In this document: piece by piece, positions 1 through 47,269 of the stretch
Numbering within the stretch: position 1 is the stretch's first letter
How the letters are laid out: each line of letters opens with the position of its first letter
From: Elusimicrobia bacterium GWB2_63_16
Lineage (GTDB): Bacteria; Elusimicrobiota; Elusimicrobia; Elusimicrobiales; UBA9959
DNA: 47,269 bases
Direction: 5' to 3'
NCBI GenBank assembly: GCA_001799715.1
Contig: MGTZ01000048.1
Location: 1,747-49,015, forward strand
Notes under the pieces: model-generated
Databases searched by the model: none
Seen by the model: the letters and a program-made list of their open reading frames with translations, nothing else
What the model was told of the DNA's origin: nothing
Made by a program: the position numbers and the translations under genes

Positions 1-1515
1 AAGCTTGCGCGCACCGTGGGGGACGAGCTCAAGGAAGAGGCTGAAAACGCCGGCCTGACCAAGCGCCAGTTCAAGAGCCTCGGCCAGACCCAGCCCCCGG
101 CTTACGTCTACGGCTCCCATTACGACAAACCGCTGCCCGGCCCCGAGGCCGCGCCCGCCGGCGCTTTCAATCCCGAAGCCGCGTCCGAGCCCCTGCCCCA
201 GCAGGCCGGCGGCATAGTGTACGACTTCACGGTGGTCACCACCAGGCCCGCGGACGTGCAGCAGTTCAAGATCGAGGCCCGCCAGGAGCAGCCCATAGAT
301 TACAGGCCGGTCAAGCCGCCCACCTACGATATGGGCATACAGCAGGCCGCCCCCGCCCAGCAGGCCCAGCCCGCGCCCCAGGCCCAGCCTCAGTTCCAGC
401 CCGTGCAGCCCGTGACGAGCCCCGCGCCCGCTCCGGCCCAGGCGCAGCCTTTCCAGTTCCAGCCCGCGTACCAGGCGCCCGCCCAGGCTCCCACCCCTAC
501 TTTTCAGCAGGCGGCCCAGGCCCAGCCCGCCTACCAGTTCCAGCCCGGCGCCGCGGCCCGCCCCGCGCCGGCCGCCGCCCCAGAGGCGCAGATAGCCCCG
601 GCCGCTGTCGCGCCCCAGGCCGCCGCCGCTCCGGCCGCAGCGCCCGCGGACGGTCCCGATTCCCCCGATAAGACCGTACGCCTGGCCATGCCCGCGCAGA
701 AAGGCAAGCCGTCGGTGAAAGTGGACGAAAAGCCGCGCAAGAAGGGGGGCCGGACGGCTTTCCTGGCCATACTCGTGATCTTCGGCTCCATAGCCGCCGG
801 CGGCCTCGGTTACTTCTTCCTCGGGGAGGGAGTAAGCTTCTCCGAATTCTCGATGCTGAGCCTGGGCGGCAAGAAGAAGCCTTCCACCCTGCCCAGCCAG
901 CTCGATCCCCAGGCCGGCGAGGAACCCGCCGCCCAGACCGCCGCGCCCGAAGCGCAGCCCCAGGCCGAGGCCCAGCCCGCGCCCGTCCAGACGCCCGCTC
1001 AGCAGCCCGTCAACGAGAACATCAAGAAGGCCATAGACATAGTCAAGAACTACAAGCTTTCCGGCGGCCGCGGCAACATAGCCACCTGGTTCGCCAATTC
1101 CTTCCTGTCCAATACCGGCGGCGCCAACGAGGAATGGACCGCCACGCCGCTGCACGGCGACATCCTGGTGGTGCAGTACCGCCTGCTGCGGCCCAAGCAG
1201 GAGCCGCTGGTGTACCAGTTCGAGGTGGATTCGGCCAAGCAGGACATCGTGCGCGGCATCAACAACAACGCGCTTGACCTGCTGGACTTCGCCGCCAAAG
1301 AGAAGAGCGTGAGCGCCGCGCCCGCGAAAAAGGCCGCCCCCAAGCGGCCCGCGCGCAAGGCCGTCAAGCGCTCCGAGCCGGACCTGCTGCCGCTGCCCGA
1401 CGCCCCGGAGGCGGAGGCCGGAGACCAGGACCCGACCGGTTTCGAGAACCCAGGGGCCGATTCCGAACAGGTCAAATACCTGAAGGCGCAGGAATCCGAC
1501 GAGGAGCTGTTCTAG
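1..1515 (+). CDS. Pro/Ala/Gln-rich single-pass membrane protein of unknown function (5' end outside window)
   Basis: The reading frame is open from the first base, so the N-terminus lies upstream; an internal GTG at 16 is probably not the start. About the first 220 visible residues are low-complexity (PA/QP/AQAQP repeats) and likely disordered. A basic stretch (KPRKKGG) then precedes one hydrophobic segment (about 752-828) that looks like a transmembrane helix. A second Pro/Ala/Gln linker follows, then a compact domain of about 95 residues (about 1010-1300) containing IKKAIDIVKNYKLSGG and ending in NALDLLDF. The tail is again charged and low-complexity. I do not recognise the folded domain. 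It lies just upstream of pilB with a probable promoter between, so a link to the pilus is possible but unproven. Low-complexity residues are encoded by GC-rich codons like the neighbours, with no sign of transfer. Confidence 0.7.
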   Translation, partial: KLARTVGDELKEEAENAGLTKRQFKSLGQTQPPAYVYGSHYDKPLPGPEAAPAGAFNPEAASEPLPQQAGGIVYDFTVVTTRPADVQQFKIEARQEQPIDYRPVKPPTYDMGIQQAAPAQQAQPAPQAQPQFQPVQPVTSPAPAPAQAQPFQFQPAYQAPAQAPTPTFQQAAQAQPAYQFQPGAAARPAPAAAPEAQIAPAAVAPQAAAAPAAAPADGPDSPDKTVRLAMPAQKGKPSVKVDEKPRKKGGRTAFLAILVIFGSIAAGGLGYFFLGEGVSFSEFSMLSLGGKKKPSTLPSQLDPQAGEEPAAQTAAPEAQPQAEAQPAPVQTPAQQPVNENIKKAIDIVKNYKLSGGRGNIATWFANSFLSNTGGANEEWTATPLHGDILVVQYRLLRPKQEPLVYQFEVDSAKQDIVRGINNNALDLLDFAAKEKSVSAAPAKKAAPKRPARKAVKRSEPDLLPLPDAPEAEAGDQDPTGFENPGADSEQVKYLKAQESDEELF

Positions 1516-1535
1516 GGCCGTGCGCGGCATGACTC

Positions 1536-1565
1536 TTGTCAATCGGCGCCGTCTATTTATAGTAT
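1536..1565 (+). promoter_or_regulatory. Candidate sigma-70 promoter for pilBTC
   Basis: TTGTCA (1536-1541) is separated by 18 bases from TAGTAT (1560-1565) in an AT-rich patch inside otherwise GC-rich DNA, directly upstream of pilB. Judged by eye only. Confidence 0.45.
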
Positions 1566-1629
1566 TATATAGTGTCCAAGCGGGGGGGCCTGCGCCGTGG
1601 TGGCGCGGGCCTGTTCCGCTTTTCCGACT

Positions 1630-3399
1630 ATGGCAGAGAAAGGCATAGCTGTAAACATTTCAAGGCGCCTCGGGGAGATGCTTGTCTCCGCGGGCCTCAT
1701 TACGGCCGAGCAGCTGGCCGAGGTGCTGGAGATGCAGCGCACCAGCGGCGGCAAGCTGGGGCAGCTGCTGGTGCACAGGAAGTTCATAGACGAGCGCAAG
1801 CTGCTGGAGTTCCTCAGCAAGCAGTTCGGCATCGAGTTCGTGGACCTGCGCAATCTCGAGATCAAGCCGGACATCCTTAAAGTCATTCCCGAAAACATCG
1901 CCCGCCGCTACGGCCTGGTGGCCGTGGACAAGACCGAGAACAGACTGAAGGTGGCGATGGAGGACCCGCTCAACATCGTCGTCCTCGACGACCTGAAGAT
2001 GATGACGGGCTTCGACATCAAGCCGGTCTTCGGGGCCGAGTCGGACATCAACGCCGCGATAGACAAGAATTACGGGATCAAGACCTCCAAGGAAGCCCTG
2101 GATGACATCCTCCGCAAGACCGTCAACGGCACCACCGAGGTGTCGCTGGTAGAGGAGGACGCCAATAAGGGGGGCGGCGACGACCTGATCTCCCTGGAGG
2201 CTACCGGCGAGGCCGCGCCGATCGTGAAGATGGTAAACCTGATCATCTCGTCGGCCATCAAGGCCCACGCTTCGGACATCCATATAGAGCCGACCTACAA
2301 GGAGACCAAGGTCCGCTTCCGCATAGACGGCGTGCTGCACGCGCAGCCCTCGCCGCCCAAGAAATTCCACAACGCCATCGTCAGCCGCCTCAAGATCATG
2401 TCCACGCTCGACATCTCCGAGCGCCGCCTGCCGCAGGACGGCCGCACCAAGCTCAAGATAGAGGACCACGAGATAGACCTGCGCGTCTCCATCCTGCCCT
2501 GCGGCCCGGGCGAGAAGGTGGTCATGCGTATCCTGGATTCCTCCGGCCTCAAGCTGCGCCTCGAGGACCTGGGCATGGAGCCGGAGAACCTGGCCATTTT
2601 CGCCAAGTGCCTCAGGGCCCCGCACGGCATCAACCTGGTCACCGGCCCCACCGGCTCCGGCAAGTCCACCACGCTTTATTCCGCCCTCGCCACTCTCAAC
2701 GAGCCCGACGTCAACATAGTCACCATCGAGGACCCGATCGAGTACCAGCTGGAGGGCATCAACCAGGTGATGGTCAACAACGACGTCGGCCTGACCTTCG
2801 CCGCCGGCCTGCGCTCCTTCCTGCGCCAGGACCCGGACGTGATCATGGTCGGCGAGATCCGCGATTTCGAGACCATGGCCACCGCCATCAACGCGGCCAT
2901 GACCGGCCACCTGGTCTTCTCCACTCTGCACACCAACGACGCCCCCGGCGCCATCACCCGCATAGGCATGATGGGGGTGGAACCCTTCCTGACCTCCAGC
3001 ACCCTGCTGATGGTGGTGGCGCAGCGCCTGGTGCGCTGCATCTGCAAGAACTGCAAGGAAACCTACGAGGTGGCGCCCGAGCTGCTGGTCAGCCTGGGGG
3101 TGCCCAGGGCGCTCCTTGATAATAATATTAAAAATGGTAAAATTACCCTGTCCAGAGGGAAGGGGTGCGACATCTGTGCCCAGACCGGCTACAAAGGCCG
3201 TATGGGTATACACGAGATCCTAGAGGTCAACGACGTAATCAGGGCCCTGATCATAGAGAAAGCGCATACCTCCAAGATCAAGGAGGCCGCGCGCAAGAAC
3301 GGCATGATAACGCTGCGCGAATCGGCCCTCCGCAAGCTTTTTTCGGGAGCGACCACGGTGGAAGAAGTCATCCGCGTCACCGGGTCCGACGTGGATTAA
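1630..3399 (+). CDS. pilB: Type IV pilus assembly ATPase PilB (GspE family)
   Basis: This is the cytoplasmic hexameric ATPase that drives pilin polymerisation. An MshEN/GspE N-terminal domain (RRLGEMLVSAGLITAEQ onward) precedes the ATPase core. The core has Walker A GPTGSGKST (encoded near 2644-2670), the Asp-box region TIEDPIEYQ, Walker B GEIRDFETM and the His-box GHLVFSTLHTND. The zinc-binding tetracysteine motif typical of PilB/GspE is intact as CICKNC and CDICAQTGYKGR (near 3037-3195). Length of about 589 residues is normal. I chose ATG 1630 because homology begins right after it; GTG 1597 in the same frame is possible, and neither has a convincing ribosome binding site. It heads a pilB-pilT-pilC operon with gaps of 30 and 6 bases. 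No pilin gene is present in the window. Confidence 0.93.
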   Translation: MAEKGIAVNISRRLGEMLVSAGLITAEQLAEVLEMQRTSGGKLGQLLVHRKFIDERKLLEFLSKQFGIEFVDLRNLEIKPDILKVIPENIARRYGLVAVDKTENRLKVAMEDPLNIVVLDDLKMMTGFDIKPVFGAESDINAAIDKNYGIKTSKEALDDILRKTVNGTTEVSLVEEDANKGGGDDLISLEATGEAAPIVKMVNLIISSAIKAHASDIHIEPTYKETKVRFRIDGVLHAQPSPPKKFHNAIVSRLKIMSTLDISERRLPQDGRTKLKIEDHEIDLRVSILPCGPGEKVVMRILDSSGLKLRLEDLGMEPENLAIFAKCLRAPHGINLVTGPTGSGKSTTLYSALATLNEPDVNIVTIEDPIEYQLEGINQVMVNNDVGLTFAAGLRSFLRQDPDVIMVGEIRDFETMATAINAAMTGHLVFSTLHTNDAPGAITRIGMMGVEPFLTSSTLLMVVAQRLVRCICKNCKETYEVAPELLVSLGVPRALLDNNIKNGKITLSRGKGCDICAQTGYKGRMGIHEILEVNDVIRALIIEKAHTSKIKEAARKNGMITLRESALRKLFSGATTVEEVIRVTGSDVD

Positions 3400-3429
3400 A
3401 TCAGGCATTCCCTACAGGAGCACATACAA

Positions 3430-4506
3430 ATGGTAACAATGAGCGAACTGTTCATAATGATGCACGAGAAGAACGCCTCGGACATCCACATCACCGCCGG
3501 CGCCACCCCGATGCTGCGCATCGACGGCGACCTGATCCAGACCCCTTTCGAGAAGCTCACCCCCGAGATGTGCCAGACCCTGATCTTCTCGCTGATGACC
3601 GACGCCCAGCGCCAGCGCTTCGAGGCTACCAACGAGCTCGACTTCGCCTTCGGCATCAAGGGCATGGGCCGCCTGCGCATGAACGCCTACCGCCAGCGCG
3701 GCGTGGTCGGCGCGGCCATCCGCTCCATCCCGAGCAAGTACAAGACTTTCGAGGAATTGAACCTGCCCCCGGTCGTCTACGAACTGATGAAGATGACCAA
3801 GGGCCTGCTGCTCATCACCGGCCCCACGGGCTCCGGTAAATCCACTACGCTCGCCTCGATGATAGACTACCTCAACGAGCACCGCAACTACCATATCATC
3901 ACCGTCGAGGACCCGATAGAGTACGTGCACACGCACAAGAAGAGCATCGTCAACCAGCGCGAAGTGGGCGCCGACACCGAGACCTTCGGCGCCGCGCTGC
4001 GCCACGTGCTGCGCCAGGACCCCGACGTCATTCTCATCGGCGAGTTGCGCGACCTGGAGACCATCGGCGCCGCGCTGAACATCGCCGAAACCGGCCATCT
4101 GGTGTTCGCCACGCTGCACACCTCCGACGCCGCCCAGACCATCAACCTCATCATCGACGTCTTCCCGCCGCACCAGCAGGAGCAGATCCGCGTGCAGCTG
4201 TCGTTCGTGCTGCAGGGCGTGTTCGCGCAGCAGCTGCTGCCCCACGCCAGCGGCACCGGCCGCACCCTCGCCTGCGAGGTGCTCATCGCCAATTCCGCCG
4301 TCCGCAACCTCATCCGCGAGCAGAAGATCGAGCAGATCGCCACGATCATCCAGACCGGCGGCAAGTACGGCATGGTCACGATGAACCAGTCGCTCGTCGA
4401 GCTTTACAAGAAGCAGAAGATCAGCTACCAGGAAGCCGTCAACCGCTCCACCGACCCCGAAGACCTCAAGAAGCTCCTGCAGAAGTCGCTGTCGGTCACG
4501 GGTTGA
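3430..4506 (+). CDS. pilT: Type IV pilus retraction ATPase PilT
   Basis: This cytoplasmic hexameric ATPase depolymerises the pilus and powers twitching. The 358-residue length is typical. Visible motifs are the N-terminal SDIHITAG segment, AIRSIPSK, Walker A GPTGSGKST (residues about 131-139), Walker B GELRDLETI, the His-box TGHLVFATLHTSDA, and the PilT-diagnostic AVRNLIRE near the C-terminus. The tetracysteine motif of PilB is absent, as expected. The start ATG 3430 has an ACAGGAG ribosome binding site about 10 bases upstream; ATG 3439 is an alternative. It lies between pilB and pilC in one operon. Confidence 0.95.
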   Translation: MVTMSELFIMMHEKNASDIHITAGATPMLRIDGDLIQTPFEKLTPEMCQTLIFSLMTDAQRQRFEATNELDFAFGIKGMGRLRMNAYRQRGVVGAAIRSIPSKYKTFEELNLPPVVYELMKMTKGLLLITGPTGSGKSTTLASMIDYLNEHRNYHIITVEDPIEYVHTHKKSIVNQREVGADTETFGAALRHVLRQDPDVILIGELRDLETIGAALNIAETGHLVFATLHTSDAAQTINLIIDVFPPHQQEQIRVQLSFVLQGVFAQQLLPHASGTGRTLACEVLIANSAVRNLIREQKIEQIATIIQTGGKYGMVTMNQSLVELYKKQKISYQEAVNRSTDPEDLKKLLQKSLSVTG

Positions 4507-4512
4507 TGAACG

Positions 4513-5712
4513 ATGCAATTCGCCTATAAAGCCAAGGACAACAACGGCAAGCTCACCGAAGGGACGGTGGAGGCGCCGGACGAGAAGGCGGCGATCGCGC
4601 GCCTGCGCGGCCAGCGCCTCTCCGTCACCGAGATCAAGGCCGGAGGCAAAACCGGCAAGCAGGGCAAGAAGGGCGGGAAGATCGACAACAAGGACGTCGT
4701 CATCTTCTCGCGGCAGCTCTCCACGCTGGTGTCCTCCGGCGTGCCTATCGTGCAGGGCCTGACCATCCTCAGCGAGCAGGCCGAAGCCCCCAATTTCAAG
4801 CTGGTGCTCGGCGCGCTGCGCACCGACATCGAGGCCGGCCTCTCTATCGCCGACGCGATGAAGAAGCACCCGAACGCCTTCACCGAGCTGTACGTGGCCA
4901 TGATCCGCGCCGGCGAGGTCGGCGGTATCCTCGACACTATCCTCGAGCGCCTGTCCGCCTACCTGGAGGCCAACGAGGCCCTGAAGGCCAAGGTCAAGGC
5001 CGCGATGATGTACCCTATCGTCGTGTTCAGCGCCGCCGGCCTGATCACCATCTTCCTGGTCGTCTTCGTGATCCCGATCTTCAAGGACATCTTCGCCGGC
5101 TTCGGCGCCGAGCTGCCCTTCATCACGCAGATGCTGATCAACATCTCCGACTTCATGCGCTCCAAGATCCTCTATATGCTGCCCATCATCGGCGGCGCCG
5201 TGTGGGGGGTCAAGCGCTGGATGAAGACCGAGAAAGGGCAGTGGAAGGTGGACGAGATCTCCCTTAAACTGCCGGTCTTCGGCATCCTCCTCAAGAAGGT
5301 GGCCATCGCCAAGTTCAGCCGCACGCTGGGCACGCTGATCAAGTCCGGCGTGCCGATCCTGCAGGGCCTCGAGACCGTGGCCAAGACGGCCGGCAACAAG
5401 GTCATCGAGGCCGCCATCGACAACAGCCAGAAGTCCATCAAGGAGGGCGGCCGCATCTCCGACCCCCTCAAGAAGGCCAATATCTTCCCGCCGATGGTCA
5501 TCCAGATGATCAGCGTGGGCGAGGAGACCGGCGGCCTCGACAATATGCTCACCAAGATCGCCGATTTCTACGACCAGGAAGTCGACACGGCCGTGAAGGG
5601 CCTCACCTCCATGCTCGAGCCGCTGATCATGATCTTCCTGGGCGTCGTCATCGGCACCATCGTCATCGCCATGTTCATGCCGATGTTCAGCCTGGGCGAA
5701 ATGGTCGGCTAG
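4513..5712 (+). CDS. pilC: Type IV pilus inner-membrane platform protein PilC (GspF family)
   Basis: This polytopic protein couples the PilB/PilT motors to pilin movement. It has the standard 399 residues with two GspF domains: the first about 65-185, containing FSRQLSTLVSSGVPIVQGL, and the second about 265-390, containing FSRTLGTLIKSGVPILQGL. Hydrophobic segments lie at about 160-187, 215-232 and 372-395. The N-terminal MQFAYKAKDNNGKL is characteristic of the family. It starts 6 bases after pilT, and a strong terminator follows the stop, closing the operon. Isoleucine is almost always ATC here, unlike the ATA-rich giant gene downstream, which suggests higher expression. Confidence 0.94.
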   Translation: MQFAYKAKDNNGKLTEGTVEAPDEKAAIARLRGQRLSVTEIKAGGKTGKQGKKGGKIDNKDVVIFSRQLSTLVSSGVPIVQGLTILSEQAEAPNFKLVLGALRTDIEAGLSIADAMKKHPNAFTELYVAMIRAGEVGGILDTILERLSAYLEANEALKAKVKAAMMYPIVVFSAAGLITIFLVVFVIPIFKDIFAGFGAELPFITQMLINISDFMRSKILYMLPIIGGAVWGVKRWMKTEKGQWKVDEISLKLPVFGILLKKVAIAKFSRTLGTLIKSGVPILQGLETVAKTAGNKVIEAAIDNSQKSIKEGGRISDPLKKANIFPPMVIQMISVGEETGGLDNMLTKIADFYDQEVDTAVKGLTSMLEPLIMIFLGVVIGTIVIAMFMPMFSLGEMVG

Positions 5713-5730
5713 CGCCGCCGCCCGAGAAAA

Positions 5731-5757
5731 AGCCCGGCCCTCGCCGGGCTTTTTTAT
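5731..5757 (+). terminator. Rho-independent terminator after pilC
   Basis: A perfect 8-bp stem (AGCCCGGC / GCCGGGCT) with a 4-base loop at 5731-5750 is followed by a run of T, 18 bases after the pilC stop. Confidence 0.9.
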
Positions 5758-5939
5758 TTTCCCGCCGGGGCGGCATATCAAGAGCGGTCCCCTATTTGTT
5801 ATCATTTAGACCGCGCCGGCCTTTGTCCGCCAGCGCTCCGGGGGAAAGGGGGGACAATACGCAACAGCTCTTCCTCTTTCCCGCAACACAAATCCAGAAA
5901 CGGCGATAATCGCGGCCGGCGATCGCCGGATAGAGGTAA

Positions 5940-8900
5940 ATGATGCACAACTCCTTTAGGGTACTCCTTGCCTTCCTCGTTTTCTCTTTACCCCTCGACC
6001 TGGCCGCCGCGCCCCACGATTACACCGATCCGTTCTCCAAGTTCCAGACCGCCGTTAAAGCGGTCAAGGTCCTGCCCGACGGGGCGGGGCAATGGAAGTC
6101 CCTCGCCGCCGGCCTGGCGGCGGACCCGCTCTTCGCTTCGCTCGGCCTCGACAAGCTCTCCTACACCGGGGGCAACCAGCTCGCCTACGATTTCGACCTG
6201 CGGCTGGGCGAGATAGACCTGGACCTCAAGGGGACGCTCACTTTCGACGCGTCCGCTGCCGACGGGCAACCCGTAGCCACTCTGACCTCCGCGGCCCAGT
6301 CCCGCACCGCGGCCGACCTGGTGGACATAGGCGCCCTGCACGCCACCTCCGCCAGCCTGGAAGCCGCCATCTATAAGGAAGGCGGCGCTTACAAGATCTA
6401 CGCCCGCGTCATCCCGAGGTTCACCAATTACAACAAGCCGCCGTTGCCCTCCCTGCTGCTGTCCAAGGGTAAAGGCGGCCTGGACTATACCGTGATCGGC
6501 GGCAACCTGGCGCTGAAGGATATCTTCCCTTTCGCGGCGCAGGTCCCGCTCTACAAGCAGTTCGCCTTCGAGAGCCTCTCCAAGAGCGGCACCGCGCTGA
6601 CGGTCAAAGGCACGGTCGGCGGCCGCGCCGTGACGGCTGCCGGCGACACCGTGAAGGACACGCTGTTCGTTACCGGCGACGGGCTCACCGCCGCCGATTT
6701 CTACCCTGAAACCGCGGCCCTGCCCCTGCTCAATGGTTTCGCTTTCGACAGTTTCTCCCTGACCGCCGCCGGCGAGGCCGTGAACGGCCGGCTGAACGGC
6801 AAGAAAATCTCCGTCTCCCGCGGAGCCGACAAGAAATCCTTCGCCGTGACCGGCGACGATATCAAGCTGGAGGATTTTATTCCCGCCGCCTCCCAGGTGC
6901 CCTGCGTGAACGCCCTGGCCGTGGACAGCGTGCTGGGTTCCGACACCGAGCTGGCTATCGCCGGCAAGGTCAACGGCAAGCCCGTGGCCGTCTCCGGTTC
7001 CCTGGCGGACAACAAAGTGGAAATGACCGGCCCCGGCCTGAGCCTGCCCTCCTGCATCCCGCTGTCGCTCAACCTGCCCTTCCTTAAACTCTTCAGCTTC
7101 GGCGGCCTGTTCCATTGGCCGGACCGGCTGGAAGTGGACGGCACGGTGAACGGCAAGGACGTCAGGGTGGTGTGGATCTTCGCCCCGAACACCGTCACCG
7201 TGACCGGCGAGAGTATAAAGCTCGGGGACATCCTCCCCGCGGCCGCCAAGGAGCCCATGCTGGAAAGTTTCTCTTTCCTGAGCCTGGAATACTCCAAGGC
7301 CGCTCTCAAAGTGAGCGGCAAGGTCAGCGGAAAAGCCATGACCGTGACGCAGGACAACGCATCCAAGACCTTCACGGTCTCCGGCGCCGGCCTGACCCTG
7401 GCGGATTTCATCCCCGAAACCGCGGGCATAACCTACCTGCGCAGGTTCGACCTGAACCTGGTGCGGCAGCGCCCCGGCGGCGTGCTGGTGGCCGGCGACG
7501 TGGCCGGCAAGGCCGTAACGGTGGAGAGCGACAGGACCGCCGGTTCTTTCACGGTGACCGGCGACGGGCTGAAACTGGCCGACTTCGTGCCTGAGGCCGC
7601 GCAGATAACTTTCCTCGACGCTTTCGCGCTCGACGGCGTGCGCAGTACTCCCGACGAGTTCGTGGTGACCGGCAGGATCAACAATAAGGCCGTGTCGGTG
7701 GACGACCACCTCACCAGCAATATCTTCACTGTGACCGGCGCCGGCCTGAAACTCCAGGACTTTTTCACGGAGAGCAAGGACGTGCCCGCGCTCAACAACT
7801 TCGCTTTCGAAAGCCTGACCCATACCGCCGACGGGGTGACCGTCACCGGCAAGGTGAACGGCAAGGCCGTCCTGGTCGCCCGCGCCGCCGGGGCCGATAC
7901 TTTTACGGTCAAGGGTGACGCCCTGAAGCTGGCGGACTTCGTGCCCGCCGCGGCCAAGGTGTCTTATCTGGGTAATTTCGCCTTCCTCTCGCTGGTCTGG
8001 CACCCCGGCAACCTCGAAGTGGCCGGCACCGTGAACGCGAAGAACGTCACGGTCACGCTCGACAAAGAGGCCAAAACCTACACCGCCTCCGGCTCGGGGC
8101 TGCAGCTGGCGGACTTCGTGCCCGAGGCGGCCAAACTGCCCTACCTCGCCCGTTTCGACCTGACCAAGGTGCAGGAGCGTCCCGACGGCGTGCTGGTGGC
8201 CGGCGACGTGGACGGCAAGGCCGTGAGCGTGGACTATAACAGGACCGCGGCCTCTTTCAGAGTGACCGGCGACGGCCTGCAGTTGAAGGATTTCGTCCCG
8301 CAGGCGGCCGGGGTAAGTTATCTCGACAACTTCAAATTCGAAGGCCTGCTTTATTCGGCCGCCGGCATAGAAGTGACCGGCCGCGTGAACGACAAGGCCG
8401 TGACGGTGAAGAAGGCCCTGGGCGCCCCGGACTTTTCAGTCACCGGCGACAGCCTGAAACTGGCGGACTTCGTCCCCGGCACCGAGCAGGTGCCCTGCGT
8501 GAACGACTTTGCGCTGGACCGTGTGTGGAGGTCGGAGGCCGAGCTCGGCATAGCCGGCAAGGTGAACGGCAAAGCCGTTTCCATCTCCGATTCTTTCGCC
8601 GACAACAGGGTGGAAATGAGCGGCCCCGGCCTGAGCCTGCCGGCCTGCCTGCCGCTGTCGCTCAATCTGCCTTTCCTCAATCTTTTCAGCTTCGGCAGCC
8701 TGTTCCATTGGCCCGACCGCCTGGAAGTGGACGGCACGCTGAACGGCAAGGACGTGAAACTGGTCTGGATCTTCGCCCCGAACACCGTCACGGTGACCGG
8801 CGACAGCCTGAAGCTGGCCGACGCTATCCCCGACGCCGCCCGGGTGCCTTTCCTCAACGGCTTCGCTTTCCTCGAGCTGGATTATTCCAAAGACCAGTTG

Positions 8901-11900
8901 GCCGTTAGCGGTACGATGCGCGGCAAGGCCGTGAGCGTAGTCCAGGACAACGCGGCCAAGACCTTCAAGGTGACCGGCGACGACCTTAAGCTGGCCGATT
9001 TCGTGCCTGAAGCCGCGAATGTGCCTTTCCTCAAGCTTTTCGCCTTCGACGCGCTGGCCTACAACAAGGCCGCCGTGACCGTGGAGGGCAAGCTGAACTC
9101 CAAGGGCGTGAGCGTGACCAAGGCCTTCGGCTCCGACGGTTCTTTCACCGCCAAAGGGGAAGGCCTGACCCTGAGCGACATAGTCCCCGAAGCGGCCGGG
9201 CTCAAGGCCTTCGACGCCCTGGCCCTCGACGGGGTTTCGGTGTCGCCCGCCGTAGTGGAAGTGGCCGGGCGCCTGGCCGGCAAAGCGGTCAAATTCTCCA
9301 GGACCCGCGACGCCAAGCCCGTCTCCACCATCACCGCCGACGGCCTGACGCTGGGCGACATCTACGCCCCGCTGGCCGGCCTGCCGGCCGTGAACGCCGT
9401 GGCCATGACCCGGCTGAGTCTCGACGGCTCTTCCGTGGAAGCGGAAGCCCGCCTCAACGGCGTGACCGTGGACGTGGTCGCGCACGCCGGCCAGGGCACG
9501 GACTCCTACACCGCCGTCTTCTTCGACACGCTGGGCGCGGCCACCTTCGTGCCGGCCGCCCAGGGGCACGTGGTCAACGACCTGGCCCTGGAGCGCGCCC
9601 TCTTCATAGTGCAGCCGGCCGGCTCGCCCGCCCGCACGGTAGCGGCCGCGGACCTGCCCGGCGACCTGCCCCGGATGGTGGGCTGGGGGGGCAGCGACAC
9701 GCTGGCCCTTTCGGAAGGCGTGAATTTCGCCGGCTGGCTGAACGTGGCCAAGTCCGGCGCGCTGGCCAAGGCCTTCGCGACGGCGGGCCTGCCAGCGGGC
9801 AGCGTGCTTCTTAAGGGCACCGTGGCCCCCGACTCTTTCAGGAGCATGACCGGCGGGGCGCCCGCCGCCGCGGCCTCCCTGTCCGAGACGGACAAGCAGG
9901 CCCTGCTCGCCGGGCTGAACCTCTCGGTGGCGCTGCCGCTGCCGTCCCTGCCCGCCATAGCGGGCCTGGTGACCGTGCGCGGTCCCGTCATACTCTCCAT
10001 CGGCGGCGACGCCAGGGGCAAGAGCAGCCTCTGGGCCAACGTGCCCGCCCCCATAGCCGCCTCCCGGCCCGTCGGGGACCTGGACGTCTCGCTGCAGTTC
10101 GGCCTGGACATAACCGGGGCCGGCATCAGCGAGAAACTGGACGCGCTGGTGAGCCTCGATAAGGGCGCTCGCCCCGGTTACAGCCTGCTCGCCGTCTACG
10201 AGGGAGCCTGGAAACAGCCCTTCGGCATACAGGGCCTCACGCTCGACAACGGCGGCTTTGAATTCTCGCTGGAAAAAGCGGGGGACCAGGCCAAGAGCGG
10301 CCTGGCCTTCTTCGCCACCGCCCAGATAGGGGCTAAGAATGTGGCCGTGACCGCGCAGCTCAAGCGCGAGGGCGGCAAGGTGTCGCTGGATTACTTCCAG
10401 CTGGACGGGCAGTTCCGCCCCGGCGACTTCCCCGGCGGCAAGAACATCCCCTACGGAGACAAGTTCGAACTCGACGAGCTCAAGCTCACGCCCAAGGGGA
10501 TCATGGCCAGGACCGTGATAGCCGGCAACAAGGTGGACGCCTTCCTGTTCGACGCCGGCGCCCCCGGCGCGCCCAACTGGGTGTTCGCCGCGGCCCAGAA
10601 GAACTTCAGCGTGACGGAGCTGCTGCCGGCCGCCAAGGCGATAAAGCCGCTGGCCGCCATGACCATTCCAGACGCGGCGCTGATAGTTTCGGAGAAGGGG
10701 CTCAAGAACGCGGACCGCAATTCCCTCGGCGTGATCGCCAAGGACCTGTTCGACCGCGTGCTCGGCAAGTCCGCGGTGAAGATCAACATCCCGGACGGGA
10801 TAGGCGTGCTGGCCGCTTTCGACGCCGGCGCCATGGGGCCCATAGGCAAGGGCCTCAGCGGCATCGGCGTGCACGACGACGCCGTGGTGATGGGCGCCGT
10901 GACCGGAGTTTTCGCCGGCAACCCCGGCGTGCTGTTGTCCATAACCATGGACAACCCGGGCGACCCCAAGGGCCTGCCTAAAAAGGTGGTTTCTTTCAAG
11001 CCCGGAGTTCCGCCCTCTTACTTCATACAGTGGTCCGGCACCGAACTGGACGCCGGCCTGCGCATGCCGCTGCTGGTCAAGGCCGGCAAGGAGACGCTCT
11101 CCATGGACGCGGACCTGGAGCTCAAGTTCGCGGAGAGCGGCGTGGGCGTGAAGGTGCTCGCCGAGATGGACGGTACCTGGCGCCAGCCCTTCGGCATAAA
11201 GGGGCTGAACCTCAGCAACGTAAAGCTGGACGCGGCCATCAACGAGACCGGCGAGGTGCAGTTCGGCATCGCCGGCGACCAGCTCTACGGCCGCTGCGCC
11301 GACCCCAAGTCCAAGGACTGCCTGGACGTGGACATGGCGATGAGCGTCAAGATCCCGCTCGAGGACGGCCTGCCGGACGGCGTGGCCTTCGCGGGCAGGG
11401 TCAGCAAGCTCAGCCTGCCTGCGCTGGTGGAGATAACCGAGACCCTGATGAGCGCCCCGCCCGGCAGCATCGCGAAACTGCCCGCGCCTTATTTCGAGAT
11501 CGACGACGCCCTGCTGGCCTTCGCCACGCCCGGCGCGTCCGATCCTCAGCTGGGCCTCGTCAGCGAGGGTTTCGCCTTCGGGGGCAAGTTCGTCTTTATG
11601 GGCAAGCAGCTCGGAAAAGTGCTGGGCTCCGGCGGCCCCAACAGCGGCGTCAGGATCAAGGGAGACGTGGCCGACATCGACCTGGACATCATCAAGTTCA
11701 AGGCGAACAGCATAGACATCTCGCTCAACGTGGACCCCAAGTACGTTATCAATTCCACCGTGGACCTGCTGGGCGCGCCCCAGAAGGTGAAGCTCGACAT
11801 CGAGCCGCCTTATTTCGAGTTCGATATGACCGAGAAGCTGGGCGCTTTCGGCAACGCGCTGCTGACCATCCGCCTGGACGGCTTCGACCTGAAGAAGGGC

Positions 11901-13826
11901 ACTTTCGACAAGAACGCCGGCATGAGCGTGGTCGGCGAGTTCCAGTCCACGCTGGTGCCGTGGATGAAAGGCGAGATCACGAAGGGCGTGGAAGAATTGA
12001 GGGACTCGGCGCGGGCCAAGTTCGACGAGGATACAAAGGCCCTGGAGGCCGCCGAGGCCAAGGTGAACGAGCTCAACGCCAAGATCAAAAAGCTCAAGGA
12101 AGAGGACCAGAAGGCCAAGGACAGGGCAGAGGAAGCCCTGGACTCCGCCAGGCGCCGAGTGGACTCGCTGCGGGACAGGCACGACCACGAGGACCACCAG
12201 GCGCATCACTGCGGTTCGCGCTGGACCCACTGGGCCTGCTCGCCCGGCTGGCGCATAGCCGCCGCCTCCACCTGGGTGATCTACGAAGTCGCCGAGGGCA
12301 CCCTGGAAGCGGCCAAGAAGGCCGTGGCCGCCGCCTCCAACCTGGACCCCCGCGTGGCCGCGCTGATAGCCGAACGCGACATAGAGCGCGCCGGCCTTTC
12401 CGTGGCCGAGGCCGTGGTCAAGGTGACCGAAGATATAGAGGACTTCGTGATGAAGGAGCTGGAGACCGTGCTCGAGCGGGCCGTTTCCAGCCTGCCGCTG
12501 GAGATAGACAAGGCCATCATCGTGGGCGACCTCAAGGACATGGTCACGCATAACGACCCGCTGGTGCTGGATATGCAGTTCAAGATCGCCGGCGCCCCGA
12601 TGCACGAGTTCTTCGCGGTCAAAGTGCCGGACCGGGCCGAGAACCTGCAGTTCGACGCGGTCTCGTTCGCGCTCCTGCCGGCGCTGGGCCTGGACAAACT
12701 TACCGAGGACGCGCTGAAGAAGGTCTCTCCCGACGCGGCGCGCTGGGTGCACGCGCATATAGCCACCAAGCTGGCCGGCGCCGAAGAGGCCGTGCGCAAC
12801 CAGGTGTCGGACGAGGAGGAGCGCTTCAAGGGCGTGCTGGCGTCGTTCGACAACGGCACCGCCAAATACAAGAAGGCCTTCGAAGAGCAGTCCGACGAGC
12901 ACCTGAAACTGGTCGAGGACATGGACGTCACGGACCTGATGCCCGACAGCCTGCAGTACAGCAATATCTACCTGGCCATCGGCCACAGCAACCTCTGCCT
13001 GGCCGTCTCCAAGGACGGCCTGAGCGTGGTGCAGCTGCACTGCAAGGACGCGGACGTGGAGCAGTGGAACACCACGGCCCTGAAGGGGGACGACGAGGGC
13101 TACGTGGAGCTGCGCAACAAGGGGCTCTGCCTGAAGGCCAGGAAGGGCGACTCGGCGGACAACTTCGAGCCGCTGATACTCTCCGCCTGCGATTCGGCCG
13201 ACAGCCACCAGCAGTGGAAGATCATCTCCTCGGACGGCTTCTACGACGAGATCGTCAACCGCTACTCGCAGAAATGCCTGCACTTCAACACGGAGAACGC
13301 CAACCCGGAGACCGCCTTCGCGGTGTGGACCTCCTGCCTGGGCTCCGACAGCCAGACCTTCAGGGCCATCGCGGACGCCGAGAAGCCGACCCGGCACAAC
13401 GTGGAGTCCATGGTGAAGGCCGCCAACGGGCTCTGCCTGGACGTGGTCGGGGACCTTCCTAAACTCACCCCTGAGAGCAAAGAGGTGAAGCTCTACGCGC
13501 ACAAGTGCGGCGAGGGCAGCGAGAAGTTCAACTACATCGAGGAGGTGGACGGCGACATCCAGCTGATCCACTCCGAGACGGGCCTCTGCGTCTACCCGCA
13601 GGAGAAGGCCGATTCGCTGGCGCTGCGCGCCTGCGACCGCGGGGCCGACATGTTCTGGCGGCTGAACCCGAAGTCCGCGACGGAGGACCAGTTCTTTAAC
13701 ACCGCGCGCAATTCTTGTATGATACTTCCTGCTCCCCCGAAGGGGTCCGCCCAGGACCTCGAGGCGGGCGTGGCTAACTGCAACCAGATACCCAACGACG
13801 GAATGCTGCTGGACTTCGTAAAATGA
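5940..13826 (+). CDS. Giant secreted repeat protein with C-terminal ricin-type lectin modules
   Basis: The 2628-residue product starts with a clear signal peptide (MMHNSFRVLLAFLVFSLPL, cleavage near AAAPHD). Residues about 188-1194 are 17 tandem repeats of 59-60 residues with the consensus D-G-L-x-L-A-D-F-V-P-x-A-A-x-x-x-[FY]-L-x-x-F. Residues about 1200-2010 contain two diverged copies of another module marked by W[KR]QPFGI[QK]GL. A coiled-coil region follows (about 2020-2180), interrupted by a His/Cys/Trp-rich insert. The last 290 residues resemble two beta-trefoil ricin-B lectin domains, with NLCLAVS, GLCLKAR, QQWKI, GLCLDVV and GLCVYP. ATG 5940 and ATG 5943 are both possible, with AGAGG just upstream. 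The gene overlaps the next by 4 bases. I cannot name the repeat family; a cell-surface carbohydrate-binding or adhesive role is inferred from the signal peptide and lectin modules. Confidence 0.85.
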   Translation: MMHNSFRVLLAFLVFSLPLDLAAAPHDYTDPFSKFQTAVKAVKVLPDGAGQWKSLAAGLAADPLFASLGLDKLSYTGGNQLAYDFDLRLGEIDLDLKGTLTFDASAADGQPVATLTSAAQSRTAADLVDIGALHATSASLEAAIYKEGGAYKIYARVIPRFTNYNKPPLPSLLLSKGKGGLDYTVIGGNLALKDIFPFAAQVPLYKQFAFESLSKSGTALTVKGTVGGRAVTAAGDTVKDTLFVTGDGLTAADFYPETAALPLLNGFAFDSFSLTAAGEAVNGRLNGKKISVSRGADKKSFAVTGDDIKLEDFIPAASQVPCVNALAVDSVLGSDTELAIAGKVNGKPVAVSGSLADNKVEMTGPGLSLPSCIPLSLNLPFLKLFSFGGLFHWPDRLEVDGTVNGKDVRVVWIFAPNTVTVTGESIKLGDILPAAAKEPMLESFSFLSLEYSKAALKVSGKVSGKAMTVTQDNASKTFTVSGAGLTLADFIPETAGITYLRRFDLNLVRQRPGGVLVAGDVAGKAVTVESDRTAGSFTVTGDGLKLADFVPEAAQITFLDAFALDGVRSTPDEFVVTGRINNKAVSVDDHLTSNIFTVTGAGLKLQDFFTESKDVPALNNFAFESLTHTADGVTVTGKVNGKAVLVARAAGADTFTVKGDALKLADFVPAAAKVSYLGNFAFLSLVWHPGNLEVAGTVNAKNVTVTLDKEAKTYTASGSGLQLADFVPEAAKLPYLARFDLTKVQERPDGVLVAGDVDGKAVSVDYNRTAASFRVTGDGLQLKDFVPQAAGVSYLDNFKFEGLLYSAAGIEVTGRVNDKAVTVKKALGAPDFSVTGDSLKLADFVPGTEQVPCVNDFALDRVWRSEAELGIAGKVNGKAVSISDSFADNRVEMSGPGLSLPACLPLSLNLPFLNLFSFGSLFHWPDRLEVDGTLNGKDVKLVWIFAPNTVTVTGDSLKLADAIPDAARVPFLNGFAFLELDYSKDQLAVSGTMRGKAVSVVQDNAAKTFKVTGDDLKLADFVPEAANVPFLKLFAFDALAYNKAAVTVEGKLNSKGVSVTKAFGSDGSFTAKGEGLTLSDIVPEAAGLKAFDALALDGVSVSPAVVEVAGRLAGKAVKFSRTRDAKPVSTITADGLTLGDIYAPLAGLPAVNAVAMTRLSLDGSSVEAEARLNGVTVDVVAHAGQGTDSYTAVFFDTLGAATFVPAAQGHVVNDLALERALFIVQPAGSPARTVAAADLPGDLPRMVGWGGSDTLALSEGVNFAGWLNVAKSGALAKAFATAGLPAGSVLLKGTVAPDSFRSMTGGAPAAAASLSETDKQALLAGLNLSVALPLPSLPAIAGLVTVRGPVILSIGGDARGKSSLWANVPAPIAASRPVGDLDVSLQFGLDITGAGISEKLDALVSLDKGARPGYSLLAVYEGAWKQPFGIQGLTLDNGGFEFSLEKAGDQAKSGLAFFATAQIGAKNVAVTAQLKREGGKVSLDYFQLDGQFRPGDFPGGKNIPYGDKFELDELKLTPKGIMARTVIAGNKVDAFLFDAGAPGAPNWVFAAAQKNFSVTELLPAAKAIKPLAAMTIPDAALIVSEKGLKNADRNSLGVIAKDLFDRVLGKSAVKINIPDGIGVLAAFDAGAMGPIGKGLSGIGVHDDAVVMGAVTGVFAGNPGVLLSITMDNPGDPKGLPKKVVSFKPGVPPSYFIQWSGTELDAGLRMPLLVKAGKETLSMDADLELKFAESGVGVKVLAEMDGTWRQPFGIKGLNLSNVKLDAAINETGEVQFGIAGDQLYGRCADPKSKDCLDVDMAMSVKIPLEDGLPDGVAFAGRVSKLSLPALVEITETLMSAPPGSIAKLPAPYFEIDDALLAFATPGASDPQLGLVSEGFAFGGKFVFMGKQLGKVLGSGGPNSGVRIKGDVADIDLDIIKFKANSIDISLNVDPKYVINSTVDLLGAPQKVKLDIEPPYFEFDMTEKLGAFGNALLTIRLDGFDLKKGTFDKNAGMSVVGEFQSTLVPWMKGEITKGVEELRDSARAKFDEDTKALEAAEAKVNELNAKIKKLKEEDQKAKDRAEEALDSARRRVDSLRDRHDHEDHQAHHCGSRWTHWACSPGWRIAAASTWVIYEVAEGTLEAAKKAVAAASNLDPRVAALIAERDIERAGLSVAEAVVKVTEDIEDFVMKELETVLERAVSSLPLEIDKAIIVGDLKDMVTHNDPLVLDMQFKIAGAPMHEFFAVKVPDRAENLQFDAVSFALLPALGLDKLTEDALKKVSPDAARWVHAHIATKLAGAEEAVRNQVSDEEERFKGVLASFDNGTAKYKKAFEEQSDEHLKLVEDMDVTDLMPDSLQYSNIYLAIGHSNLCLAVSKDGLSVVQLHCKDADVEQWNTTALKGDDEGYVELRNKGLCLKARKGDSADNFEPLILSACDSADSHQQWKIISSDGFYDEIVNRYSQKCLHFNTENANPETAFAVWTSCLGSDSQTFRAIADAEKPTRHNVESMVKAANGLCLDVVGDLPKLTPESKEVKLYAHKCGEGSEKFNYIEEVDGDIQLIHSETGLCVYPQEKADSLALRACDRGADMFWRLNPKSATEDQFFNTARNSCMILPAPPKGSAQDLEAGVANCNQIPNDGMLLDFVK
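6855..7385 (+). repeat. Three-unit block, copy A of an internal segmental duplication
   Basis: Units 3-5 of the array (codons 306-482) match units 12-14 far better than they match their neighbours. Shared features include VPCVN, LPLSLNLPFL-type segments, FHWPDRLEVDGT and VVWIFAPNTVTVTG or a near match. The offset to copy B is exactly 531 codons, i.e. nine 59-codon units. Confidence 0.85.
8448..8978 (+). repeat. Three-unit block, copy B of the internal segmental duplication
   Basis: Units 12-14 (codons 837-1013) are the partner of 6855-7385. Nucleotide identity is visibly high around the FHWPDRLEVDG and WIFAPNTVTVTG codons. This points to a more recent duplication or gene conversion than the one that made the array. 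Confidence 0.85.
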
Positions 13827-15736
13827 AAAAAATAACCTCCACACTGCTCAGTGTCGCCCTGCTCCTGCCCGCCTTCGCGGGCTGCGCCTCCACCGGCCGT
13901 ACCGCCCGGCGGGTTCCGCTGAACCCGTCGGTGGACCGCATGCTGGAGGAAATAGTGAGCGGCCCCTCCGGCAACAAGGTCTCCGCCTCGGTGCGGGAAG
14001 GAATAAAGGCCATACGGCGCGGCCGTTACACCGACGCGGGCAAGCGCTTCTCCGAGGGGCTGCGCGCCGACCCGGTGAACGCGAACCTGCACTTCCTCAA
14101 CAGTCTGGCCTACCATCTGAGTTCCCTGTCCGGCGACCAGGCCATGCTGGAGCTGGCCGAGTCGGGCTACGCGGTGGCGCTGCGCTTCGACCCGGACAAT
14201 TACTGGGCCTCGTTCTTCCTGGGGCACGTCTACTTCGCGCAGAAGCGCTACAAGGACGCGCAGAACCAGTTCTCGTACGCGCTGCTCTACGCGCCCGAAC
14301 AGGCTGATTTCCTGCGCGCCCTCGCCGTGGCTTCCTACTACGCGCAGGGCCTGGACGTGGGCAGCTGGGCCGCCGAGAAGGCGGTGCGGCTGGAACCCTG
14401 GCAGGCCTCGGGCTGGCGCATAGCGGCGCTGACGCGGGCCGCCCAGGGCGACTTCAAGGGGTCCGAAGAGGGCTTTCTTAAGTACCGGGAGCTGACCGGC
14501 AAAGAGAGCGCGGCCGGCAAGCAGGCCGAAGTGGGGGAATGGACCGCGGGTTATCTTTCCGGCAGGCTGGAGGATTGGAAGGCTTTTCACCGGCAGCACC
14601 CGGAAATAGCGCGCATGGCGGCCAAGAGCGTTTTCGGCTCCGGCGCGCAGGCCGAGGGGAAACCGCTGGACCTGGGGGACCAGGGCGACAATTACGACGA
14701 CAGCGCGCAGGCGGCGCCCGCCGGCCAGGCGGCCGCGGATCCCGGCGCCAAGCCGGACCCCAACGCTCCCAAGATGGCGCTGGTGGACGTGGTGATACTT
14801 ACCACGGAAGAGAGCCGCAGCCAGTCCAAGGGCATCAACCTGCTGGCCGGCCTCAAGGCCACCTTGACCGGTACGCTCTATTCCTACAAGTGGGTCTCCG
14901 CGCGCGGTTCCGGAGGGCAGAGCGGCAGGGCCACTACGGTGGCGCCCACCTTCGCCCTCGAGGGCTTGTCCTACAACCTCAATATCTGGAACGACGGCAT
15001 CAACAAGGCCGAAGTGCTGGCCCGCCCGTCGCTGCTGGCGGTGGATAACCAGACCTCGCAGTTCTATTCCGGCGCCGTGCTGCACGTGCAGCTGAACAGC
15101 AACAACTCCGACGGCTCGCTGGTGGACGTGCCGGTGGGCATCAACCTGTCGGTCACGCCCTCGTTCATAGACGACGAGACCGTGCGCCTGAAGGTGCACG
15201 CCGACCGCAGCTTCATCGAGACGCGCAGCGAGAAGCTGGGCTTCTCCTCTTTCTCGCAGACCGCGAAGACCTCGGTGGACGCCACGGCCATCATGCGCTT
15301 CGGCGAGACCTTGATCCTCAGCGGCCTGTCCGAGAACGAAACTGTGAAATCCCGGAGCGGCGTGCCGCTGCTGCAGCGCATACCGCTGGTGCAGTATTTC
15401 TTCTCACAGAAGAACGACGAGGAGACCAAGAAATCCGTGCTGATCCTGCTGGCCCCGCACAAGGCCCGCCGCGCCAGCGAGCATATGACTCCCGCCGAGG
15501 CCAGGGAACTGAAGAAGGCGGAGCGCCACGGGGCGCAGGCCGTGGAGCACCTGAAGGCCCTCAAGCGCAAGGAAGGCCTGGCCGGCAAGGACAACCTCGC
15601 GGCCGTCTACGAACAGCTGGAGGGCGGTAAGTTCTACCGGGAATTCCAGAGCGGCGACCTGCGCCTGGACGAATGGCATAACTCCGACACGCTGGTCGGC
15701 TCCATCAAGCGGGTGCTCGGTTTCCTCTGGTACTAA
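13823..15736 (+). CDS. Lipoprotein with TPR-like N-terminus and secretin (GspD/PilQ-type) C-terminal domain
   Basis: The 637-residue product has a lipoprotein signal (MKKITSTLLSVALLLPAFAGC). Residues about 50-235 are helical and TPR-like (AIRRGRYTDAGKRFSEGL, FLGHVYFAQKRYKDAQNQF). After an Ala/Pro linker, residues about 315-550 match the secretin C-terminal domain: VDVVILTTEES, VGINLSVTPSFIDDETVRL, GETLILSGL, then GVPLLQRIPLVQYFF and VLILLAPH. True GspD/PilQ proteins carry N0/N1 domains instead of TPRs, so this is an atypical secretin-family protein, probably in the outer membrane. Its start overlaps the stop of the giant gene (ATGA), showing translational coupling. I infer that it helps export or display that protein, but a separate role is possible. 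Confidence 0.8.
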   Translation: MKKITSTLLSVALLLPAFAGCASTGRTARRVPLNPSVDRMLEEIVSGPSGNKVSASVREGIKAIRRGRYTDAGKRFSEGLRADPVNANLHFLNSLAYHLSSLSGDQAMLELAESGYAVALRFDPDNYWASFFLGHVYFAQKRYKDAQNQFSYALLYAPEQADFLRALAVASYYAQGLDVGSWAAEKAVRLEPWQASGWRIAALTRAAQGDFKGSEEGFLKYRELTGKESAAGKQAEVGEWTAGYLSGRLEDWKAFHRQHPEIARMAAKSVFGSGAQAEGKPLDLGDQGDNYDDSAQAAPAGQAAADPGAKPDPNAPKMALVDVVILTTEESRSQSKGINLLAGLKATLTGTLYSYKWVSARGSGGQSGRATTVAPTFALEGLSYNLNIWNDGINKAEVLARPSLLAVDNQTSQFYSGAVLHVQLNSNNSDGSLVDVPVGINLSVTPSFIDDETVRLKVHADRSFIETRSEKLGFSSFSQTAKTSVDATAIMRFGETLILSGLSENETVKSRSGVPLLQRIPLVQYFFSQKNDEETKKSVLILLAPHKARRASEHMTPAEARELKKAERHGAQAVEHLKALKRKEGLAGKDNLAAVYEQLEGGKFYREFQSGDLRLDEWHNSDTLVGSIKRVLGFLWY

Positions 15737-15737
15737 T

Positions 15738-16892
15738 ATGAACCGCGCCGGCCTCGTCCTCGCCGCGCTGCTGCTGGCCCCGCGGGGCCCGGCGGCGGCC
15801 GAAGACCGGCTCGGACCCGCGCTGGCCCTGCAGGAGGCTTTCTCCGCGGCGGCCTCCTCCGCTGCGACCTCCGTGGTCGCGGTGACGGCGGTGCAGGACG
15901 GCAAGGTCTCTCCCCCGGAAGAATTCCTCTTCTGGGGTTCCGAAGAATTCCTGGAACAATCGGTCTACGGCCGGGCCCCCGGCGCCACCGGCGCCGCGCG
16001 CCAGCGCAGGGTGCCCGTCTCGGGCTCCGGCTTCGTGGTGAGCCCCGACGGCTATATCCTGACCAGCGAGCACGTGGTGCGCGGAGCCTCGGAAGTCTCC
16101 GTGACTTTCCCCGGTGAGCCGGGCAGGAGCGTGGCCGGCCGGGTAACGGCCCGCGACGCCGCTGCCGACCTGGCCGTGATCAAGGTGGAGGCGGGCCGGG
16201 CGCTGCCCGTAGTCAGGTTGGGCGATTCGGACGGGGTGCGGGCGGGGCAATGGAGCATAGCCCTGGGCAGCCCGGCCGGGCTGGAGCAGGCCATGACGGT
16301 CGGCGTTGTCTCCGCCGCGCGGCAGAAGATCTCGATCGGAAAAAAAGTTTACCGCGGCGCCATACAGACGGACGCCGCCATCAACCCCGGCAACTCCGGC
16401 GGGCCGCTGCTGAACATTCGCGGCGAGGTGATAGGCGTCAATATGGCCGGCTACGCCCCCGGCGGTGAATACGCCGGCATAGGCTTCGCCATCCCCATAA
16501 ACCGCGCCAGGGAGCTGCTGGCCCTCGCGCTGGCCGGCACTCCGCGCGGCTGGATAGGCGCCGTGCTGGAGGACGACCTGGACGCCGCCGCGGCCGCCGT
16601 CTACGGTCTGCCGGACGCCCGCGGCGCCTTGATAATGCGCGTGCTGCCGGGCCAACCCGCCGACAAGGCTGGCCTGCTGCGGGGGGACGTTATAAAAGAA
16701 TTCGACGGAAAGGTGATAGCCGACAACGCCGGCCTGCTGGCCGCCGTGGCCGCGGTCGCCCCCGGCAAGTCGGTTTCGGTCCGGCTGATACGGCGCAGGG
16801 CTGAAGTGACGGCCGAAATAGCGGTACGGGCGGCCCCGGACGCCGCCGGCGAGCCCGGTCTCAACGAGCGGGACCGGGAAGCAGCCTTTTAA
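15738..16892 (+). CDS. HtrA/DegP-like periplasmic serine protease with one PDZ domain
   Basis: The 384-residue S1C-family protease has a signal peptide (MNRAGLVLAALLLAPRGPAAAED). The catalytic triad is visible: His112 in SEHVVRG, Asp144 in AADLAVIKVE and Ser220 in NPGNSGGPLLN. A single PDZ domain follows (about 268-365, with VLPGQPADKAGLLRGDVIKEF). An insert between strands (about 58-90, EEFLFWGSEEFLEQ) resembles the LA loop of DegP. It starts 1 base after the secretin-like gene and belongs to the same operon, suggesting quality control or processing of the giant exported protein. It ends overlapping the convergent MGMT gene by 4 bases. Confidence 0.9.
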   Translation: MNRAGLVLAALLLAPRGPAAAEDRLGPALALQEAFSAAASSAATSVVAVTAVQDGKVSPPEEFLFWGSEEFLEQSVYGRAPGATGAARQRRVPVSGSGFVVSPDGYILTSEHVVRGASEVSVTFPGEPGRSVAGRVTARDAAADLAVIKVEAGRALPVVRLGDSDGVRAGQWSIALGSPAGLEQAMTVGVVSAARQKISIGKKVYRGAIQTDAAINPGNSGGPLLNIRGEVIGVNMAGYAPGGEYAGIGFAIPINRARELLALALAGTPRGWIGAVLEDDLDAAAAAVYGLPDARGALIMRVLPGQPADKAGLLRGDVIKEFDGKVIADNAGLLAAVAAVAPGKSVSVRLIRRRAEVTAEIAVRAAPDAAGEPGLNERDREAAF

Positions 16893-17185
16893 AGCGCGCC
16901 TTCTTTCTTTAACAGTTTCAGTTTGGCCGCGGGGCCGCCGGCGGCGGAGAAGCCGCCCAGCCCGCCGTCGGACCTGATCACGCGGTGGCAGGGCACCGTC
17001 GGGGCGAAAGGGTTCTTGCCCAGCGCCGAGCCTACGGCCCGTACCGCTCCTGGTTCGCCTATCTGTTCCGCTATCCACTTGTAGCTGCGCGTCTGCCCCG
17101 CCGGTATGCGCATGCAGGCCCGCCACACCGCCTGCTGGAACGGCGTATAAGCCTTCATCCTCTCAAAAATTTCCTTTTTCTCCAT
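16889..17185 (-). CDS. One-domain methylated-DNA-cysteine methyltransferase (MGMT/Ogt catalytic domain)
   Basis: The product has about 98 residues and consists only of the DNA-binding/catalytic domain. It contains TPFQQAVWRACMRIPAGQT, the arginine-finger region GAVRAVGSALGKNP and the active-site motif PCHRVI. Cys in PCHR, rather than the Trp of alkyltransferase-like proteins, predicts a working suicide methyltransferase. The N-terminal ribonuclease-H-like domain of Ogt/Ada is absent. Start ATG 17185 is preceded by GGAGA at good spacing; longer in-frame extensions upstream look non-coding. It converges with the protease gene (4-base overlap). Confidence 0.85.
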   Translation of the reverse strand: MEKKEIFERMKAYTPFQQAVWRACMRIPAGQTRSYKWIAEQIGEPGAVRAVGSALGKNPFAPTVPCHRVIRSDGGLGGFSAAGGPAAKLKLLKKEGAL

Positions 17186-17254
17186 TATTATTTCTCCAGC
17201 TTCGGGATCACGGATTTGGGGTTCGCATGCAGACGGGGGATTGGATAAGCAAAA

Positions 17255-17298
17255 CCCTCTCGGAGGCCGACGCTTGCGTAGCGCGGAGGCCGAGAGGG
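17255..17298. repeat. Palindromic intergenic hairpin
   Basis: CCCTCTCGG (17255-17263) pairs with CCGAGAGGG (17290-17298). The interior contains GCTTGCGTAGCGC (17272-17284), which recurs inverted at 34349-34361. There is no T-run directly after either arm, so it is not a classic terminator. It sits between uvrC and the MGMT gene. Confidence 0.6.
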
Positions 17299-17362
17299 GG
17301 AGCGGCGAGCACGGTGTGCGAGACCGCGTTTTTGCGTTCCGGTCCCCCGGCGGCATGCGGGG

Positions 17363-18667
17363 CTAATCAGCCAATTCAGACTTTCCTCTTAGTTTCCTAT
17401 GATAGGTGATGCCGAAGCGGTGGGCCTCGTCGCGCAGGGCCTGCAGCAGCCGCAGCCCCGGGTGCGCCCGCTCCAGCAGCAGCGGCCGCGCCCGGCGGGG
17501 GGAGTAGATCTCCTCCAGCCGCTTGGCCAGGCTTATCACTTCCACCTTCACCTTGGCCGCGCCTATGGCCTTCATCGCCGCCGCCAGCTGGCCGGGGCCG
17601 CCGTCTATCACCAGCAGGTCGGGGAGTGCCTCGCCGCGGCGTTTGACCTGCGCCAGCCGCCGGCCAACTATCTCCTCTATCATCGCGAAATCGTCCGAAC
17701 CCCCGGCCGCGTTCTCGAACTTTATCCGGTAATGCCGGTAATGCGCGGCGTGCTTCTCGCCGTTGACGAAGCAGACCGAAGAGCCGACCGCATGGCGGCC
17801 GAAGAGGCTGGAGGTGTCGAAGCACTCTATGTGCGCCGGAGGCCGCGGCAGCCCCAGCGCCTCTTTGAGCGCCGTCACCGCGCCGGTGCGCGTGACGGCC
17901 TTCTCCAGGAAGCCGGGCTCCAGCTTGCCGATCATAACGCGCTCGGCCATGTGGTCGAAGGCGTGCAGGAAGTCGCGGTACATCGCGGCCTCCTCGTAAG
18001 AGAGCGCGGCCGCGGCCCGGGCCATGCCGGCCGAGAAGCGGCCCCGCAGCTTTTCGAAATCCCCGGCCAGGAAGTCGGCCAGCCGGGAGGCCAGCGCGCC
18101 ATAGGCCGCCTTGGTTATCCTGCCGGCGCAGGGCGCCGTGCACTGCCCCGTGTGGAAATACAGGCAGGCCTTGATCTTTTTTTCGTCGAGCGGCTTGGCC
18201 AGCGAGAAGTCCCAGCGGCAGCGGCGCAGGTTCAGGAACCTGATGCGCCACAGGTGGGCCAGCAGCTTCTTCAGCGGCTCGGCCTTGGGGTAAGGCCCGA
18301 AATACCGGGCGCCGTCCCGCTCGCGCCGCCGCGTATAGACCAGGCGGGGGAAATCCTCCCGCGTTATCTTCAGGTACGGGTAGGATTTGGAGTCCTTCCA
18401 CATCTCGTTGAAGAAGGGCTGCAGCTTGTGTATCAGCTGGCGCTCCACCAGCAGCGCCTCGCGCTCGCTGGCGCTGGCCACGTAGTCTATGCGCCGGATC
18501 AGCGCCACCAGGTTGGGGATCTTGCGGCGCTTATCCGCCGGGTTGCTGCCGAAGTACTGCGCCACGCGCTTGCGCAGGCTCTTGGCTTTGCCGACGTAGA
18601 GCACGGCGCCCGAGGCGTCTCGCATCACGTAGACGCCGGGGCCGTCCGGCAGGTGCGAGAGGTCCAT
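17363..18667 (-). CDS. uvrC: Minimal UvrC-like excinuclease subunit (lacks C-terminal HhH domain)
   Basis: This nucleotide-excision-repair endonuclease homologue has 434 residues against about 600 for standard UvrC. The N-terminal GIY-YIG nuclease is intact (GVYVMRDASGAVLYVGKAKS). A Cys-rich stretch (YFHTGQCTAPCAGRI) and a UVR-like helix pair (about 190-230) follow. The RNase H-like nuclease is represented by ECFDTSS, DLLVIDGGPGQL, SLAKRLEEI and RDEAHRFGITYHRK, so the Asp-Asp-His catalytic residues are present. The usual domain between UVR and ECFD is much shortened, and the protein stops just after HRKLRGKSELAD, leaving no tandem helix-hairpin-helix domain. Start ATG 18667 shares one base with the murJ stop. 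Confidence 0.85.
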   Translation of the reverse strand: MDLSHLPDGPGVYVMRDASGAVLYVGKAKSLRKRVAQYFGSNPADKRRKIPNLVALIRRIDYVASASEREALLVERQLIHKLQPFFNEMWKDSKSYPYLKITREDFPRLVYTRRRERDGARYFGPYPKAEPLKKLLAHLWRIRFLNLRRCRWDFSLAKPLDEKKIKACLYFHTGQCTAPCAGRITKAAYGALASRLADFLAGDFEKLRGRFSAGMARAAAALSYEEAAMYRDFLHAFDHMAERVMIGKLEPGFLEKAVTRTGAVTALKEALGLPRPPAHIECFDTSSLFGRHAVGSSVCFVNGEKHAAHYRHYRIKFENAAGGSDDFAMIEEIVGRRLAQVKRRGEALPDLLVIDGGPGQLAAAMKAIGAAKVKVEVISLAKRLEEIYSPRRARPLLLERAHPGLRLLQALRDEAHRFGITYHRKLRGKSELAD

Positions 18668-20235
18668 CAGAAGCGCCCTCCGGTCACCAGCCGCAGCTCC
18701 TCGACGCGCAGCAGCTTCAGCAGCAGGAAATAGACGGCCACGGCCGCGGGCACGGCGGCCGCGGTGACGGCCAGCGGGCCGTAGGGGGCCAGCGCCTCGC
18801 GCAGCAGGAGAGCGGCGAGCGCCGAGGCCGCCGCGGCCAGCGCCGGGCGCAGCAGCGGCAGGTCGGCGAGGGGGCTGAAGCCGGCGCGCCGGTTCAGCTC
18901 GGCCAGGAAGGCCAGGGCCGCCGCCCAGGAGCTGAGCGAGGTGGCCAGCATCAGGCCGCCGGCCCCCATGCTGCCCATGAAGGCCAGGCACAGCAGGGCG
19001 TTGAGCGCCAGCTGCCCCGAGACTATGGCCAGCGGGGCCTTGGGCCGGCCCAGCGCGTAAAGCGAGGAGGCGGCCACCTTGTTGAAGCCGTAGGCGGGCA
19101 GACCGGCCGCCAGCCAGAACAGCGCGTCGGCCGTGACCAGGCTGTCCTGCGGCGAGAAGCGGCCGTGCTCGAACAGCGCGCGGCAGACCGGCAGGGCCGT
19201 AACGGTTATGCCGGCGGCGGCGGGCAGCATGATCAGCCACGAGGCGGCCATGGCGTCCTTCAGGCGGGCGCGGAAGCCTGCCATGTCCCCGGCGGCGCTG
19301 CGGCCGGCCAGCTCGGGCAGCGAGACCGCGGCGGCCGCGGCGGCGAAGAGGGAAACCGGGAACTGCACCAGCCGCGCCGAGTTGTAGATGGCGGTGATGG
19401 CGCCGGCCGGCAGAAAGCTGGCGTACAGGGTGTTGATGAGCAGCGAAACCTGGTCCTGCGCCAGAGTGACGGCCGCGGGGGCCGCGGCCAGCAGGGCCGG
19501 GGCGGCGGACAGGCCGGAGAACGGGTTGGAGAACTTCAGCCTGTAGCCCTCGCGGAACAGGGCGGGCAGCAGCAGCGCGGCCTGTATCAGGCCCGAGGCC
19601 GAGGCCACGGCGGCTACCGCTATGATCATGCCGCGCGGGTCCAGCGCCGGCAGCAGGCCGGCCCGGAAGGCCAGCAGCAGCGCCACTACCGACAGCGAGA
19701 AGGCCGCGGGCGCCAGGCCGGGCAGGAAGAACCTGCGCGCCGAATTGAGGGCGGCCGTGAAAAGGGCGGAGACGTTGACGAAGAGGAGATGCGGCATCAG
19801 CACGGCCGCCAGCAGGGCCGTCAGGGCGAATTGTTCCCGGTCGCCGCGGAAGCCCCAGGCCGTCAGCAGCGTGAACTGCTCCCTGAAGAGTATGCCGCAG
19901 GCGGCCAGCGCGGCCGACAGCGCGAAGACCACGGTCCAGGCGGAGGAGAAGAAGGCCTGCGCCGCGGCCGGCCCGGCCAGCTTTTCTTTTTCCAGGCGGG
20001 GGATGAAGACGGCGTTAAGGGCGCCCTCTCCGGCCGTGCGCCTGAAGACGTTGACCAGGCGGAAAGCCGCGTAGTAGGCGTCGGCCAGCGCCCCGGCGCC
20101 GAAGACCGCCACCAGCAGGGCGTCGCGGACGTAGCCCAGCGCCTTGGTCACCAGGTTCGCCGCCGTCATGCCCGCCATGCCCCGCGTGAAAGCCCGGCTT
20201 TCGGCGGCTTGAGGCGTATTTGCTTTTTCTGTCAT
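18667..20235 (-). CDS. murJ: Lipid II flippase MurJ
   Basis: This polytopic inner-membrane protein of the MOP/MVF superfamily flips lipid-linked peptidoglycan precursor. Its 522 residues and roughly 14 hydrophobic segments fit MurJ. The N-terminus has the family pattern NLVTKALGYVRDALLVAVFG, then DAYYAAFRLVNVFRR and EGALNAVFIPRL; later, ALYALGRPKAPL-type sequence marks the C-terminal half. I chose ATG 20235 because the longer ORF would run into the divergent rpsT gene. No Shine-Dalgarno is visible upstream. Its stop overlaps the uvrC start, so murJ-uvrC form an operon. Only 13-22 bases separate it from rpsT. Confidence 0.9.
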   Translation of the reverse strand: MTEKANTPQAAESRAFTRGMAGMTAANLVTKALGYVRDALLVAVFGAGALADAYYAAFRLVNVFRRTAGEGALNAVFIPRLEKEKLAGPAAAQAFFSSAWTVVFALSAALAACGILFREQFTLLTAWGFRGDREQFALTALLAAVLMPHLLFVNVSALFTAALNSARRFFLPGLAPAAFSLSVVALLLAFRAGLLPALDPRGMIIAVAAVASASGLIQAALLLPALFREGYRLKFSNPFSGLSAAPALLAAAPAAVTLAQDQVSLLINTLYASFLPAGAITAIYNSARLVQFPVSLFAAAAAAVSLPELAGRSAAGDMAGFRARLKDAMAASWLIMLPAAAGITVTALPVCRALFEHGRFSPQDSLVTADALFWLAAGLPAYGFNKVAASSLYALGRPKAPLAIVSGQLALNALLCLAFMGSMGAGGLMLATSLSSWAAALAFLAELNRRAGFSPLADLPLLRPALAAAASALAALLLREALAPYGPLAVTAAAVPAAVAVYFLLLKLLRVEELRLVTGGRF

Positions 20236-20248
20236 AGAATGATAAACT
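20220..20248 (+). promoter_or_regulatory. Candidate promoter for rpsT
   Basis: TTGCTT (20220-20225), 17 bases, then TAAACT (20243-20248). Transcription would begin near 20255, leaving almost no leader before ATG 20258. It lies inside the murJ start region and was judged by eye. Confidence 0.35.
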
Positions 20249-20257
20249 ATGTCCACT

Positions 20258-20554
20258 ATGGCAAAACTCAAGACCGGAAGGCATACCAGCGCTATCAAAG
20301 CCTGGCGCAAATCAGAGAAACTGGCCTCTAAGAACAGGGGCGTAAAGACCCGTATTCACGACGCTTCCAAAGAATTCGGCGCGCTCGTCGCCAAGAAGGA
20401 CATGGAAAACGCTCAGAAAATGCTGCCGAAAGCTTACGCGCTGCTCGACAAAGCCGCTAAGTCCGGTACTATCCACTGGAAGAACGCGGCGAGGAAGAAG
20501 TCCCGCCTGTCCGCGCGCATCAAGTCGATCGCGCAGAATCCTTCCGTAAAGTAA
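20258..20554 (+). CDS. rpsT: 30S ribosomal protein bS20
   Basis: The short, very basic protein begins MAKLKTGRHTSAIKAWRKSEK and has the S20 pattern: Lys/Arg-rich helices, a central LPKAYALLDKAAKSGTIHWKNAARKKSRL and a short tail. The family binds 16S rRNA. In-frame ATG 20249 would add three residues; I prefer 20258 because MAK-type starts are usual and a candidate -10 box abuts 20249. No Shine-Dalgarno is visible at either. It diverges from murJ and ends before a strong terminator shared with the convergent holA. Confidence 0.93.
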   Translation: MAKLKTGRHTSAIKAWRKSEKLASKNRGVKTRIHDASKEFGALVAKKDMENAQKMLPKAYALLDKAAKSGTIHWKNAARKKSRLSARIKSIAQNPSVK

Positions 20555-20575
20555 CTTTCCTAAAAGAAAGAGCGG

Positions 20576-20601
20576 ACCCCGGCGCAGTCAGCCGGGGTTT
20601 T
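20576..20601 (+). terminator. Rho-independent terminator after rpsT
   Basis: The stem ACCCCGGC / GCCGGGGT with a 7-base loop (20576-20598) is followed by TTT. It lies between the convergent rpsT and holA genes and ends just before the holA stop. Confidence 0.85.
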
Positions 20602-20602
20602 G

Positions 20603-21604
20603 CTATTTGGCCGCGGTGATCTCGTAGATCAGCTGGCGCACCACCAGGCCCGGGTCGCGGCGGGAAGTGGACTTGAGCAGTTCCTCCGCCTCCAGGCAGC
20701 GGCGCAGGGAGCGCAGCAGCTTGTCCTCTGTGTAGGAGGCGGCGTCGCGCAGAGCGGAGTGGTACTGGCCGGGGGACATGCCTGCCTGGTAGGCCGCACC
20801 GGGGCCTTCCCCGCCCTGTGAGAGGCGCTTGGCCTTGAGCAGGCGCTCCAGCGACCTGGACACCTGGGCCAGCAGGGCCAGCGGCTCCGAACCGGAGGAC
20901 AGCATGCGGGCGGCGGCCCCGGCGGCCTGTTCGGGGCGCCTGCCGCAGACGGCGTTGGCGAGCTCGAAAGGGTTCTGCGTCCGGGCGAAACCTGCCAGCG
21001 CCAGCGCGTCCTCCGCGCTGAAGAACCTGTTCTGCCCGTGCATGTAAAGGGTGATCTTTTCGGCTTCGCCGTCGAGCGTGACCGAGTCGGTGCCCAGCAG
21101 TTCCACCAGCGTTTCCAGCGCCTCGGCGTCGGTCTTGACGCCCTTGGCCAGCAGGGCCGAGTTGAGGCGCTCCACGGCCTGCGCCCCGGTCATGGGGGCG
21201 AAATCCACCAGGGCGCAGTCGGCCCCGAGCGCGCCCGGTATCGGATCGGTCTTCTCGCGCGGCCAGTCGGCCAGCAGCAGCAGGGTCGCGCTGGGGCAGG
21301 GATCCTCCAGGTAGGCCAGCAGGGCCTTCATCGGCTCCTTCTTGAGCTTCTCCACGCGCTTGAGGGCCACGAAGCGCACCTCCGCGAGCATCGGGGAAGT
21401 GCGGGCTTCGTCCAGGGCCTGGTCTATGTCCGCGCCCTCGGCGTCGCGCACCGAGAAGTTGAAGGACTCGGGCTTGAAGATGCCTTCCAGCGTTTTGAGC
21501 GCCTTTTCCTTCATGGCGGTCTCTTCGCCGCAGAGGTAGTAGACGGGGCGGGTCTTCTTCTTGGCCCATTCGTCCGCCAGGGCCCTGGGGGTAAGCGTTT
21601 GCAT
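20603..21604 (-). CDS. holA: DNA polymerase III subunit delta
   Basis: This clamp-loader subunit opens the beta clamp. The 333-residue length is normal. The N-terminus carries the family signature PVYYLCGEETAMKEKALKTL, followed by FVALKRVEKLKKEP and LLLLADWPREK in the first domain. The C-terminal collar domain contains AAARMLSSGSEPLALLAQVSRSLERLL. It begins 2 bases after the lptE stop. The order leuS-lptE-holA beside rpsT is a common conserved neighbourhood, which supports the assignment. Confidence 0.9.
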   Translation of the reverse strand: MQTLTPRALADEWAKKKTRPVYYLCGEETAMKEKALKTLEGIFKPESFNFSVRDAEGADIDQALDEARTSPMLAEVRFVALKRVEKLKKEPMKALLAYLEDPCPSATLLLLADWPREKTDPIPGALGADCALVDFAPMTGAQAVERLNSALLAKGVKTDAEALETLVELLGTDSVTLDGEAEKITLYMHGQNRFFSAEDALALAGFARTQNPFELANAVCGRRPEQAAGAAARMLSSGSEPLALLAQVSRSLERLLKAKRLSQGGEGPGAAYQAGMSPGQYHSALRDAASYTEDKLLRSLRRCLEAEELLKSTSRRDPGLVVRQLIYEITAAK

Positions 21605-21606
21605 GA

Positions 21607-22200
21607 TCAGGGGTTGGGGTTCACCGTGCCGGCGGGCTGCGCGTCCTGCGAGCCCGGCAGCTTTTTCTGCGAGGTGCTCGAGACCGAGCCGAAACCGGAC
21701 ACGGTGCGCAGCACCACGTCCTTGGCCAGGATCTCCCAGAGTGCCTCCCGCGCCTGCTCCTCGGTGAGGCCGCCGGGCAGCGTGGCGGCGGAGTACAGCT
21801 TGGTGGCCTGCAGGGCCGGCTCTTCCCAGAGGTAGCGGTTCTGCTCGCGGTCGAGCAGGCGCACGCCGGCTATCACGTTGAGCTTGTAGACCGTGGGCAC
21901 CAGGTTGACGTCGTACTGTATGGGCGTCAGGATGTAATGGTTGATCTCGCCCACCACCACGCCCTGCGCGATGTTCTCGGGCGCCACCGTGTACTCGCCG
22001 TTCTTGAGGAATTCGTCGATGACCTTGAGCGTGATCTTCTCCTCGAGGCCGAACTGCTGCGTCTTGTTGGAGAAAGGCCGCACCGCTATCTTCTTGATAT
22101 GCAGCGGCAGCTTCTGCTCCGCGGGCTTGTAGATGATGTCCGAGGACGCGCCGCAGGCGGCCAACCCAAGGGCCGCCGCCAGTATCGCAAGTTTCTTCAT
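21607..22200 (-). CDS. lptE: LptE-like LPS-assembly lipoprotein
   Basis: The 197-residue product has a lipoprotein signal (MKKLAILAAALGLAAC). The start of the mature region, LPLHIKKIAVRPFSNKT, followed by VVGEINHYILTPIQYD, is typical of LptE-family proteins in non-enteric bacteria. LptE plugs the LptD outer-membrane barrel. The extreme C-terminus is Pro/Ser/Gln-rich and probably disordered. Its position between leuS and holA is the strongest support, since sequence conservation in this family is weak. Presence of lptE indicates an LPS-bearing outer membrane. Confidence 0.8.
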   Translation of the reverse strand: MKKLAILAAALGLAACGASSDIIYKPAEQKLPLHIKKIAVRPFSNKTQQFGLEEKITLKVIDEFLKNGEYTVAPENIAQGVVVGEINHYILTPIQYDVNLVPTVYKLNVIAGVRLLDREQNRYLWEEPALQATKLYSAATLPGGLTEEQAREALWEILAKDVVLRTVSGFGSVSSTSQKKLPGSQDAQPAGTVNPNP

Positions 22201-22211
22201 ATTACCCCCTG

Positions 22212-24725
<2,514 letters not shown>

Positions 24726-24822
24726 TGTGAAGCCTCCATGAACGTACCCTTAAAGGGGCGGCCGCGGCCGTCGGCCGCGTAATTATTATATTTTATCAAA
24801 TATGGCCCGTTGAGGGACGGGG

Positions 24823-25425
24823 TCAGGGGCGGCCGGGGGAGGGGTGCAGGTTTTCCAGCTCCAGGGCCATTTCTTCCGGTATCAGCGCCACGATCTCGCT
24901 CTTGGCGGCGCACTCGGCGGCGCTCATCCCCAGCATGACCGTGATGATGCGGAAGCTGGTGTTTATCCCCACGGCGTTCAGCAGTTCCCCGGCCAGCCTG
25001 TCCTTGCCGCCTTCCACGAATTTCGGGACGGTGGGCATGAAGCTTTTCTTCAGGGCGTTGAGCAGGGCGTTGATCAGGGAATTGATGACCACGTTCCCCA
25101 GTTCCACCAGCAGCATCTCGTCGGCGGGCGTCAGCTTGCCCGCCTTGTGGAAGGACTGGCCGGTATAGCATTTGGAGACGCAGGAGATGTCGTCGGGGTC
25201 GAAGATCATCATCGCGGTCAGCGGGGACATGCCGCGCAGGCCCATGTAGACCGCCACCGCGTCATGCTTGAAATCGTGCCGCGCGAGCGCGTCCCCGAAC
25301 GTCCCGTAGGAGACCTTCACGTCGAGGACCTGCCAGGTGCCGGCCGAGGCGCGCGAGAGCCTCTGCAGGCAATAGGCCACGCTCCGCGCCGCGAGGCTTT
25401 TGAGTGGTTCTTCGGGAAGGTCCAT
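24823..25425 (-). CDS. CheC/CheX-like chemotaxis phosphatase family protein
   Basis: The 200-residue cytoplasmic protein has one clear CheC-type active-site motif, LLVELGNVVINSLINALL (E-x-x-N with the following Ala-Leu), around residues 110-128. CheC and CheX remove phosphate from CheY using these Glu and Asn residues. CheC has two such motifs; I see only one convincingly, closer to CheX or to FliY-like homologues. It lies 9 bases after a stand-alone CheY-like gene, so it is probably that protein's phosphatase. No CheA or receptor gene is present nearby. Confidence 0.75.
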   Translation of the reverse strand: MDLPEEPLKSLAARSVAYCLQRLSRASAGTWQVLDVKVSYGTFGDALARHDFKHDAVAVYMGLRGMSPLTAMMIFDPDDISCVSKCYTGQSFHKAGKLTPADEMLLVELGNVVINSLINALLNALKKSFMPTVPKFVEGGKDRLAGELLNAVGINTSFRIITVMLGMSAAECAAKSEIVALIPEEMALELENLHPSPGRP

Positions 25426-25434
25426 AGGGAACTG

Positions 25435-25785
25435 TTAAAATTTTTTCAGGAGCGCTTCGAGCTCGTCGTACATGAAAGGTTTGTGCAGGATGCCGGCCGC
25501 GCCTTTCTCCATCAGCTCGCCGGTTATCGGGCCCTGCTGCACCGCCGTCACCATGACCACGCGCGCGGCGGGGTCCAGGGCGCGGATCTCCTGCAGGGCT
25601 TCCAGGCCGGACTTGCCCGGCATGATGAGGTCCATCAGCACCAGCTCGGGTTTCTGCTGCCGGTAGGCTTCTATGGCTTCGTCCCCGGTCTCCGCTTCGC
25701 CGGTGATCTCGTGCCCCATCTCGGACAGCAGATCTTTTATCATGGACCTGGTCAGGATATTGTCGTCCACGATCAGTATCTTCAT
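25435..25785 (-). CDS. Stand-alone CheY-like response regulator
   Basis: The 116-residue protein is a single receiver domain. The acidic pair Asp7-Asp8 (ILIVDDN), phospho-acceptor Asp52 (LVLMDLIMPGKSG), Thr80 (VVMVTA) and Lys102 (LHKPF) are all present. There is no output domain, so it acts by protein contact, as CheY does. It is paired with the CheC-like gene downstream. Whether it addresses a flagellar switch, a pilus motor or another pathway cannot be read from this window, though pilT is present about 21 kb away. Confidence 0.92.
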   Translation of the reverse strand: MKILIVDDNILTRSMIKDLLSEMGHEITGEAETGDEAIEAYRQQKPELVLMDLIMPGKSGLEALQEIRALDPAARVVMVTAVQQGPITGELMEKGAAGILHKPFMYDELEALLKKF

Positions 25786-25839
25786 AGTTTTCCCTTTCGC
25801 TCCCGGCCGCCTTGCCCCGGGCCGGAGCGGCCCACACAG

Positions 25840-25850
25840 ATTATATTATA
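25840..25850 (-). promoter_or_regulatory. Possible -10 region for the cheY-cheC pair
   Basis: Two overlapping TATAAT hexamers on the minus strand sit in the only AT-rich patch between ybeY and the cheY-like gene. No good -35 hexamer is visible at proper spacing. Confidence 0.3.
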
Positions 25851-25872
25851 AAAGCGCGTTTACCGGCGCCGG

Positions 25873-26295
25873 TTAAAGTTTCTTCAGCAGCGCGGCCGTG
25901 CGCTCGTTCATGCGGCGGCGGAGGGCCGGGGTGGCGTCGTCCATGCCGGCCAGGTGCAGCGCCCCGTGGAGGCTCAGCACCAGCAGTTCGGTCAGCGGCG
26001 AGTGGCCCATGGCCGCGGCCTGGCTCCTGGCCACCGGCAGGCAGACGTAGATCTCGCCCCATGGAAAGCCCGGCACCGGGGCCGGGGGTAGGTTGAAAGC
26101 GATGACGTCGGTGAGCCTGTCCTTGCCGAGGAAGCGGCGGTTGAGCCGCTTGATGCCGGGACCGCCGGTGAAGACCAGATTTACCTGTTTGCTGGCGAAT
26201 CTGCCCAGGCCCAGGGCGGCCGCCCTGGCCGCGAGTCTTTTCGCGCCCTTGGCCCAGACCGGTTCGGGGGTTTCAAAGAATACGCTGACCGGCAT
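25873..26295 (-). CDS. ybeY: YbeY endoribonuclease (rRNA maturation factor), variant metal site
   Basis: The 140-residue product is a member of the UPF0054/YbeY family, which acts in 16S rRNA processing and ribosome quality control. The domain shows LNRRFLGKDRLTDVIAFNLP and a metal site at HGALHLAGMDD. The canonical HGxLHLxGYDH has three zinc-binding histidines; here the first two are kept (His110, His114) and the third is Asp120. The gene overlaps phoH by 23 bases, the common phoH-ybeY arrangement. Asp could still bind zinc, so activity is plausible but not certain. Confidence 0.88.
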   Translation of the reverse strand: MPVSVFFETPEPVWAKGAKRLAARAAALGLGRFASKQVNLVFTGGPGIKRLNRRFLGKDRLTDVIAFNLPPAPVPGFPWGEIYVCLPVARSQAAAMGHSPLTELLVLSLHGALHLAGMDDATPALRRRMNERTAALLKKL

Positions 26296-27238
26296 CGGGG
26301 TGCTCCTCTTCCCAGCTCTCGTAGGCGGCCAGGATATTCTTTACCAGCGGGTGGCGGGCCACGTCCTTGGCGCTGAAATTGACGAACTTGACGCCCTCGG
26401 TCTTCTTCAGGATCTCCCTGGCCAGTACCAGGCCGGAGCGGTCCTTCTCGCGGATGTCGATCTGCGTGGCGTCGCCGGTCACCACCACGCGCGAGTGCAT
26501 GCCCATGCGCGTCAGGAACATCTTCATCTGCTCGGGCAGCGTGTTCTGGGCCTCGTCGAGGATGATAAAGGCGTTCTCCAGCGTGCGCCCGCGCATGTAA
26601 GCCAGCGGGACGGTCTCTATCACCTCGTCAACCCGCAGCGACCTGAACCGGTCGGGGCCCAGCAGCGCGTGGAAGGCGTCGTAGAGCGGGCGCAGGTAAG
26701 GGTGCACTTTGTCGGAGACGTCGCCGGGCAGGTAGCCCAGCTTCTCGCCCGCCTCCACTATGGGGCGGGTCAGGATGACGCGCTTGACCTCGCCGGCCCG
26801 CAAGGCGCGCAGGGCGCAGACGGCGGCCAGGAAGGTCTTACCCGTACCCGCCGGGCCCACGCCGAAGACCAGGTCCCGGGCGAGGATAGCGTCCACGTAT
26901 TTTTTTTGAGCGTCGCTGCGGGGGCGGATGAGCTCTCCGAAATGCGTCTTATAGAGGGCGCCCTCGGGGAGTTCCGGGTTCTCGGGCTGGCGGCCCTCTT
27001 CGGGGCCCAGGCGCACGCTGTAGAATTCCTCCAGCGCGGCGCGGATGCGGGTGATCGTTCTTTCCACGGCGGCCGGCGAGCCTTTTATGGTCAGGTCGGC
27101 GCTCTCGGTTTCGGGGTGCTGGCGCACGAAGATCTGCACCTTCAGGCGGCGCTCCAGGTCGCGCAGGCCCTCGTCCCGCTCGCCGAGTATGACCAGGATC
27201 TCCTCCCGGCTCTTCAGTTTGAACTTGCGCCCTTCCAT
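26273..27238 (-). CDS. phoH: PhoH family ATPase
   Basis: The 321-residue protein is a PhoH-like P-loop NTPase associated with RNA metabolism. A short KH-like N-terminal region precedes the ATPase core, which has Walker A GPAGTGKTFLA (residues about 132-142), ILTRPIVEAGEKLGYLPGD, Walker B FIILDEAQNT and VVTGDATQID, all strongly conserved in PhoH. It overlaps ybeY and starts 7 bases after glgC ends. The function of PhoH remains poorly defined; the linkage to ybeY supports a role in RNA processing. Confidence 0.93.
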   Translation of the reverse strand: MEGRKFKLKSREEILVILGERDEGLRDLERRLKVQIFVRQHPETESADLTIKGSPAAVERTITRIRAALEEFYSVRLGPEEGRQPENPELPEGALYKTHFGELIRPRSDAQKKYVDAILARDLVFGVGPAGTGKTFLAAVCALRALRAGEVKRVILTRPIVEAGEKLGYLPGDVSDKVHPYLRPLYDAFHALLGPDRFRSLRVDEVIETVPLAYMRGRTLENAFIILDEAQNTLPEQMKMFLTRMGMHSRVVVTGDATQIDIREKDRSGLVLAREILKKTEGVKFVNFSAKDVARHPLVKNILAAYESWEEEHPDAGQRIL

Positions 27239-27245
27239 CGCCGCC

Positions 27246-28454
27246 TTATTGCCACTTGGAAATGCCGCGCGGGATCACGACGATGCCGTCGGGGTCTATG
27301 TAGTAGCGCTGCGCGTCCTGGTCCTGGTTGTAGCCTATGGTCGTCTTGGCCTCTATGGTGTTGTAGCGGTCCATGATGACCTTTTTCATGCGGGTACCGG
27401 CCTTGATCTCGCAGGCGTCCATGATGATGCAGTCCTCGAGCTGGCATTTCTCGTGCACGATCACGTCGTTGGAGAGGATGCAGCGCTTGAGCGAGGACTG
27501 GTGGATGATGCAGCCGTCGGCCACCATGCAGTCCTGCAGGTTGGACTCGATGATCTTGGTCGGGGCGGTGGTCTTCCTGGCGTCCTGGATGGGCCACTGT
27601 TTGTTGTTGAGGTCCAGCTTGGGCTTGGCGCCGAGCAGGTCCATGTGCGTCTGCCAGAAGGCTTCCAGCGTGCCCACGTCGCGCCAGTAGTTCTTCTCCT
27701 CGTAGGCCTTGGTGCCGGGCAGCTTCTGCTCGCCGTAATTGTAGGCGAACACGCGGTAGCGCTTGTGGATGTTGGGCAGGATGGTCTTGCCGAAGTCCAG
27801 CGCGGCGGCGTCCCCGGACTCCTCGTGCAGGATCTTCACCAGCGCGTCGTAGCTGAAGATATAGTTGCCCATCGAGGCGTAGGCCGCGTTGGGGTTGTTC
27901 GGGATGGGCTTGGGATTCTTGGGCTTTTCCTCGAAGCCGTTCACCTTGTTCTTGGCGTCCACGACTATCGTGCCGAAGCGGCTGGCCTGCTTGAGGGGGA
28001 CCGTCAGCGCGGAGATGGTGACGTCGGCCTTGTTGGCCACGTGAAAGTCTATCATCTGCCGGATGTCCATGCGGTAGATGTGGTCCGCGCCGAAGACGGC
28101 CACCAGGTCGGGCTTGTGGTCGGTGATCAGGTTCATGTTCTGTTTCACCGCGTCGGCCGTGCCGCGGTACCAGACCTCGCCGAGGCGCATCTGCGGGGGC
28201 ACCACCGTGATGAAGTGTTCCTTCGTTATGCCGCCGAGGTTCCACGTCGAGCGCAGGTACTCGATGAGCGACTGGGACATGTACTGCACCAGCACGTAGT
28301 TGGAGTAGATGCCGGAGTTTATGAAGTTCGACAGCACGAAGTCGATGATCCGGTATTTGCCGCCGAACGGCACGGCCGGCTTGGAGCGTTCCTTGGTCAG
28401 CGGGTACAGCCGCTCGCCCTTGCCGCCCGCCATTATGATGCCTATGGTTCTCAT
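27246..28454 (-). CDS. glgC: Glucose-1-phosphate adenylyltransferase
   Basis: The enzyme makes ADP-glucose from glucose-1-phosphate and ATP, the committed step of bacterial glycogen synthesis. The 402-residue length is typical. The nucleotidyltransferase signature MAGGKGERLYPLTKERSKPA is followed by FGGKYRIIDFVLSNFINSG, GTADAVKQNM and GADHIYRMD, and by a left-handed beta-helix C-terminus (IIHQSSLKRCIL, VIVHEKCQLEDCII). It lies in the long minus-strand gene series, with no other glycogen gene in the window. Confidence 0.95.
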   Translation of the reverse strand: MRTIGIIMAGGKGERLYPLTKERSKPAVPFGGKYRIIDFVLSNFINSGIYSNYVLVQYMSQSLIEYLRSTWNLGGITKEHFITVVPPQMRLGEVWYRGTADAVKQNMNLITDHKPDLVAVFGADHIYRMDIRQMIDFHVANKADVTISALTVPLKQASRFGTIVVDAKNKVNGFEEKPKNPKPIPNNPNAAYASMGNYIFSYDALVKILHEESGDAAALDFGKTILPNIHKRYRVFAYNYGEQKLPGTKAYEEKNYWRDVGTLEAFWQTHMDLLGAKPKLDLNNKQWPIQDARKTTAPTKIIESNLQDCMVADGCIIHQSSLKRCILSNDVIVHEKCQLEDCIIMDACEIKAGTRMKKVIMDRYNTIEAKTTIGYNQDQDAQRYYIDPDGIVVIPRGISKWQ

Positions 28455-28483
28455 TATAGTCCCCTTGTCGTAGTCGTTCGCTG

Positions 28484-29182
28484 TCAGCTTATCGCGTCCA
28501 TTATCTCGCGCAGGTCCCGGCCCAGGCAGAGCAGCACTGGCTTGTCGGAACAGGTGTAATTCTTGATGCGCTGCTGGCGCAGCTCGTGCGTGGCGGCGGT
28601 CAGGTCCTCCAGGGACTTTGCCTCGCGGGCCACTATCATGTCCGGCTCGTCGAGGCCGTAGGACAGGAAGAAGTTCTCCTGGATGTCGCGGTAGCGCGAG
28701 ACCACCTGCGCGCGTTCGGCCGTCAGCTTCTCCCGCTCGGCGTCGGACAGCTCGTACCAGGTATGCGCCTTGATCACCGGGTGCAGCAGCATGTAGCGGT
28801 GCCGCCCGAAGGTGTCCTTGGGCAGGAAGCCGAAATCCAGGTCTTTCCTGGGCAGCGCGGGATCCGGCCCCTGGTGCACGCCGAGGTAGCAGAAAGAGGG
28901 GGTCATGTAGCGGCCGGCGCCGGCTGAGAAGGTGCGGGCGCAGACCTCCTGCAGGTAGGGCAGGTCGTCGGACATGCGCCAGAAGAGGATGTCGGAGTCC
29001 GAGCGCAGTCCGGAGACCATGTAGGTGCGCAGGAACAGCTTCTCCTGCGCGGTGCCCACCATGTTCTCGAATTCCTGCTTGGCCGCGATCTTCTCGTTGG
29101 AGATGAGCCGGCGGAACTCGGGCTGCAGCTTGACCAGCATGAAGCTGGAGTAGATGTTAGCGTACTTTTTTGGTTTTTCCAT
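28484..29182 (-). CDS. Chlorite-dismutase/HemQ-fold protein, heme ligand probably missing
   Basis: The 232-residue protein has features of the chlorite dismutase-like family: TYMVSGLRSDSDILFWRMS early, then HPVIKAHTWYELSDAEREKL and NFFLSYGLDEPDMIVARE, ending in CSDKPVLLCLG. In heme-binding members a proximal histidine sits in the helix after the W-Y-x-L-x-x-E-E-R-type segment (for example RSHGMTGR in HemQ). Here the matching stretch is RAQVVSRY, without a histidine. It may bind no heme, or bind it differently. It overlaps the upstream adaptor-like gene by 26 bases. The family call is moderately sure and any enzymatic activity is uncertain. Confidence 0.65.
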   Translation of the reverse strand: MEKPKKYANIYSSFMLVKLQPEFRRLISNEKIAAKQEFENMVGTAQEKLFLRTYMVSGLRSDSDILFWRMSDDLPYLQEVCARTFSAGAGRYMTPSFCYLGVHQGPDPALPRKDLDFGFLPKDTFGRHRYMLLHPVIKAHTWYELSDAEREKLTAERAQVVSRYRDIQENFFLSYGLDEPDMIVAREAKSLEDLTAATHELRQQRIKNYTCSDKPVLLCLGRDLREIMDAIS

Positions 29183-30035
29183 CTTTGGCCTCCACGGCGC
29201 CGGGCGGCTGCAGGTAGACCGAGCTGTGCCCGAGTATCTCGGTCTCCAGCGCGGTTTCGAGGCCGGTCTTGACCTCGGTGATGAGGAAACGCCGGCCGCC
29301 GGAACCCACCAGGTGGGCGCGCGGCACCAGCATGGCGTCCTCGCTCTTGCCGACGAAAAGCGTGCCGTCGAACTGCTCGCCGATCTTTATGCCGTCCTTG
29401 AGGTCCGTGACCTCCATCCACAGGCGGTTGTAGAGCGGCGAGCCCTTCAGCTTCAGGAAATTGACCAGGCGGGTGTCGAACTCCTCCCCGGTGCGGGCGT
29501 GGCTGACCTTGGCGGTCATGCCGGCTCCGAGCGCGGAATAGAGCGGCTCGGTGTTCCTGCCTATGACCACCACTTTCTTGGCTATCGTGAAAAGCCGGTC
29601 GCCCTTGTTGACCTTCGTGCGGGGCTCGGCGTAGACGTTGGTGACCACGCCCTGCGTTTCGGGCTTGATCTCGGTGTATTCGTAGACGTCCTTCCAGCGC
29701 CGCTCGGTCTGCTTGCGCGAGTCCTCCGTGGAGGAGTCCAGCAGCGCGGCCATCTCGGTGGAGACCATGCGGGCCAGGGTCGTCTTCACGGTGGCGAAGC
29801 TGAACAGCTCGGCGTGGATCTCCTCCACGCGGCCGTCGAACGGGGCGAACACGTCGTAGGTCTCCTGCGCGGTGGTGATGCCGGTGACCGGCGTGACCAC
29901 CGTGATGTCGCCGGTCTTTATCGCGCCCTGTACCGCCCCTTCCCAGGCGGGGGGTTCGGCGGGCTGGGCCTTCTGGGCGGCGCTCGGCGCGGCCAGCAGC
30001 AGCGCGGCGGCGGCGTTAAGCAGTTTTCTTTTCAT
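29157..30035 (-). CDS. Secreted HlyD/membrane-fusion-like periplasmic protein
   Basis: The 292-residue product has a signal peptide (MKRKLLNAAAALLLAAPSAAQ). The body has the beta-hairpin/lipoyl-like pattern of efflux adaptor proteins: YDVFAPFDGRVEEIHAELF, then a short helical segment, then TQGVVTNVYAEPRTKVNKGDRLF, and later beta strands including DAMLVPRAHLV. The helical hairpin is short. No inner-membrane pump gene lies nearby, so a role in export is an inference from fold. It overlaps thyX by 20 bases and the next gene by 26 bases, indicating one transcript. Confidence 0.65.
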   Translation of the reverse strand: MKRKLLNAAAALLLAAPSAAQKAQPAEPPAWEGAVQGAIKTGDITVVTPVTGITTAQETYDVFAPFDGRVEEIHAELFSFATVKTTLARMVSTEMAALLDSSTEDSRKQTERRWKDVYEYTEIKPETQGVVTNVYAEPRTKVNKGDRLFTIAKKVVVIGRNTEPLYSALGAGMTAKVSHARTGEEFDTRLVNFLKLKGSPLYNRLWMEVTDLKDGIKIGEQFDGTLFVGKSEDAMLVPRAHLVGSGGRRFLITEVKTGLETALETEILGHSSVYLQPPGAVEAKDGKTKKVR

Positions 30036-30714
30036 TGAGTTTGGCGTAGGCTTCCCAGGTCCACGGCATTTTAGCCTTGAAGATCTCCTGTACGGCCTCG
30101 GCGTAGCGGCGGATCTCCCACTGCGCGTGGCTGTCCGCCCGCAGGCTGATGAAGTTCAGCAGGCTGCGCGCGTTGATGCTCCAGTAGAACTGGGTGTACT
30201 GCGCCACCGGCAGCACCATGCGGGCCATCTCGCGGGCGGCGCCGGCGTCCAGCAGCTCCTTGTAGGATTCGTAGGAGGACTTTACGGCCTTGTCGTAGAT
30301 GGCCAGCATCTTCTCCTGCTGCAGCGACGCGCCGGGCAGCGAGCCCTGCCGGTTGCTGCGGTCCTGGGCCCTGAACTCCGAGGGGTAGTAGAACTCGTCG
30401 TGTACCTCGGTGTAGCGGGCGGAGATCTCGTTGTAGGAGGCGATGCGGTGCCGCATCCACTGGCGCGCCACGAAGATGGGGCACTTGATGTGGAATTGGA
30501 AGACCGAATGCTCGAAGGGGCTGAAATGGCCGTGCTCGAGGAGGTACTCGATGAGCTTCCTGTCGGCGGCCTCGCCCTTGGAGACCGAGCCGAAGGAAAC
30601 GCGGGCCGAGTCCACGGCGCGCTGGTCGCCGCCCATGAACTCCACGAGCTTCACGAAACCGTTGTCGAGGACCTTGAAGAGGTCCTGTCCCGCCTTGATC
30701 CCTGTTTCAGCCAT
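30016..30714 (-). CDS. thyX: Flavin-dependent thymidylate synthase ThyX
   Basis: The FAD/NADPH-dependent enzyme methylates dUMP to dTMP. The ThyX signature is exact: RHRIASYNEISARYTE. Other family landmarks are HFSPFEHSVFQFHIKCPIFVARQW and LPVAQYTQFYWSINARSLLNFI. Start ATG 30714 is preceded by GGAGG at proper spacing, next to a GC hairpin; a longer in-frame start at 30762 lacks any ribosome binding site. It is the first gene of the long minus-strand series and diverges from mazG. Confidence 0.95.
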   Translation of the reverse strand: MAETGIKAGQDLFKVLDNGFVKLVEFMGGDQRAVDSARVSFGSVSKGEAADRKLIEYLLEHGHFSPFEHSVFQFHIKCPIFVARQWMRHRIASYNEISARYTEVHDEFYYPSEFRAQDRSNRQGSLPGASLQQEKMLAIYDKAVKSSYESYKELLDAGAAREMARMVLPVAQYTQFYWSINARSLLNFISLRADSHAQWEIRRYAEAVQEIFKAKMPWTWEAYAKLNEKKTA

Positions 30715-30788
30715 GCGTCCTCCGCGGGCCGCGCCCGCATAATTTTTTTGTGGAATTGCCATAAAATTATATACTTTTAAACGCGCTT

Positions 30789-31250
30789 ATGAAAGACGCC
30801 TCTAAAACCAAACCCTCCGCCAGACCCTCCGCCGCCGGGGCCAGGCTCGCCCGCAGCGGCAGCCTGCGCTCGCTGGACCGCATCATGAAGATCCTGCTGG
30901 ACCCGGGCGGCTGCCCCTGGGACCGCCGTCAGAGCCACGCCACGCTGGTCAAGTACCTGCGCGAGGAGGCCGGCGAGGTGGCCTGCGCCGTGCGCAAGAA
31001 AGACTGGCGCAACCTCAAGGAGGAGCTGGGCGACGTGCTGCTGCAGGTGGTCTTCCACAGCGAGCTCGCCCGCCGCGCGGGCCGCTTCACGCTGGCCGAC
31101 GTCATCCGCACGGTGAATTCCAAGATGGTGCGCCGCCACCCGCACGTGTTCGGCCGCGCCGGCAAGCTGTCCACCCCGGCGCAGGTGTTGCGCGAGTGGG
31201 CCAAGATAAAAAAGGCGGAGAAGAAGCGCGCCGCCGGGAAAAAGGCTTGA
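30789..31250 (+). CDS. mazG: MazG-type nucleoside triphosphate pyrophosphohydrolase, single domain
   Basis: The 153-residue protein carries one MazG domain. GGCPWDRRQSHATLVKYLREEAGEV contains the acidic metal-binding helix, and LKEELGDVLLQVVFHSELA contains the second E-x-x-D pair. E. coli MazG is about 263 residues with two domains, so this is a one-domain form, common elsewhere. The N-terminal 30 residues and C-terminal tail are Lys/Arg/Ala-rich. No Shine-Dalgarno precedes ATG 30789. Its stop overlaps a TTG candidate start of the next gene. Confidence 0.88.
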   Translation: MKDASKTKPSARPSAAGARLARSGSLRSLDRIMKILLDPGGCPWDRRQSHATLVKYLREEAGEVACAVRKKDWRNLKEELGDVLLQVVFHSELARRAGRFTLADVIRTVNSKMVRRHPHVFGRAGKLSTPAQVLREWAKIKKAEKKRAAGKKA

Positions 31251-32713
31251 ATCCGCGCAGGCTGGCGCGCCTGATCTTCCCCGGCTTCCGCTTCGGGAGC
31301 AGCGACCCCGAACAGGCGCTGCGGCTCGCCGGGCTGGGTGTGGGCGGCTTCTGTTTCTACGGCGGCTCCGCCGCCGAGGTCCGCTCGCTTTCCGTGGCCC
31401 TGAAGGCCGCCTCTCAAACCCCGCTGCTGATAGCTTCCGATTACGAGAACGGCGCCGGCCAGTGGGTGCGCGGCGCCACCGCGCTGCCGTCCAACATGGC
31501 CATCGGGGCTTCGGGCTCCGAGGCGCTGGCCCGCCGCAAGGGCGGGATCACCGCGCTGGAGGCCAGGGCGCTCGGCGTGGACTGGGTGTTCGCCCCGGTG
31601 CTGGACCTGGCCACCCGCCCCGACAATCCCATCGTCAACGTCCGCGCCTACGGCGCCGACCCGGCTCTGGCCGCCCGCCTGGCCGGAGCCTACATGCAGG
31701 GCCTGAACTCTCAGGGCGCCCTTTCCTGCGTTAAACATTTTCCCGGCCACGGCGATACCGCCGCCGACTCCCACCTGGAACTGCCCGCCGTAGCCGGGAA
31801 CCTGGCCGCGCTGGAAGAACTGGAACTGCGCCCCTTCGCCGCGCTGGCCCGCCGCGCCGACGCGGTGATGGCGGCCCACCTGATGCTGCCGGAGCTGGAC
31901 CCGGCCGCCCCCGCTTCGCTTTCCAAAGGCATACTGACCGGCCTGCTGCGGGACCGCCTGGGCTTCGGCGGGCTGATAGTCACCGACGCGCTGGAAATGA
32001 AGGCCGTCTCGGCCGACCCCGCCGCCGGGGTGCGGGCTTTCGTGGCCGGCGCCGACGCGCTGCTGGTCCCCGACGACGCCGAGGCGCTGCACGGCCGCCT
32101 GGCCCAGGCTTTTAACGACGGGATCTTCACGGCCGCCGCCGTGGAGGCCGCGTTGGCGCGGCAGGACGCGCTGGTGCGCAAGCTGGCGCCTTTCCGCTCC
32201 TCCCCGGCCCCGGCCGACGCGCTGCGCTGCCCGGAACACCTGGCTTTTAACGCCGAGGCGGCGCCGGCCTGCCTGGCCTGGGCTTCCGGCGGCAGATTCG
32301 CAGTGAAGCCCGGCGAGACGCTGGGGTATTTAGAGCCGCTTACCGCCTCCGCCGACTGGAAGGGGGCCGCCTTCGTCGCGGCCCTGGCGGCGCAGGGCGT
32401 GCGCGTGGAGCCTTACCGGCCCGGCCTGCGGCTGGCGGCCGGCTGTTTCGCCGGTCCCCGCGCCGGCAGCGGCCTGATCGATCTTTCCCCCGAAGCCCGG
32501 CGAGAACTGCAAGCCGCTCTCGCCGGGGCTGCCGATTCGGTCGTGCTGGCTTTCGGCAGTCCTTTCGTGCTCGACGGCCTGGCTCCCTCGGCCGGCCTTT
32601 GCGCTTTCTGCCCGCTGGAGGAGTTCCAGCGCGCCGCCGCGAGCGCGCTCGCCGGCAAGATCGAAGCCGGCGGCAGCCTGCCGGTAACCGTGTCCCTACT
32701 GGAGAAAATATGA
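31247..32713 (+). CDS. Glycoside hydrolase family 3, NagZ-like beta-N-acetylhexosaminidase with C-terminal extension
   Basis: This GH3 enzyme of the NagZ type removes beta-linked N-acetylglucosamine, typically from muropeptides. The catalytic loop KHFPGHGDTAADSHLELP supplies the NagZ His/Asp acid-base pair, and VTDALEMKA contains the nucleophile Asp (residue about 247). After the barrel (about 1-320), some 165 further residues of unassigned alpha/beta sequence follow. I chose TTG 31247, which overlaps the mazG stop, since homology begins directly after it; GTG 31196 is an alternative. There is no signal peptide, so it is probably cytoplasmic. The start of the symporter gene overlaps its stop (ATGA). 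Confidence 0.82.
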   Translation: MNPRRLARLIFPGFRFGSSDPEQALRLAGLGVGGFCFYGGSAAEVRSLSVALKAASQTPLLIASDYENGAGQWVRGATALPSNMAIGASGSEALARRKGGITALEARALGVDWVFAPVLDLATRPDNPIVNVRAYGADPALAARLAGAYMQGLNSQGALSCVKHFPGHGDTAADSHLELPAVAGNLAALEELELRPFAALARRADAVMAAHLMLPELDPAAPASLSKGILTGLLRDRLGFGGLIVTDALEMKAVSADPAAGVRAFVAGADALLVPDDAEALHGRLAQAFNDGIFTAAAVEAALARQDALVRKLAPFRSSPAPADALRCPEHLAFNAEAAPACLAWASGGRFAVKPGETLGYLEPLTASADWKGAAFVAALAAQGVRVEPYRPGLRLAAGCFAGPRAGSGLIDLSPEARRELQAALAGAADSVVLAFGSPFVLDGLAPSAGLCAFCPLEEFQRAAASALAGKIEAGGSLPVTVSLLEKI

Positions 32714-34188
32714 ACGAGATAGCTTCTTTGCAGCAGATCACCGGGCTGGCCCCGCTGGATTACGGTATACTCGGGGCCGCCGTCATCGCCCTGTTCGTCA
32801 TCGCCTTCGTGAAGGGCAAGGGGGAAAAGGACACGAAGGATTATTTCCTCGGCAACCGCAAGACGCCGGTCTGGGTGGGCACGCTTTCCTTCGTGGCTAC
32901 CGAGATCAGCGCGATGACCATCGTGGGCATCCCGCCGATAGGCTACACCGAGAACTGGCAGTACCTGCAGTTCTTCATCGGCTCGGCCTCGGCGCGCGTG
33001 CTGATCGCCTTCTTCTTCATCCCGGCCTTCTACAGGTTCAACTGCACCACCATCTACGAGTTCCTCAAGCACCGTTTCGGCCCGCAGACGCAGTACGCGG
33101 GCTCGGCCTTCTTCTTCGTCACGCGGCTGTTCGCCTCCGGCGTGCGGTTGTACGCCGCGTCGCTGGCCGTCTCGGTCATCATGGGCTGGCAGCTCGGCTA
33201 TACGATAGCGTTCTTCACGCTGGTCAGCATCGTCTTCATCGGCTTCGGCGGCATCAAGGCCGTGATGTGGACCGGCGCTTTCGAGACGGTGATCTTCTAC
33301 GTCGCGGGCCTCGCGGTGGCCGGCTACCTGGTACTGCATATCGACGGCGGCCTGGGAGGCGCGTGGCAGCTGGCCTCGGAAGCCGGCAAACTGTCGGTGT
33401 TCAACGTGGGTTGGGGCATGAAGGACCCGAACCTGCTGTGGGCGGCGGTGCTCAACGGCATCTTCGGCTCGATGGCGGCCTTCGGCACGGACCAGGAGCT
33501 GATGCAGCGCCTGCTGACGCTGGAGACGCGCCGCGAGAGCCAGAAGACGCTGATCCTCACCATCTTCACCAGCTTCCCGGTGACCTGGCTGTACCTGGCC
33601 CTCGGCACGCTGCTGTTCGCCTTCTACGGGCAGAACCCGGCGCTGCTGCTGCCCGAGAACGCCGACAAGATCCTGTCGCACTTCACCGTGCACGTGCTGC
33701 CGGCCGGCCTGAAAGGCCTGGTGCTTACGGCGGTGGTGCTGGCGAGCATAGACTCGCCGCTCTCCTCGCTGTCGTCGTCCTTCATCACGGACATCTACCG
33801 GCCGCTGATAAAGCAGGAGGGCAGCGAGGGGCATTACCTGCTGGCGTCGCGGCTGAGCGTGCTGTGCTTCGGTCTGCTGCTGGCCGGCATAGCCTGGCTG
33901 TGCGCCTCGGGCTCGGGGCGCATGCTGTGGCTGGCTTTCAAGATCAACGGGGTGACGGCGGGCAGCCTGCTGGGCGTATTCCTGCTGGGGCTGATGACCA
34001 AGCGCGTAGCCAACCGCACCAACGTCGCGGCCATGCTGTTCAGCGCGGCGCTGGCCGGGCTGGTGCTCTACCTCTCCGAGACGGGCCGCGCGCCCATCGG
34101 CTGGAGCTGGGTGATAGTCATCGGCACCGTCAGCACCTTCTCGCTGGCCTGGCTGCTGGCCCCGCTCGAAGCGAAGTTTAAGAAGTAA
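32710..34188 (+). CDS. Sodium/solute symporter (SSS family)
   Basis: This 492-residue integral membrane protein has about 13 hydrophobic segments. Family landmarks include DYFLGNRKTPVWVGTLSFVATEISAMT near the N-terminus, TIYEFLKHRFG, and DSPLSSLSSSFITDIYRP (conserved Ser/Asp region of sodium site 2). Sequence does not fix the substrate. Coupling (ATGA overlap) to a NagZ-like glycosidase suggests an amino-sugar or muropeptide-derived substrate, which is inference from context. A bidirectional terminator follows after the structured element. Confidence 0.88.
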   Translation: MNEIASLQQITGLAPLDYGILGAAVIALFVIAFVKGKGEKDTKDYFLGNRKTPVWVGTLSFVATEISAMTIVGIPPIGYTENWQYLQFFIGSASARVLIAFFFIPAFYRFNCTTIYEFLKHRFGPQTQYAGSAFFFVTRLFASGVRLYAASLAVSVIMGWQLGYTIAFFTLVSIVFIGFGGIKAVMWTGAFETVIFYVAGLAVAGYLVLHIDGGLGGAWQLASEAGKLSVFNVGWGMKDPNLLWAAVLNGIFGSMAAFGTDQELMQRLLTLETRRESQKTLILTIFTSFPVTWLYLALGTLLFAFYGQNPALLLPENADKILSHFTVHVLPAGLKGLVLTAVVLASIDSPLSSLSSSFITDIYRPLIKQEGSEGHYLLASRLSVLCFGLLLAGIAWLCASGSGRMLWLAFKINGVTAGSLLGVFLLGLMTKRVANRTNVAAMLFSAALAGLVLYLSETGRAPIGWSWVIVIGTVSTFSLAWLLAPLEAKFKK

Positions 34189-34277
34189 GGTGTCCCTGCC
34201 CGGAGACGCCGGCCTCGGCACGAGCGATTTTAGTGCGCAGGGCCAAGGTCCGCAGCGGACGGCCTATCATGGAAGAG

Positions 34278-34405
34278 GGCCCGCCAAGGGTACGCCTTCT
34301 ACGGGTACGCTCGGCCACACCGTGGCCTCGCTCTTTCACTCAGGCTCGGCGCTACGCAAGCCTCGCCTTCGTGAGGCCCCTCCGAAGGCATACCCTCGTC
34401 GGGCC
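34278..34405. repeat. Large imperfect palindromic intergenic element
   Basis: The gap from 34189 to 34420 holds no convincing gene. Outer arms GGCCCG (34278-34283) and CGGGCC (34400-34405) flank near-perfect inner arms 34287-34299 and 34384-34396 (12 of 13 paired). Inside are a second hairpin GGCCAC / GTGGCC (34313-34327) and the motif GCGCTACGCAAGC (34349-34361), whose reverse complement occurs in the 17.26 kb hairpin. It could be a MITE/REP-like repeat or a structured RNA. Confidence 0.6.
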
Positions 34406-34420
34406 TTGGGCATAAAACAA

Positions 34421-34446
34421 AAAACCCCGCGTTGGCGCGGGGTTTT
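34421..34446. terminator. Bidirectional rho-independent terminator
   Basis: A perfect 11-bp stem AAAACCCCGCG / CGCGGGGTTTT with a 4-base loop gives A-runs and T-runs on both sides. It can serve both the symporter (+) and the convergent YtxH-like gene (-). Confidence 0.92.
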
Positions 34447-34465
34447 CGTTTTGAACCGGGCAGTC

Positions 34466-34687
34466 TCAGTTCGTGTGCTTGAGGAGGTGGTCTTTGCGCT
34501 GCTTGATCTCTTCCTCGAGCTTGGCGAGCTTTTCCTTGGCTTTTTCCTTGGTCTCGTCCATCCAGTCGCCGAGCTGCTCGCGGGTTTCCTTGCCCGCCTT
34601 GGGGGCGAACAGGATGCCGAGGGCCGCGCCTATAAGGCCGCCGACCAGGAAAGCGCCGATTATTTCTCCGCCTTTGTTATCAGACAT
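34466..34687 (-). CDS. YtxH-like small membrane protein
   Basis: The 73-residue protein has one N-terminal hydrophobic segment with glycine zipper character (IIGAFLVGGLIGAALGILFAP), the hallmark KAGKETREQL, and a charged coiled-coil tail (ETKEKAKEKLAKLEEEIKQR). YtxH-domain proteins are small, often stress-linked membrane proteins of unclear function. GGAGG precedes the start. A promoter with TTGACA and TATAAT lies upstream. Confidence 0.85.
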   Translation of the reverse strand: MSDNKGGEIIGAFLVGGLIGAALGILFAPKAGKETREQLGDWMDETKEKAKEKLAKLEEEIKQRKDHLLKHTN

Positions 34688-34726
34688 GGTGTCCTCCAGG
34701 TAAATTCGGTACTACTTACCCTAGAT

Positions 34727-34753
34727 ATTATACATTGCCGCGCCCTTTGTCAA
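34727..34753 (-). promoter_or_regulatory. Promoter of the YtxH-like gene
   Basis: On the minus strand, TTGACA (34753-34748) and TATAAT (34732-34727) are both perfect consensus hexamers, but the spacer is 15 bases, shorter than ideal. It interleaves with the divergent promoter at 34735-34763. Confidence 0.6.
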
Positions 34754-34763
34754 ACACTATAAT
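34735..34763 (+). promoter_or_regulatory. Promoter giving a probably leaderless mRNA
   Basis: TTGCCG (34735-34740), 17 bases, TATAAT (34758-34763). The downstream gene starts at ATG 34772, only 8 bases past the -10 box, so transcription should start at or within about two bases of the start codon. No Shine-Dalgarno is present. Confidence 0.65.
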
Positions 34764-34771
34764 ACTCAATA

Positions 34772-36040
34772 ATGAACGGCCTTATCCTGTGCCTGGCCCT
34801 GCTGCTGCCGGCCCCCGCCGGGGCCTACCCGCATGACGCCGCGCTGGGCGCCAAACTCAAGCGGGAGTTCGCCGTGCAGCTCTCCTCCTCCGCCGCCGGG
34901 CGGGAGCTTTACGCGCGCCTGGAGAAAACGAAGAAATACAAGGCCCTGCGCGTGCTGGTACGCCGCGACAAGGGGGACGCTTTCGCCTGGTTCGACCCGG
35001 ACGCCAACGCCGTCTATTTCAATTCCAGGTTCATCCTGAAGTTCTTCGACGCCAAGGGGTTCAGCGGGGCGCAGGTGGTGGAGGTGCTGTGGAGCAATAA
35101 GAAGGTGCGCGCCGAACTTGTGAAATACGCCCACCCCATCTACCTGCACGAGCTGGTGCACGCGCTGCAGTGCTACCTGTACCCCGAGTACCGGCAGGAC
35201 GCCGGCGCCAACCCGCTGGAATTCGAGTACGAGGCCTACCTCACCGAGGACATGTATATACACGAGCGCATGAAGGCGGATCCGGCCCTGTTGCGCGAGT
35301 TCATCCGCGGCAGCTACACCGATATTTATACCGACACCGTCTTCGGCACTTATTTCGACCTCTCCCTGGACCCCGAAAAATACCGCGAGAAGATCCGGCG
35401 CCACTACGAGGAGCGCCTGGGCGGCTACCTGAGCATGCACGAGGCGGCCGAAAAGCGGCAGGCCGGCCTGGCGGATTCCAAGATCCTGGCCTACGCCGGC
35501 GGCCGGGTGGGGGAATACGCCAAGGACAAGAAGTCCCTGGAGCGGCTGCGCCGGGAGAAGGCCGCCTACGCCGCCTTCCTGGAGGATTTCTACAGGTCCC
35601 GCTGGCCGGCTTTCAGCGCCGACGCGCTGCTTTTCGTGGGGGGGATAGCGCTGGAGGAGAAGAACTATCCGCTGGCGCTGGACTGCCTGGCCGTGGCCGA
35701 CGCCAACGCCGCGAAGCACGGGCTGACTCCGGAGGCGCTGGCCGCGCTCAAGACCAAGGGGGCCGTGGCCGTCCTGGAGGCCGCCGCCTTCGTGCGTGAC
35801 GAGCAGGCCAAAATGGACACCGAGACGCTGGCCCAGCACCTGAAGGCGCTGGAGCGGGCCTGCGGAGCCACCGGCCGCCCTTTCCCCGAGGAGCTGCGGA
35901 CCCTGCGCGCCGCGAACTACCCCAAGGCTATGCTGTTCTACTCCGAAAAACTATCGGCCGAGCGGGACCCCGCGCGCCGGGATTATTACAGGGAAAACCT
36001 GGACTTTTTCTCGGCCGGGGCCGCCTCGCCGCAGGATTGA
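34772..36040 (+). CDS. Putative secreted zinc metallopeptidase (HExxH)
   Basis: The 422-residue product has a signal peptide (MNGLILCLALLLPAPAGAYP). The HExxH motif is HELVHALQ (His126, Glu127, His130). About 22 residues later EFEYEAYLTED offers an E-x-E-A-like element that could supply the third zinc ligand, as in peptidase families with HELxHALQ...EGEA patterns. The C-terminal half is helical, with TPR-like stretches (LFVGGIALEEKNYPLALDCLAVADA). I do not recognise a named family and the substrate is unknown. It is transcribed from a leaderless-type promoter and is separated from the downstream BMC operon by its own gap and promoter. Confidence 0.72.
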   Translation: MNGLILCLALLLPAPAGAYPHDAALGAKLKREFAVQLSSSAAGRELYARLEKTKKYKALRVLVRRDKGDAFAWFDPDANAVYFNSRFILKFFDAKGFSGAQVVEVLWSNKKVRAELVKYAHPIYLHELVHALQCYLYPEYRQDAGANPLEFEYEAYLTEDMYIHERMKADPALLREFIRGSYTDIYTDTVFGTYFDLSLDPEKYREKIRRHYEERLGGYLSMHEAAEKRQAGLADSKILAYAGGRVGEYAKDKKSLERLRREKAAYAAFLEDFYRSRWPAFSADALLFVGGIALEEKNYPLALDCLAVADANAAKHGLTPEALAALKTKGAVAVLEAAAFVRDEQAKMDTETLAQHLKALERACGATGRPFPEELRTLRAANYPKAMLFYSEKLSAERDPARRDYYRENLDFFSAGAASPQD

Positions 36041-36060
36041 CCGCCTTTTCTCTTTTTTTC

Positions 36061-36089
36061 TTGAAACACGGGGTTTAATTAAGTAGATT
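36061..36089 (+). promoter_or_regulatory. Promoter for the aminotransferase / microcompartment operon
   Basis: TTGAAA (36061-36066), exactly 17 bases, then TAGATT (36084-36089). The leader is about 35 bases and carries GGGAGG (36121-36126) before ATG 36132. I saw no cobalamin riboswitch or other obvious leader structure. Confidence 0.6.
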
Positions 36090-36131
36090 ATTTTATAGGC
36101 GTAGCCGCATACCAGTCAGCGGGAGGAACTT

Positions 36132-37361
36132 ATGATCGACATCGCTAAGAACATCGCCACCACCCCCAGACGCACCAAAGCTTCGGTCATCCGCGAGCTG
36201 CTCAAGACCACCAACGTCCCCGGCATCATCTCCTTCGCCGGCGGCCTGCCCGCCCCCGACCACTTCCCCTACGATTTCGTCTCCGACGCGGTCAAGCGCA
36301 TCATGGACAAGAACGGGCGCGTGGCCCTGCAGTACGGCCCTACCGACGGCCTGCCGGAGCTCAAGGAAGAGTTCATCAAGTTCCTCAAGAAGTATGAGAA
36401 CATCGACGCCAAGCCGGAGAATCTCATTATTACCACCGCCAGCCAGCAGGCGTTGGACATGGTGGGCCGCCTGTTCATCGACGCCTCCGACCCCGTCCTC
36501 GTGGAGAAGCCCAGCTATATGGGCGCGCTGCAGGTGTTCCGCTCCTACGGCGCCGAGTTCATCGGCGTCAAGCTGGAGGACGACGGCATCAGCACCGTCG
36601 AGCTGGAGGAGAAGCTGCAGTGGCTGCACGACCAGGACGAGCATTACAAGTTCCTCTACCTCGTGCCGGATTTCCAGAACCCCAGCGGCGTGACGCTGTC
36701 CGAGGAGAAGCGCCGGAAGGTCATCGAGCTCTCCGAGAAATACAACGTGGCCGTGATCGAGGACTCTCCCTACCGCCAGATCCGCTTCGAAGGCACCGAG
36801 CCCAAGATGCTTTACCGCCTGGACAAAGAGACCCACAAGACCGACAACGTCATCTCGCTGTTCACTTTCTCCAAAACCTTCGCCCCCGGCCTGCGCCTGG
36901 GCATCATCCTCGGCCACCCGCAGATCATCAAGAAGATGGAGATCCTCAAACAGTCGCTGGACCTCTGCACGTCGAGCCTCAACCAGCTCATCGCCGCCGA
37001 GTTCCTGCGCACCGGCTACTTCGAAAAGCACATCGAAGTGGTCAAGAAAGATTACCGCATCAAGAAAAACGCCATGGTGAGCGCGCTGGAGAAGTACATG
37101 CCCGAGGGCGTCACCTGGACCAACCCGGAGGGCGGCCTGTTCCTGTGGGTGCGCCTGCCCGAGCAGATGAGCGCCGACGACATGTTCCAGGACGCGCTCA
37201 AGGAGAACGTGGCCTACGTGATAGGCTCGGCGTTCCACTCCGACGGCTCCGGCAAGAACACGATGCGCCTGAACTTCTCTTTCGCCACGCCCGAAAAGAT
37301 AGACGAGGGCATCAAGCGCCTGGCTGCCACGGTCAAGAAGCGCCTGGTCGGCGCCAGATAA
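36132..37361 (+). CDS. PLP-dependent class I/II aminotransferase (2-aminoadipate/LysN-like)
   Basis: The 409-residue protein has fold type I aminotransferase features: ISFAGGLPAPDHFP near the start, LQYGPTDGLPELKE, ITTASQQALDMV, the cofactor region LVPDFQNPSGVT and EDSPYRQIRF, and the PLP-binding lysine in TFSKTFAPGLRLG. It most resembles the LysN/2-aminoadipate or MocR-derived aminotransferase group; the substrate cannot be read from sequence. It has a strong GGGAGG ribosome binding site, and its stop lies 10 bases before the PduS-like gene. It therefore seems to be the first gene of the microcompartment operon, an unusual partner. It has no encapsulation peptide, so it is probably cytosolic. 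Confidence 0.88.
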   Translation: MIDIAKNIATTPRRTKASVIRELLKTTNVPGIISFAGGLPAPDHFPYDFVSDAVKRIMDKNGRVALQYGPTDGLPELKEEFIKFLKKYENIDAKPENLIITTASQQALDMVGRLFIDASDPVLVEKPSYMGALQVFRSYGAEFIGVKLEDDGISTVELEEKLQWLHDQDEHYKFLYLVPDFQNPSGVTLSEEKRRKVIELSEKYNVAVIEDSPYRQIRFEGTEPKMLYRLDKETHKTDNVISLFTFSKTFAPGLRLGIILGHPQIIKKMEILKQSLDLCTSSLNQLIAAEFLRTGYFEKHIEVVKKDYRIKKNAMVSALEKYMPEGVTWTNPEGGLFLWVRLPEQMSADDMFQDALKENVAYVIGSAFHSDGSGKNTMRLNFSFATPEKIDEGIKRLAATVKKRLVGAR

Positions 37362-37371
37362 AAATCACTGA

Positions 37372-38718
37372 ATGACCGATCTCTCGGCCGAATTCAGCCG
37401 CAGCCTGCGAGCCGCCGGAGTAGTCGGAGCCGGCGGCGCGGGTTTTCCCTCCTACGTGAAAGCGCAGGGCCGCGCCGAATTCGCGCTGGTCAACGCCGCG
37501 GAATGCGAGCCGCTGCTCAAGAAGGACCAGAAGATCCTGGAGTATTTCCCGGAGAAGGTCTTCGACGGGCTGGAACTGCTGATGCGGGCCGTCGGGGCTT
37601 CCAAAGGCGTGCTCGGCATCAAGAAGAAGCACGAAGAGATCATCCCGCGCCTCAAAGAGATCGCGAAGTCCCGCAAGAACATTTCCATCCTCGAGATGGG
37701 CGACTATTACCCGGCCGGCGACGAGCAGTGCCTGGTCTACGAGGCCACGGGCCGCATCGTGCCGCCCGGCGGCATCCCGCTGGAAGTCGGCTGTGTGGTG
37801 GCCAACGTGGAGACGCTCTATAACGCCTCCTTCGCCCCGCGCCCCGTCACCGAAACCTTCGTCACCGTGAACGGCGGCGTAAAGAAACCCGCCACCTTCC
37901 GCGTGCCCGTCGGGGTGACCTGGCGCGAGTGCGTGGAGAATTTCTGCGGCGGCTTCACGGTGAAGGACCCCGCGTATATCGACGGCGGGCCGATGATGGG
38001 TAAAGTGCAGACCGATTTCGACCTGCCGCTGGTGAAGGCCTCCGGCGGCATCATAGTGCTCCCGAAAGACCACCCCCTTATCGTCAAGAAGGCGCAGAGC
38101 CGCCAGACGTTCACCCGCATCGGCCGCTCCGCCTGCGACCAGTGCTCCTACTGCACCGAGTTCTGCCCGCGCTACCTGCTGGGCCACAACGTGCAGCCGC
38201 ACCGCGTGATGCGCACCATGCTATTCGCCGGCGGGCCCGAGCACAAGCTGCACAGCCAGTACGGCCTGCTCTGCTGCGAGTGCTCGCTGTGCTCGCTCTA
38301 CTCCTGCCCCGAGGGCCTGCACCCGCGCGAGGCCTGCGTCTCCGCCAAGGCGGACCTGCGCGAGCAGAAGGTCGGCTTCAAGAATTCGCCGCTCAATACC
38401 GGCAAAAAACCGGAGGTGCACCCGGTGCGGGATTTCCGCAAGGTGCCGGTCTCCAAACTGGTGCGCCGGCTCGGCCTGGAGGACTACAACAAGCCCGCCC
38501 CCTGGAACGCCGCCTCCTGCGCGCCGGCAAGCGTTAAGATTTTAATGAGCCAGCATATCGGCGTCCCCTGCGTCCCGGCGGTGAAAGAGGGACAGCGTGT
38601 GGAGAAGGGCGCCGTGGTGGGGGACGTTCCCGCCGACAAGCTCGGCTGCCCGGTGCACGCGAGCATCTCCGGCACCGTGCGCAAAGTAAACGAACGCTAT
38701 GTGGAGATAATCGCTTAA
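37372..38718 (+). CDS. pduS: PduS/RnfC-like flavin and iron-sulfur NADH oxidoreductase
   Basis: The 448-residue protein is homologous to PduS and to the RnfC/Nqo1 electron-input family. It has a Gly-rich nucleotide/FMN loop (GVVGAGGAGFPSYVK), NAAECEPLL, and two 4Fe-4S ferredoxin motifs: Cys255-x2-Cys258-x2-Cys261-x3-Cys265-Pro and Cys301-x2-Cys304-x2-Cys307-x4-Cys312-Pro. A C-terminal lipoyl/sandwich-like domain follows (VKEGQRVEKGAVVGDVP...HASISGTVRKV). In Pdu systems PduS reduces cobalamin, but no B12-dependent enzyme exists here. I infer that it oxidises NADH and passes electrons on, probably through the adjacent BMC-T with a pore cysteine. Confidence 0.9.
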   Translation: MTDLSAEFSRSLRAAGVVGAGGAGFPSYVKAQGRAEFALVNAAECEPLLKKDQKILEYFPEKVFDGLELLMRAVGASKGVLGIKKKHEEIIPRLKEIAKSRKNISILEMGDYYPAGDEQCLVYEATGRIVPPGGIPLEVGCVVANVETLYNASFAPRPVTETFVTVNGGVKKPATFRVPVGVTWRECVENFCGGFTVKDPAYIDGGPMMGKVQTDFDLPLVKASGGIIVLPKDHPLIVKKAQSRQTFTRIGRSACDQCSYCTEFCPRYLLGHNVQPHRVMRTMLFAGGPEHKLHSQYGLLCCECSLCSLYSCPEGLHPREACVSAKADLREQKVGFKNSPLNTGKKPEVHPVRDFRKVPVSKLVRRLGLEDYNKPAPWNAASCAPASVKILMSQHIGVPCVPAVKEGQRVEKGAVVGDVPADKLGCPVHASISGTVRKVNERYVEIIA

Positions 38719-38726
38719 GGTCCATT

Positions 38727-39275
38727 ATGCTAAATGCTATCGGAGGCGTAGAACTTTCCAGCGTGGCCAAGGGCATGGAAGCGGCCGACGCCATGCTTAA
38801 AACCTCGAATATTAAATTGATACTTTCGCGGTCCATCTGCGCGGGCAAGTATATAGCGCTGATAGCGGGCGATGTGGGCGCCGTCAACGCCGCCGTGGAA
38901 GCCGGCTCCGCGAAGGCGGCCCATTCCCTGGTGGACAGCTTCGTCATCCCCAACATCCACCCCGAGGTGTTCCCGGCCATAGAGGGCACCACCGTGGTGG
39001 ACGGGCTTGAGTCCCTGGGCATTATAGAAGCTTTCTCGGTCGCGGCCCTGATCGAGGCCGCAGACGCGGCGGTAAAGGCCGGCAATGTGAAACTGCTGGA
39101 GATACGCCTGGCCATGGCCCTGGGCGGCAAGGCTTTCGTTACTATGACCGGCAGCGTCGCCGCCGTTGAAACCGCCGTGGCCGCCGGCGCCGCCGTAGCC
39201 GGCAAAAAAGGCCTGCTGGTGGAGAAGGTGGTCATTCCCCAGCCCAGGCAGGAACTGCTGCGGGAGATCATTTAA
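38727..39275 (+). CDS. pduT: BMC-T shell protein, PduT-like, with Fe-S pore cysteine
   Basis: The 182-residue protein contains two tandem BMC domains (about 4-88 and 94-180), the second starting LESLGIIEAFSVAALIEAADA. Cys38, in SRSICAGKY, sits where PduT carries the cysteine that holds a 4Fe-4S cluster in the centre of the trimer pore. It immediately follows the PduS-like gene (8-base gap), as expected for an electron-transfer pair across the shell. The other BMC-T of the locus has Ser at this place. Confidence 0.93.
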   Translation: MLNAIGGVELSSVAKGMEAADAMLKTSNIKLILSRSICAGKYIALIAGDVGAVNAAVEAGSAKAAHSLVDSFVIPNIHPEVFPAIEGTTVVDGLESLGIIEAFSVAALIEAADAAVKAGNVKLLEIRLAMALGGKAFVTMTGSVAAVETAVAAGAAVAGKKGLLVEKVVIPQPRQELLREII

Positions 39276-39279
39276 TGCC

Positions 39280-39340
39280 GGGGACAGACGTCTTGTCTTT
39301 GGCGGCCAGGTTTTTTCAGACAGGGCAGACGTCTGTCCCC
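39280..39340. repeat. REP-like inverted repeat between pduT and tpiA
   Basis: Perfect 14-bp arms GGGGACAGACGTCT (39280-39293) and AGACGTCTGTCCCC (39327-39340) enclose 33 bases. The arms are not followed by a T-run. The sequence style recalls REP/RAYT-associated repeats that I remember from other genomes, but no search was possible. Confidence 0.75.
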
Positions 39341-39347
39341 AGTATTG

Positions 39348-39353
39348 TATAAT
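39348..39353 (+). promoter_or_regulatory. Possible -10 box upstream of tpiA
   Basis: An exact TATAAT in an AT-rich patch after the inverted repeat, with AAGGAG (39362-39367) before ATG 39377. No good -35 hexamer is visible, so an internal promoter is only possible. Confidence 0.35.
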
Positions 39354-39376
39354 TGATTAATTAAGGAGACTCGAAC

Positions 39377-40156
39377 ATGGCTTCCAACAAACGCGTTCCG
39401 ATGATAGCCGGCAACTGGAAAATGCACCTTACTTCCAAGGAGGCCGCCGACCTGGCCGCCGCCATGCGCAAAGGCCTGGACCCGGACCTGAAGCACGAAG
39501 TACTGCTCGCCCCCACTTTCACCAACCTGCACGCCGTCAAGGCCGCCATCGCCGGCTCCAAAATACTGCTCGCCTCCCAGGACGTGGCCTGGGAAGAAAA
39601 GGGCGCCTTCACCGGCGCGGTTTCCCCGGCCCAGATCATAGACGCGGGCTGCACGCACGCCATCATCGGACACAGCGAGCGCCGCAAGATCTTCCTCGAG
39701 ACCGACGAGGTCATCAACAAGAAGATGAAAGCCGCCATAAAGGCCAATATCGTCCCCGTGCTCTGCATCGGCGAGACGCTGGAGGAGCGCGAGAGCCAGC
39801 GCACCTACCGCGTGCTCGAGACCCAGCTGACCGGCGCCTTCGCCGGCATCACCGCCGCCGAGGCCGCCCGCGTGGTCATCGCCTACGAGCCCGTGTGGGC
39901 CATCGGCACCGGCAAGACCGCCACCCCCGACCAGGCGCAGGACGCCCATGTTTTCGTCAGGAAGCAGATGGAGCGCATTTACGGCAAGGATTACGCCGAG
40001 GCCGTGCGCGTGCTCTACGGCGGCTCCGTGAAGGCCGACAACGTGGACGAACTGATGGCGCAGCCCGACATCGACGGCGCGCTGGTGGGCGGCGAGAGCC
40101 TCAAGGCCGACAAGTTCCTGCGCGTGATACATTTCCAGACCGTGCTGAGCAGGTAA
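39377..40156 (+). CDS. tpiA: Triosephosphate isomerase
   Basis: The 259-residue enzyme interconverts glyceraldehyde-3-phosphate and dihydroxyacetone phosphate. Family motifs are complete: AGNWKMHLT with the catalytic Lys, GHSERR with the catalytic His, AYEPVWAIGTGKTA with the catalytic Glu and loop 6, and LYGGSVKADN and ALVGGESL for phosphate binding. There is no N-terminal encapsulation peptide. It lies 1 base before pduL. In this locus it would process the triose released by the aldolase, directing it into glycolysis. Placement of tpiA inside a microcompartment operon is unusual. Confidence 0.95.
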   Translation: MASNKRVPMIAGNWKMHLTSKEAADLAAAMRKGLDPDLKHEVLLAPTFTNLHAVKAAIAGSKILLASQDVAWEEKGAFTGAVSPAQIIDAGCTHAIIGHSERRKIFLETDEVINKKMKAAIKANIVPVLCIGETLEERESQRTYRVLETQLTGAFAGITAAEAARVVIAYEPVWAIGTGKTATPDQAQDAHVFVRKQMERIYGKDYAEAVRVLYGGSVKADNVDELMAQPDIDGALVGGESLKADKFLRVIHFQTVLSR

Positions 40157-40157
40157 A

Positions 40158-40790
40158 ATGGACGAGCGGCTGCTGAAAGAGATACTCGAGGACCTGAAAC
40201 TCCGGCAGGAGCGTTCCGCCCTGCCCGTCCCCGTGGGTATTTCCAACCGGCACGTCCATCTCACCAAGGAAGATTTCAAGACCCTCTTCGGCGCGGACTG
40301 CGACGACACGCGGCTCAAGCCGGTAAAGCAGCCTGGCCAGTACGCCTGCAACGAGCGGGTGACGGTGGAGGGGCCCAAGGGCGCCCTCAAGGACGTCCGG
40401 ATGATAGGCCCGTACCGCAAGTACAGCCAGGTGGAAGTCTCCCTGGGCGACGCGCGGCGCCTGGGCGTGGAGCCCCCGATACGCGACTCCGGCAAGCTGG
40501 AGAATACGCCCGGCATCCGGCTCGTCGGGCCCAAGGGGTCCGTAACGATCAGGCAGGGCCTGATCCTGTCCAAGCGCCACATACATTTCAACGTGAAGGA
40601 AGGCGCGGCGTATAAAGTTAAGGACGGCCAGGAAGTGCGCGTGCTTTGCGGCCGCGGCACGGAGCGGGAGACCATCTTCGAGCGGGTGCTGTGCCGCGTC
40701 TCCGACGCCTACTCGCTGGAGCTGCACCTCGACGTGGAAGAGGCCAACGCCGCCGGCCTCAGGAACGGCGACCCCGCGTTCATAGTCTGA
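40158..40790 (+). CDS. pduL: PduL-type phosphotransacylase
   Basis: The 210-residue zinc enzyme converts acetyl-CoA and phosphate to acetyl-phosphate and CoA, recycling CoA inside the shell. Two PduL domains show metal-binding NRHVHLT (about 30-36) and KRHIHFN (about 142-148). The first 18 residues (MDERLLKEILEDLKLRQE) form an amphipathic helix of encapsulation-peptide type, followed by a linker. It starts 1 base after tpiA, so the two are coupled. Confidence 0.93.
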   Translation: MDERLLKEILEDLKLRQERSALPVPVGISNRHVHLTKEDFKTLFGADCDDTRLKPVKQPGQYACNERVTVEGPKGALKDVRMIGPYRKYSQVEVSLGDARRLGVEPPIRDSGKLENTPGIRLVGPKGSVTIRQGLILSKRHIHFNVKEGAAYKVKDGQEVRVLCGRGTERETIFERVLCRVSDAYSLELHLDVEEANAAGLRNGDPAFIV

Positions 40791-40827
40791 TTTTCGGTAA
40801 TTTAGTTTAGGTTGACTGGAGGATAAA

Positions 40828-41112
40828 ATGGAAGCACTCGGAATGATAGAGACCAAGGGCCTCGTGGCCTGCGTGGAAGCCGCCGACGCCTCGGTGAAGG
40901 CCGCCAACGTTAAGATCGTCGGCTACGAGAAGATCGGTTCCGGCCTCGTGACCATCCTTTTCCGCGGCGAAGTGGCCGCCTGCCGCGCCGCCTGCGACGC
41001 CGGCGCCGCCGCCGCCCAGAAAGTGGGCGAGCTGGTGAGCGTGCACGTGATCCCGCAGCCCCACGGCGACCTGGAAGGCAAGCTGCCGATCAGCGACGCG
41101 AAGAAGAAGTAA
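40828..41112 (+). CDS. BMC-H hexameric shell protein (first copy)
   Basis: The 94-residue single BMC domain starts [20 protein letters not shown] and has the hexamer pore segment [11 protein letters not shown]. These proteins tile the facets of the shell. GGAGG precedes ATG 40828. A strong hairpin with a short T-run directly follows the gene. The C-terminus (SDAKKK) is short and basic. It is closely similar to the second BMC-H at 45512, both with the KIGSG pore. Confidence 0.96.
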
Positions 41113-41125
41113 ACCGGATCCGCGC

Positions 41126-41159
41126 GGCGCAGGGGGCTTCCGGCCCCCCGCGCCCTTTT
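41126..41159 (+). terminator. Terminator-like hairpin after the first BMC-H gene
   Basis: GGCGC-A-GGGGGC (41126-41137) pairs with GCCCCC-C-GCGCC (41143-41154), 11 pairs with one mismatch and a 5-base loop, followed by CTTTTC. Inside the operon it may act as a partial terminator or protect the upstream mRNA from 3' decay. Confidence 0.6.
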
Positions 41160-41175
41160 CCCTGACGGAGGAATC

Positions 41176-41484
41176 ATGCTATTCGCACGAGTAGTGGGCA
41201 ACGTGGTCTGCACCCGCAAGGACGACAAGCTCGTCGGCACCAAGCTGCTGATGGTGCAGCCGGTGGGCCTCGACGACAAGCCGCGCGGCAATACGCTCGT
41301 CGGCATAGACGCCGTGGGCGCCGGCACCGGCGAGCTGGTGCTGCTGGTGCAGGGCTCGAGCGCCCGCCAGACCAGCAAGACCGAGAACACCCCGGTCGAC
41401 TGCACCGTCTTCGCGATCGTCGACACGATAGAGAAGGACGGCAAGATAGTCTTCAAGAAATCTTCGGATAAGTTCCAGGACTAA
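41176..41484 (+). CDS. BMC-P pentameric vertex protein (EutN/CcmL), copy 1
   Basis: The 102-residue protein begins LFARVVGNVVCTRKDDKLVGTK and contains the EutN/CcmL core LMVQPVGLDD...GIDAVGAGTGELVLL and VDTIE. Pentamers of this family cap the shell vertices. GGAGG precedes the start. It ends 1 base before the aldehyde dehydrogenase gene. Confidence 0.95.
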   Translation: MLFARVVGNVVCTRKDDKLVGTKLLMVQPVGLDDKPRGNTLVGIDAVGAGTGELVLLVQGSSARQTSKTENTPVDCTVFAIVDTIEKDGKIVFKKSSDKFQD

Positions 41485-41485
41485 T

Positions 41486-42898
41486 ATGCCCCTGAGCGAA
41501 GAAGACCTGAAGAAGATAGTGGCCGAGGTGGTGCGCAACCTGGGCGCGGCCCCGGACGCGCCCGTCTCCGCCGCCGGCGGGCCGGTGTTCGACACCGTGG
41601 ACCAGGCGGTAGGCGCCGCCAACGCCGCGCAGCCCGGCTTCCAGGACCTGGGCCTGGTGGCGCGCGAAAAGATCATCGCCGCCATGCGCGAGGTGTCGCG
41701 CCAGAACGCCCGCCGCTGGGCCGAGCTGGCCGTGGCCGAGACCGGCATGGGCCGCGTGGAGGACAAGGTCCTCAAGAACATGGTCTGCATCGACGGGACC
41801 CCGGGCGTGGAAGACCTGCGCGCCGTGTCCTATACCGGCGACAAGGGGCTTACCCTGGTGGAATACGCCCCTTTCGGCGTGGTGGCGGCCATTACGCCGT
41901 CGACTAACGCCGTAGCTACGATCATCAGCAACGCCATCGGGATACTTTCCGCCGGCAATGCCGTCGTATTCTCGCCGCATCCCGCCGCCAAGGGCTGCGT
42001 GGCCGACGCCGTGCGCGTCCTCAATTCCGCGATAGTCGCCGCCGGCGGGCCGGCCAACCTGGTGAGCACGATAGCCAAGCCCACGCAGGAAGCGACCAAG
42101 CAGCTGCTGTCCCATCCGAACACCCACATGAACATCGTCACCGGCGGCCCGGCCATCGTTAAAGTGGCCATGACCTCCGGCAAGCCCTGCAAGACCATCG
42201 CCGCCGGCCCCGGCAACCCGCCTATAGTGGTGGACGAGACCGCGGTGTTCCCGGACTGCGCCCGGGAGATCATTTACGGCTGCGGCTTCGACAACAACGT
42301 GCTGTGCATCGCCGAGAAAGAGGTCATCGTGACCGAGGCCGCGCGCGCCCGTTTCCTGGAAGCCATGCGCTCGGACCCCCGCGCCTGCGAACTGTCCGGC
42401 TCTCAGATGGACGCGCTCTCCAAGCTCATTATCCTGGAACCCGGTCCCGAGCCCAAGATCAACCGGGACTTTATAGGCAAGAACCCGTCGGTGATAGCTA
42501 AGGCCGTAGGTCTGAGCCTCTCCGACGACATCCGCGTGCTGTGGGCCGAGGTGCCCAACGACCACCCGCTGGTCCACGCCGAGCAGCTGATGCCGGTGCT
42601 GCCCGTGACCGTGGCCCGCGACGTGGACGCCGCCATAGAGCTGGCCCGCCGCGCCGAGGGGAATAACCACCACTCGGCCGGGATGTATTCGACCAATATC
42701 AGGAACATGACCAAGATGGGCCGCCGCATGGCCTGCTCCATCTTCGTCAAGAACGGCTGCACGCTGCACGGCCTCGGCCTGGGCGAGGGCTACGCCTCGA
42801 TGTCCATCGGCACCCCTACGGGAGACGGTATCACCAAGACCAGCCATTTCGTGCGCCCGCTGCAGTGCAGCGTAGTCGGCGATCTGAGAATTGCTTAA
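41486..42898 (+). CDS. pduP: CoA-acylating aldehyde dehydrogenase (PduP/EutE type), encapsulated
   Basis: The 470-residue enzyme oxidises an aldehyde, here probably acetaldehyde, to acyl-CoA with NAD. Family features are the catalytic Cys274 in NNVLCIAEKEV, the cofactor region ITPSTNAVATIISNAIG, and GGPAIVKVAMTSGKP. The N-terminal helix LSEEDLKKIVAEVVRNLG followed by a Pro/Ala linker is a textbook encapsulation peptide, very similar to that of the aldolase in this locus. It starts 1 base after a BMC-P gene. Confidence 0.95.
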   Translation: MPLSEEDLKKIVAEVVRNLGAAPDAPVSAAGGPVFDTVDQAVGAANAAQPGFQDLGLVAREKIIAAMREVSRQNARRWAELAVAETGMGRVEDKVLKNMVCIDGTPGVEDLRAVSYTGDKGLTLVEYAPFGVVAAITPSTNAVATIISNAIGILSAGNAVVFSPHPAAKGCVADAVRVLNSAIVAAGGPANLVSTIAKPTQEATKQLLSHPNTHMNIVTGGPAIVKVAMTSGKPCKTIAAGPGNPPIVVDETAVFPDCAREIIYGCGFDNNVLCIAEKEVIVTEAARARFLEAMRSDPRACELSGSQMDALSKLIILEPGPEPKINRDFIGKNPSVIAKAVGLSLSDDIRVLWAEVPNDHPLVHAEQLMPVLPVTVARDVDAAIELARRAEGNNHHSAGMYSTNIRNMTKMGRRMACSIFVKNGCTLHGLGLGEGYASMSIGTPTGDGITKTSHFVRPLQCSVVGDLRIA

Positions 42899-42907
42899 GG
42901 AGCTTAT

Positions 42908-43456
42908 ATGCAGGCCAATATAGCCGTGGGTTTGATCGAACTCTCCTCGATAGCCAAAGGCATCGAGACCCTGGACGCCATGTGCAAGGCCGCCGGCGTG
43001 AAGCCGGAGGTGCACCAGGCTATCTCCAAGGGGAAATACATCATCGTGATCTCCGGCCCCGTCGGCGAGGTGGAATCCTCTCTGGCCAAAGGCGCGGAGA
43101 CAGCCGGCAACACGGCCATAGCCCGCCACATCATCCGCAACATCCACGCCGGAGCGCTGGCCGCCCTCAATAAGAAGGTCAAGGCCGCGAAGATAGAGGC
43201 CGTGGGCATGGTGGAGACCAAGGAGGCCCTGCCGGCGCTGTTTGCCGCCGACGCGGCCGCCAAGGCCGCCTTCGTGCACGTGGCCGAAGTGAACACCGGC
43301 AAAGGCATAGGCGGCAAGGGTTACTTTACCGTGGTCGGCGAGCCGGGAGCCGTGCGCACGGCAGTCGCCGCCGGGGTCAAGGCCATCGGCGAGGACGCGG
43401 TGGTAAGCCGCATTGTGATACCCAACGCGCACGAGCATATCGGCGCGGCGATATAA
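42908..43456 (+). CDS. BMC-T tandem-domain shell protein (second copy)
   Basis: The 182-residue protein has two BMC domains: VGLIELSSIAKGIETLDAM for the first and EAVGMVETKEALPALFAADA for the second. It is a paralogue of the PduT-like protein at 38727, but the pore cysteine is replaced by Ser40 (AISKGKY), so it should not bind an Fe-S cluster there. It more probably forms an ordinary metabolite pore. An AAGGAG ribosome binding site lies just after the aldehyde dehydrogenase stop. Confidence 0.94.
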   Translation: MQANIAVGLIELSSIAKGIETLDAMCKAAGVKPEVHQAISKGKYIIVISGPVGEVESSLAKGAETAGNTAIARHIIRNIHAGALAALNKKVKAAKIEAVGMVETKEALPALFAADAAAKAAFVHVAEVNTGKGIGGKGYFTVVGEPGAVRTAVAAGVKAIGEDAVVSRIVIPNAHEHIGAAI

Positions 43457-43469
43457 CCGGGGGATTTAT

Positions 43470-43916
43470 ATGAGAATAGTAATAGGCGCAGATCACGCTG
43501 GTTTCGACGCTAAAGAGCGGCTCAAGAAGTTCCTGCAGAAGCTCGGCCACGACGTCACCGACTTCGGCTGCTATTCCACCGAGCCGGTGGATTTTCCGGA
43601 CATAGCGCTGCTGGTCAGCGAGGCCGTGCGCCGCAAGGAATTCGACAAGGCCGTGCTGGTGGACGGCTTCAACGGGGCCATGCCGCTGGCGGCCAACAAG
43701 GTGCCCGGCATCCGCGCCGTGGCCGCCTACGACACCATCTCGGCCCGCTTCGCCGCGGCGCACGAGGACTGCAACGTGCTCTGCCTGGGCGGCAAGACGC
43801 ACGGCGAGCTGGCGCTCGAGGAAATGATCAAGGTCTGGCTCAACACCCCTTTCGAGGGCGGCAAGTACCAGAAGCGCCTGGACAAGATCACCGCGATAGA
43901 GCAGCGCTGCTGCTGA
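43470..43916 (+). CDS. rpiB: RpiB/LacA-family sugar-phosphate isomerase with altered active site
   Basis: The 148-residue protein matches RpiB: IGADHAGFDAKERLKKFL at the start, YPD-like region DFPDIA, LAANKVPGIRAVAAYD, the conserved His98 in AAHEDCNVLCLGG and a C-terminal helix. The usual catalytic loop CGTGIG is DGFNGA here, so the base Cys becomes Asp65. Some RpiB enzymes use Glu in place of this Cys, so activity is possible, perhaps on a different sugar phosphate. The C-terminus ends in two Cys residues. There is no obvious encapsulation peptide. RpiB-like genes are a hallmark of SPU-type loci. Confidence 0.88.
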   Translation: MRIVIGADHAGFDAKERLKKFLQKLGHDVTDFGCYSTEPVDFPDIALLVSEAVRRKEFDKAVLVDGFNGAMPLAANKVPGIRAVAAYDTISARFAAAHEDCNVLCLGGKTHGELALEEMIKVWLNTPFEGGKYQKRLDKITAIEQRCC

Positions 43917-43922
43917 GGCACG

Positions 43923-44219
43923 ATGAAACAGGCCAAGGTCATAGGAAGGGTCTTCTGCTCGCGCCAGTGCTGCGGCATGGAGTCGAAGACGCTGCTTCTG
44001 ATCCAGCCGCTGGACTGGGAGACCGACAAGCCCGCCGGGGACCCGCTGGTGGCCGGCGATACCGTAGGGGCCGGGGCGGGGGAGACCGTATTTTTCGTGG
44101 CCTCGCGCGAGGCCATAGTGGCCTTCGAGGGCTGGGAGGGCGAGACGGCCGCCAAGGCCGCGCCGCCGCCGGTGGACGCCGCGATAGTGGGCATCATAGA
44201 CGGCAAGAAGCTGGGATAA
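43923..44219 (+). CDS. BMC-P pentameric vertex protein, copy 2, Cys-rich N-terminus
   Basis: The 98-residue EutN/CcmL-family protein starts AKVIGRVFCSRQCCGMESKT, then LLLIQPLDWETDKPAG, and has GDTVGAGAGETVFFV and VGIIDGKKLG. Three cysteines (residues 12, 16, 17) lie where the family usually has ATRKHE-type residues, a region near the pentamer pore. It starts 6 bases after rpiB and is followed at once by a third BMC-P. Confidence 0.92.
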   Translation: MKQAKVIGRVFCSRQCCGMESKTLLLIQPLDWETDKPAGDPLVAGDTVGAGAGETVFFVASREAIVAFEGWEGETAAKAAPPPVDAAIVGIIDGKKLG

Positions 44220-44225
44220 ATTTTT

Positions 44226-44504
44226 ATGTTCGTAGCTAAAGTAATAGGGAACGTCTGGGCGACACGCAAGCACCCGGGGCTCAAGGGGGCCACGATGCTG
44301 CTGGTCAAGCCGCTGGGCGCCGACGGCAAGCCCGCCGGCGAGGCGCAGCTGGCCATAGACGGCCAGGGCGCCGGCGTCGGCGACACCGTGCTGATAGTCG
44401 ACGAGGGCGGCTCCGCCAGGAAGATCCTGAAGAATTCTAAAGCGCCGGTGCGCACCGTGATAGCCGGCATCGTGGACAAAGTACACATTACCGGGAAGGA
44501 CTAA
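44226..44504 (+). CDS. BMC-P pentameric vertex protein, copy 3
   Basis: The 92-residue protein is the most typical EutN/CcmL member of the three: [54 protein letters not shown] and GIVDKVHI. It starts 6 bases after copy 2 and ends 4 bases before deoC. Confidence 0.95.
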
Positions 44505-44508
44505 AATT

Positions 44509-45489
44509 ATGAACGACGAAGATATAAAGAAGATAGCGGCCGAGGTGGCCAGGATAATGAAGGCCGGCGGCCAGAGCGCCCCCAGGCAGAGCCTGGGCGA
44601 TTCCGTCAGCATCGGGTCGGCGGGGAAAGTCTTTCAGCACCCGCTCGTGAACCGGGAGGGCTCCCCGGAAAAGAAGGCCTGCTCCGGGCAGGGCGATTGC
44701 CGCCTGGAAGAGAACACCTGTTCCTCCTCGTGCCAGAGCTGCAACCCGCTCAATAAATATACGCCGCAGCAGATCAAGGCCAGCGCCGACCGCGTCAGCT
44801 TCTGCAACCCCAACGAGAAGAGTTCCTCTATCGCCGGCATGATCGACCATACCCTGCTCAAGGCCAACGCCACGCAGGAAGAGATCGGCAAGCTCTGCGA
44901 AGAGGCCCGCAAGTACCGCTTCGCCTCGGTCTGCGTGAACCCCGGCTACGTCGCGCTGGCCAGCCGCCTGCTGCGCGGCTCCTCCGTGATGGTCTGCACC
45001 GTCATCGGCTTCCCGCTGGGCTCCACGACCCCCACGGTTAAGGCCATCGAAGCCCGCGACGCCATGGCCAACGGCGCCGACGAGATAGACATGGTCATCA
45101 ATATCGGCGCGCTCAAGAGCGGCAACGACCAGCTGGTGCTCGACGATATCAAGGCCGTGCGCGAGGCCACCCGCGGCAAATGCCTTAAGGTGATCCTCGA
45201 GACCTCGTACCTGACCAAGGACGAGAAGATCCGCGCCTGCAAGATGAGCAAGCAGGCCCAGGCCGACTTCGTAAAGACCTCCACCGGTTTCGGCTCCGGC
45301 GGCGCCACCCCCGAGGACATAGCGCTGATGCGCGAAACCGTCGGCCCCGAGATGGGCGTGAAGGCCTCCGGCGGCATCAAGAACGCCGAGGTGGCCGCGG
45401 CGATGGTGAAGGCCGGCGCCACGCGCCTCGGCACCAGCGCCAGCATAGCCATAGTTTCCGGGGGCGAAGCCGCCAAGGGCCAGTATTAA
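44509..45489 (+). CDS. deoC: Deoxyribose-phosphate aldolase with encapsulation peptide and Cys-rich linker
   Basis: The 326-residue class I aldolase cleaves 2-deoxyribose-5-phosphate to acetaldehyde and glyceraldehyde-3-phosphate. Family motifs are [44 protein letters not shown] and the Schiff-base lysine Lys256 in [10 protein letters not shown]. Standard DeoC has about 220-260 residues. Here about 105 extra residues precede the barrel: an amphipathic helix ([18 protein letters not shown], encapsulation-peptide type), a linker, and a cysteine cluster (Cys58, 64, 71, 75, 78). The cluster could bind metal or an iron-sulfur centre. The helix strongly resembles that of the aldehyde dehydrogenase, so both should share a binding site on the shell. 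Confidence 0.95.
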
Positions 45490-45511
45490 TTTGCGGTAAC
45501 AAGGAGCGATT

Positions 45512-45808
45512 ATGTCCGAACCGAAAGAAGCGCTGGGAATGATAGAGACCAAGGGTTTCATAGGCATGATAGAGGCCTCTGACGCCATGAGCAAGGCCGC
45601 CAAGGTGCGCCTGATCGGCTACGAGAAGATAGGTTCCGGCTACGTGACCACGCTGTGCGTGGGCGAAGTCGGCGCCGTGCGTGCCGCCGTGGAAGCCGGA
45701 GCCGCCGCCGCGCAGAAGGCCGGGGAGCTGGTCGGGATGCACGTGATACCGCGCCCCGCCGACGACCTGGACAAGTACCTCGCCAAGATCTCGGTAAAGG
45801 TTTCTTAA
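45512..45808 (+). CDS. BMC-H hexameric shell protein (second copy)
   Basis: The 98-residue single BMC domain ([20 protein letters not shown], pore [11 protein letters not shown]) is a paralogue of the protein at 40828 with a longer N-terminus (MSEPK) and a different tail ([15 protein letters not shown]). AAGGAG precedes the start. A hairpin of GC pairs follows directly. Confidence 0.96.
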
Positions 45809-45834
45809 GCGCGCCCGCTTAAGACCCGGCGCGC
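45809..45834 (+). other. GC-rich hairpin after the second BMC-H gene
   Basis: GCGCGCC (45809-45815) pairs with GGCGCGC (45828-45834) around a 12-base loop, starting right at the BMC-H stop codon. There is no T-run, so it is not a normal terminator. It parallels the hairpin after the first BMC-H gene. Confidence 0.5.
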
Positions 45835-45858
45835 CCCTGGGGCCGCCGGGACAGACCC

Positions 45859-46101
45859 ATGCTGACCAAAGGCGCGGTGGAAGATCTCATCTACGAGCAC
45901 CTGTCCCGGGCGGACCGGGGCGGCGCCGCGCCCGCGGGTAAAAAGCCCGCGCCCGTAAAGAAAACTTTCATAAGCGACTGGGAACTGCGCCGTCTCTATA
46001 AACCGGGCTCCAGCAGCGTCGCGGTACCCGTCAACGCCATACTCAGCCCGCTGTCGCTGGACTGGCTGGACTACAACGGCGTCAAGGTTGTGCGCAATTG
46101 A
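45859..46101 (+). CDS. Small BMC-associated protein of unknown function
   Basis: The 80-residue protein has an N-terminal amphipathic helix (MLTKGAVEDLIYEHLSRA) that could be an encapsulation peptide, a Pro/Ala/Lys linker, and a compact C-terminal segment FISDWELRRLYKPGSSSVAV...LSPLSLDWLDYNGVKVV. That segment resembles the short module at the N-terminus of EutT-type proteins (a W/L-R-x-x pattern, then V-x-L-P-x-x-x-x-L-T-P-x-A-x-x-x-L-x-x-x-x-I-x-V), but nothing else of an adenosyltransferase is present. It is the last gene before the terminator at 46101. Possible roles are cargo adaptor, scaffold or shell-binding factor; none can be shown from sequence. Confidence 0.75.
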   Translation: MLTKGAVEDLIYEHLSRADRGGAAPAGKKPAPVKKTFISDWELRRLYKPGSSSVAVPVNAILSPLSLDWLDYNGVKVVRN

Positions 46102-46122
46102 AGCGGCCTGCCGCCGCTTTTT
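46101..46122 (+). terminator. Rho-independent terminator closing the BMC locus
   Basis: The stem AAGCGGC / GCCGCTT with a 5-base loop (46101-46119) is followed by TTT. It overlaps the final base of the 80-residue gene. Confidence 0.8.
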
Positions 46123-46166
46123 CGGTCTTAACTGCCGGGGGGCAAGCCAACATCAGGAGAAATGAA

Positions 46167-47269
46167 ATGAGGATACTCGCCGTTGTTTTAGCGTTGTCAT
46201 GGACGGCCGCGCTGGGTTGCGCGCCGCTCGCCGCGCAGCAGTACATCGACCCGGAGGAGGCCGCCGAGCTCCAGCTGCCCGGTGAGGAACAGCCCGCCGC
46301 GGAGCAGCCCGCCGCCGCGCCGGCAGCCCGGCCCGCCGCGGCCCCTGCCGTGATACAGCCTACGCTCTCCCCGGCCGAAGCTCTTAAAAAGTACGAATGG
46401 GAGTTCCTCAGTTCGCGCGCCGCCGCCACCGACGAGGACGCGTTGAAGCTCCTGTTGCCTCACCTGGAGGACTGGCTGGCCGCGAACCCGGAACACGCCG
46501 CCGCGGCGGAGGCGCTTCTGCTCAAGGCCGGGCTGCAGTATAAACTGGGCGACCACAGATCCGCCCTCGTAAGCCTGCTCAAACACCTGCAGGCCTACCC
46601 CGAAGCCGATTCCTCGGAGCGGGCCCGCCGCCTTTTTAACGAGATAGCGGCCAAGAAGGCCGACAAGAAGCTCAGGCCCGTGCTGGCCGACGCGGCCGAA
46701 CAGCCCGAGGTGAACGCGCCCGAACTGAACATTTCGATGATGCTGGAGAAGCTGGCGGCCGAGGCCGGCGAGGAATATTACGAGGCGCTCGCGGCCGAGT
46801 TCCGTTCTTTCTTCGCCCGGTTCCCGGGGTACGCCAGGAACGACGCCGTGCGCCTGTCGCTGGCCGACCTGTACCGCCTTAACGGCGAATACACCGCGGC
46901 CCGCCTGGCCTACGAGAAGGCGATAGCCCTGCACCCGGCCAGCCCGCTGCTGGCCAAAGCCAAACTGGCGCTGGCCAACGTGCTGGCCGACAACCTGAAG
47001 GAGTATGACAGCGCCATCGCCGCTTACCAGGACATCGCCGCCTCCTTCCCCGGCACCGATGAGGCCTGGGCCGCCTACGGCCGCCTTCCCGCCCTGGCCG
47101 AGCGCCAGAAGAAATACGCGCTGGCCGTGGAAATCGACGAGAAGGTCATAGAGCTTTACCCCGACAAGCCCGAGGCCTACCAGGCCTACCGCGCCGCGGC
47201 CCGCGTGCTGCGCGAGGACCTGAAGAAGCCGCAGGAGGCGATAGCGGTGCTGGGCAGGCTGGCCGACAA
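46167..47269 (+). CDS. TPR-containing lipoprotein (3' end outside window)
   Basis: The frame from ATG 46167 stays open to the end of the window, giving at least 367 residues. The first residues (MRILAVVLALSWTAALGC, then APLAAQQYIDPEEA) form a lipoprotein signal with Cys18. A Pro/Ala/Gln-rich linker follows (about 30-70), then helical repeats with TPR character, for example LYRLNGEYTAARLAYEKAIALHP, KEYDSAIAAYQDIAASFPG and KKYALAVEIDEKVIELYP. It resembles outer-membrane TPR lipoproteins of the BamD/YbgF type in general layout, without a specific match. AGGAGA lies just upstream. An overlapping ATG at 46162 meets a stop at once and is not the start. Confidence 0.8.
   Translation, partial: MRILAVVLALSWTAALGCAPLAAQQYIDPEEAAELQLPGEEQPAAEQPAAAPAARPAAAPAVIQPTLSPAEALKKYEWEFLSSRAAATDEDALKLLLPHLEDWLAANPEHAAAAEALLLKAGLQYKLGDHRSALVSLLKHLQAYPEADSSERARRLFNEIAAKKADKKLRPVLADAAEQPEVNAPELNISMMLEKLAAEAGEEYYEALAAEFRSFFARFPGYARNDAVRLSLADLYRLNGEYTAARLAYEKAIALHPASPLLAKAKLALANVLADNLKEYDSAIAAYQDIAASFPGTDEAWAAYGRLPALAERQKKYALAVEIDEKVIELYPDKPEAYQAYRAAARVLREDLKKPQEAIAVLGRLAD

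What the first reader, a model, noticed from the sequence alone, without database searches (positions are those of the whole stretch)
36132..46122. Complete sugar-phosphate-type microcompartment built around a deoxyribose-phosphate aldolase
Seven shell genes, PduP-type dehydrogenase, PduL, DeoC and an RpiB-like protein stand together with tpiA, a PduS-like protein and an aminotransferase. The set predicts deoxyribose-5-phosphate breakdown with acetaldehyde confined in the shell, acetyl-phosphate as product and the triose passed to glycolysis. SPU-type BMCs are known from surveys but few have been studied, and the extra tpiA, aminotransferase, PduS/PduT pair and 80-residue protein make this version distinctive.
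Basis: partly seen in the sequence, partly recalled or inferred. Interest (0 to 1): 0.85.

Follow-up and report, generated by a model that had tools for sequence, protein, structure and literature searches.

The report
SPU microcompartment with an altered isomerase
This is a protein-shelled bacterial compartment of a known type, predicted to break down the sugar of DNA; the new point is that its "ribose-5-phosphate isomerase" has lost the key catalytic cysteine, so that enzyme's accepted role needs testing.

Summary
Window 36132-46101 carries 15 same-strand genes of an Elusimicrobiota genome: seven shell genes (2 BMC-H, 2 BMC-T, 3 BMC-P), aldehyde dehydrogenase, PduL, DeoC, an RpiB-like protein, TpiA, PduS, an aminotransferase and an 80-residue protein. 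It is an SPU-type locus, a known kind. TpiA and PduS were already noted in a 2014 SPU locus; TpiA is the genome's only one, not an extra.

Three results go further. (1) A same-genus genome (G155) has lost, at this locus, all shell genes, AldDH, the RpiB-like gene, PduS and p80, and with them DeoC's N-terminal extension; TpiA, PduL and the bare DeoC barrel remain. (2) The RpiB-like protein has Asp in place of catalytic Cys-65. Among 30 Chloroflexota loci fetched by RpiB alone, 19 of 20 Asp-type genes lie beside deoC, against 0 of 10 Cys-type. (3) DeoC's linker carries G[ST][ASG]GK[VILM]F in 45 of 49 distinct shell-locus DeoCs (close variants in 3 more) and in 0 of 9 shell-less ones.

Deoxyribose-phosphate breakdown is the best reading. 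What the Asp-type "RpiB" does is open; ring-opening for DeoC is the boldest option.

The parts
36132..37361 (+). class I/II PLP aminotransferase; family-restricted neighbour, probably not part of the shell pathway
   Evidence: Pfam PF00155 5e-42; best NCBIfam MocR/PdxR-like, below cut-off; in 10 of 60 loci; kept in shell-less G155
37372..38718 (+). PduS-like RnfC-family NADH/flavin iron-sulphur oxidoreductase
   Evidence: Complex1_51K, RnfC_N, Fer4_17; RnfC chains best in PDB; lost with the shell at the G155 locus
38727..39275 (+). BMC-T shell trimer, PduT-like, Cys38 (codon 38838-38840) at the position of the PduT cluster cysteine (role recalled)
   Evidence: two PF00936 domains; PDB best 3nwg 1.6e-57, PduT 3n79 1e-50; cysteine aligned in the two alignments printed, 3nwg and 3pac; Cys in 23 of 25 homologues
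39377..40156 (+). triosephosphate isomerase, the only one found in the genome
   Evidence: PF00121 4.9e-93; one hit in G000, hits in 31 of 32 genus genomes
40158..40790 (+). PduL phosphotransacylase with a helix-like N-terminus (by eye)
   Evidence: PF06130 2.2e-69; NF011652 over cut-off; N-terminus different in shell-less G155
40828..41112 (+). BMC-H shell hexamer 1
   Evidence: PF00936 5.2e-28
41176..41484 (+). BMC-P shell pentamer 1
   Evidence: PF03319 7.1e-31
41486..42898 (+). CoA-acylating aldehyde dehydrogenase (EutE/PduP subfamily) with N-terminal encapsulation-peptide-like helix (by eye)
   Evidence: NF011927 subfamily 559 bits, cut-off 403; lost with the shell at the G155 locus
42908..43456 (+). 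BMC-T shell trimer 2, without the PduT cysteine
   Evidence: two BMC domains; PDB best 3nwg 1.8e-32; not Cys at this place in 44 of 45 homologues
43470..43916 (+). RpiB/LacAB-fold protein of Asp-type ('RpiB-D')
   Evidence: PF02502 1.4e-44; alignments
43662..43664 (+). codon of Asp65 in place of the catalytic Cys of RpiB/LacB
   Evidence: Cys role from PMC3755991
43923..44219 (+). BMC-P shell pentamer 2
   Evidence: PF03319 4.3e-21
44226..44504 (+). BMC-P shell pentamer 3
   Evidence: PF03319 4e-28
44509..45489 (+). deoxyribose-phosphate aldolase DeoC: N-terminal extension of about 108 residues plus barrel
   Evidence: TIGR00126 equivalog 294 bits, cut-off 117, residues 108-316; PDB DERA 5dbu 9.1e-82; model
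44515..44562 (+). encapsulation-peptide-like helix, DeoC residues 3-18
   Evidence: AlphaFold2 helix 3-18, pLDDT below 50 at 20-73
44614..44634 (+). linker motif GSAGKVF, DeoC residues 36-42
   Evidence: strict motif in 45 of 49 distinct shell-locus DeoCs, close variant in 3 more; 0 of 9 shell-less
44680..44742 (+). cysteine cluster of the DeoC linker, Cys58-Cys78
   Evidence: at least two Cys in the last 75 residues before the barrel in 43 of 49; none before the barrel in 9 of 9 shell-less
45512..45808 (+). BMC-H shell hexamer 2
   Evidence: PF00936 7.7e-27
45859..46101 (+). p80: helix, linker and a small C-terminal domain like parts of other BMC accessory proteins
   Evidence: in 40 of 60 loci; C-terminus matches TIGR02536 at 9.4e-4, below cut-off; model helix 4-16 plus small domain, mean pLDDT 78.5

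Best explanation
A sugar-phosphate-utilisation (SPU) metabolosome that breaks down 2-deoxyribose-5-phosphate. [quoted passage not shown] The shell holds the acetaldehyde while AldDH makes acetyl-CoA and PduL makes acetyl-phosphate, which a cytosolic acetate kinase can turn into ATP. Glyceraldehyde-3-phosphate leaves and joins glycolysis through the cell's only TpiA. NADH is reoxidised through PduS and the PduT-like shell trimer, or NAD is exchanged through the shell, since no alcohol dehydrogenase is in the locus. Shown here: gene content, order, family membership, conserved DeoC residues, extension lost with the shell. Inferred: shell formation, cargo, direction of flux, electron route. The RpiB-like protein belongs to this pathway but is not a standard ribose-5-phosphate isomerase: its catalytic Cys is Asp.
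For: Families. DeoC passes the deoC equivalog cut-off; D194, K256 and K285 are invariant in 22 of 22 aligned relatives (that these are the DERA catalytic residues is recalled). DeoC is single-copy in 32 of 32 genus genomes. A near-full-length acetate kinase is in G000 and in 27 of 32 genus genomes, split in one more, only weak partial hits in four; pyrimidine-nucleoside phosphorylase in 30 of 32, 29 over the cut-off. Natural loss in G155: aligned blocks 30447-37349, 39376-40772, 44833-45474, 46502-47269; what lies between is gone, that is the shell genes, PduS, AldDH, RpiB-D, p80 and DeoC codons 1-108. Eight further shell-less DeoCs also lack the extension. BMC-P (of any BMC type) in 124 of 340 phylum genomes. 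Literature proposal: PMC8217296, PMC4207490 (passages).
Against: No wet evidence. DeoB (TIGR01696) reaches the cut-off in 0 of 32 genus genomes, with partial hits in 29, so the step that makes dR5P from deoxynucleosides is not identified. G000's one Fe-ADH lies on another contig (28 of 32 genus genomes have one). The same enzymes could run in reverse (PMC6281690). In isolated Atribacterium RT761, with a BMC-linked DeoC, no BMC-like bodies were seen by electron microscopy (PMC7736352, passage).
Confidence: 0.75

Rival explanations
1. The compartment runs in reverse: AldDH reduces acetyl-CoA to acetaldehyde as an NADH sink, and DeoC condenses it with glyceraldehyde-3-phosphate into deoxyribose-5-phosphate as a store (Nobu 2016, as told in PMC6281690).
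For: Same enzymes and reversible reactions; proposed for Atribacteria (passages). Genomes of this genus carry acetate kinase and Fe-ADH genes that fit a fermenting cell in need of an NADH sink.
Against: PduL and PduS/PduT fit an oxidative metabolosome better (inference); TpiA lies beside bare DeoC, with no AldDH recognised at those loci, in shell-less relatives, which fits catabolism.
Confidence: 0.15
2. RpiB-D is an active aldose-ketose isomerase that uses Asp65 (or another carboxylate) as base, on ribose-5-phosphate or another sugar phosphate, so the compartment also takes ribose units.
For: A carboxylate base is known: Glu75 in M. tuberculosis RpiB (PMC3755991). D8 (86 of 86), H9 (85 of 86), H98 and R136 (86 of 86 each) are kept in Asp-type sequences. 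Some Elusimicrobiota loci have a Cys-type RpiB alone (6) or in tandem with the Asp-type (13).
Against: The enediolate site is also altered: Thr/Ser67 lost in 76 of 86, Gly70 to Ala in 52 of 86. A canonical RpiB is encoded elsewhere in the genome. An isomerase on a ribose phosphate has no place in a dR5P route, because dR5P has no 2-hydroxyl.
Confidence: 0.35
3. RpiB-D is a ring-opening helper that hands DeoC the open-chain aldehyde of dR5P.
For: Ring-opening His98 and binding residues kept while the C2-proton base is changed. dR5P is 99.8% furanose and the open-chain aldehyde is the reactive form (PMC5975929). Precedent: YhcH opens the ring for an aldolase of the same operons (PMC8141875). RpiB-D lies beside deoC in several phyla.
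Against: PMC5975929 argues that dR5P ring opening is fast enough not to be rate-limiting. G155 keeps DeoC but lost RpiB-D. Asp, rather than any small residue, is kept, which suggests a chemical role for the carboxylate.
Confidence: 0.2
4. RpiB-D is a LacA-like partner that has no activity alone and pairs with a Cys-type RpiB.
For: LacA has Asp at the aligned position while its partner LacB has the Cys; 13 SPU loci carry both types in tandem.
Against: The window locus has no Cys-type partner; the genomic Cys-type RpiB lies on another contig. Of the 60 fetched stretches, a second RpiB-like gene is recognised in 13.
Confidence: 0.15
5. The locus makes no working compartment and the enzymes act in the cytosol.
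For: I found no imaging of such bodies in this phylum, and none were seen in Atribacterium RT761.
Against: Shell genes are open frames without stops here and BMC-P genes are kept in 124 of 340 phylum genomes; the DeoC extension disappears when the shell does.
Confidence: 0.05

Closest known systems
SPU (sugar phosphate utilisation) BMC loci, Axen 2014 and Sutter 2021
   Same: DeoC-type PF01791 aldolase, PF02502 protein, AldDH, PduL, BMC shell; TIM and PduS in the Atribacteria founder locus
   Different: PduT-like trimer and family-restricted aminotransferase; two BMC-T of 182 residues, both nearest in the PDB to 3nwg/PduT-type chains rather than the CsoS1D/CcmP type reported for several SPU subtypes; the catalytic Cys of RpiB replaced by Asp, which the passages read do not mention
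RpiB ribose-5-phosphate isomerase
   Same: family; Asp8, His9, His98, Arg136; passes NF004051
   Different: Cys65 to Asp, Thr67 to Phe, Gly70 to Ala; below the TIGR01120 equivalog cut-off
LacA/LacB galactose-6-phosphate isomerase
   Same: Asp in LacA at the aligned position; Asp-type and Cys-type tandem pairs in 13 related loci
   Different: no Cys-type partner in the window locus
PDU and EUT metabolosomes
   Same: AldDH, PduL, PduS and PduT-like parts; p80 domain weakly like EutT/TIGR02536
   Different: aldolase instead of a B12 enzyme; no alcohol dehydrogenase in the locus

Membership tests
SPU BMC | DeoC-type PF01791 aldolase in a shell locus | tested here: met
SPU BMC | PF02502 (RpiB-type) protein in the locus | tested here: met
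   PF02502 1.4e-44; the family is met, the catalytic Cys is not
SPU BMC | AldDH and BMC-H, BMC-T, BMC-P shell genes | tested here: met
SPU BMC | assignment to subtype SPU1-SPU7 by the catalogue's shell and locus HMMs | not testable with these tools
   those HMMs and the supplements are not available; nearest PDB chains of both BMC-T are 3nwg/PduT-type
Metabolosome core | AldDH + phosphotransacylase + alcohol dehydrogenase in the locus | tested here: not met
   no alcohol dehydrogenase among the 15 genes; Fe-ADH elsewhere in the genome
RpiB isomerase | catalytic Cys-65 (LacB numbering) | tested here: not met
   Asp65
RpiB isomerase | NCBIfam equivalog TIGR01120 cut-off | tested here: not met
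   129.9 bits against 138.65
RpiB isomerase | isomerase activity on ribose-5-phosphate | not testable with these tools
   needs an assay
LacAB | heteromer of Asp-type and Cys-type subunits encoded together | tested here: not met
   one PF02502 gene in the locus; tandem pairs only in relatives
PduT | Cys38 at the cluster-ligand position (role recalled) | tested here: met
   printed alignments with PDB 3nwg and 3pac
PduT | TIGR02526 cut-off | tested here: not met
   126.5 bits against 250.3
Encapsulated cargo (DeoC) | N-terminal helix and disordered linker, lost when the shell is lost | tested here: met
   packing itself not shown

The most novel reading that the evidence does not exclude
The signature 'ribose-5-phosphate isomerase' of SPU microcompartments is not an isomerase. 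It is an RpiB-fold enzyme whose proton-abstracting Cys was exchanged for Asp and which now opens the furanose ring of 2-deoxyribose-5-phosphate (or does another step on it) to feed DeoC inside the shell, in several phyla. DeoC is held there by a helix plus a second, newly seen linker motif.
Probability: 0.2. Interest if true: 0.75.

Novelty: new member of a known kind. Interest (0 to 1): 0.5.

Why it matters
[quoted passage not shown] If its second signature enzyme is not a ribose-5-phosphate isomerase, the accepted pathway drawing is incomplete, and automatic annotation (the protein passes an NCBIfam RpiB model) misleads. G155 gives a natural shell-loss experiment that shows which genes at the locus, and which part of DeoC, went with the shell.

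Tried and rejected
Rejected: that tpiA is an extra BMC enzyme (only TIM hit in the genome; kept without shell). Rejected: that the aminotransferase is needed for the compartment (10 of 60 loci; kept in G155). Led nowhere: p80 fold search (no PDB match at E 0.001), p80 profile against PDB sequences (best E 0.047), Pfam on p80; its likeness to EutT rests on a five-sequence HMM search (domain E 0.0013) and on a below-cut-off NCBIfam match to another Eut protein. A regular expression for encapsulation peptides caught only 16 of 49 and is not used as evidence; the helix in the window DeoC rests on the model, in others on reading. SPU subtype could not be assigned. DeoB search gave partial matches only. 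The RpiB tree puts 52 of 53 Asp-type rows on one side, but with weak support (77/77), long branches (LacA, LacB) and one exception (L217); a single origin is not shown.

Results against my reading: six loci of one family carry a Cys-type RpiB only, so the Asp-type is not universal in SPU loci; Asp also occurs in LacA, outside BMCs; four other Asp-type genes had no shell or DeoC neighbour in the fetched stretch (L208; L209, which has an AldDH; L217; L232, at a contig end). Most loci in the 135-sequence table were fetched because of a shell gene or DeoC, so only the Chloroflexota set tests adjacency freely, and it is the 30 best loci from 206 matching genomes ranked by an Asp-type profile. The motif pattern had a looser second alternative; three of its 48 hits (L152, L153, L158) lack the leading Gly, so 45 are strict. 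The motif was not seen in the SPU DeoCs of other phyla printed. In G155 only BMC-P was searched genome-wide; its BMC-H and BMC-T loss is shown at the locus only, and AldDH elsewhere in G155 was not sought. Mended on checking: acetate kinase had been given as 32 of 32; four of those are weak partial hits.


Full report
What is there. The window lies in an Elusimicrobiota genome (the best named relatives are Elusimicrobiota MAGs; G000, 2.87 Mb, 62 contigs). Between 36132 and 46101 stand 15 genes on the + strand with gaps of 1 to 101 bases: aminotransferase, PduS-like, BMC-T (PduT-like, Cys38), TpiA, PduL, BMC-H, BMC-P, AldDH, BMC-T, RpiB-like, BMC-P, BMC-P, DeoC, BMC-H and the 80-residue p80. 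All six BMC-domain hits of the genome are in this locus.

What kind it is. DeoC (PF01791) together with PF02502, AldDH and a shell is what the SPU type is known by (PMC8217296, passages: more than 280 members, 26 phyla, seven subtypes sharing the two sugar-phosphate enzymes, proposed role in using products of DNA degradation). The founding description (PMC4207490, passages) already lists TIM and PduS in the Atribacteria locus. So these are not distinctive. In the phylum, BMC-P genes of any BMC type occur in 124 of 340 genomes (79 of 191 of those at least 90% complete and at most 5% contaminated) and in 31 of 32 genomes of the genus, mostly three copies. Of 60 stretches taken at such hits, the order TpiA, PduL, BMC-H, BMC-P, AldDH, BMC-T, RpiB-like, BMC-P, BMC-P, DeoC, BMC-H, p80 recurs where contigs are long enough; PduS is recognised in 21 and the aminotransferase in 10 of the 60. 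Two of the 60 (L159, L160) look like a different BMC type, with no DeoC or RpiB recognised.

Which genes went with the shell. G155, a genus member given as 97% complete and 5% contaminated, has no BMC-P, but its locus is in one contig with both flanks conserved. Aligned to the window, blocks 30447-37349, 39376-40772, 44833-45474 and 46502-47269 remain; what lies between is gone. That removes PduS, every shell gene, AldDH, RpiB-D, p80 and the first 108 codons of deoC, and leaves aminotransferase, TpiA, PduL and a bare DeoC barrel (73% identical). PduL's N-terminus also differs. Its one PF02502 gene is the Cys-type elsewhere. Eight more DeoCs of genomes without BMC-P, fetched (one in the same family, six in a sister family, one more distant), have no extension and no cysteine before the barrel; in the six of the sister family TpiA lies next to DeoC. 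TpiA is the only triosephosphate isomerase hit in G000, and 31 of 32 genus genomes have a hit. DeoC is single in 32 of 32.

The DeoC extension. The model gives a helix at residues 3-18, low confidence at 20-73, then the barrel. In 45 of 49 distinct shell-locus DeoCs of the phylum the linker holds G[ST][ASG]GK[VILM]F, in three more a close variant, in one (L169) neither; it is absent from 9 of 9 shell-less ones and from the other 14 window proteins. In two relatives (L152, L153) a related motif is repeated three times. A cysteine cluster follows (at least two Cys in 43 of 49). Encapsulation peptides are helices joined through disordered linkers (abstract start of PMC12339742 in the search listing), and an N-terminal extension of DeoC in an Atribacteria BMC cluster was noted before (PMC7736352, passage); the linker motif was not mentioned in the passages I read.

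The RpiB-like protein. In LacB, Cys-65 is taken as the base at C2, as in RpiB, and C65A is inactive; Asp-8 and His-9 are essential; LacA His-96 (E. coli RpiB His-99) is for ring opening; M. tuberculosis RpiB uses Glu75 instead (PMC3755991, passages). The window protein has Asp65, Phe67 and Ala70 but keeps Asp8, His9, His98 and Arg136. In a table of 135 distinct family members, LacA and LacB included, 86 have Asp and 49 have Cys at this place. Of the Asp-type, 81 of 86 lie within 3 kb of a shell or DeoC gene; of the Cys-type, 19 of 49, all in Elusimicrobiota loci, 13 of them in tandem with an Asp-type and 6 alone. Most of these loci were fetched through shell genes or DeoC. A freer test searched 301 genomes of the phylum of a Chloroflexi MAG with an Asp-type profile (206 with a match) and took the 30 best loci: 20 Asp-type, 19 with deoC within the fetched 1.5 kb on either side (the other, L232, at a contig end), and 10 Cys-type, none with deoC or shell. 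In 12 named genomes of other phyla, first found through DeoC, the same profile gave 18 loci: 11 Asp-type, eight of them with a shell or DeoC neighbour, and 7 Cys-type, none with one. A canonical Cys-type RpiB is encoded elsewhere in G000. NCBIfam would still name the window protein RpiB through NF004051, while the equivalog TIGR01120 is not reached. Neither survey's passages mention the substitution; [quoted passage not shown]

What it may do. dR5P has no 2-hydroxyl, so it cannot undergo the RpiB reaction. Options are an isomerase on another sugar with a carboxylate base, a LacA-like silent partner, or a ring opener for DeoC. For the last: dR5P is 99.8% furanose and the open-chain aldehyde is the reactive form, yet the same paper argues that opening is not rate-limiting (PMC5975929, passages). 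YhcH is a tested case of a protein that provides an aldolase with the open form of its substrate (PMC8141875, abstract and outline). I give isomerase with a new base 0.35, ring opening 0.2 and silent partner 0.15.

Pathway and gaps. Acetate kinase (near full length in 27 of 32 genus genomes, G000 included; split in one; weak partial hits only in four) and pyrimidine-nucleoside phosphorylase (30 of 32) support a route from deoxynucleosides to acetate, but phosphopentomutase is not identified (0 of 32 over cut-off). No alcohol dehydrogenase is in the locus; the PduS-like protein (RnfC family) and the PduT-like trimer with its Cys38 (Cys in 23 of 25 homologues) may carry electrons out, which is inference. 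A reverse flux, as an NADH sink, has been proposed for Atribacteria (PMC6281690, passages) and is not excluded.

p80. It is recognised in 40 of 60 stretches, at the end of the locus: helix at 4-16, variable linker and a small C-terminal domain that matches the end of TIGR02536 (9.4e-4, below cut-off) and weakly the start of EutT. It looks like an adaptor or cargo; its role is open.

Verdict. A real, complete SPU locus, a new member of a known kind, widespread in its phylum. The worthwhile new points are the Asp-type RpiB, the natural shell loss and the DeoC linker motif.

Noticed in passing
L188 (G155:C68): Natural shell-less version of the locus: AT-TpiA-PduL-DeoC with both flanks conserved; DeoC starts at the barrel.
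   Followed up: yes
L126, L127, L128, L129, L162, L169: SPU loci of one family have only a Cys-type RpiB; in five of the six the DeoC was recognised, and in four of those it carries the GTAGKVF motif.
   Followed up: partly
L004, L130-L132, L152-L158, L166, L167: Tandem Asp-type and Cys-type RpiB genes in one locus, like lacA-lacB.
   Followed up: partly
L152:1586-3064, L153:14584-16131: DeoC with a long N-terminal region and three SAGK-type motifs in the linker.
   Followed up: no
L159, L160: Apparently a different BMC type in two genomes of another Elusimicrobiota family, with several BMC-H, AldDH, PduS and PduT-like genes but no DeoC or RpiB recognised.
   Followed up: no
window 32707-36040: A sodium:solute symporter and a 422-residue protein without Pfam match upstream; the DNA is conserved beside the locus even in shell-less G155.
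   Followed up: no
L129, L130, L153, L158, L162: p80 homologues here carry an extra GF-type segment (such as WGFH or GFF) before the C-terminal domain.
   Followed up: no
G384, G428, G460, G512, G544: RpiB matches in these Chloroflexota-group genomes show one in-frame stop codon (TAG, TGA or TAA).
   Followed up: no
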